Part shown: positions 1 through 41,361 of the stretch, piece after piece
Layout of the letters: each line of letters begins with the position of its first letter
How positions within the stretch are numbered: the stretch's first letter is position 1
Origin: Actinomycetota bacterium
GTDB taxonomy: Bacteria; Actinomycetota; Actinomycetes; S36-B12; UBA10799
Length of the DNA stretch: 41,361 nucleotides
NCBI GenBank assembly: GCA_963169255.1
Contig: CAUJEJ010000209.1
Coordinates: 1 to 41,361 of the forward strand
Direction: 5' to 3'
Program-made: the position numbers and the translations under genes
Notes under the pieces: model-generated
What the model was told of the DNA's origin: nothing
Databases searched by the model: none
The model's input: only the letters and a program-made list of their open reading frames with translations

Positions 1-2706
1 GCGACGAAGCGTGATGAGGGTGGGTCCGGTCGCTTCAACCACTGCGCCCTCAGTGATCTCCAGACAGAGTGACTTCGGCGCAATCCCACGCGACATGAGC
101 CGCTCGAACACCATGGGCGCAAAAGATGCCTTGGCGAGTTGGCGTGGTGAGACGTTGACGTTGAGTTGGACGTCGATTCCTTCCGCGCTCCATTGCTGAA
201 GTTGGTCAAGCGCGATCTCGAGCACCCGCTCCCCCATTGGGGTGACCAGTCCGGAGGTTTCTGCTACACCGATAAAGGTCGCGGGGTGCACAAGCGAACC
301 GTCATCGGCTTGGATTCGAGCGAGCGCCTCGATCCCCACGATTCGACCATCAGACAGGTCGACAATCGGCTGGTAGTGAACTCTGATGAGGTCTTCGGCA
401 ATTGCCCGCCGGAGAGTCTCCGTCGCTTCGACGTGCGCCACGGCTCTCGCTTCGAGTTCCTCTGCGTAGTACTCAACTCTGTTTCGACCGTTGTCCTTTG
501 CCCGGTACATGGCGAGGTCTGCGCGCCGCAGCAGGTCCTCAGCTCTGGTCTTGGGATCGGTCGTGGTGGCAATTCCGACGCTGACCGTGACGCCATACTC
601 GCGGTCATCGATCCGGAACGGCTGCCGCATCGCCTCACGGATTCGCTCACCAATCACACGTGCCTGCCCAGGTGACGGCAGATCAGTGCAGATGAGCACA
701 AATTCGTCACCGCCGAGTCGGGCCACAGTGTCTTGTGGTCGCATCACGGCGCGCAAACGCTCCGAAACCGAGATGAGCATCTGATCTCCGGCACGGTGAC
801 CAAGGGTGTCGTTGAGGTTCTTGAATCCGTCTAGATCGCAGAACAACACTGCGATGTGGTCAGGGTCGCGCCACAGCCGGTTGATCGCTGATTCAAGGCG
901 GTCAATGAATGCGTAGCGGTTAAGCACTCCGGTTAGGGCATCGTGCAGCGCTTGGTGGGTGAGTGTTTGTTCTGCCAGACGGCGAGCCGAAATGTCCTCG
1001 AGGACCACCAAAGCGAAGGTGTCATCATCTGACGGCGGGTCCTCGTGGTGGCGGGCCTGATCCAGAGTTTCGACAACCGTTGCGGTCACTGCTACCCACA
1101 CATCCGCGCCATCTCCGCGAACCAATCGTGCCTCTCGGTGACGCGGCTGCCCGGGTTCACCATCTACCGGAACGAGGGAAATGCCCCGCTCCTCGGGATG
1201 AGTAAATCGATCGAGACTGGCACCAACCAGAGTCACTGCCTGCACTCGCAGAAGCGCTGCGGCCGAGCGGTTCGCGTCCAGGACTTCTGCTGCGCGTCCA
1301 TTCCGCCATGCCATGCGCACCATAGGAACAGGCGATTCATCAAAAGTTAGCCGCATCAAACGTTCGCGACGCCGGTGATCCGTGATATCGAGCGCGATGG
1401 AACCAACGGAACGGGACTCTCCATCAGCACTGGCAACCGGGAACTTCGTCGTCAGGTAGACCCTAGATCCACCCGAGCCTGCTGCTGAGTCGTCTGTCGC
1501 ACCCGACACGCTTCGGGTGATGAAGACTTGAGAGCGGTTCGATTCCAACACCGCCAGATCCTCGGCACGAACCTCATTTACAGCCCGCGGGTCACCATCA
1601 ACAAATGTCTGACTGCGCCCGACGATCTGGTCAACGGTCATACCGAGTGCACGAGCGAAGCGCGGATTCGCAAGTGCGTAGCGAGATCGGCCGCGGGAGT
1701 CATATTCGCGAATGCTGATCATGGCGTCGCTATTGACGAGCAGTGAGTCAACCAGTCCGTTGGCAGCGGCAAGTTCCAGGTCACGTGATCGCCGCTGTTC
1801 TTCATTGAGCGCAATCGCATAAACAGCAAGACCGATGAGCGCGACGCCTAGCTGCATCGCGAGTAACGCGGGAATGTCCATCCCGTAGCTCGACAACGTT
1901 CCAAGACCGCTGTGCGCAGCGATCACAGCAACGATGTCGACGATCGAGACCACCGCGGCCGTGATTGCCATGCCGAATCGAACTGCGCACCACAACGCGA
2001 GTGGTATCAAGAAGAACTGGAATGCCGGCTGTTCCTCGGCGCCTGGTCCGATGACTCCGAGCACTCCGAGCAGCATCACGATCGTGCACGCGATCACAGT
2101 GGACAGCTCGACGAATCGCCGAGGCGTCAGAGCAACCCGCGAACGGCGGAACATCAGCACGGCTGGCGCAGCAAAGATCACACCGGTGGAGAACGCGACC
2201 CACCAGCTTTGCCAAACATCAGCAGGAGCCTCGTCAGAGGCCGCTAGCACCTGCACGACGGTCACACTCGCGCCGATCGCGCCGACGACGCAGGCAGACA
2301 AGACCAGGACCGCGAATGCTCCCCAACGCGGCATGCTCCGACCTGCGGCCAGAAACAGGATGACGACCACCAGCGTCGCACCCGTGGTGATGACGCTGGA
2401 GCTCACCGCAACCAGCGGAGCGATTCCGACGCCGACTCCAACGAGAGCACCGACGATGAGTTGGGCCGCAACAAAGACCGCTTGAACCACGCCACGGAGT
2501 CGAACCAGCAGACCAACTGCGAGGCCGGCCGAAAGCGCGATTGGGCTGATGCCGTTGGTCATCCGAAGGCTTAGTTCAAGAGCGAGCAGGGCACCGTAGG
2601 CGACCATGAATCCAGCGAGTCCCCAGAAGATCGCCGAGATACGGGCAGGGCTGTGCCACAACCCACCAAACAGTCCACTAACCGTGAGCGAACGTTCTTG
2701 CCGCAT
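1..2706 (-). CDS. Membrane sensor diguanylate cyclase/phosphodiesterase (MASE1-like N-terminus, PAS, GGDEF, EAL); 3' end runs off the window
   Basis: Reverse-strand frame open from ATG at 2706 to base 1 (missing from the ORF track because it has no stop in the window). I read ARLGGDEFVLI, RPQD five residues upstream (I-site), VGIEALARI (EAL motif) and a multi-TM N-terminus. Confidence 0.9.
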   Translation of the reverse strand, partial: MRQERSLTVSGLFGGLWHSPARISAIFWGLAGFMVAYGALLALELSLRMTNGISPIALSAGLAVGLLVRLRGVVQAVFVAAQLIVGALVGVGVGIAPLVAVSSSVITTGATLVVVILFLAAGRSMPRWGAFAVLVLSACVVGAIGASVTVVQVLAASDEAPADVWQSWWVAFSTGVIFAAPAVLMFRRSRVALTPRRFVELSTVIACTIVMLLGVLGVIGPGAEEQPAFQFFLIPLALWCAVRFGMAITAAVVSIVDIVAVIAAHSGLGTLSSYGMDIPALLAMQLGVALIGLAVYAIALNEEQRRSRDLELAAANGLVDSLLVNSDAMISIREYDSRGRSRYALANPRFARALGMTVDQIVGRSQTFVDGDPRAVNEVRAEDLAVLESNRSQVFITRSVSGATDDSAAGSGGSRVYLTTKFPVASADGESRSVGSIALDITDHRRRERLMRLTFDESPVPMVRMAWRNGRAAEVLDANRSAAALLRVQAVTLVGASLDRFTHPEERGISLVPVDGEPGQPRHREARLVRGDGADVWVAVTATVVETLDQARHHEDPPSDDDTFALVVLEDISARRLAEQTLTHQALHDALTGVLNRYAFIDRLESAINRLWRDPDHIAVLFCDLDGFKNLNDTLGHRAGDQMLISVSERLRAVMRPQDTVARLGGDEFVLICTDLPSPGQARVIGERIREAMRQPFRIDDREYGVTVSVGIATTTDPKTRAEDLLRRADLAMYRAKDNGRNRVEYYAEELEARAVAHVEATETLRRAIAEDLIRVHYQPIVDLSDGRIVGIEALARIQADDGSLVHPATFIGVAETSGLVTPMGERVLEIALDQLQQWSAEGIDVQLNVNVSPRQLAKASFAPMVFERLMSRGIAPKSLCLEITEGAVVEATGPTLITLRR

Positions 2707-2924
2707 CTAACACCATTCCCAGTGGAAGCTCTGCGCCGCGAAACCGCGACTCCAGAACATGCGCCGGCGCATCGAGTGCGCTGTGTGTATACCTGCTGCA
2801 CGCACAGTAACCACAGGATGGGTGTCGCGTACGCAATTCCGACAAATCCGCCGCTACCAACGCGTACCGCCACGATGCCAACACTGGTCGAAGGTGGCTG
2901 GAGATCAGTTGTGCCTGCCGGAGC

Positions 2925-4859
2925 CTAGGCTTCGGCCCCAACGTCGGGGGCGCGGTTTGAGTCGGGGGTCAGGTTCACGTGGATGGCCAGAGTCGTCAGC
3001 TCGTGGACGATCGCTGCTGGACTCAAGCCTGCGGATTGCGCGACATCTGAGCGCTTCCCGTGTTCCAGGAATGCCTGGGGCAAACCGACATCCCGCACGG
3101 GAACGTCGACATTCGCGTCGCGCAGTAGCTGGGAAAGCCGTGCACCCACACCACATGCGCGGGTGTTGTCCTCGACCGTCATCACCGCGGCACTCGACCT
3201 GGCAAGTTCAACGAGGTCAACTGGTAGCGGAGCGACCCACTGCGGGTCAACCACCATCACCGGCACACCTTCCGCGGCTGCCCTCGCCGCGGCTTCGACA
3301 CACAGGGTGGCGGTTGCTCCGACCGCAACCAACAGGATCCGTGGTCCGTCAACTGCGGAGAGAACATCAACTGCGCCGACCGTTCCAACTGCCTCAACGT
3401 CGGCGGGCACTGCACCGCTGGGGAAGCGAACGACCGAGGGCCCGTCAGAAATCGCCAATGCTTGGGTGAGGAGATCACGCAGGCGTTGGCCGTCGCGCGG
3501 GGCAGCGATCTTGAGATTGGGCACGATTCCCAGCAATGACAGATCCCACATCCCATGGTGGCTCGCACCATCAGGTCCGGTCAGTCCCGCGCGGTCGAGC
3601 ACAAATGTGACCGGTGCTCGATGCATTGCTGCATCGAGCAGAACCTGGTCAAATGCTCGGTTGATGAAGGTGGCGTACACCGCGACGACGGGGTGGAGAC
3701 CAGCGGCCGCCATTCCAACCGCGCTGGCGACTGCATGTTGCTCGGCAATGCCAACGTCGAACGTACGTGTGGGGTAGGCGCGGCAGAATGCGTCGAGGCC
3801 TGTGGGCGCCAGCATCGCGGCGGTAATCGCGACGATGTTCTGATCCGTTGCCCCCGCTTTGACAAGTTCGTCGCTGAAAACTGAGGTCCACGTCGGTCCA
3901 CTCGCTGAGACAGACTTACCGGTGTCAGGATCGATCACACCAACACCGTGGAAGCGGTCTGCGTCGTCAAGTTCTGCCGGTCGGTATCCGCGACCCTTTT
4001 CGGTGATCGCATGAACGATCACCGGCCCACCGAAGGCCTTGGCCCGATTCAACGCGAACTCCAGCGCCTCAGAATCATGGCCGGGAATGGGTCCGATGTA
4101 CTTCAACCCCAGGTCTTCGAACATGCCCTGAGGCGAGACCATGTCCTTGACGCCCTTTTTGAAGCCATGCAATGCGTCGTAGGCGGCGGGCCCAACCATT
4201 GGAGTCTTGCTCACGACTCGCTTGACGCTACTGAGGAACCGTTCATACCCGTTGGTCGTGCGCAGAGTTGCCAAGTGTTGCGCGACTCCACCGATCGTGG
4301 GTGCATATGAACGTGCGTTGTCGTTGACCACAATGATCACTTGACGGTCGCTGCCGGCAATGTTGTTGAGCGCCTCCCACGACATTCCGCCCGTCAATGC
4401 GCCGTCGCCGACTACCGCAACAACGTGACGTCCAGGAGTGGTGACTGTTGTCAGTTCACCCCGCAATGCCCATGCCTTCGCGATGCCATCGGCGTAGGAA
4501 AGCGCCGTGGACGCGTGCGAGTTTTCAATGACATCGTGTGGACTCTCGGCCCGACTCGGGTAACCGGAGAGTCCGTCGGTCTGTCGTAGCGAATCGAATT
4601 GATTCGCCCGCCCGGTCACAATCTTGTGGACGTAGGACTGGTGGCCGGTGTCCCACAGGATCAGGTCGCGCGGACTATTGAAGGTGCGATGGAGGGCGAG
4701 CGTGAGCTCAACAACGCCAAGGTTCGGCCCGAGGTGCCCGCCCGTGGCAGACACCTTTTGCACCAAAAATGCTCTGATCTCCGCGGCCAGTTGATCGAGT
4801 TGAAGCTGACTCAACGTCCTCAGGTCGCTCGGTTGGTGGATCTGATCCAGCAACGCCAT
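2925..4859 (-). CDS. dxs: 1-deoxy-D-xylulose-5-phosphate synthase
   Basis: 644 aa; [72 protein letters not shown] before ATG. Confidence 0.97.
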
Positions 4860-4895
4860 GCCGGTCCCTCCACCATTCGCTCGATTGCTAGAGCA

Positions 4896-4947
4896 CGGGT
4901 TTACACCCGCACGCCTGCGTCACTTCCGACGCCACGGGACGTGACGC
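4896..4947. terminator. Two hairpins between acnA and dxs (CGGGT-TTAC-ACCCG and GCGTCAC-N17-GTGACGC); possible terminator or attenuator
   Basis: Perfect inverted repeats 4896-4900/4905-4909 and 4917-4923/4941-4947; no T-tract. Confidence 0.3.
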
Positions 4948-4978
4948 CCGACCAGTGTATGCCTGAATCGCCCTGACG

Positions 4979-7762
4979 CTACGACAACAGCGAGCGCAAG
5001 ACGTACTGCAGGATTCCACCATTGCGGTAGTAGTCGGCTTCGCCGGGAGTATCAATTCGAACGACTGCGTCGAAGCTGAACTCTGTACCGTCCGGCCGCG
5101 TCGCTGCCACGGTAACTGTCTTAGGCGTCACGCCCTCGTTGAGCGCGGTGATTCCGCTGACCGAAATCGTCTCTTCCCCAGTGAAGCCAAGCGAATCGGC
5201 GGACTCCCCTTCGGGGAACTGCAGCGGCAGTACACCCATTCCGATGAGGTTGGACCGGTGGATTCGCTCGTACGATTCAGCGATCACTACCCGCACTCCG
5301 AGTAGCGACGTACCTTTCGCTGCCCAGTCGCGCGACGAACCCGAGCCATACTCCTTGCCCGAGAGGATCACCAATGGCGTGCCAGCTTCCGCATAAGACT
5401 GCGCGGCGTCGTAGATGAATGCCTGCGGTGCATCCGGCTTGGTGAAGTCGCGGGTGTACCCACCCTCCACACCTGGCACGAGTTGATTGCGTAGCCGAAT
5501 ATTGGCGAAGGTCCCGCGAATCATCACTTCGTGGTTGCCTCGGCGTGATCCGTAGGAATTGAAATCCTTGCGCGCAATCCCGTGATCAGCCAGGTATTTG
5601 CCCGCCGGGGTGTCCGCCTTGATGGATCCCGCGGGTGAGATGTGGTCCGTGGTCACTGAGTCGCCAAGCTTGGCGAGCACGCGCGCACCGCTGACGTCGG
5701 TCACCGGTGACGGCTCCGCGGACATCCCGTCGAAGTAGGGAGGCTTGCGGACGTAGGTGGACTCTGGATCCCAATCGAACGTCTTGCCGTCCGGGGTCGC
5801 CAGCGACTGCCAGTGACGATCGCCAGCGAACACGTCTGCGTAGCGGCGGGTGAACATGTCGGCGTCGATTGCCTGCTCAACGACAGCCTGGATCTCCTGC
5901 GCCGACGGCCAGATGTCCTTGAGGAACACAGGTTCACCTGCGGGGTCGAACCCGAGGGGTTCGGTCGCCAGATCGATGTCCATCGTTCCGGCAAGCGCGT
6001 ACGCAACGACCAACGGCGGAGAGGCGAGGTAGTTCATCTTCACATCTGGATTGATCCGGCCTTCGAAGTTCCGGTTACCACTGAGCACCGAAACCGCCGC
6101 CAAATCAGCGTCGCTAATCGCCTGCGAGATTTCCGGTTGCAGCGGGCCCGAGTTGCCGATGCAGGTCGTGCAGCCGTATCCAACGAGGTCAAAGCCCAAC
6201 TTCTCCAGGTACGGAGTGAGCCCGGACTTGTCGTAGTAGTCAGTCACAACCTTTGAGCCTGGCGCGAGGGTCGTCTTGACCCACGGCTTGCGGGTTAGCC
6301 CGCGTTCCACCGCATTCTTCGCCAACAGGCCAGCGCCGAGCATGACGGACGGATTCGACGTGTTGGTGCACGACGTGATTGCGGCAATGACGACTGCACC
6401 GTGATCAATTGTCATCGACGTGCCGTCGGCGAGCGTGACGGCAGTCGGGCGCGAAGGCCGACCCGTTGCGGTAGCAACCGGAGCATGAGGAGCGCCGTTC
6501 GATGCCGTTGGATCAATTGCGGGTGAGTCAGATGCGGGGAAAGACTCCTTCTCCGCCTCATCAATCGCTGAAGACTCTGCCGGGGCATGGTCAACGACTG
6601 CGGCGCGGAACGCGGTCTTCGAATCCGACAACGGGATCCGATCCTGTGGGCGCTTCGGCCCGGCGAGCGACGGAACAATCGACCCAAGGTCGAGTTCCAA
6701 CGTCTCGGAGTAGGTCGCGTGATTGGACGGGTCATGCCACAGGCCCTGCTCTTTGCAGTACGCCTCCACGAGGGCGATCTGTTCGTCCGTGCGCCCGGTG
6801 AGGCGCAAGTACCGGACCGTCTCGGCATCAATCGGGAAGATCGCCGCAGTCGAGCCGTATTCCGGGCTCATGTTGCCGATCGTCGCGCGGTTTGCCAACG
6901 GCACGCTCGAGACGCCGTCGCCGTAGAACTCAACGAACTTGCCAACTACGCCGTGCTCGCGAAGTAGTTCGGTGATGGTCAAGACAAGGTCCGTAGCTGT
7001 CGCTCCGGATGGCAGTTCGCCGGTCAACTTGAAGCCAACGACCCGTGGGATCAGCATCGAGACGGGCTGGCCGAGCATCGCGGCTTCGGCCTCAATGCCG
7101 CCAACACCCCAACCAAGAACGCCGAGTCCGTTCACCATGGTGGTGTGTGAGTCCGTTCCGACGCAGGTGTCGGGGTAGGCCTGGCCGTTGCGAGTCATCA
7201 CAACGCGGGCGAGTGATTCGATGTTGACTTGGTGCACGATGCCGGTGCCGGGCGGCACGACCTTGAATTCGTCGAACGCGCCCTGACCCCAGCGCAAGAA
7301 CTTGTAGCGCTCCTCGTTGCGTTCGTATTCCAGCGCGACGTTGAGGTCGAGTGCTTGCGACGTCCCGAAGTGGTCGGCGATGACCGAGTGATCGATGACC
7401 AATTCCGCCGGAGCAAGCGGGTTGATCTGGTCGGCGTTCCCGCCGAGTTCAGTGACGGCTTCTCTCATGGTGGCCAGATCGACGACGCAGGGCACACCGG
7501 TGAAGTCCTGCATGACGACGCGTGCCGGGGTGAACTGAATCTCTTCAGTCGGGGATGCGCTCGCATCCCAGTTACCCAGGGCGCGGATCTGATCCGCAGT
7601 GACGTTGGCACCGTCCTCGGTGCGCAGCAGGTTCTCCAGCAGGACCTTGTGGGTGAACGGCAGAGACGCGGAGCCCTCTACTGCCGCGATCCGGAAGATC
7701 TCATGACTCTCGCCATTGACGACCAACTGCGATTTTGCCCCAAAACTGTCCTTGCTGGCCAT
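4979..7762 (-). CDS. acnA: Aconitate hydratase AcnA
   Basis: 927 aa; [52 protein letters not shown]. Confidence 0.97.
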
Positions 7763-7770
7763 CCGTGAAT

Positions 7771-7813
7771 CCTCACCTCGACGTCATAAGCTTGAGGTCA
7801 AATCTAGTCGAGG
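7771..7813 (-). promoter_or_regulatory. acnA 5' leader with overlapping inverted repeats next to the Shine-Dalgarno
   Basis: Minus strand CCTCGAC-N24-GTCGAGG and TGACCTC-N14-GAGGTGA (one mismatch), immediately before TGAGGA-N8-ATG. Confidence 0.35.
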
Positions 7814-7905
7814 CCAAAGTGGGCCGCGGCAGCGACCACAACCTTCAAAGCCAGCGGGGACGATGGCCCCCACAGCGAGAACCGCCCACAGCAATCATGG
7901 CCGGG

Positions 7906-9972
7906 CTAACGACCCGACGGCAGATCCGCAGGATCGGGCGGATCAACGGGCGGATCACCGTACTGTTCGGCGACGTACGCCTCCGCGATATTCGCTTGCG
8001 GTTCACCCCGACGCACCGCACCTGGCGCGTTGGGCACCGGGTCATCAGCAATCCGCTCACTCGAGATCAACTGCCACGGAACGCTAACCACCATCACACC
8101 TGGCGTGAAACGCAGTCGAGTCTTCAACCGAAGTGCAGATTGGTTGTGCAGGAGGTTCTCCCACCAGTGACCCACCACGTATTCCGGGATGTAAACCGTC
8201 ACGAGATCACGCGGGCTCGCACGGCGAAGCCCTCGCACGTACTCAACGATTGGGCGGGTGATTTCGCGGTACGGGGAGTCGAGGATCTTCAGCGGCACTG
8301 AAATCCCCCGCCGCTCCCAATCCGTGGACATCGCCTTCGTGTCGCCAGGGTCAACTGAGACGGTGACACCCTCAAGGGTGGACGGCCGACTCGCGCGCGC
8401 ATAGGCCAGCGCCCGCAAGGTCGGCTTGTGAATTTTGGACACCAGCACGATCGCGTGTACCCGGCTCGGCAGCGTCACTTTCTCGTCAACTGCGGGCTCG
8501 AGTTCAAGCGCTACGCGGTCGTAGTGCCTGCGAACCGAACGCATGATGGCGTAGAGAATCGGCATCGCGATCACCACGAGATACGCACCGTTGGTGAACT
8601 TCGTCGCCAGAACGATGATGAGCACGGAGCCTGTCAGGCAGAAACCGAACGCATTCACCGCTCGGGAGCGCTTCATCTTCGCGCGAGCTTTTGGGTCTGT
8701 CTCTTGCGCGAGGTGTCGATTCCAGTGCTTCACCATGCCGATCTGGCTCAGCGTGAACGACACAAAGACACCGATCACATAGAGCTGGATCAGGGCCGAG
8801 ACGCTTGCGTCATAAACGATGATCAGAATGATTGCAGCGCCGGCGAGGAACACGATGCCGTTGCTGAAGGCGAGGCGATCGCCACGCGTATGCAACTGCC
8901 GGGGCAGGTAGCCGTCGCGGGCGAGGATCGATCCGAGCACAGGGAAGCCGTTGAAGGCCGTGTTGGCCGCCAGCACGAGGATCAGCGCAGTGACGATCGA
9001 GATATAGAAGAAGCCCGGCTGGAAGTCGGCGAAGACCGCCTGCGATACCTGCGCGATAACAGTCTTTTGCGTCTCGCCTGCCGGGAGTCCGATGAGGTCC
9101 GAATCGTGTTCGGCAACCTTCACGTTCGTTTGAATCGCCAACCAGGTAATAGCAGTGAACATTGACATCGAGATCACACCGAGCAGCAGCAGTGTGGTCG
9201 CGGCGTTCTTGGACTTGGGCTTTCGAAATGCGGGAACACCATTGGCGATTGCTTCAATACCCGTGAGGGCCGTCGTGCCTGAAGAGAAGGCTCGCGCCAA
9301 CACGAAGATGAGGAAAACGCCGGTAGCAGTCGTCTCAGCCTGAATCTCCCAGTTGGCACTCTCTGCCTGGATCTGGTTGCCGTGACTGATCTGCCAAATC
9401 CCCCAGCCGACCATCGCGATAATCCCAAGAATGAACCCGTACGTTGGGATCGCGAACGCGGTGCCCGATTCGCGAACACCACGCAGGTTCATCAGGGTCA
9501 CGATCACGATCAGGCCGATCGCGAGTAGAACGCCTGATTTACCGAAACTCGGCAAGATCGAGGAAATATTGGCGACGGCGGACGAGATCGAAACGGCGAC
9601 GGTCAGGACGTAGTCGACCATCAGCGCACTAGCGACAAAGACGCCCGCGCGCTCGCCGAGGTTGGTCGACACGACCTCGTAGTCGCCGCCGCCGCTTGGG
9701 TATGCCCGCACGTTCTGGCGGTACGAAGCGACCACTGTGAAGAACACGACGATGACGCCGATCGCGATCCATGGAGTAAACGCGTAGAGGGCGAACCCGC
9801 CGACCGAGAGCATCAGCAGGATCTCTTGGGTTGCGTACGCGTTCGAGGACAACGCATCGGACGCGAACACCGGCAATGCGATGCGCTTCGGGAGTAGCGT
9901 CGAATGAATATTCTCGCTACGTAGAGCCCTGCCGAAGAAGAAGCGCTTCGCTGGGCCTGTCACTTGTGCCAC
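7906..9972 (-). CDS. APC-superfamily transporter, KimA-like (probable K+ importer)
   Basis: 688 aa; ASDALSSNAYATQEILLMLS, YPSGGGDYEVVS, AFSSGTTALTGIEAIANGVPAF, LVLAANTAFNGFPVLGSILARDGYLPRQLHTRGDRLAFSNGI resemble B. subtilis KimA/YdaO as recalled; divergent from two RCK genes. Confidence 0.8.
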   Translation of the reverse strand: MAQVTGPAKRFFFGRALRSENIHSTLLPKRIALPVFASDALSSNAYATQEILLMLSVGGFALYAFTPWIAIGVIVVFFTVVASYRQNVRAYPSGGGDYEVVSTNLGERAGVFVASALMVDYVLTVAVSISSAVANISSILPSFGKSGVLLAIGLIVIVTLMNLRGVRESGTAFAIPTYGFILGIIAMVGWGIWQISHGNQIQAESANWEIQAETTATGVFLIFVLARAFSSGTTALTGIEAIANGVPAFRKPKSKNAATTLLLLGVISMSMFTAITWLAIQTNVKVAEHDSDLIGLPAGETQKTVIAQVSQAVFADFQPGFFYISIVTALILVLAANTAFNGFPVLGSILARDGYLPRQLHTRGDRLAFSNGIVFLAGAAIILIIVYDASVSALIQLYVIGVFVSFTLSQIGMVKHWNRHLAQETDPKARAKMKRSRAVNAFGFCLTGSVLIIVLATKFTNGAYLVVIAMPILYAIMRSVRRHYDRVALELEPAVDEKVTLPSRVHAIVLVSKIHKPTLRALAYARASRPSTLEGVTVSVDPGDTKAMSTDWERRGISVPLKILDSPYREITRPIVEYVRGLRRASPRDLVTVYIPEYVVGHWWENLLHNQSALRLKTRLRFTPGVMVVSVPWQLISSERIADDPVPNAPGAVRRGEPQANIAEAYVAEQYGDPPVDPPDPADLPSGR

Positions 9973-10038
9973 GTCGAGCGATGTTATGCCTGTGGTTGGG
10001 GTGCACGCGCTACGGGCAGGCGTGTAGCGTCATTACTT

Positions 10039-10704
10039 GTGCACATCGTCATCATGGGTTGCGGACGCGTTGGCTCCCGACTCGCCGGGAAACTCGACGA
10101 TATGGGTCGCTCAGTCACTGTGATTGACCAAGACCCAGAAGCGTTTCGAAAGCTCGGCCCCAACTTCCGAGGTAAGACCATCACCGCGATCGGCTTCGAC
10201 CGTGACGCGCTTATGCAGGCGGGCATCGAGGAAGCCAGCGCATTCGCAGCGGTGAGCAGCGGAGACAACTCGAACATCATCGCCGCGCGGGTTGCCCGCG
10301 AGACCTTTGGCGTCGAGACCGTCGTTGCTCGGATCTATGACCCGCGCCGTGCCGAGATCTACGAGCGCCTTGGTATTCCTACAGTCGCAACCGTCGCCTG
10401 GACGACCGGGCAAATTCTGCGCCGGATCGACCCCAGCGGAGCCATCGAAGAATGGCGTGATTCAACCGGGACGCTGGTTCTCGCTGAGGTCTCTTTTAGT
10501 GTCAGTTGGATCGGACAGCCTGCCGCGAATCTCACGACCGGTACTGGCGCGAGGATCGCTTTTATCACTCGATACGGCCAGGCCATGTTGACCGACGAAG
10601 AGACGGTGCTTCAAGAGGGCGACCTGCTGCATGTCCTGTGCCATCCAGAAGACAAGTCGGCCCTCGTTGCCGTCGCGAGTGCTGGGCCGGAGGCCATCGC
10701 ATGA
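10039..10704 (+). CDS. TrkA-family (RCK) potassium uptake regulatory protein, first copy
   Basis: GTG start, MHIVIMGCGRVGSRLAGKL...VTVIDQD Rossmann motif, TrkA_C region; preferred over the longer ORF from 9964. Confidence 0.9.
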   Translation: MHIVIMGCGRVGSRLAGKLDDMGRSVTVIDQDPEAFRKLGPNFRGKTITAIGFDRDALMQAGIEEASAFAAVSSGDNSNIIAARVARETFGVETVVARIYDPRRAEIYERLGIPTVATVAWTTGQILRRIDPSGAIEEWRDSTGTLVLAEVSFSVSWIGQPAANLTTGTGARIAFITRYGQAMLTDEETVLQEGDLLHVLCHPEDKSALVAVASAGPEAIA

Positions 10705-11357
10705 AGGTTGCCATTGCCGGAGCGGGCAAAGTGGGGCGCTCGATCGCGCGCGAGCTCATCGCCAACAACCACGAGGTACTCCTACTTGACAAGGACGCTG
10801 GAAAGGCAAAGCAAGGGGCCGCTAGCGGAGCTTCAGTTCTCGTCGTTGACGCATGCGAGATCTCTTCACTCGAAGAAGCGGGACTCCCCTCGTGCCAAGT
10901 CGTGATCGCAGCGACCGGTGACGACAAGGTCAACCTCGTCGTCGCATTGCTGGCCAAAACGGAGTACGGAGTCCCCCGCGTCGTTGCGCGGGTGAATCAC
11001 CCCAAGAACGAGTGGTTGTTCGACGATTCTTGGGGAGTCGACGTCGCTGTGTCGACGCCGCGAATGTTGTCCGCGTTGGTCGAAGAAGCAGTGACCGTTG
11101 GCGATCTGGTCCGGCTCATGACCTTCCGCCAGGGTGACGCCAACCTGGTTGAGCTCACTCTGGCACCAGAATCGCCGGTCGTGGGCAAGCGAGTCGATGA
11201 AGTCACCTGGCCCATTGACACCGCCCTGGTGGCAATCGTGCGGGAGAGCCGCGTCATCACCCCAACGCCCGACGACACCCTCGAAGCCGGCGATGAATTG
11301 CTCTTCGTTAGCGCTGAGGACCAAGAAGAAGCGCTCGAAGACCTCCTCGCTGTCTGA
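10701..11357 (+). CDS. TrkA-family (RCK) potassium uptake regulatory protein, second copy
   Basis: ATGA overlap with the upstream gene; MKVAIAGAGKVGRSIARELI...LLLDKD; C-terminal TrkA_C. Confidence 0.9.
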   Translation: MKVAIAGAGKVGRSIARELIANNHEVLLLDKDAGKAKQGAASGASVLVVDACEISSLEEAGLPSCQVVIAATGDDKVNLVVALLAKTEYGVPRVVARVNHPKNEWLFDDSWGVDVAVSTPRMLSALVEEAVTVGDLVRLMTFRQGDANLVELTLAPESPVVGKRVDEVTWPIDTALVAIVRESRVITPTPDDTLEAGDELLFVSAEDQEEALEDLLAV

Positions 11358-11371
11358 CCGAGGAGGTTCTG

Positions 11372-11394
11372 CGGCGACATCACCTGAGTCGCCG
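11372..11394. terminator. Hairpin in convergent intergenic region
   Basis: CGGCGAC-ATCACCTGA-GTCGCCG, perfect 7-bp stem between convergent genes; no T-tract. Confidence 0.4.
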
Positions 11395-11442
11395 TTCGGT
11401 CGTTAGAGCGCGCTCGCCCGAGCAGATCTAACCCTTAGCGGG

Positions 11443-12198
11443 TCACGCGGGATCTGAGGTTGCTGCAGCCTCTTGTCGCTGGTGGTAGTCAGCGAGGGCA
11501 GGCTTCACCAGTCGATACGTCACGAGCCCGACCAACAACATCAGCGGCCAGCCGAGCACGATTTTTGCCACCCCAAGCGCACCAACCATCTCGGCAAAGT
11601 AGAGGGGAAGCTGAATTGCCAGCTTCAAGGCAAACATGCCAGCCCAGAGCCAGGTGGCGATGACGTAGGCGCGGCGCAGTTGCGGATCGGAACGCCACCC
11701 AGCGATGTCGCCGGTTGCTGCACCGACACCCACACCTACCAGCGGCCAGCGCACAAGGTTGGAGACAGCGAATGCAACTCCGTACGCCATGTTGATCAGA
11801 AGTCCAGGCAGGAAGAAGTCCGCAGCGTTGCCCGTCCTCGATGCAATGAAGGCAGACAACGCGACACCGCCAAATCCGCCCAACACCTGCTGCAGACTTT
11901 GTTTACGCAGGATTCGCCAGATCGCGATGACCGCACCTGCACCGAGCGCACACCAGATCGAGACAGTGAGATTCTGCGAGGTGGCAAGGTAGGAGATGAC
12001 GAAGACGAGCGCGGGCAGGCTTGAATCGATAATTCCGCGCCAGCCCCCGATCGCGTCGGCGAGCATTCCGCTGCCGATCGGCACATCGGTGCGCAGTTCC
12101 TCACCAAGGGAACCAATTGGGCCTGGCAACGGCATCCCGGAGCCCGGACTTGTCGGATCGGCGGTTAGTTCGTCGTCTTTCTGGGGTTCTTGACTCAC
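11443..12198 (-). CDS. DUF3159 domain membrane protein
   Basis: 251 aa multi-TM; GGWRGIIDSSLPALVFVISYLAT...; position next to trkA pair and OB-fold gene matches the M. tuberculosis Rv2691-Rv2694c order as recalled. Confidence 0.8.
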   Translation of the reverse strand: MSQEPQKDDELTADPTSPGSGMPLPGPIGSLGEELRTDVPIGSGMLADAIGGWRGIIDSSLPALVFVISYLATSQNLTVSIWCALGAGAVIAIWRILRKQSLQQVLGGFGGVALSAFIASRTGNAADFFLPGLLINMAYGVAFAVSNLVRWPLVGVGVGAATGDIAGWRSDPQLRRAYVIATWLWAGMFALKLAIQLPLYFAEMVGALGVAKIVLGWPLMLLVGLVTYRLVKPALADYHQRQEAAATSDPA

Positions 12199-12204
12199 CT
12201 GTCA

Positions 12205-12594
12205 CTACTCGCCGACAGCGACGGCGCGCAACGAATAGCGCGGGTTGTAGATCGTTCGGCGCCCGCCGACGGTATTCATCCGGCCCGTGGCGGTCAGGAC
12301 CCGGCCTGCCTCGATGCCTTGGATGTGGCGACGACCAAGCCAGACGAGGACCACCCGACCGGAGCCGTCGTAAACCTCGGCTTCGACCGTGGGGACGCTC
12401 TCGACGGGCTTCATCGTGACCGAGCGCAGCGGTCCACAAATCGTCACGACATCGCCGCAGTTGCACGAATCGATGGGATTTGCACCCGCACTTCGAGAGG
12501 TTTCCTTCAACTCCGCGGCTTCAATTTCTTCATCGCTGGAGCCCAGGCGGCGCCACAGCCGACGCATCGCAGAGTCGTCAGTCGTCTCAGGCAT
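12205..12594 (-). CDS. OB-fold nucleic acid binding domain protein
   Basis: 129 aa; VTICGPLRSVTMKP...VEAEVYDGSGRVVLVWLGRRHIQGIEAGRVLTATGRM is OB-fold-like. Confidence 0.8.
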   Translation of the reverse strand: MPETTDDSAMRRLWRRLGSSDEEIEAAELKETSRSAGANPIDSCNCGDVVTICGPLRSVTMKPVESVPTVEAEVYDGSGRVVLVWLGRRHIQGIEAGRVLTATGRMNTVGGRRTIYNPRYSLRAVAVGE

Positions 12595-12705
12595 ACCGCA
12601 AGGCTAACCCCAACCGGGTCGCGTGCATAGATCGTGTGGGATCAGCCACGTTTAGTGATGGGGACGCCCCTAGCGAACGCGACCAGAAACTGGTGTGATG
12701 AGCCG

Positions 12706-13485
12706 ATGAGAGCTCTCATTCCGGACATCATCGAAGACCTCAGCGATTCCGATCTTGCCCACGTCTATGCGTGGCCGTCGAAACGCGACCAGACGTGGCT
12801 GCGAATGAACTTCGCCGCGAGCATCGACGGCTGCGTGACCGACAACGACGGCCTCTCAGCCGGAGTCTCCAGCCCTGACGACAAACGTGTCTTTGCCCTT
12901 CTTCGGGCGACGTGTGACGCCGTTGTGGTGGGGGCAGGCACAGCCCGCACCGAGGGTTACGGTCCGGTGAAGGTGCGCGAATCGATGGAGAACTTGCGGC
13001 ACAAGCTCGGCATGACGACGCCACCACGGCTCGTCATCATCACGAACTCCGGAAACCTCGATCCAGCAAGTCCCGCGTTTGTCGACGCCGATCCGGGCGC
13101 ACGAACCATCGTGGTGACGCGACGTGAATCCGGCCTCGGGGCGGACACCGCAACGGCCCGACATGACGAACTCGCCGAGGTTGCCGACATTGTTGTCGCT
13201 GGCGAAGCCAGCGTGGACTTGAAATCAACTCGAACCCAACTCGGCGACCTCGGCCTTCACCGTCTGCTGTGTGAAGGTGGCCCAAGCCTCTTCGGTGACA
13301 TGTTGACTGCCGGGGTCGTGGATGACCTGTGCCTCACCACGAGTCCTCTCATCGCCGGGCAATCAACCGCAAACCGGACCACGCTGACTGGCCATGACGC
13401 CCTGCCGTCACAACACGATGTGACGCTGGCGAGTCTGGTTCAGGCGAGTAACTCGCTCCTTGCGCGCTGGCTGCTTCGTAAGTAG
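12706..13485 (+). CDS. Pyrimidine reductase family protein (RibD C-terminal domain)
   Basis: WLRMNFAASIDGCVTDNDG, VVVGAGTARTEGYGP, LLCEGGPSLFGDML. Confidence 0.88.
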   Translation: MRALIPDIIEDLSDSDLAHVYAWPSKRDQTWLRMNFAASIDGCVTDNDGLSAGVSSPDDKRVFALLRATCDAVVVGAGTARTEGYGPVKVRESMENLRHKLGMTTPPRLVIITNSGNLDPASPAFVDADPGARTIVVTRRESGLGADTATARHDELAEVADIVVAGEASVDLKSTRTQLGDLGLHRLLCEGGPSLFGDMLTAGVVDDLCLTTSPLIAGQSTANRTTLTGHDALPSQHDVTLASLVQASNSLLARWLLRK

Positions 13486-13501
13486 CGACTCTGGCAGTCC
13501 G

Positions 13502-13544
13502 TTCGAAGCCGCGCGGGTGCAGCCAGCCCGCACTAGCTTTCGAA
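13502..13544. terminator. Candidate bidirectional terminator between convergent genes
   Basis: Outer TTCGAA/TTCGAA arms and inner GCGGG-N9-CCCGC stem across the convergent junction. Confidence 0.3.
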
Positions 13545-14591
13545 GATGTCGTCGAGTGAGTATGCTGCGGGGACTTCAAGCTGCCCGTAGGTGCAGGACT
13601 CCGGATCGCGATCGGGGCGCCAATTGCGAAAGCGAGCGGTATGCCGGAAGCGAGTCCCCTGCATGTGGTCGTACGCAACCTCAACGACGAGTTCGGGCCG
13701 CAACGGCTGCCAGGTCAAGTCCTTGCCAGCGTTCCAGCGTGACTCACCGCCCGGCAGTCGGGTGTGGCTCTCGGCGGCTTGCTCGACGAGCCACGGGTGT
13801 TCTCCAGCGGAGGCTCCGGTCATCCGGTACGCCTCGAGGAAGTCGACGAGTTCGGCGCGCTTCGCCATCGTGAACGATGCGCTCACTCCAACTTGGTTGA
13901 GATTGCCCGCGTCGTCGTAGAGGCCCAAGAGCAGCGATCCAACGATCGGCCCAGACTTGTGCCAACGGAACCCCGCAACCACACAGTCAGCAGTTCGATC
14001 ATGCTTGATCTTGATCATGGTTCGTTTGTTGGGCTCATACGGCCCATCGAGGGACTTCCCTATGACGCCGTCGAGACCGGCGCCTTCGAAGTTCCGAAAC
14101 CACTCCTCCGCCGTGGCAACATCACACGTCGCCGGAGTGAGATGAATTCCGTCGCTGCCAGCAACATGGCGCGTAAGGAGTTCGCGTCGCTCGTCGAACC
14201 GCTTCGCCATGAGGTCGCGGTCGTCAAGCGCTAGCAGGTCGAATGCGACGAACGAAGCGGGCGTCTGTTCGGCAAGGAGTTGCACACGCGAATCCGCTGG
14301 ATGAATCCGATTGAGGAGCGCGTCAAACTCGAGGTGACCGTTTGAGGCAATGACGATCTCGCCATCAACAACGCACCGCTGCGGCAAACCAACTAAGGCC
14401 TTGGCCACGACTTCAGGAAAATAGCGGGTCAGTGGCTTCTCGTTCCGCGACCCGATGATCACCTCATCGCCATCGCGGAAGATGATCGCTCGAAAGCCAT
14501 CCCACTTGCCTTCGTAGTGCATGCCGGGCGGAATCCGCTTCGCCGGTTTGGCGAGCATCGGAGCAACTGGGGGCATCACAGGCAACTCCAC
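13533..14591 (-). CDS. ATP-dependent DNA ligase (LigC type)
   Basis: 352 aa; YEGKWDGFRAI (adenylated Lys motif), VVDGEIVI, EGVIGK-like GLDGVIGKSLDGPY, KIKH. Confidence 0.9.
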   Translation of the reverse strand: MELPVMPPVAPMLAKPAKRIPPGMHYEGKWDGFRAIIFRDGDEVIIGSRNEKPLTRYFPEVVAKALVGLPQRCVVDGEIVIASNGHLEFDALLNRIHPADSRVQLLAEQTPASFVAFDLLALDDRDLMAKRFDERRELLTRHVAGSDGIHLTPATCDVATAEEWFRNFEGAGLDGVIGKSLDGPYEPNKRTMIKIKHDRTADCVVAGFRWHKSGPIVGSLLLGLYDDAGNLNQVGVSASFTMAKRAELVDFLEAYRMTGASAGEHPWLVEQAAESHTRLPGGESRWNAGKDLTWQPLRPELVVEVAYDHMQGTRFRHTARFRNWRPDRDPESCTYGQLEVPAAYSLDDIFES

Positions 14592-14594
14592 TGA

Positions 14595-15749
14595 CTACTC
14601 CCCTGCCTGTCGTGAAGTGTCCTCGGCTGTCGCGGTGTCTCCTGCTGCAGAAGGTGTATCGGCGGCGGGAACAGCCTTCGGCTTGGCGCGACGACTGGGC
14701 TGAACGCGCAGTGGCTCGCCCTCCATCTTCGGATAGTCCGGCGGATACGGCATGTCCTCGAGCCCGTGATCGCGAACGTCGCGCTCGTACATCTCAACGA
14801 GTGGTGCCATGTCGAACGCAACGTCATCGATCTGCGCCTGCAGATCACCGATTCGAGCGAACCGTTCCGGAACTGTCCGCACGGTGAAGTCGCTCGGCGC
14901 GATGTCGGGGAGTTCTTCCCAAAGGACGGGAGTTGACACAGGTGCGCCCGGGCGCGGCCGAATCGAGTAGGCCGAAGCGATCGTTCGGTCGCGCGAATTC
15001 TGGTTGTAGTCGACGAAGATCTTCTCGCCGCGCTCTTCCTTCCACCATTTCGTCGTCACAAGATCTGGAGCGCGCCGTTCAAGCTCTCGTCCGAATGCGA
15101 TTGCAGCGTGGCGCATATCGATGAAATCCCATCGCGGTTCGACGCGTAGGTAGATGTGAATCCCACGCCCTCCCGAAGTCTTCGGGAATCCGCGATATCC
15201 GAGTTCGTCAAGCAACTCATGCGCCATCTGCGCGACCCTTACCGCGTCCTTGAAATCGGTTCCCGGTTGCGGATCAAGATCGATTCTCAGCTCGTCCGGC
15301 GAGTCCACATCGGCCTTGCGGACCGGCCAAGGATGGAACGTGATCGTGCCAAGGTTTGCTGCCCAGGCGATGACGGCCAATTTGTCCGGGCACACCTCGT
15401 CGGCAAACCGCCCGGAGGGAAAGGTGATACGCGCAGTATTGACCCAGTCGGGCGCTCCCTTGGGAATTCGCTTTTGGTAGAAGGCTTCCTTCGCCGGACC
15501 CATCCGTTGGCTGATCTCGACACCGGGCCGAACCCCACCCGGCCAACGTTCCAGCGTCGTGGGTCGGTCCCGGAGCGCTCGAAGGATCCCCGGACCCACA
15601 CTTAGGTAGTAGTCGATCATCTCGCGTTTGGTGATGCCGACGTCATCAAACAGCGGCCGCTCCGGGTTCGAGACGCGAACGGGTATTCCCTCGACGTCGA
15701 TCTCGATCGGACTCCCAAAACTTGCCACAGCCTGACGGTACCCGCCCAC
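14595..15749 (-). CDS. LigD-type NHEJ polymerase/primase domain protein
   Basis: 384 aa; RPLFDDVGITKREMIDYY, LRIDLDPQPGTDF, GGRGIHIYLRVEP, VDYNQNSRDRTIASAYSIRPRPGAPVSTP. Confidence 0.9.
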   Translation of the reverse strand: MGGYRQAVASFGSPIEIDVEGIPVRVSNPERPLFDDVGITKREMIDYYLSVGPGILRALRDRPTTLERWPGGVRPGVEISQRMGPAKEAFYQKRIPKGAPDWVNTARITFPSGRFADEVCPDKLAVIAWAANLGTITFHPWPVRKADVDSPDELRIDLDPQPGTDFKDAVRVAQMAHELLDELGYRGFPKTSGGRGIHIYLRVEPRWDFIDMRHAAIAFGRELERRAPDLVTTKWWKEERGEKIFVDYNQNSRDRTIASAYSIRPRPGAPVSTPVLWEELPDIAPSDFTVRTVPERFARIGDLQAQIDDVAFDMAPLVEMYERDVRDHGLEDMPYPPDYPKMEGEPLRVQPSRRAKPKAVPAADTPSAAGDTATAEDTSRQAGE

Positions 15750-15837
15750 CCACAGCTAGCGCCCGGCAAGCGAGGCGGTTGAGGTGAGCAGGAATACCGC
15801 GAAGAGCGGTATCCGTGAGCGGGCGCGATTGCCGCGT

Positions 15838-15843
15838 TATGGT
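15838..15843 (+). promoter_or_regulatory. -10 element TATGGT, 6 nt before the ATG (predicted leaderless start)
   Basis: TATGGT-GGCCGA-ATG. Confidence 0.45.
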
Positions 15844-15849
15844 GGCCGA

Positions 15850-16509
15850 ATGGAGTTAACAAGCGAGAGCATTCGGCCCGGTCAGCCCATCGATTCGGTC
15901 TACGCACTGGGCCGACCAGACACGCACTCCAACGCCACATTCTCAGACAACGTGAACCCGCACCTTGCCTGGTCTCATGCGCCTAGCGGCACCAAGTCAT
16001 TCGCCGTCGTGGTGCATGACAGTGACGCGCCGACCGTGGCCGATGACGTCAATCAGCCGGGCCGACGAGTACCCCACGATCTACCACGCGCGGACTTCTA
16101 CCACTGGGTACTCGTTGATCTACCTGCCACCGTTACGCGAATTCCATCCGGCGCGTTTAGTTCCGGCGTTTCTAAAGGCGGTAAGGCCGGGCCGGAGGTG
16201 GCCCTGAAGGACGATGTCGCCTCTGAGTTCGGTCGCAGTGAGCTCAACCTGCGACACGGGCTGAACAGCTACACGCAGTGGTTCGCGTCTGATCCGGACA
16301 TGGTCGGCGACTACTTCGGGTATGACGGGCCGTTTCCGCCCTGGAATGACGAGCGGACTCATACGTACACCTTCACCGTGCTTGCTTTAGACGTCGAGCG
16401 CGCACCAGTTGAGGGTTCCTTTGATGGCCCGGCTCTGCTGACTGCGCTGGAGGGACACATCCTCGATTCCGCCGCGTTTACCGCGACGTATCGAATCTGC
16501 GCGGAATAG
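15850..16509 (+). CDS. YbhB/YbcL-family Raf kinase inhibitor-like (PEBP) protein
   Basis: NPHLAWSHAPSGTKSFAVVVHDSDAPT, FYHWVLVDLPATVTRIP, YDGPFPPWNDERTHTYTFTVLAL. Confidence 0.9.
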   Translation: MELTSESIRPGQPIDSVYALGRPDTHSNATFSDNVNPHLAWSHAPSGTKSFAVVVHDSDAPTVADDVNQPGRRVPHDLPRADFYHWVLVDLPATVTRIPSGAFSSGVSKGGKAGPEVALKDDVASEFGRSELNLRHGLNSYTQWFASDPDMVGDYFGYDGPFPPWNDERTHTYTFTVLALDVERAPVEGSFDGPALLTALEGHILDSAAFTATYRICAE

Positions 16510-16545
16510 CGGCGCGAACTCCGAGATGGCACAGGCAGGCACTCG

Positions 16546-16854
16546 ATGACGTTCACCGGACGACGGACAGTCGCGGTCGAACTCGTTCCGGAGGCGCTGC
16601 GGCAACGAGGCGGAACGTGGCTCATCGAAGCCGACTCAGCGTGGGCGTGGACTTTGTGGCGAAGTGAGTCCGACGAGTTCGAACTGCTCGTCGTCTGCGG
16701 CTCAGTTGGCATTTGGGAGGAATGGGCAGCACTTAACGACGATGATCGCTCCACGATCTACGCACACTTCCAGTTACTCGTCGCGGGCGGTGAGGCATTC
16801 GATTCTCTAGCAAACGCCGTGGATGCGATCGCAAAACGCCACAAGTGCGGCTAG
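16546..16854 (+). CDS. Hypothetical protein (102 aa)
   Basis: Open frame in an otherwise unused strand interval, plausible composition; no family recognised. Confidence 0.5.
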   Translation: MTFTGRRTVAVELVPEALRQRGGTWLIEADSAWAWTLWRSESDEFELLVVCGSVGIWEEWAALNDDDRSTIYAHFQLLVAGGEAFDSLANAVDAIAKRHKCG

Positions 16855-16902
16855 CGAGTCGAGCGTGACGTCGACTCCTGCGATGAGTCCTTCGCCGTCC
16901 AC

Positions 16903-18006
16903 CTACCTGACCTCGACCTCGAGGCCGACAAACCGCCCGTAGCGCTGCGCGGCGAGCTCGAAGCCGCTGGCCTGTTCAGGGGTCAAATCCTCAAAGGCAT
17001 CAACCTCGATCCGAACCTTGCGCTTGGTCGCATTTCGCTTCCAGGTGCCCTTCACCCTCCCGCAGTCAACAATGGTCGAGCGGAACACGCCATTGTTCCC
17101 CGGCACCACTGCCTGCAGGGAACCTGGCTCCAGCATCAGCGCGCGGTCCTTGTAGCCGAGCATGTACTCATCAAACCCCGGTAGCGCAAGGATCCCCTTC
17201 CTGAAACCGAGGTCCCCATTGACCGAGATCGCACTCGCCAGTTCGTCCGCTACCCACAACGCGCCCGCGTCAGACTCGACTTCGCGGATCCGGCCAACGT
17301 TGGCCGCGAGCGCTTTGCGCGCCGGGCCCATCGCGATTCCCGCCCACCCAGCGAAGTCCTTCGCAGGTATCGGCCCATGGCCACGCACGAAATACCACGC
17401 AAGTTCGGCAAGGGCTTCGTCGCCGACCAACACGCGCTGCTCGGGCGCGAACTCGCTGAGCAGCACGAAGGTCTGCTCCTTGCCGATCGACGGGCCGAAA
17501 CATGTGATGCCAACTTGCGACGAGTGCCAAAGGAGGTGGTAGAGACGTTGACCTGTGGTGGCGATTCCTGCTTCGTTGAGAGCGTCCGCACATTGCGAGC
17601 GAGTGAGTCGCTTTCCTCCAACGAGAGCCTGCTCAAGGATGACGCCCGCGCTCTCCACCGTGCTGCGATCAAGACCGAGATAGTCCCAACGCTTCTCGAC
17701 GCCCGAGAGCGCGCGCGAACCCACAGCTTCCAGCATCCATCGCGCATCGTTCGAGGCAATGAGGTGGATGGTTCCGCGCATCGGCCACGTTCGCAGCACC
17801 GTGCCTTGCTCGAAGGCAGCGTCAACGTCGCCCTCCGTCAACTCCGGAAGCCGTAGCCCAAGTGACCACTTGACACTCGCAAGGTCCTGGCCCTGCATCG
17901 CGCCGAGCCACCCGACAACGTGTTCGACGGTGGTGGAATCGTGATCTGCGAGAAGGAGCGCAGACAACCGCGCCGACAGAATCTGCGAGGCGCTCAGGTT
18001 CGTCAT
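16903..18006 (-). CDS. Winged-helix DNA-binding domain protein, HTH_42/AlkZ-like family
   Basis: 367 aa; VGWLGAMQGQDLASVKWSLGLRLPE, VLRTWPMRGTIHLIASNDARWML. Confidence 0.85.
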   Translation of the reverse strand: MTNLSASQILSARLSALLLADHDSTTVEHVVGWLGAMQGQDLASVKWSLGLRLPELTEGDVDAAFEQGTVLRTWPMRGTIHLIASNDARWMLEAVGSRALSGVEKRWDYLGLDRSTVESAGVILEQALVGGKRLTRSQCADALNEAGIATTGQRLYHLLWHSSQVGITCFGPSIGKEQTFVLLSEFAPEQRVLVGDEALAELAWYFVRGHGPIPAKDFAGWAGIAMGPARKALAANVGRIREVESDAGALWVADELASAISVNGDLGFRKGILALPGFDEYMLGYKDRALMLEPGSLQAVVPGNNGVFRSTIVDCGRVKGTWKRNATKRKVRIEVDAFEDLTPEQASGFELAAQRYGRFVGLEVEVR

Positions 18007-18031
18007 CTGCGAGTCTCGCTATTCGTCTCTG

Positions 18032-18478
18032 CTACTCAGCAGATTCGAGGGTAATACTGATCGAGTTTATGCACCAACGCTGGTCCGTCGGTGTGCCATA
18101 ACCTTCACCCTCGAACACGTGCCCGAGGTGTGAACCACAGTTGGCGCAACGGGCCTCAGTCCGCACGGACATCAAGGACCGATCCTCAACAAGCTCAACC
18201 GCATCGCCCGCCATCGGCGTGAAGAACGATGGCCAGCCGCAATGGGAATCAAACTTCGACGATGAGGAAAAGAGTTCGGCCTGGCAAGCGCGACACCGAT
18301 ATACGCCGACAGTCTTGGTGTCGGTGTACTCACCCCTGAAGGCCGCCTCCGTGCCGGCCTCGCGCAGAACGTGGTACTCCTCTTTGGACAACGACTCTTT
18401 CCATTGCTCCTCGGACTTGGAGACCGGATAGGGCGTGCCGTCCGGACGCAACGGACCGTCCTTCTTTGGACTACTCAT
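18032..18478 (-). CDS. msrB: Peptide-methionine (R)-S-oxide reductase
   Basis: 148 aa; GVYRCRACQAELFSSSSKFDSHCGWPSF, CANCGSHLGHVFEGEGYGTPTDQRWCINSISI. Confidence 0.96.
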   Translation of the reverse strand: MSSPKKDGPLRPDGTPYPVSKSEEQWKESLSKEEYHVLREAGTEAAFRGEYTDTKTVGVYRCRACQAELFSSSSKFDSHCGWPSFFTPMAGDAVELVEDRSLMSVRTEARCANCGSHLGHVFEGEGYGTPTDQRWCINSISITLESAE

Positions 18479-18484
18479 CTCACT

Positions 18485-19243
18485 TCACCTCACATCGGCC
18501 AAGAACGACGAAAGCTCACGACGGCGCCCGGTGTAGAACGGAATCTCCTCGCGCACGTGAAGGCGCGCGCGTGACGCGCGCAGGTGACGCATGAGGTCCA
18601 CGATCCGACTCAAGTCGTCGGCTTCGAATGCCAAGATCCACTCATAGTCGCCGAGCGAGAAGGCTGGGACGGTGTTCGCCCTCACGTCCGGGTACTCGCG
18701 ACCCATAATCCCGTGTTCCATGAGGAGTTCGCGCCGCTCTTCATCGGGCAGGAGATACCACTCAAATGACCGCACGAACGGATACACCGAAACGAATTCG
18801 CGCGCGCGTTCATCTGCAAGAAATGCCGGTACGTGGGACTTGTTGAACTCCGCTGGCCGATGCAACGCCATCTGCGACCACACCGGCACAAATGCGCGCC
18901 CGACCGAAGTACTCAAGACGGCGTGGTACGCCGTCTGCAACGCGGTGCTCGTCTCTGCGTGGGACCACAACATCAGGTCGGCGTCGGCTCGAAATCCCGC
19001 GACGTCGTACCAACCACGGACGACAACATCGTCGGATTCCCGCAGCGACGCGAGTGCCTCATCTACCTCAGTGACCGCATCGGCCGGAAGTGCTGCGAGC
19101 GCGGCACGATCTACCTTGAACACCGACCACATCGTGTAGCGAAGGACATCGTTGAGGTCACGCGCCTTGGGCTTTGTCGCTTGCGGCGGCGTTGACGATT
19201 CAGGAGTGGGGTGGGCAGGTACGGACGCAGTGTCATCAGCCAT
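18485..19243 (-). CDS. hemQ: Coproheme decarboxylase / chlorite dismutase-like HemQ
   Basis: 252 aa; Cld-family features including [58 protein letters not shown]; next to cgoX. Confidence 0.95.
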
Positions 19244-20909
19244 GAGTCCATTGTCCCCGCTCGCTCATGTACGCCACGATCTGCCCTGCTGCAAACTGTG
19301 CCGACCCGACGCACGCCGCGATGCCGACGCCGTCGTATGCGGCCCCGCAGACTGTGATGCCCGGGCTATCGACAAGTGCCTCACGCACCAGCGCCATCCG
19401 TCCACGGTGCCCCACGGTGTACTGCGGCAAGGCGTCGTCCCAGCGATTCACTCGCGAAGCTAGCGGACGTGACGGCAAGCCGGCGATTTTGGTGAGCTCG
19501 CCGGCAGCGAGCTTCGCGAGTTCTTCGTCGGAGTTCTGCAGAATCCCTGGCTCGCCAAACCTCCCAAGAGACGCGCGGACGACCATGAAGCTCCGCCGAT
19601 CGCTCGCCGAACTCCGCCCAGCCTTGTCCGCGCCGTTTCCTCGCTTTCCGCCGGCCGCACCAGCCCGTGCAACCCATGACCACTTGCGCGACGAGAACGT
19701 CGCCGCCTTGATAGAGAAGCCCTCCACTGGCGGCACCAGGAAGCCACTGCCTTGCACTGTCGCGGGGACCTCATCGGGGGCGTAAAGGAACGTCGTAAGC
19801 GCAACACTCGCGTACCCGACTGTGTCGAGAGCGGAGGCCGCAGTTGGGTTCACCTTGCGGAGCAACTTCGCTGCGACGGGCGCGGGTACTGCCATGACGA
19901 TTGCGTCGACGGTCCTACCGTCTCGATCACCCTTCTCGCCGGTGATCACGCGCCAGCCGTGAGCTGTCTTGCGAATGCTGGTCACCTCTGTGGCGCGATC
20001 GATCGTCACACCCCGACGTTCCAGTCGATCTGCGAGCGCTATCGGCAACCGGCCGACACCGCCCGAGATCCCAGCAAACACCGGTCCTCGGCGTGCACCG
20101 CTGGGCGCAGCACCAGTCTTACGTGCCTCCTTCGCAGCAGCAAGCAGGGAACGCTCACGACGAGCGAGACGGAACAGCGCGGGCACCGTCATCTCTAGGC
20201 TGAGTTCCTCTGCGCGTCCGGCGTAGACCCCACCGAGCATCGGCTCGACCAGTCGATCAACCACCTCGCGCCCCATTCGAGTCGCAACGTAGTCACCAAC
20301 GGACACGTCGCCGGGGATGGTGGTTTGTGGAAGTACATGATCGAGCGGGATCCGCATCAAACCCGGCAGGGACATCACATTGCTTGCGGCGAGCGCGCGC
20401 AAGTCAGTCGGGATTCCGCTGATCAGGCCAGTGGGAAGCGGCCGAAGCACACCATCGGAAACCACCGCAGCCGAGGACGTCGCTGGGTTGACGATTGAGG
20501 AAGCAAGCCCGACCGACTTCGCCAGGGCGATCGCTTCAGGACGCACAGCGAGTATCGACTCCGCGCCGGCGTCGAGTGAAAGCCCCTCGAGTTCATTCAG
20601 TCGCAGCTTCCCGCCCACAGATGGCGATGCTTCGTAAACAATCACGTCGGCATCAAAGTTGCGGTCCCGCACGATTGACCATGCTGCCGCCAGCCCCGAG
20701 ATACCGCCGCCGATCACGGCGACGGTTCGGGCTTGAGGCTTCTCCTCCGCACCGATTGTCACTGCGGCGGTGTCAGCATCGGCGGCGCTCGACTTGCCGG
20801 TCAGAGCGGCTTCAGCGATCTCGGCTACATCTTGAGCTAACGACGTCACGAGGTCACCGGCTATCAGCCGCAGACTCGGACGGGCTGCTGGTTTATCGGC
20901 CATGGCCAC
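19236..20909 (-). CDS. Coproporphyrinogen III / protoporphyrinogen oxidase (HemY/CgoX type)
   Basis: 557 aa; [71 protein letters not shown]. Confidence 0.95.
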
Positions 20910-21031
20910 ACTGTCTCACTCACGTGGTCAACACCGCGACATTCACCGAACACAGTCTTCGTCGTGGCCATGGCCCAACGATGTGTCCAAGACATGTCGC
21001 CAAGTCGCCATCGGCCATCGGTGAAGCGCCA

Positions 21032-21562
21032 CTACTTGATGGCGAGCCACTGTGCGGTGACGTCGAGCTTCCTGTTCGGAATGCCTAAGCGAGCGGCAAC
21101 CGACGCGACGAAAGTTGCCGAGTCTCGCAAACTGTCGTCAGCCTCACGGGTCGTCACTGCGGCGGTGCCAGCAGCAACAGCAGTTCGCTTTTCTGCACTG
21201 AAATGAAACAGGGCAGCCCACTCCGATAGCTCCGGCGCAATCCTGGACAACAATTGCCACACGTTGAGCGCGCGACCCCTGACGAGCCCGTTCGGCACGG
21301 AAGAGGTGCTCGCCCGAACGGCAACCATCGCAGCGGCTGCCCGCAAAGCGGCCAACTGCGCCGCAGCGAAGCGAGCGTTGGCGTCCTGCGCCTGGGCAGC
21401 GGCCACGAGCCCATCGACTGCTAAATCAACGAGTTGATGCGCTTCGCGCGGGACCGTCGTAACGACGGACGCACCTAGGCCAGCGAATCCACCGCCAGCA
21501 CCGGAGCCCGCTGGCGAGTTGGATGCTGCGACTGTCGCGGAGACCACTTCATTCGAACTCAT
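21032..21562 (-). CDS. SAV_6107-family HEPN-domain-like protein
   Basis: 176 aa; ANARFAAAQLAALRAAAAMVAVRA, NVWQLLSRIAPELSEWAALF, READDSLRDSATFV. Confidence 0.72.
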   Translation of the reverse strand: MSSNEVVSATVAASNSPAGSGAGGGFAGLGASVVTTVPREAHQLVDLAVDGLVAAAQAQDANARFAAAQLAALRAAAAMVAVRASTSSVPNGLVRGRALNVWQLLSRIAPELSEWAALFHFSAEKRTAVAAGTAAVTTREADDSLRDSATFVASVAARLGIPNRKLDVTAQWLAIK

Positions 21563-21568
21563 GTTCGA

Positions 21569-21598
21569 ACAGTAGGTGCTTTGCTATGCGCTGGTCAA
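21569..21598 (-). promoter_or_regulatory. Promoter with -35 TTGACC, 18-bp spacer, -10 TACTGT, 6 nt before the ATG
   Basis: Minus strand TTGACC-N18-TACTGT-TCGAAC-ATG. Confidence 0.65.
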
Positions 21599-21604
21599 CC
21601 TACT

Positions 21605-22924
21605 TTATTGGCGAGTCGAAGTTTGTTGATTCGAGTTCAACGCGTCGAGCACTCCACTGATGCGAACGACCAGCTCATCGACGTCCATGAGTGGGTTCGA
21701 CCCAACCTGACGTACCCATCTGCGACCGTCAGCGATCCCGAGGCCGGCAACCTTTCGGCCCAGCCCCGCCAAGACGTCGTCCGTACTGTGCGTCGTCGAT
21801 CGCCACAGGAGAACCCCTGAGACCGGACTGTTGAATACGTCCACGTCAGGGCGTTGCCGCAGCGCTTCGGCCAAAGCCATCATCGCGTCAATCCCGGAAT
21901 CCACCCAAGCGGCAAGTCCATCCTCGCCATACGCCAGCAGGAGTAGCGTCAGCGCCAAGGAACGGTCAGCGCGAGATCCGAGCAGACCTACCTGAGTGGT
22001 CTCGTCGGGTCCGGCGAACTCGAGCACCGAATCGGATCTCGCGGCGTCCTTGAACAAAACGACGGCCGACTCAGTTGGCTGAAACATCATCTTGTGAGCC
22101 GAGATGGTCACCGAATCTGCACCGTCAATTCCCTTGAGCAGCGGCCGCCGACGATCAGAAAGCGCGAGTGGGCCCGCCCATGACGCATCCACATGCCACC
22201 ACGCAGGCCTTAGACCCAAATTGCTCAAACCCTTCATCGCGTCACGAAGGGGGTCAATCGCGCCGGTGTTCTGCGTCCCTGCGGTCAGAACTACCGCCGT
22301 CCGGCTCATCCCGTCCGGATCACGGCGAGCAAAGTCGATCAGCGCGTCCATGTTCATGGACTCATCCGGATTACTGTCGATGAAGATCAGCGGCATACCG
22401 AGCACACGAGCAACTTTGCTCACCGAGACTGAACTTGCCTCGGACGTCACGATCCGGGTGGCGCCAGAGCCGTCTCGGGCGGCCCACAACGCCGTCAAGT
22501 TGGCGATAGTCCCACCCGGCACGAAGTGCCCCGTCGCCATTCCCCACAGCGGAGAGAGCCAGCCAATGACCCGATCCTGCAGTTCGTTGACTTGGGGCGT
22601 ATCTGCTTTGTGCAGCAGGTTCTCACTGCGGGAGGCGGACCATACGGCGGCTGCCCACGTTAGCCATGGCGTCGGGGTTGCCATTCGCGATGCCGCCATA
22701 GGGTCGAGCAACGAGGACGATTGAGGTAGTGCGATTTGCGCGACCAATTCAAGGGCGGCTTGTGGGCCGATGCCCCGCTCTGGCATCGCTAGCGGCAACT
22801 CATCGAGCGCCGACGGATTGGTGTCAGGAGGGTCAACGACGAGATCTAGCGCGAACCGCAAGGCGTCAAGATCTGGTTCGAAGGGCTCGCGATTGCTCCC
22901 ACTCTGCACATTCACGTAGACCAT
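21605..22924 (-). CDS. Group II pyridoxal-phosphate-dependent decarboxylase family protein (start may extend to 23020)
   Basis: GHFVPGGTIANLTALWAARD, WWHVDASWAGPLALS, DSVTISAHKMMFQPTESAVVLFKD (PLP Lys). Confidence 0.87.
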   Translation of the reverse strand: MVYVNVQSGSNREPFEPDLDALRFALDLVVDPPDTNPSALDELPLAMPERGIGPQAALELVAQIALPQSSSLLDPMAASRMATPTPWLTWAAAVWSASRSENLLHKADTPQVNELQDRVIGWLSPLWGMATGHFVPGGTIANLTALWAARDGSGATRIVTSEASSVSVSKVARVLGMPLIFIDSNPDESMNMDALIDFARRDPDGMSRTAVVLTAGTQNTGAIDPLRDAMKGLSNLGLRPAWWHVDASWAGPLALSDRRRPLLKGIDGADSVTISAHKMMFQPTESAVVLFKDAARSDSVLEFAGPDETTQVGLLGSRADRSLALTLLLLAYGEDGLAAWVDSGIDAMMALAEALRQRPDVDVFNSPVSGVLLWRSTTHSTDDVLAGLGRKVAGLGIADGRRWVRQVGSNPLMDVDELVVRISGVLDALNSNQQTSTRQ

Positions 22925-22974
22925 ATTGACCAGTTGTTCACCTAGTTGCCCATCGAGGACGATTCCTGCGCAAC

Positions 22975-22980
22975 TACCGT
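22975..22980 (+). promoter_or_regulatory. -10 element TACCGT, 6 nt before crtA ATG
   Basis: TACCGT-TGGTGC-ATG. Confidence 0.45.
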
Positions 22981-22986
22981 TGGTGC

Positions 22987-23736
22987 ATGCCTCACGCTGC
23001 GACCCCCATGCCGAGCGCACCGGTGGTGACGGTTCACCTCTGGGGCGTGCCTACCAGGGCAATCCCAGGGTCCCTTGTTCGGATGGCGACGGGGCGGCGA
23101 AAGATCCGCCGGATTCACGGCCTGCGGTTCGCGAAACTCCTCGGCACTGGATCCGGCGAGACCTTCAGCGTTCGTGATGCGGACTTCCACCATTGGGGGC
23201 TCATCGCGTGTTGGGATGACGAGTCAGACGCTCGCGTCTTCGAGCTCAGCTCGCTGGTGACGACGTGGGACCACCACAGTTTCGAGAAGGCCCGGTTTGC
23301 GCTTGCGCCGGTGAGCAGCCGCGGTCTGTGGTCTGGCGAGGATCCGTTCTCTCCATGCGTTCGCCACCGAAGTGACGGACCTGTCGCAGCGATCACTCGC
23401 GCGCGGATTCCGATGCGCCATTGGCGCCGATTCGCTCGCGCGGTTCCACCGGTTGCCGACGCCACCTCCCACGCGCCCGGTCTGATCGTGCGCACCGGAA
23501 TAGGCGAGGCACCCGTTGGCCTGCAGGGCACCTTCTCGGTTTGGCAGGACTCCAGTGCACTCAACGCCTTCACCACGGGAGCTGCGCATCAACGCGTCGT
23601 CGACGACACCGCCCGAGTCGGTTGGTACAGCGAGGAACTGTTCGCACGGTTCGGCGTGACCAGCGCAACCGGCACCTTCTGCGGCACGGCGGTTGATGCC
23701 CACACCCTGCCGCGAATTGGCGATGAACATGACTGA
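22987..23736 (+). CDS. crtA: Spheroidene monooxygenase (CrtA)-like protein
   Basis: 249 aa; KLLGTGSGETFSVRDADFHHWGLIACWDDESDARVF, RGLWSGEDPFSP, GPVAAITRARI, RTGIGEAPVGLQGTFSVWQDSSALNAFT, GWYSEELFARFGV. Confidence 0.82.
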   Translation: MPHAATPMPSAPVVTVHLWGVPTRAIPGSLVRMATGRRKIRRIHGLRFAKLLGTGSGETFSVRDADFHHWGLIACWDDESDARVFELSSLVTTWDHHSFEKARFALAPVSSRGLWSGEDPFSPCVRHRSDGPVAAITRARIPMRHWRRFARAVPPVADATSHAPGLIVRTGIGEAPVGLQGTFSVWQDSSALNAFTTGAAHQRVVDDTARVGWYSEELFARFGVTSATGTFCGTAVDAHTLPRIGDEHD

Positions 23737-24607
23737 GCGGAACGTCACCGAGCAGATCAGCCATTCGCCGACGAATGGCCAGGCCCAGCGTCCCGTTGAG
23801 CTTTGGTGGCTTCCCGCCGTCGGTGCTGCCCTCACAATTTTCTTGCAGATCATGTGGCCACTTGCCGACGGCCAACAACGAACTGTCCTGACGATCGTCA
23901 CGGTGATGGTGTTCGCGGGGACGAGCGTCGCGCACGCATGGCTCAACTTCGGAGCCGGCTGGGCACTTAGCTACCTCGGCATCACCTTCGCGTTTGCATT
24001 CGCGATTGAGGCTGTCGGTACGGGCACCGGCTTCCCCTTCTCGCCCTACGACTACACGAGCGCCTTGGGCATCCAAGTTTTGTCCGTCCCGCTCATCGTT
24101 CCGCTCGCTTGGGCCATGACCGCTTACCCCGTCCTGCTGCTCGCCCGCAGACTTACCAACGCGCTCGGTGGTGGGCACGCGTACCGCATCACCTGCTCCG
24201 CAATCGGTGCGCTCGCAATGACTGCCTGGGATCTGTTCTTGGATCCTCAGATGGTCTCTGCGGGGTATTGGATCTGGGCTCCGAACCCAACCTCGTTGCC
24301 AGGTGTCCCGGGCATTCCGGCCGTCAACTACCTCGGTTGGCTCGGAGCAAGCTTCGTTCTGATGTTCCTGCTGTCGTACCTTCCTGCCCGCAATGTCTCG
24401 GAGGTCGTTCCCGCGACATTGTGGACGTGGACCTGGGTCGGCGGGATCGTGTCCAATGCGTTCTTCTTTGATCGACCAAGCGTTGCATTCGTTGGCGGGG
24501 TCGCGATGGCGGTCGTCACTATCCCGTACCTCTGGTTACTGATAACAGGGCGCGGCGACGGGACGCTCTCAGCTACCGAACTTAGTCGGCAGGCCGCGAG
24601 CGCATGA
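23729..24607 (+). CDS. cruF: Carotenoid 1',2'-hydratase, CruF-like (start may be 23723)
   Basis: Polytopic; FAIEAVGTGTGFPFSPYDYTSALGIQVLSVPLIVPLAWAMTAYP, TAWDLFLDPQMVSAGYWIW, GIPAVNYLGW; ATG overlaps the crtA stop. Confidence 0.85.
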   Translation: MTERNVTEQISHSPTNGQAQRPVELWWLPAVGAALTIFLQIMWPLADGQQRTVLTIVTVMVFAGTSVAHAWLNFGAGWALSYLGITFAFAFAIEAVGTGTGFPFSPYDYTSALGIQVLSVPLIVPLAWAMTAYPVLLLARRLTNALGGGHAYRITCSAIGALAMTAWDLFLDPQMVSAGYWIWAPNPTSLPGVPGIPAVNYLGWLGASFVLMFLLSYLPARNVSEVVPATLWTWTWVGGIVSNAFFFDRPSVAFVGGVAMAVVTIPYLWLLITGRGDGTLSATELSRQAASA

Positions 24608-25746
24608 CCCGAGTCATTCGAACCCTTGCCGCCGCGAGCGCCATCGCTGCATCGATCGCCGCCGCGCACTCGATCTGGAATTCGCGGACACTGCCCACAG
24701 CAATTCCACCGGAACAACCTCGCGAACCTGGCGCGAACGTCGGGCGGATCAGCCTGCTGCTCCCCGCGAGGAACGAAGCGGAGAACATCTCTACCGCACT
24801 GACGTCGGCGATTCGGCAATCAGACGTCGACGAGATCATCGTCTTGGACGATGCCTCGACCGATCACACTGCGGACATCGCGACGGACCTCGCAGCGAAA
24901 GACTTGCGGGTGCAGGTGCATCGAGGGGCCGCTGATGGCCTCCCCCTTGGTTGGCTCGGCAAGGCGTGGGCGTGCGAACGACTCTCGCATTACGCGACGG
25001 GCGATGTTCTGGTCTTCATTGATGCGGACGTCGAACTCAACCCCGGTGCGGTCGCTGCAGCGACCGCGATCATGCGCGACCTCGACCTTGACATGGTGTG
25101 TCCGTATCCCCGCCAGCAGACCACGACCGCGCTTACTCGCCTCGTGCAACCACTCCTTCAATGGTCGTGGTTGACATTCGTTCCCAATCACCTGTCGATG
25201 CGCAAACAACTGCCGTCGATGGCCGTTGGGAACGGGCAATTCTTGGTGGTCAACGCCGATTCCTATCGGCGCGTTGGCAGCCATGAGTCCGTAGCCAACG
25301 AGATCCTTGAAGACGTCGCGCTCGCGAGGGCGTTTCGCGTTGCTGGTCTTCGAACGGCAGTGGTCGACGGTAGCGCGATTGCACAATGTCGCATGTACAC
25401 CTCAGATCGAGCGCTCGTCGACGGCTACACCAAGTCGCTCTGGAGTGCGTTCGGAAGTACCCCGGCCGCTGTCACGACGATGGCAGTGTTGACTCTCGTG
25501 TACGTGCTGCCCGCAGTCCTAGCGATCGTGAGTAGGGACCAAGCGACGCGGCGATGGGGTGCGCTTGGTTATGTCGCTGCCGTAGGCGGACGCGTTGCGG
25601 TCGCCCGACGAACCGGTCAACGGGTCTGGCCTGATTCCCTTGCCGCACCGGCTTCGGTTGTCTCTCTTGCGGCACTCACCGGGCTGTCGCTGTTACGACA
25701 TCGCCGGGGAACGATCACGTGGAAGGGTCGCGCGCTCCCCCGCTGA
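24604..25746 (+). CDS. cruG: Family 2 glycosyltransferase, CruG-like
   Basis: 380 aa; ISLLLPARNEAENISTAL, IIVLDDASTDHTADIA, VLVFIDADVELNPGA, ATGA overlap with cruF stop. Confidence 0.82.
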   Translation: MTRVIRTLAAASAIAASIAAAHSIWNSRTLPTAIPPEQPREPGANVGRISLLLPARNEAENISTALTSAIRQSDVDEIIVLDDASTDHTADIATDLAAKDLRVQVHRGAADGLPLGWLGKAWACERLSHYATGDVLVFIDADVELNPGAVAAATAIMRDLDLDMVCPYPRQQTTTALTRLVQPLLQWSWLTFVPNHLSMRKQLPSMAVGNGQFLVVNADSYRRVGSHESVANEILEDVALARAFRVAGLRTAVVDGSAIAQCRMYTSDRALVDGYTKSLWSAFGSTPAAVTTMAVLTLVYVLPAVLAIVSRDQATRRWGALGYVAAVGGRVAVARRTGQRVWPDSLAAPASVVSLAALTGLSLLRHRRGTITWKGRALPR

Positions 25747-25775
25747 TATCCGACTATCGGGCCCAGCGGTCGGCG

Positions 25776-26534
25776 CTACTCGTGGAGTGTCGCTGCCAAA
25801 TAGCGAGGTGCCTTGCCACGTACGGCCGACCACAAGCGAGTCCCGTTCTCAAAATGCCACCACTCGCAATCGAGCTGCACGAATCCGGCGTCCCACATCA
25901 CGCTGCGAAGTAGCCGCCGCAAATCCCGACTAACCGCGAGCGGATCGGTCTCGGCGACACCCTCCAACGAATTGGCGTGCGCCATCGGGACAAACTCGTC
26001 AAATCGCGTCCCGAGATTCAGCGGAACTGACTGCCAGGTCAGCGTCAGATCGACTGTCCCGCCTGTGGAATGCGGTGGCGGAGTCGTTGGGTCCGACGAT
26101 GCGGGGTTCACGAAGCCAACCGGAAGGCTCGCGTCTGAATACGCCAACGAATGCAGTTCGTTCTGGAGTTTGGGATCACGCCAGGCATCCCAAATGGCAA
26201 AGCCAAACCCCTCCGGCAACGCATCAACCGCATTGACCAGTCGCAGGGCCGCGCCTTGCCGCATGAGAGCTTCAGGCAACGAGTAGGGCCATCCGCTATG
26301 CCAATACGCGGCCAGCACTCGGATTCGTGGATGCCGAATATCAATCAACGGTTCATCACTTCCGTCTGCGTCGTCGCCAACCAACGGAAACGCGTTCCCC
26401 GACGGATCGCTGAGCAGCTCGGGAATCGGTAGCTGCGGAGGCAATCTGGGCAGGTCTGCAAGTGCAGAGGGATCCTCGCCACACCAGTCGTACGTCGGCA
26501 GCTTGGTGAGTCGCGTGCGGCGATCGATACTCAT
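25776..26534 (-). CDS. M15D family D-alanyl-D-alanine dipeptidase (VanX-like)
   Basis: GFGFAIWDAWRDPKLQ, HSTGGTVDLTL, DCEWWHFENGTRLW (zinc ligands and catalytic Glu). Confidence 0.87.
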   Translation of the reverse strand: MSIDRRTRLTKLPTYDWCGEDPSALADLPRLPPQLPIPELLSDPSGNAFPLVGDDADGSDEPLIDIRHPRIRVLAAYWHSGWPYSLPEALMRQGAALRLVNAVDALPEGFGFAIWDAWRDPKLQNELHSLAYSDASLPVGFVNPASSDPTTPPPHSTGGTVDLTLTWQSVPLNLGTRFDEFVPMAHANSLEGVAETDPLAVSRDLRRLLRSVMWDAGFVQLDCEWWHFENGTRLWSAVRGKAPRYLAATLHE

Positions 26535-28050
26535 GGCTCTATGGTCGAGCACCGTGGCAAAGGTTGTCGTAGTCGGGGCTGGAATTGGCGGCATGGCGAC
26601 TGCCGCGCGCCTGAGCGTCAAGGGCCACCACGTGACCATCCTTGAACAGTCGGACAAGGTCGGCGGAAAAGCGGGCGCGTACCGACGCGATGGTTTCGTC
26701 TTCGACACCGGTCCGAGTTTGGTCACTCTGCCCGCGGTGTACCGCGATCTGTTTCTCAAGACTGGTGCCGCGCTCGAGGAGTGCGTGGACCTTCAACCCG
26801 TGGAACCGGGCACCTCGTATCGCTGGGCAGATGGTTCGGCGGTCACGTTGCCTGGTGTCAATCCCGCGGCGGCCGCGACTGCGCTGGGCGAGGCTTTTGG
26901 CGGTTCATCGCGCGAGGACTGGCTCGCGCTGACCGCTCGGGCAGCCAAGATCTGGGCGCTGACCCGGCGGCCATTCCTCGAATCTACGCTTGACGGTCCG
27001 CGCGATCTGCTGGATTTGGCACGTAGTCCTCGTGACGTGGCCACCGTTGCGCCGACCACAAGTCTTCGGCGCCTAGGCAAGAAGTACCTGAAAGATCCGC
27101 ACCTTCGGATGCTGCTCGATCGCTACGCGACATATTCCGGCTCAGACCCGCGTAAGGCGCCGGCCGCACTTGCGACGATCCCGTACGTCGAACAGACATT
27201 CGGGAGCTGGCACATCGGCGGCGGTGTCCACCAACTTGCAACTGCACTAGCTCAGCGGTGCGCCGAGCGCAAGGTCGACATTGAGCTCAACACCGACGTT
27301 GTCCGAGTGGCGACGGCGAACGATCGAGTCCGTGGCGTTGAGCTGGCAAATGGCGACGTGATCGCCGCAGACATCGTCGTCTCGAATGCCGACGCATCCC
27401 ACCTCTACGGCGACCTCCTCGACACTCCCCCGGCGGATGCAGCGCTGCAGCGCCTAAGCAAGGCGACCCCGTCATTCTCGGGATTCGTGATGCTCTTAGC
27501 TGTTCGCGGGCGTACGCCAGGAATCCAACATCACAACGTTTGGTTCCCGGCTGACTACGACGCAGAATTCGACAGCGTCTTCTCCGGCAAACCTGCCGCT
27601 GATCCGACGATCTATGCGTGCGTCCCCAATGACCCGTTGATGCGACCAGACGCTGATCACGAGTCCTGGTTCGTCTTGATCAATGCACCACGACACGGGA
27701 CAAGTAAGCACACATTTGATTGGTCCGATTCAGCATTCGCCAACACCTACGCCGACAGGGCGATCGCGACTCTGGCCTCGCGTGGCGTCGACCTGCGCAG
27801 CCGAATCCTGTGGCGCGAACTGATCACCCCTGCTGACCTCGCAACCCGCACTCGCGCACCTGGTGGCGCCATCTATGGCACCTCCAGCAACGGTATGCGC
27901 GCCGCCTTCCTGCGCCCAGCGAATGTCTCGCCGATTGCGGGGCTATACCTGGTGGGTGGTTCCGCACATCCGGGCGGTGGACTACCCCTCGTCGGCATGT
28001 CAGCCGAGATCGTGGCCGAGAAGATCGGGCGCGCCAAACGCCGACGTTAG
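26533..28050 (+). CDS. CrtI/CrtD-type carotenoid desaturase (start could be GTG 26554)
   Basis: VVVVGAGIGGMATAARLSVKGHHVTILEQSDKVGGKAGAYRRDGFVFDTGPSLVTLP; C-terminal LVGGSAHPGGGLPLVGMSAEIVAEKI. Confidence 0.88.
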   Translation: MALWSSTVAKVVVVGAGIGGMATAARLSVKGHHVTILEQSDKVGGKAGAYRRDGFVFDTGPSLVTLPAVYRDLFLKTGAALEECVDLQPVEPGTSYRWADGSAVTLPGVNPAAAATALGEAFGGSSREDWLALTARAAKIWALTRRPFLESTLDGPRDLLDLARSPRDVATVAPTTSLRRLGKKYLKDPHLRMLLDRYATYSGSDPRKAPAALATIPYVEQTFGSWHIGGGVHQLATALAQRCAERKVDIELNTDVVRVATANDRVRGVELANGDVIAADIVVSNADASHLYGDLLDTPPADAALQRLSKATPSFSGFVMLLAVRGRTPGIQHHNVWFPADYDAEFDSVFSGKPAADPTIYACVPNDPLMRPDADHESWFVLINAPRHGTSKHTFDWSDSAFANTYADRAIATLASRGVDLRSRILWRELITPADLATRTRAPGGAIYGTSSNGMRAAFLRPANVSPIAGLYLVGGSAHPGGGLPLVGMSAEIVAEKIGRAKRRR

Positions 28051-28078
28051 GCGCCTGCGGCGAATCACCGCCTAGCGC

Positions 28079-28951
28079 TCACGCCTTGCGAAACTGCAAC
28101 ACGGCAATTCTGATCATGACAAGGCCCATCACCACGATGATGATGACCTCAAGCCAGATCGGAACGAGCCAGTCTCCCCACGTCACTCCGCTGACGAACT
28201 GTTGGCCCGCGGGACCCACGTCGATGAACGCGAAGATAGTTCGCCGAACCAGATCAACCGCGTAGGTCAATGGGTTGATATGCGTGAGGATCGTCAACCA
28301 GGCAGGCAGGTTGTTCAGCGGGAATAGCGCACCAGACAAGAAGAACATCGGCAGCATGAGCACCTGGGTCATTGCCATGAACGCCTGGAACGTCTTGATA
28401 CGTGCCGCGATCATCACTCCGAACGCAGTGATCATCAACGCGATGAGCATCAGTTCGGCGACCACGAGCAGCATCATGAGGGGGCTGTAAGGAACGCCGA
28501 CCAAACCTGCTAGCGCGAGCAATAGCAAACCTTGGAACGTCGCCACCGTCGCGCCGCCGACAACTTTGCCGACGACGATTGCCCATCGACCTACCGGTGC
28601 GACAAGCATTTCTCGGAGGAATCCGAACTCACGGTCCCAGACGATCGAGCCCGCAGAGAAGACTGCGGTGAACAGCACCGCCAATGTCAGCACGCCCGGA
28701 AACAGGAATGTCCGAACGTTGATTTCTCCGGCGTCAGTGCCACTGAAGAGGCTAGACAGTCCCGTTCCCAGCACGAACAGAAACAACAGCGGTTGCATCA
28801 GCGAGGTGATCATCCGCAACCGGTCTCGCCGGAATCGGATGATCTCGCGTCGCCAGACCACCTTGATCGCGCGCCAGTCGCTGCGCCACGTCCTTGGCGG
28901 CACCGATACCGCTACGACCTGAATTGGTGAGGTTTCATCAATCGCAGTCAT
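28079..28951 (-). CDS. ABC-2 type transporter permease (DrrB-like)
   Basis: Start MTAIDETSPIQVV; MQPLLFLFVLGTGLSSLFSG, FLREMLVAPVGRWAIVVGKVVGG, FFLSGALFPLNNLPAWLTILTHINPLTYAVDLVR. Confidence 0.93.
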   Translation of the reverse strand: MTAIDETSPIQVVAVSVPPRTWRSDWRAIKVVWRREIIRFRRDRLRMITSLMQPLLFLFVLGTGLSSLFSGTDAGEINVRTFLFPGVLTLAVLFTAVFSAGSIVWDREFGFLREMLVAPVGRWAIVVGKVVGGATVATFQGLLLLALAGLVGVPYSPLMMLLVVAELMLIALMITAFGVMIAARIKTFQAFMAMTQVLMLPMFFLSGALFPLNNLPAWLTILTHINPLTYAVDLVRRTIFAFIDVGPAGQQFVSGVTWGDWLVPIWLEVIIIVVMGLVMIRIAVLQFRKA

Positions 28952-28955
28952 GGGG

Positions 28956-29963
28956 TCACCTCCGCCCGGCCATGTGCGCCGGCATTCCCGAGCCACGCGC
29001 CGGCCCTTGATCTGCGTCGCGGATCGACGACCCGGTGTGGGCCATGAAGACGTCGTCCAACGAGGGCCGCGCAACACTCACTGCGCGAATCGCCATCCCC
29101 ATCTCAAACAACTGGGGGACAAACTGTTCGCCGTCGGCCACCGCGAAGATCACCGTTCCATCGACGACCTGAGCGTCAATCCCGAACTTCTCTCCGATCG
29201 CGGTGATGGCCGCGTCGTTGTCGTCAGTGCGGATCTCTACGCGATCCTTACCCACTTGCGCCTTCAGCGCAGCCGGGGTGTCCAGCGCGACGATCTTTCC
29301 AGCGTCCATGATCGCGATTCGGTCGCAGTGGTCGGCCTCATCCATGTAGTGCGTGGTAACAAAGATCGTGATGTCTTCGGTATCGCGCAGTTGGTAGAGG
29401 TACTTCCAGATCGAACTGCGAGTCTGCGGATCAAGACCGACTGTCGGCTCGTCGAGGAACAACACCGTCGGCGAGTGCATGAGCCCACGAGCGATTTCCA
29501 GGCGCCGCTTCATTCCACCGGAGAACGTCTGGACTAACGAATCACGCCGGTCCCACAAACCGACCATCTCGAGAACCTGCTGCATGCGCGGACGTACGAG
29601 CGCTCTCGGCACTCCGTACAACTCGGCGTGAAACTCAAGGTTCTGAGCAGCTGACAGGTAGACGTCGAGTGTGGTCTCTTGGAACACAAGCCCGATGTTG
29701 CGGCGCACGTCGTCGCGTTGCGTGAGGACATCAAAGTCCGCCACCCGTGCGGTTCCGCCGGACGGATCCAACAGCGTGCACAGGATCGAAATAGTGGTGG
29801 ATTTACCGGCGCCATTTGGACCCAAAAATCCAAATGTCTCGCCGGAATACACCGTGAGATCGATCCCGCGCACGGCCTGAACATCGCCAAAGTCCTTGGT
29901 TAGACCTTCGACGAGGACCGCTGGGGCTGCTGCAGTGTCGATGTGACGCGGCAGTGCATCCAC
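28956..29963 (-). CDS. ABC transporter ATP-binding protein (DrrA-like)
   Basis: FGFLGPNGAGKSTTISIL (Walker A), QTFSGGMKRRLEIARGL (signature), LFLDEPTVGLDPQ (Walker B). Confidence 0.96.
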   Translation of the reverse strand: MDALPRHIDTAAAPAVLVEGLTKDFGDVQAVRGIDLTVYSGETFGFLGPNGAGKSTTISILCTLLDPSGGTARVADFDVLTQRDDVRRNIGLVFQETTLDVYLSAAQNLEFHAELYGVPRALVRPRMQQVLEMVGLWDRRDSLVQTFSGGMKRRLEIARGLMHSPTVLFLDEPTVGLDPQTRSSIWKYLYQLRDTEDITIFVTTHYMDEADHCDRIAIMDAGKIVALDTPAALKAQVGKDRVEIRTDDNDAAITAIGEKFGIDAQVVDGTVIFAVADGEQFVPQLFEMGMAIRAVSVARPSLDDVFMAHTGSSIRDADQGPARGSGMPAHMAGRR

Positions 29964-30002
29964 GTAGTTCCCCTTAGCTTCGACGTCGGGTGCGGCGAGC
30001 GA

Positions 30003-30803
30003 CTACTTCGTTGTCTTCGCCTTGACCGACGGCTTCTTGGCTGTTGCTGGCTTCCGTGGCTTCTTCGCTACGACCGCCTGGTTCGACCCAGTTGATCCGT
30101 CGTCCGTTGCAGACTTCGGCTTCATCGCGGCCGGCTCGGTCGCCAGAATCGCATACAGGTCACGCTGGGTAGATGCGAGTAGTTCCGCAGCAGCAGCAAC
30201 GTGTTCTGGTGATCCCACCTGACCAACCTGTCGGGCCGCCAGACTTATTCCATGAACGGCCTCGCGCAGTGACGAAGTGTCGTTGCCTCTACTTGACTCC
30301 CAAACTTGGGAGAGCTCAGTCCCGAACTCTTCAACGTACTGCTCACCAGCGGGAGTCAAATACGCTACGCCACGACGGGAATCATCTGCTTCAACTCGAA
30401 CCAGACCCTCATCCTGCAGCTGCTGCAGCGCGGGGTACACCGAACCGGGGCTCGGTTGCCAGGCACCTTCACTTCGTTCCCCGATCGCCTGCATCAACTC
30501 GTAGCCGTGGCGTGGCTGCTCTGCAATGAGCAGCAGGAGGGCGGACCGGACGTCACCGCGGCGGTGCCGACGGCCCCCGCGATAGCGGCCCGTAGAGCGA
30601 GGACTCGGTGGCCCGAGCAGCCCCAACGGGCCTGCATCGAGGTGGCGTTCAAAACGGCGCTGGCTGCGTTCACGAGCGCGGGTTCGTCGACTGTCGTCGG
30701 TGAAGGGTTTCGGATCGACCGAATCGATGGTGCCTGCATCTGCTGGCAGCAAGGTGTCGGCGATCTGGACGAACTTGTTGTCTTTTGTTGGCTTCTTTGG
30801 CAT
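30003..30803 (-). CDS. PadR-family transcriptional regulator with basic N- and C-terminal extensions
   Basis: LLLIAEQPRHGYELMQAIGERSEGAWQPSPGSVYPALQQLQDEGLVRVEADDSRRGVAYLTPAGEQ; start set at MPKKPTKDNKF. Confidence 0.9.
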   Translation of the reverse strand: MPKKPTKDNKFVQIADTLLPADAGTIDSVDPKPFTDDSRRTRARERSQRRFERHLDAGPLGLLGPPSPRSTGRYRGGRRHRRGDVRSALLLLIAEQPRHGYELMQAIGERSEGAWQPSPGSVYPALQQLQDEGLVRVEADDSRRGVAYLTPAGEQYVEEFGTELSQVWESSRGNDTSSLREAVHGISLAARQVGQVGSPEHVAAAAELLASTQRDLYAILATEPAAMKPKSATDDGSTGSNQAVVAKKPRKPATAKKPSVKAKTTK

Positions 30804-31016
30804 TTCATTCTCAATTCTTCTTGTGCCGCGGGGGCGGACTTTTCTCATCGCGCTCGACGCTGCTCGCATGAACCCAAGCGGGCCGCGTGCGCGTCGCGCA
30901 GTGCGACGTCGGCGAACGGCAGGTTCAGAAGGATTCGTAAACCGATGTGAGGCCAATCCGTGGCTATCACCACGGAGCCCATTCACATTCGCCAGATCAA
31001 TTCACCGACACCTTTA

Positions 31017-31026
31017 CGATATATCG
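31017..31026. promoter_or_regulatory. Perfect palindrome CGATATATCG upstream of padR, candidate operator over a -10-like region
   Basis: AT-rich palindrome in the padR upstream region; minus strand TTGCTT-N18-TATCGT fits a sigma-70-like promoter overlapping it. Confidence 0.4.
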
Positions 31027-31090
31027 GTAACTAATCGAGAAGCAAGCCTTTTTCGAAGAAAATATCCCCGAGGCCTCCCCAGTGAATGAA

Positions 31091-31807
31091 CTAACGCAGT
31101 CGACGAGCCAGCGTCAGTCCCACTTGCGCGAGACCAATCAACCCAGTCGCAAACGCGGCGGTGGCGCCGATCGATGCCCATGACGATGCGGCCACGCCGT
31201 ACGGCGCCCACGCCGCCAAGCCTAGGAAGACAGCCGCAATAACGATCCTGGTCGGCCGCTCCGAGATGCTGACGACCCCAACTTCACTAACCCCAACAAT
31301 CGCGGCACGCGCTCTCGCGTACTCCTGCACGAAGCCAATGAACACCGCACCGGCAACGATCCAGCCGGGCGCGCCGACGACCCACAGCGCGCCTAGGAGC
31401 GCCGCATCGGCGAATCGATCTGCCACCGAGTCAAGGACGTATCCCCCGCGAGTGGTTCGACCGGAAATGACGGCAACGGCACCGTCGAGGTTGTCGAGCA
31501 GGCCACTTAATGCGGTGACCGCAACTGCCAACCAGAGCCACACTGAATTCGACGCGTTGATACCGATCCAGCACAACAGTGGAACGGCGCCGGCAACAAC
31601 CACTCCGACAATCGTGACGCCGTTGGGTGAAAGCCCTGTCCGCGTTAGAGGCTTCGCTACGCGATACGCAAAGGTCAACCACCCACGGATTAGCGACGAG
31701 CCGCGGGGGTCGAGATCACCGTGTAGTTGCGACCACCGATCGAAGTAGGCATCGAGCGTTTCAACAGGTTCGCTGCGGCCGAACGACTGCTGATCATGTG
31801 CGCTCAC
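31091..31807 (-). CDS. CDP-alcohol phosphatidyltransferase family protein
   Basis: 238 aa polytopic; LSGLLDNLDGAVAVISGRTTRGGYVLDSVADRFADAAL (variant of the D-G-x2-A-R-x8-G-x3-D-x3-D motif). Confidence 0.85.
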   Translation of the reverse strand: MSAHDQQSFGRSEPVETLDAYFDRWSQLHGDLDPRGSSLIRGWLTFAYRVAKPLTRTGLSPNGVTIVGVVVAGAVPLLCWIGINASNSVWLWLAVAVTALSGLLDNLDGAVAVISGRTTRGGYVLDSVADRFADAALLGALWVVGAPGWIVAGAVFIGFVQEYARARAAIVGVSEVGVVSISERPTRIVIAAVFLGLAAWAPYGVAASSWASIGATAAFATGLIGLAQVGLTLARRLR

Positions 31808-31828
31808 CGGACAGCCCTGCTCATCGCG

Positions 31829-32710
31829 TCACTGTGCGGTGGCGCCGAGTCCGAGGTTCGCGTAAATGTCACGCGTCGCTGTGGATCGATTGAGGGTGTA
31901 GAAGTGCAGCCCGGGCGCTCCACCTTCGAGCAGTTCACGGCACAACCTACTCGCCATCTCGATTCCAAGATCCCGGACATAGTCGTCGCCCACCCGCTCG
32001 AATTCGGCTGCAACGTCAGCAGGGAAGTCGGCGCCCGACAGCGAGGCAAAGCGAGTGATTTGGGCCAAATTCGTGACCGGCATGATTCCCGGAATGATTG
32101 GAATCGTTACGCCTCCGGCGCGAGCCCGATCAACAAGTTGGAAGTACGCCGACGATTTGAAGAAGAACTGGGTGATCGCAAACTCCGCTCCGGCTTCCTG
32201 CTTTGCCCGCAGGACCTCGACGTCGACCTGAGCGGACATCGACGCCGGGTGTGGATCCGGGAACGCCGCGACACCGACGGAGAAGTCGCCGCTGCGGGTT
32301 GCGAGGGCGACGAGTTCGGCCGCGTAGTTGAGTCCACCCTCATGGGCGACCCATTGGTCGCCAGGTCCACCGGGCGGGTCCCCGCGCAGCGCAAGCACGT
32401 TGTGCACGCCCGCCGCCGCGTACTCATCGATGACCGATTCCAACTCGGAGACGGTGGCGCCCACACAGGTTAGGTGCCCCACGGGAACCATCTGAGTTTC
32501 CTTGGCGATGCGTCCAGTGATGCCGACGGTGCGATCGCGTGTGGTACCGCCAGCGCCATACGTCACCGAAACAAAAGTGGGTGCCAGCGGCTCAAGCTCA
32601 CCCAACGCCTTCCAAAGCTGCGCCTCACCAGCATCGGTCTTGGGCGGGAAGAACTCGAACGAAAACGACTGTGAACCTGTTGCAAGCAGGTCGCCTACAC
32701 GAACGGACAT
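31829..32710 (-). CDS. metF: Methylenetetrahydrofolate reductase
   Basis: FSFEFFPPKTDAGEAQLW, SVTYGAGGTTRDRT, HLTCVGATVSELE, LALRGDPPGG, FAITQFFFKSSAYFQLVDRA. Confidence 0.95.
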   Translation of the reverse strand: MSVRVGDLLATGSQSFSFEFFPPKTDAGEAQLWKALGELEPLAPTFVSVTYGAGGTTRDRTVGITGRIAKETQMVPVGHLTCVGATVSELESVIDEYAAAGVHNVLALRGDPPGGPGDQWVAHEGGLNYAAELVALATRSGDFSVGVAAFPDPHPASMSAQVDVEVLRAKQEAGAEFAITQFFFKSSAYFQLVDRARAGGVTIPIIPGIMPVTNLAQITRFASLSGADFPADVAAEFERVGDDYVRDLGIEMASRLCRELLEGGAPGLHFYTLNRSTATRDIYANLGLGATAQ

Positions 32711-32716
32711 CCCTGC

Positions 32717-32722
32717 AGCGTA
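32717..32722 (-). promoter_or_regulatory. -10 element TACGCT, 6 nt before metF ATG
   Basis: Minus strand TACGCT-GCAGGG-ATG. Confidence 0.45.
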
Positions 32723-32856
32723 GCGCCCACGCAAGCAACCGAGGGACGTTGCAACACCGGAATCACGCATCCGTTGCCGGAAGACTTGATCACGAAATCA
32801 GTGAGTGCAAATCCGCGAGATCGTGGTCCCGAACCAAACTGCTGCCACCTACCTCT

Positions 32857-32862
32857 TAGAGT
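32857..32862 (+). promoter_or_regulatory. -10 element TAGAGT, 6 nt before crtE GTG
   Basis: TAGAGT-GGACGT-GTG. Confidence 0.45.
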
Positions 32863-32868
32863 GGACGT

Positions 32869-33942
32869 GTGGCGACTACGGCTTCCCCGTTCGATGTCGA
32901 AGACGTTCGTGCTCGCGTGTCTCGCGCGCTGACGGAATACGTTGACGCACAAGTTCCGATCTTGGAGGCGATTAGCCTCGATCTGAGCCCTCTCAACGAC
33001 TTGCTCATCTCGTTCACCTCGGGCGGCAAGCGACTTCGCCCGGTCCTCGCCTGGTGGGGTTGGCGAAGCGCCGGTGGCGGTGACGACGACCGGATGATCA
33101 AAGCTGCTACCGCCTTAGAACTCTTGCAGGCATGTGCTCTCATCCACGACGACGTCATGGATGGATCTGACACCCGTCGCGGTGCACCCTCCGTCCACCG
33201 CTCTCTCGAAGCACTTCACCGAGCGGAGAATTGGTGCGGCTCGGACCAGACGTTCGGACTGTCTGGGGCAGTCCTACTAGGCGATCTGTGTCTGAGTTGG
33301 GCTGACCAAGTGCTCTTTGAGTCGGGATTGGAGTCAACCGCACTGCTGCGGGCAAAACCCATCCTTGACGCCACCCGAACCGAACTCATGGTCGGTCAAT
33401 ACCTCGATGTCCTTGAACAGGCACGGGCGCAGATCACGCCTGAACGGGCGCTACGTGTCGCGCGCTACAAGTCCGCGAAGTACACGATTGAACGGCCGCT
33501 CCATCTCGGCGTCGCGCTCGCAGGCGGGGACGCCGAGCTGATGGCGGCAATGAGCGCATACGGGCTTCCACTCGGTGAAGCGTTCCAACTCCGCGACGAC
33601 GTTCTTGGCGTATTCGGCGACCCACAAACGACGGGAAAGCCGGCCGGGGATGATCTGCGCGAAGGCAAGCAGAACTACCTGATTGCGTGTGCGTATCAAA
33701 CGGCCACCGCGGTACAACGGGTCGAACTCACTGAGGGACTCGGAGATCTCGGCCTCTCCATCGATGACATCGAATCGCTACGGCGCGTGATTGTCGAAAC
33801 GGGCGCACTTGAACAAACAGAAGCCCGGATTCGCTCGAGCACGGAGTCGGCGCTGTCCGCATTGACCGAACATGAACTCCGCAACAACGCGCGCGACGTG
33901 CTCGAGTCGCTCGCCATCGCAGCAACCAACCGCACTCACTGA
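32869..33942 (+). CDS. crtE: Polyprenyl (geranylgeranyl) diphosphate synthase
   Basis: 357 aa; GGKRLRPVLAWWG, LIHDDVMDGSDTRRG (first Asp-rich motif), FQLRDDVLGVFGDPQTTGKPAGDDLREGKQN; followed by crtI. Confidence 0.92.
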   Translation: MATTASPFDVEDVRARVSRALTEYVDAQVPILEAISLDLSPLNDLLISFTSGGKRLRPVLAWWGWRSAGGGDDDRMIKAATALELLQACALIHDDVMDGSDTRRGAPSVHRSLEALHRAENWCGSDQTFGLSGAVLLGDLCLSWADQVLFESGLESTALLRAKPILDATRTELMVGQYLDVLEQARAQITPERALRVARYKSAKYTIERPLHLGVALAGGDAELMAAMSAYGLPLGEAFQLRDDVLGVFGDPQTTGKPAGDDLREGKQNYLIACAYQTATAVQRVELTEGLGDLGLSIDDIESLRRVIVETGALEQTEARIRSSTESALSALTEHELRNNARDVLESLAIAATNRTH

Positions 33943-33964
33943 GCAAGAGACTGGAGCCACGTCG

Positions 33965-35431
33965 ATGAAACAGGTTCGCGGCAAGTCGGATCGGGTTGTC
34001 GTCGTGGGAGCCGGTTTGGGCGGCCTGGCAACAGCGATGCGGCTGGCCGCAGCTGGCCGCAGCGTCACGGTTGTGGAACGCGAGGCAGTACCGGGTGGCA
34101 GAGCGGGAATGTGGGAGGTCGATGGCCACCGGTTCGATACCGGACCAACAGTCCTGACCATGCCGAACCTCATTGACGATGTGTTTGAGTGTTTAGGCGA
34201 GAAGACAGCAGACTGGCTCGAGTTGCAAACCGTTTCACCGCTCTACCGGACGTACTACCCCGACGGCTCTCGCCTCGATGTGCATTCAAACCCGCAAGAG
34301 ATGGCTGCAGAGATCGACGCCAAAATCGGTCCCGATGAGGCAGGCAACTACCTTCGCTTCGTCGACTTCGTCAGCGAGCTCTACACCCTAGAGATGTCGG
34401 ATTTCATCGATCGCAATATTGATTCGCCGCTGGACTTGGTGACGGGAAACCTTGCACGCCTCGCCGCAATCGGCGGGTTCCGCCGGCTCGCTCCCAAGGT
34501 CAACGAGTACCTCAAGGACCCTCGAACACAACGGGTTTTCTCGTTCCAAGCGATGTACGCAGGTATGTCGCCGTTCGACGCCCTCGCGATCTACGCAGTG
34601 ATCGCCTACATGGATTCCGTCGCCGGGGTGTACTTCCCGAAGGGCGGGATGCATGCGGTGCCTGTGGCCATGGCCGCTGCCGCAGCCAAACACGGAGTCG
34701 AGTTTCACTACAACACCGAAGTCGCACAGGTTGAACGGTCCGGCGAGCGCGCGACGGCGGTGATCACAACTAACGGGCTGCGCATTCCGGCAGATGTGGT
34801 CGTCCTCAACCCCGATTTGCCGATTGCACACCGGGATCTGCTGAACCGAGAACCATGGTCAATCCGGCGATTGAACTACTCCCCCTCATGCGCGGTGCTC
34901 TTGGCCGGATCGAGCGCCACCTACTCGCAGATCGCGCATCACAACATTCACTTCGGGCGGGCCTGGAAGGGTGTGTTCTCCGAGCTCATCGATCAGCAGC
35001 AGATCATGAGTGACCCGAGCTTCTTCGTGACGAACGCGACCCACTCGGACCCCTCACTGGCCCCGGCCGGAAAACAGAACTACTACGTGTTGTTCCCAAC
35101 TCCGAACAACCGGGCGAACATCGACTGGAAGCAGTTTGGTCCGCAGTATCGAGATCAAATGGTCGCCACTCTTGAAGAGAATGGCTACATCGGATTCGGT
35201 GACTCGATCTCTGTCGAGAAGCTCACGACGCCGCTCGATTGGGAACAGGCAGGCATGGCAGCAGGAGCACCCTTTGCCGCGAGTCACTCGTTCACCCAGA
35301 CAGGGCCATTCCGACCCCGCAATCTCTGGGGCGAGAACGTGGTCTTCACTGGCTCTGGAACGACACCGGGAGTCGGAGTGCCGATGGTGTTGATCTCGGG
35401 GAAACTCGCCGCACAGAGGATCACGGGGTAG
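33965..35431 (+). CDS. crtI: Phytoene desaturase
   Basis: VVVVGAGLGGLATAMRLAAAGRSVTVVEREAVPGGRAGMWEVDGHRFDTGPTVLTMP; YFPKGGMHAVPVAMA; VVFTGSGTTPGVGVPMVLISGKLAAQRI. Confidence 0.93.
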   Translation: MKQVRGKSDRVVVVGAGLGGLATAMRLAAAGRSVTVVEREAVPGGRAGMWEVDGHRFDTGPTVLTMPNLIDDVFECLGEKTADWLELQTVSPLYRTYYPDGSRLDVHSNPQEMAAEIDAKIGPDEAGNYLRFVDFVSELYTLEMSDFIDRNIDSPLDLVTGNLARLAAIGGFRRLAPKVNEYLKDPRTQRVFSFQAMYAGMSPFDALAIYAVIAYMDSVAGVYFPKGGMHAVPVAMAAAAAKHGVEFHYNTEVAQVERSGERATAVITTNGLRIPADVVVLNPDLPIAHRDLLNREPWSIRRLNYSPSCAVLLAGSSATYSQIAHHNIHFGRAWKGVFSELIDQQQIMSDPSFFVTNATHSDPSLAPAGKQNYYVLFPTPNNRANIDWKQFGPQYRDQMVATLEENGYIGFGDSISVEKLTTPLDWEQAGMAAGAPFAASHSFTQTGPFRPRNLWGENVVFTGSGTTPGVGVPMVLISGKLAAQRITG

Positions 35432-35435
35432 CTCG

Positions 35436-36254
35436 ATGAATGGTTCCGGAATCGACATCTCCAGGCAAGGTGTTTCGTTCCTTGAAGCAGCAACACCTGT
35501 GCCAGTGGCGGCGGGACGGTCGGAGCTGCTCACAAGCGAGCATTGGGCGCAAGGCCGAACACAATTTGGGGGCCTGGTCGCCGCCGCGATGACTAACGCG
35601 ATGGCACAAGAATGCGACGACGACCTTCACCTTCGAACGCTCAGCGTTGCATTCGCCGCGCCCATCACTGCCGGCACCGCCCTGATTGACGCCACCCTCG
35701 ACCGAACCGGATCATCGACAGCATTCGCCTCCGCCGTGGTGAGCCAAGAAGGTGCTCACAAGGCCCGCGCTCACGCCATATTCGTTCGCAACCGTGACTC
35801 CGCGATCACAGTGGAACCCACGTTGCCCACGATGGACGTCGACCTAGCGCAGGCTCAGGAGTTCCCATTTATCGAAGGTGTTGTGCCGACCTTCCTGAAG
35901 AACTTCCAACTGCGCCTTGGGGTTGGCTCATTCCCGTTCAGCGGCGCCGCTCACGGCACAATCGGCGGCTACGCTCGTCACAATCCACCGATCGCGGGAA
36001 CGAGTGCGATTTTGGGACTGCTCGACGCCTGGCCACCGGCAATCTTGCCCATGGCGACCGGGCCTGCGGCCGGAAGCACCGTGAGTTGGACGGCGCACAT
36101 CTTGTCCGAGCCGCCCAGTGACGCCGATGCGTGGTACACGTTCCGATACGACACCATTGCCTCAGACGACGGGTACGCCACTTTCGTTGGAACTCTTGCT
36201 TGCGAAGGCAGAGTCATCGCGTGGAGTGAACAACTCGCCGCGGTCTTCGCCTAG
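35436..36254 (+). CDS. Acyl-CoA thioesterase-like hot-dog fold protein
   Basis: 272 aa; WAQGRTQFGGLVAAAMTNAM, LSVAFAAPITAGTALIDATLDRTGSSTAFASAVVSQEG. Confidence 0.75.
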   Translation: MNGSGIDISRQGVSFLEAATPVPVAAGRSELLTSEHWAQGRTQFGGLVAAAMTNAMAQECDDDLHLRTLSVAFAAPITAGTALIDATLDRTGSSTAFASAVVSQEGAHKARAHAIFVRNRDSAITVEPTLPTMDVDLAQAQEFPFIEGVVPTFLKNFQLRLGVGSFPFSGAAHGTIGGYARHNPPIAGTSAILGLLDAWPPAILPMATGPAAGSTVSWTAHILSEPPSDADAWYTFRYDTIASDDGYATFVGTLACEGRVIAWSEQLAAVFA

Positions 36255-36308
36255 TACACGTCGCCGCGCAGGCTGGTTCAGAACGGCTCACACCTAGGTC
36301 GACCGCTG

Positions 36309-36351
36309 GGGTGAACCTGGCACCGTGGCAATCACAGCACCAGGTTCACCC
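36309..36351. terminator. Bidirectional hairpin terminator candidate between convergent genes
   Basis: Perfect 12-bp arms GGGTGAACCTGG / CCAGGTTCACCC with 19-nt loop. Confidence 0.6.
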
Positions 36352-36357
36352 GTTGAG

Positions 36358-38601
36358 CTACTTAGCTGGCGGTTCTTGTGACGCGACGGGAGACGCCTCA
36401 CCGTCGACCACATCGGCATCCTCGATGTCGGCGATCTCTGCCGCTTCCTCTTCGCTCTCGATGTGCACCTCTGGGAGGATCTTCTGCAACCACCCCGGCA
36501 AGTACCAGTTCGCCGATCCCAAGACCGTCATCAATGACGGAACCATGACGAGGCGGATTACGAATGCGTCGAGCGCAATCGCCACCGCGAGCGCGAGACC
36601 GAACATCTTGATGGTGGTGTCATCGCCAAACACGAACGAGATGAACACGCTGAACATGATTGCTGCGGCGGCCGCAACCACTCGACCAGACCCGCCGAGT
36701 CCACGGCGCACGGCAACTCGGTTGTCCTTCGTTCGGCTCCATTCCTCCTGCATCCGGCTCACCAGGAAGACCTGATAGTCCATCGACAGTCCGAACAAGA
36801 TCGAGAACAACATGATGGGCAAGAAGGGCAGGATTGGTCCCGTCCCAGTGACGCCAAACAGGCTCGTCAAGTTGCCCATCTGGAACACGAACACCGTGAC
36901 ACCGAGCGCAGCACCGAAGCTCAGCAGCGCGGTGAGTGCCGCAGTCAACGGAATGACCAATGAGCGGAACAACAGCACCAGGACGAGGAATCCAAGGCCG
37001 ACCACCACCGCAAGGAAGAGCGGGAGGGCATCGGAGAGTACTTGACTGAAGTCCTCGACGATGGCCGTTGATCCACCGATATACGCCGTAAGCCCCGTCC
37101 CAGCGGTTGCAGCCGGGATGACGTTCTGCCGCAAGTTGTCGAGGAGTTCACTTGTCGCGACGTCCTGCGGGCCGGTTGTGGGCTGCACCTGAATGATCGC
37201 TGCCTTGCCGTCAGGCGTGATCGACGGCGTGCCAGGAACCACTGGAGTTGCGACGGCAACACCCGGTGTCGCAGCGAGCTTCTGCGACAGTTCATTCGCG
37301 GCCGGCACGGACTCCGCATTCGGCATCTCTACAACGACCAGGAACGGACCGTTTGCGCCAGCCCCAAAGCCCTCAGTCGTGAGGTCGTAGGCGACCCGGG
37401 TGGTGTTCGATTCTGGTCGGCCACCAGCATCAGGGAAGCCTGAACGCATCTCGAACATCGGAATCGCGAGGATCACCATGAAGAGGAATGCGAGCCCACC
37501 GTATAGCCATGGGCGCTTCTGCAGTCCGTTGCCGTAGCTGGCAAAGCCACGTCCTTCTGGCGTTGCCTTTGGCTTGCGGGCCCACGGCATGCGCCAGGCG
37601 AAGGCTTTGCGACCGAGCAGTGAAAGTACGGCTGGCAACAGCGTGACCGCTGTGAACATGACGGTGATGACGGTGATGCCAGCACCAATCGCCAACCCGT
37701 TCATGAAGCTCAAACCAAGAACAAACAAGCCGCCGAGGGCGATGACTACGGTGATGCCGGCGAAGACAACCGCTCGACCAGCGGTGTTGACCGCCTCAAT
37801 CGCGGCTTCCTTTGGCTCACGACCGGCAAGCACCGCCTGCCGGTATCTGTTGATCACAAAGAGTGCGTAGTCGATGCCGACACCAAGCCCGATCATCGCG
37901 GCAAGTGTTGGACCGAATGTGGCGATGTTGACGAAGTTGGCAGCAAGAGTGACCAACGAAATACCCGCGCTAAGACCAATCAACGCGGTCAGGATCGGCA
38001 GACCGGCGGCGATGATCGAACCGAACAGGATGAGCAGAATGACAATCGCGACGAGGATGCCAATGCCTTCACTCGCGGGCGGTTCTCCACCAGCGAAGTC
38101 AACGATCTGTCCGCCGACGCCGACGGCGATTTCATCGGAGTTCGCAGCTTGAACGTCTGACACCAATTGGCGAACGTCGGTGACTGGCACCTCGTCATCG
38201 GGCACCTTGAAGGTCACCTGCATGCGGCCGACCTCGCCATTAGGGCGCGCAAGCCCCCGCATTGCGGCGCCCGGTTGATACGGGGTTTCAACCGTTGCGA
38301 CGGAACCGATTGACTGAACCTGCGCGGCGAGGCTCTCCATCGCAGTTTTCACCGCGGGTTGTTCAATGGTTCCGGTCGCGGGCGAGAAGACGATGTTCGC
38401 GTTGGCATTACTTGCCATGTCGCCGAACTTCGACTGCAAAATCTCCTGCGCAGTCGTCGACTCAGTGTTCGGCAAGCTGAACGAATCGTTGTATGCGCCC
38501 GCGAACTTGCTTGCACCGCCAAAGATGGCGATCAGAATGATGACCCAGGCGCCGATAGCAATCCATGGCTTGTTGACAGCAAACCGAGAAATCGGCCCCA
38601 T
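36358..38601 (-). CDS. MMPL-family RND transporter
   Basis: 747 aa; two blocks of TMs, IGLGVGIDYALFVINRYRQ and ILFGLSMDYQVFLVSRMQEEW duplicated motifs. Confidence 0.95.
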   Translation of the reverse strand: MGPISRFAVNKPWIAIGAWVIILIAIFGGASKFAGAYNDSFSLPNTESTTAQEILQSKFGDMASNANANIVFSPATGTIEQPAVKTAMESLAAQVQSIGSVATVETPYQPGAAMRGLARPNGEVGRMQVTFKVPDDEVPVTDVRQLVSDVQAANSDEIAVGVGGQIVDFAGGEPPASEGIGILVAIVILLILFGSIIAAGLPILTALIGLSAGISLVTLAANFVNIATFGPTLAAMIGLGVGIDYALFVINRYRQAVLAGREPKEAAIEAVNTAGRAVVFAGITVVIALGGLFVLGLSFMNGLAIGAGITVITVMFTAVTLLPAVLSLLGRKAFAWRMPWARKPKATPEGRGFASYGNGLQKRPWLYGGLAFLFMVILAIPMFEMRSGFPDAGGRPESNTTRVAYDLTTEGFGAGANGPFLVVVEMPNAESVPAANELSQKLAATPGVAVATPVVPGTPSITPDGKAAIIQVQPTTGPQDVATSELLDNLRQNVIPAATAGTGLTAYIGGSTAIVEDFSQVLSDALPLFLAVVVGLGFLVLVLLFRSLVIPLTAALTALLSFGAALGVTVFVFQMGNLTSLFGVTGTGPILPFLPIMLFSILFGLSMDYQVFLVSRMQEEWSRTKDNRVAVRRGLGGSGRVVAAAAAIMFSVFISFVFGDDTTIKMFGLALAVAIALDAFVIRLVMVPSLMTVLGSANWYLPGWLQKILPEVHIESEEEAAEIADIEDADVVDGEASPVASQEPPAK

Positions 38602-38644
38602 GTGAAAATCCTCTGCAGTAGTCGTTCAAGGCTGAGCAAAGACT

Positions 38645-38655
38645 TGTGTAACACA
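38645..38655. promoter_or_regulatory. Interrupted palindrome TGTGT-A-ACACA upstream of the MMPL gene
   Basis: 11-bp inverted repeat 44 nt from the MMPL start. Confidence 0.3.
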
Positions 38656-38719
38656 GGCATGATCTGCCCGAGGACACCGGAAACGCCTTCGCGTTACTAA
38701 GAACACACACCCTGAGGCA

Positions 38720-38739
38720 TCACCCGACGCGTCAGGTGA
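38720..38739. promoter_or_regulatory. 20-bp near-perfect palindrome TCACCCGACGCGTCAGGTGA, candidate operator
   Basis: 9 of 10 base pairs symmetric, in the divergent MMPL/hydrolase intergenic region. Confidence 0.45.
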
Positions 38740-38836
38740 GCGCGTTCTTCTTCACGTTGAGCGCCACGGAATCATCAGCCAAACGTCGTGATTCACATGG
38801 AAATTCCCAAATCTTGAAGAGAATCTGGAGAAGAAC

Positions 38837-39727
38837 GTGCCAAAACCATCGGCTATCGACAGCAAACTCGCAGACACCGAATTTGGCTCAATCGAATACG
38901 TCGATCGTGGAACAGGCGCACCCGTTCTCGTTGTGCATGGCAGCCCGGGAGGATGCGACCAAGGTTCCCTCCTCGGGAACTTCCTCGTGGCAGCGGGATT
39001 TCGCGTGATTGCACCATCGAGACCTGGATACATGCGGACCGCCCTCACACCGGCGAATGCCAGCATCGATGCCCAGGCCGACGCTCACGCCGCACTCATG
39101 ACTGAACTCGGAATCGAGCGATTCGCGGTTGTCTGCTGGTCCGGCGGGGGTCCATCCACGTATCGACTGGCTGTTCGTCACCCCAATCGGGTGTCGACGG
39201 TTGTGGCGATTGCCGCGCTCAGCGGACCACATGTGTGGAATGAATCGATTGACGAGAAGCTCGTCATGCACACTCGGCCCGGGTATTGGCTGTTGTCAGC
39301 GATGGCCCGCTGGGCCCCAAAGCAAACAGTCGCGGGCACCCTCGGAGCAGAAGGCGCGCTGTCGAAGCATGACCTCAAGGCACTCGCCGCAAGCGTCTAT
39401 TCCGACGAAGTGAAGCGGGCGTTTGTTATCGCAATCTCGCTCATGGCAAGTCACACACCGCCTCGCAAAGAGGGCATCGGAAACGACAAGCGCAACTACG
39501 CGGCGATGCCTGATCTCGAGTTGTCACATATCCAGGCACCTGTGCTCCTCATACATGGAGATGTCGACACCGATGTCGATATCCGCAACAGCGAACATGC
39601 TGGCGCGCAGCTCGCGAACTCCACGATGGTGAGCATGCCCGGCGGCGGACACATTTGTTTCTGGACTGCGCCGGAAAGCGCGGACGCCCAAACGAAGGTC
39701 GTTGAGTTCCTCCGCAACAACGCGTAG
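38837..39727 (+). CDS. Alpha/beta hydrolase
   Basis: 296 aa; VLVVHGSPGG, FAVVCWSGGGPSTYRLA, VLLIHGDVDTDVDI, GGGHICFW; SD GGAGAAGAAC before GTG. Confidence 0.9.
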   Translation: MPKPSAIDSKLADTEFGSIEYVDRGTGAPVLVVHGSPGGCDQGSLLGNFLVAAGFRVIAPSRPGYMRTALTPANASIDAQADAHAALMTELGIERFAVVCWSGGGPSTYRLAVRHPNRVSTVVAIAALSGPHVWNESIDEKLVMHTRPGYWLLSAMARWAPKQTVAGTLGAEGALSKHDLKALAASVYSDEVKRAFVIAISLMASHTPPRKEGIGNDKRNYAAMPDLELSHIQAPVLLIHGDVDTDVDIRNSEHAGAQLANSTMVSMPGGGHICFWTAPESADAQTKVVEFLRNNA

Positions 39728-39762
39728 ATCCTGCCTCCGCTCTGGCGAGCCAGCACGTCTGG

Positions 39763-39777
39763 CCATCCTTCGGATGG
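39763..39777 (+). terminator. Short hairpin downstream of hydrolase (CCATCC-TTC-GGATGG)
   Basis: Perfect 6-bp stem 36 nt after the stop codon; no T-tract. Confidence 0.3.
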
Positions 39778-39858
39778 ATCAAGCAACACAAGTCACACGT
39801 ATTGGCCCCGGAATTGTCCACGTGGAGTCACGATTGGCTCTACGGTGTCGGGTGAACC

Positions 39859-39872
39859 GTGCACCGGTGCAC
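39859..39872. promoter_or_regulatory. Perfect 14-bp palindrome GTGCACCGGTGCAC upstream of catalase-like gene
   Basis: Perfect palindrome flanked by GAACC/GGTTC arms, 31 nt before GTG 39904. Confidence 0.4.
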
Positions 39873-39903
39873 CGGGTTCTGTTGCCGATCGAAGGAATCA
39901 CAC

Positions 39904-40917
39904 GTGACCGATGGTGTAGGGACTCCCAGTACAGCGTGGAGTGAAGAAATCGCCGCCGATGAGCAGGCTCGCCACGAGGAATTCAGCAAGACCCTCCTGA
40001 GCATCTCTAGTCGAGTTGATGCCAAGCGTGGCCCCGGGCGGGCCCTTCATCGCAAGGCAGTCCTCGGCGCACGCGCCACGATCCAGGTTCACTCCGATCT
40101 TCCCGAGCCTGCGGCACACGGCCTATTCGCCGAAACCGGCACCTACGACGCATTGGTCCGACTGTCCAACGGCTCCTTCACTTCACAGAACGACGCCGTT
40201 CCTGACGTCCGTGGGTTTGCCCTCTCCGTGCGCGGGATCGAAGGCCCCGGCGCTTTAGGCGGACGCACAAACCGGCAGGACTTCCTCCTCATCAACCGCG
40301 AGTCATTCGGGTTCCGCACGAGTGAAGAGTTCGCCGAGATCGTGCCGCTTGCCGCGCAAGGTCAGACCGCGCTAATCAAGCACTTCGTCGCGAAGTACGG
40401 CGCGTTGAAGGGTCCGCTAGAGGCGGCGAAGCTGTCGAAGGACTTCCTCAAACCATTCTCGGGATTTGCGACCGCGACCTTCTACTCGGCCGCGCCCATC
40501 AAGGTGGGGCCCTACGCAGCGAAGGTCCGCCTCAAGTCCCGCCAAGACACCCGTCATCTCGCAGCGCAACTCGACTTCTCGAACGAGGTGCGCTCGCGGG
40601 TAAAGGACAACGATTTGGTCTACGACCTCGCGCTGCAGTTCTACGTCGACGACGAGCACACTCCGATCGAGGACGGCTCGGCCGTTTGGTCGACCGACGT
40701 GAGTCCGTTTGTCACAGTCGCTCGCGTCACACTGCCCGCGCAAGACGTCGAGTCCCGCGCGGGACTCACGCTTGCCGAAGAGATTGAGGCTGACGCGTTC
40801 GACCCGTGGGCGGCACTTGAAGATCATCGCCCGCTCGGCGAGATCATGCGGGCACGAAAGGTTGCTTACTACGCCAGCGTGACCCAACGTCGCGCTGGCT
40901 CTGAAACGCCGGAGTAG
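39904..40917 (+). CDS. Catalase-like (haem-binding, SrpA-type) family protein
   Basis: LFAETGTYDALVRLSNGSFTSQNDAVPDVRGFALSVRGIEG, RQDFLLINRESFGFRTSEEF; GTG preceded by GAAGGA. Confidence 0.82.
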   Translation: MTDGVGTPSTAWSEEIAADEQARHEEFSKTLLSISSRVDAKRGPGRALHRKAVLGARATIQVHSDLPEPAAHGLFAETGTYDALVRLSNGSFTSQNDAVPDVRGFALSVRGIEGPGALGGRTNRQDFLLINRESFGFRTSEEFAEIVPLAAQGQTALIKHFVAKYGALKGPLEAAKLSKDFLKPFSGFATATFYSAAPIKVGPYAAKVRLKSRQDTRHLAAQLDFSNEVRSRVKDNDLVYDLALQFYVDDEHTPIEDGSAVWSTDVSPFVTVARVTLPAQDVESRAGLTLAEEIEADAFDPWAALEDHRPLGEIMRARKVAYYASVTQRRAGSETPE

Positions 40918-40921
40918 CAAC

Positions 40922-41361
40922 CTATGCGGCGACTGGAGTCGCAGCGGGCTGACGCTTGCCCAGGATGGTGGAGGTCACCAGCGAGAGTACAAACGCAACG
41001 ATCAAGCAGGCCGCGGTCGCTGTACTGAACGTCAAAGCCGACGACACCCCCATCACGAGGGCAACCACAGCGGCACCTACCACGCCGATTGCAGTCCCCA
41101 CCGTCGCTGCGAGGTCGGGTAGCCGTCCTGACGCTGCCGGTAGAACCGCGCCAAACGCGGCGGCGGCAAAGGTCGCGGCGACCGCGAGGATCTGTCCGGG
41201 CGCGGGAACCAGGATCGCCAATACGATCGCGAACACAACAAGCACTAAGGTGATCGGTCGTCGTTTCGCGGGTGAAATGCTTGCTGCTGCGACCTCTGAT
41301 CCAGCTGCCAGCTGGGTGTCGGCGGCCGAGGCAAGAACAAATACCGCGAAGAACAAGAAGT
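40922..41361 (-). CDS. Membrane protein fragment (C-terminal part; possibly a transporter of the SSS type), N-terminus beyond the window
   Basis: Hydrophobic TM segments; frame appears to continue off the right edge. Confidence 0.5.
   Translation of the reverse strand, partial: FLFFAVFVLASAADTQLAAGSEVAAASISPAKRRPITLVLVVFAIVLAILVPAPGQILAVAATFAAAAFGAVLPAASGRLPDLAATVGTAIGVVGAAVVALVMGVSSALTFSTATAACLIVAFVLSLVTSTILGKRQPAATPVAA

Follow-up and report, generated by a model that had tools for sequence, protein, structure and literature searches.

A conserved actinobacterial carotenoid gene cluster, broken in one genus, probably directs a monocyclic glycosylated pigment

Phleixanthophyll, a beta,psi-carotenoid glycoside with a 2'-hydroxyl, occurs in Mycobacterium phlei, and the sioxanthin genes of Salinispora reportedly lie in several separate loci. 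A complex-carotenoid branch is also said to have been described in acI freshwater actinobacteria by Dwulit-Smith et al. in 2018. Phleixanthophyll has likewise been reported from Nocardia kirovani (Guinand 1970, cited in PMC5822342). Sioxanthin is described as a monocyclic C40 carotenoid with a 1'-glucosyloxy, 2'-hydroxy, 3',4'-didehydro psi end (Richter et al. 2015; PMC8469146, PMC5765111), and its systematic name, given in PMC8469146, makes it the phi-ring counterpart of the pigment predicted below. In the myxol pathway of Nonlabens spongiae, CrtY, CruF, CrtD and CrtA-OH act in E. coli, the last three by hydrating, desaturating and hydroxylating a monocyclic carotene (PMC11855829). A first-pass annotation of the DNA analysed here had named myxol glycosides and sioxanthin as its nearest parallels, and these proved to be the right ones.

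The window, by which we mean the whole 41,361-nucleotide stretch analysed, belongs to contig C209; the genome measures 2.78 Mb in 258 contigs and is estimated to be 95.3% complete. Family profile searches identified in it a psi-end module (CruF, CrtD, CrtA and a glycosyltransferase) encoded by an intact crtA-cruF-cruG-crtD block (22987-28050). The first gene (22987..23736, + strand) encodes a CrtA-type psi-end carotenoid C-2 monooxygenase (hydroxylase or ketolase), matched over residues 29-233 by NF045923 with 157 bits, under the curated cut-off of 300; the protein shares 41-66% identity with those of 17 relatives, with 42 invariant columns. The likely start of cruF (23723..24607, + strand), judged by inspection to be the ATG at 23723, overlaps the crtA stop, and its product, a carotenoid 1,2-hydratase, is detected by PF04240 (113 bits against a cut-off of 25) as well as by the TIGR03460 and CruF models. 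The following cruG-like gene (24604..25746, + strand) encodes a GT2 glycosyltransferase of the CruG/HpnB type (PF00535, 79 bits), for which the top NCBIfam model is CruG, with 113 bits and short of its cut-off of 600, and the next is HpnB, with 98. The last gene, crtD (26533..28050, + strand; likely start, by inspection, ATG 26533), encodes a CrtD-type 1-hydroxycarotenoid 3,4-desaturase that scores higher against the CrtD model NF045637 (365 bits) than against the general CrtI family (350 bits) and is 29% identical to the CrtI of the window. All four proteins fall under the strict curated cut-offs of the NCBIfam equivalog models, and their exact substrates and products are therefore predictions. 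An antisense D-Ala-D-Ala dipeptidase-like gene (25776..26534, - strand; PF01427, 63 bits), overlooked in the first-pass annotation, separates cruG from crtD, a position kept in a sister genome (G001) and in a further genome of the same family (G008); it probably stands outside the pigment pathway.

On the other strand, the region upstream of crtA (21032-23020) holds genes for a HEPN_SAV_6107 protein and a pyridoxal-dependent decarboxylase, the former kept at this position in many relatives and the latter in three. Two haem genes just upstream (18485-20909), hemQ (NF042928, 336 bits) and one for a protoporphyrinogen oxidase, occupy the same place in G001 and G008.

A second intact block (32869-36254) comprises a crtE-like polyprenyl (GGPP) synthase gene (32869..33942, + strand; PF00348, 170 bits; NF042416, 309 bits), the phytoene desaturase gene crtI (33965..35431, + strand; likely start, by inspection, ATG 33965; TIGR02734, 511 bits against a cut-off of 238) and, directly 3' of the latter, an acyl-CoA thioesterase-like gene of the 4HBT_3 type (35436..36254, + strand; PF13622, PF20789). 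Genes for a CDP-alcohol phosphatidyltransferase and for MetF (31091..32770, - strand; PF01066, PF02219) precede this block, and many relatives have them in the interval from crtD to crtE; metF is a mere syntenic neighbour of the pigment genes. The split that the first-pass annotation had seen between crtD and crtE is an ancestral gap that is filled mostly by conserved neighbours. The gene calls themselves were borne out, all the named families being matched by the profile searches and the genes being intact, and chance is excluded as a source of the gene set because the gene order is conserved across the order.

No phytoene synthase was found within the window. The only crtB of the genome lies on another contig, C59 (18918-19685, + strand, 239.7 bits), so that GGPP synthase, phytoene synthase and phytoene desaturase are all present in the genome. 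Convergent with crtB are two lycopene-cyclase-domain genes, crtYd (C59 19677-20084, - strand, 135 codons) and crtYc (C59 20081-20539, - strand, 152 codons), which match TIGR03462 (cut-off 39.4) just below the threshold, with 38 bits, and above it, with 64 bits, respectively. The proline-acidic motif is intact in both products (PVEDLMF in CrtYd, PLDELLF in CrtYc), as are the motif P-x-[ED]-E-x-x-F in 24 of 24 CrtYc and the motif P-x-E-D in 29 of 29 CrtYd examined. The pair is a CrtYc/CrtYd heterodimeric lycopene cyclase arrangement, and the statement that no lycopene cyclase is visible holds for the window but fails for the genome. On the same contig, positions 17156-18766 (7156-8766 of locus L015) encode an MptB-type mannosyltransferase matching TIGR03459 (short name crt_membr), a frequent neighbour of crtB within the order.

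Comparison with relatives outlined a common gene order. It runs from crtA-cruF-cruG-crtD, through a CDP-alcohol transferase gene (often with metF) on the opposite strand, to crtE-crtI, a GT87/MptB-type mannosyltransferase gene (in a subset only) and crtB, followed by crtYd-crtYc on the opposite strand, a PASTA kinase gene (pknB) and a DAHP-synthase-like gene. G008 carries the cluster unsplit, as do other families of the order. From crtA through crtB, the named isolates IMCC26077 (L061) and IMCC26103 (L109), which we take to be acI-type, share this arrangement; the cyclase genes follow crtB in L061 and were not found in the stretch of L109 examined. The window aligns lengthwise with contig C7 of G001, an assembly of 10 contigs, and C59 aligns with contig C6, with no window/C59 cross matches. 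In G008, crtI is directly followed by the GT87/MptB mannosyltransferase gene; in the window and in G001 it is followed by the thioesterase gene, which the unsplit G008 cluster lacks, and the mannosyltransferase-crtB-crtYd-crtYc-kinase block sits away from crtI in both genomes. These arrangements indicate a single break of the cluster right after crtI in the genus of the window, with the thioesterase gene at the break point, the larger piece in the window and the other on C59. Two species share the break, so it did not arise in assembling the window.

In a set of 60 genomes related by descent, the window's own included, CrtA was detected in 30, the cyclase domain (PF18916) in 52 and CruF in 50, and every one of the 30 CrtA-positive genomes carries both PF18916 and CruF. 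A collection scan for CrtA returned at least 597 stretches and at least 580 confirmed relatives, from which 80 loci were kept; these include Candidatus Nanopelagicales records and loci from the actinobacteria Frankia, Kineococcus, Gordonia, Nocardioides and Geodermatophilaceae. Of the kept loci, 59 extend 6.5 kb or more downstream; cruF, cruG and crtD lie beside crtA in 38 of these, and the 21 that lack this module include loci of the Geodermatophilaceae. In that family, L045-L055 and similar loci carry CrtA relatives with no cruF, cruG or crtD nearby. The locus is hence ordinary and widespread among actinobacteria, here in rearranged form.

What we observe is gene content, intact motifs, synteny and a shared break; from these we infer the steps, their order, the sugar and its position, the ring type, the choice between hydroxyl and keto group and the biological role. 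The product of the broken conserved cluster is, with good probability, a monocyclic 1'-glycosyloxy-2'-hydroxy (or keto)-3',4'-didehydro-beta,psi-carotene. CrtE, CrtB and CrtI would yield lycopene, one end of which CrtYc/CrtYd would cyclise to a beta-type ring (gamma-carotene). At the remaining psi end, CruF would hydrate C-1', CrtD would desaturate C-3',4', CrtA would oxygenate C-2' and the CruG-like enzyme would attach the sugar, giving a pigment that may serve as a membrane antioxidant. The psi-end chemistry that had been proposed earlier (1-hydroxy, 2-oxygenated, 3,4-didehydro, glycosylated) fits this enzyme set, and stands as a predicted chemistry. A one-ringed, sugar-bearing pigment is most likely because the ring-forming enzyme is encoded elsewhere in the same genome, and the best prediction would be a phleixanthophyll-like compound or a beta-ring analogue of sioxanthin. 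One-end and two-end cyclisation, like beta and epsilon rings, cannot be told apart in sequence, and a cyclase acting on both ends would add beta-carotene.

Other pathway genes were searched for in the genome, which at about 95% completeness may hold absent genes in its gaps. No C50 elongase (CrtEb/LbtA) was found among its UbiA genes, which are two only; there is no sign of such an enzyme because both proteins are CtaB- and MenA-like, their genes adjoining CtaA-like and MenE-like genes. A C50 product of the decaprenoxanthin type was rejected for lack of this UbiA-family lycopene elongase. None of the eight Amino_oxidase hits is CrtU- or CrtO-like, these being CrtI, CrtD, protoporphyrinogen oxidase, amine-oxidase-like proteins or partial Rossmann matches. 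The aromatic ring of true sioxanthin was accordingly set aside, the missing CrtU-like gene being a weak negative at this completeness. Hydroxylation of the ring at C-3 by CrtZ is ruled against by the absence of any PF04116 (FA_hydroxylase) match in the genome, in a search in which two controls were positive.

Among the alternatives, it is conceivable, if rather unlikely, that two products are made, with CrtYc/CrtYd generating bicyclic beta-carotene, converted to retinal in rhodopsin-bearing relatives, and CruF, CrtD, CrtA and CruG acting on lycopene or gamma-carotene. Rhodopsin (PF01036) was detected in 26 of the 60 genomes and a BCD-family retinal oxygenase in 8, so part of the order probably produces beta-carotene, but the same searches found neither gene in the family of the window. 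A rhodopsin antenna role in the window's genome was rejected on the absence of PF01036 matches in that family.

The first-pass annotation had favoured an acyclic product, a psi,psi-carotenoid that is hydrated, oxygenated and glycosylated at one end or at both, in keeping with a window devoid of cyclase genes and with psi-end enzymes able in principle to use lycopene. The genome search for further crt genes that it had proposed turned up crtB, crtYc and crtYd on C59, and thereby spoke against it: the cyclase genes adjoin crtB with their motifs intact, once belonged to the same cluster and are present in all the crtA-bearing relatives. An acyclic product was rejected on this cyclase, and we consider it improbable. 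Little probability also attaches to a glycosylated carotenoid with an undescribed end group, such as a 2'-keto glycoside, or with a further modification aided by the thioesterase and the exporter that this lineage has gained. It is very doubtful that the DrrA/DrrB-type ABC exporter and PadR regulator genes (28079..30986, - strand; family profile searches) and the thioesterase gene belong to the pigment system, for instance by exporting or acylating the glycoside, since, for all that the former lie between the two blocks and the latter is kept behind crtI in G001, the thioesterase gene is missing from the unsplit cluster, and exporter and PadR, being absent between crtD and the CDP-alcohol transferase gene on C7 of G001, are probably lineage-specific and unrelated to the pigment.

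The monocyclic glycoside stands as the preferred reading, and a step that appears missing from a contig-level reading can stem from one cluster break. In an order of actinobacteria most of which are uncultured, the analysis delineates a conserved arrangement of the genes for a monocyclic glycosylated carotenoid. For a widespread group it yields a pigment prediction that is concrete and can be tested, with an expected chemistry that is already known. The kind of pathway is known from actinobacteria, and the cluster is common to many relatives.

Among known systems, the acI lineages resemble the relatives of the window in the crtA-to-crtB gene order of IMCC26077 and IMCC26103, but often bear actinorhodopsin, whereas the window's family yields no rhodopsin match. 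Sioxanthin is likewise actinobacterial and monocyclic, with the psi end predicted here and with genes reportedly in separate loci; it differs in its phi ring, whose aromatic character requires an enzyme of the CrtU type, a kind not found in the window's genome. The myxol clusters of Nonlabens spongiae and Flavobacterium P99-3 share crtB, crtI, a lycopene cyclase gene, cruF, crtD and crtA-OH (PMC11855829), but employ a single CrtY in place of CrtYc/CrtYd and CrtZ for 3-hydroxylation, and a glycosyltransferase is not among the cluster genes listed in that source. The myxol pathway with a glycosyltransferase added and CrtZ removed therefore predicts a phleixanthophyll-like glycoside. Although the sugar, the acylation and a 2'-keto alternative could set the pigment of the window apart from it, phleixanthophyll is itself actinobacterial and has the structure predicted by the gene set of this genome.
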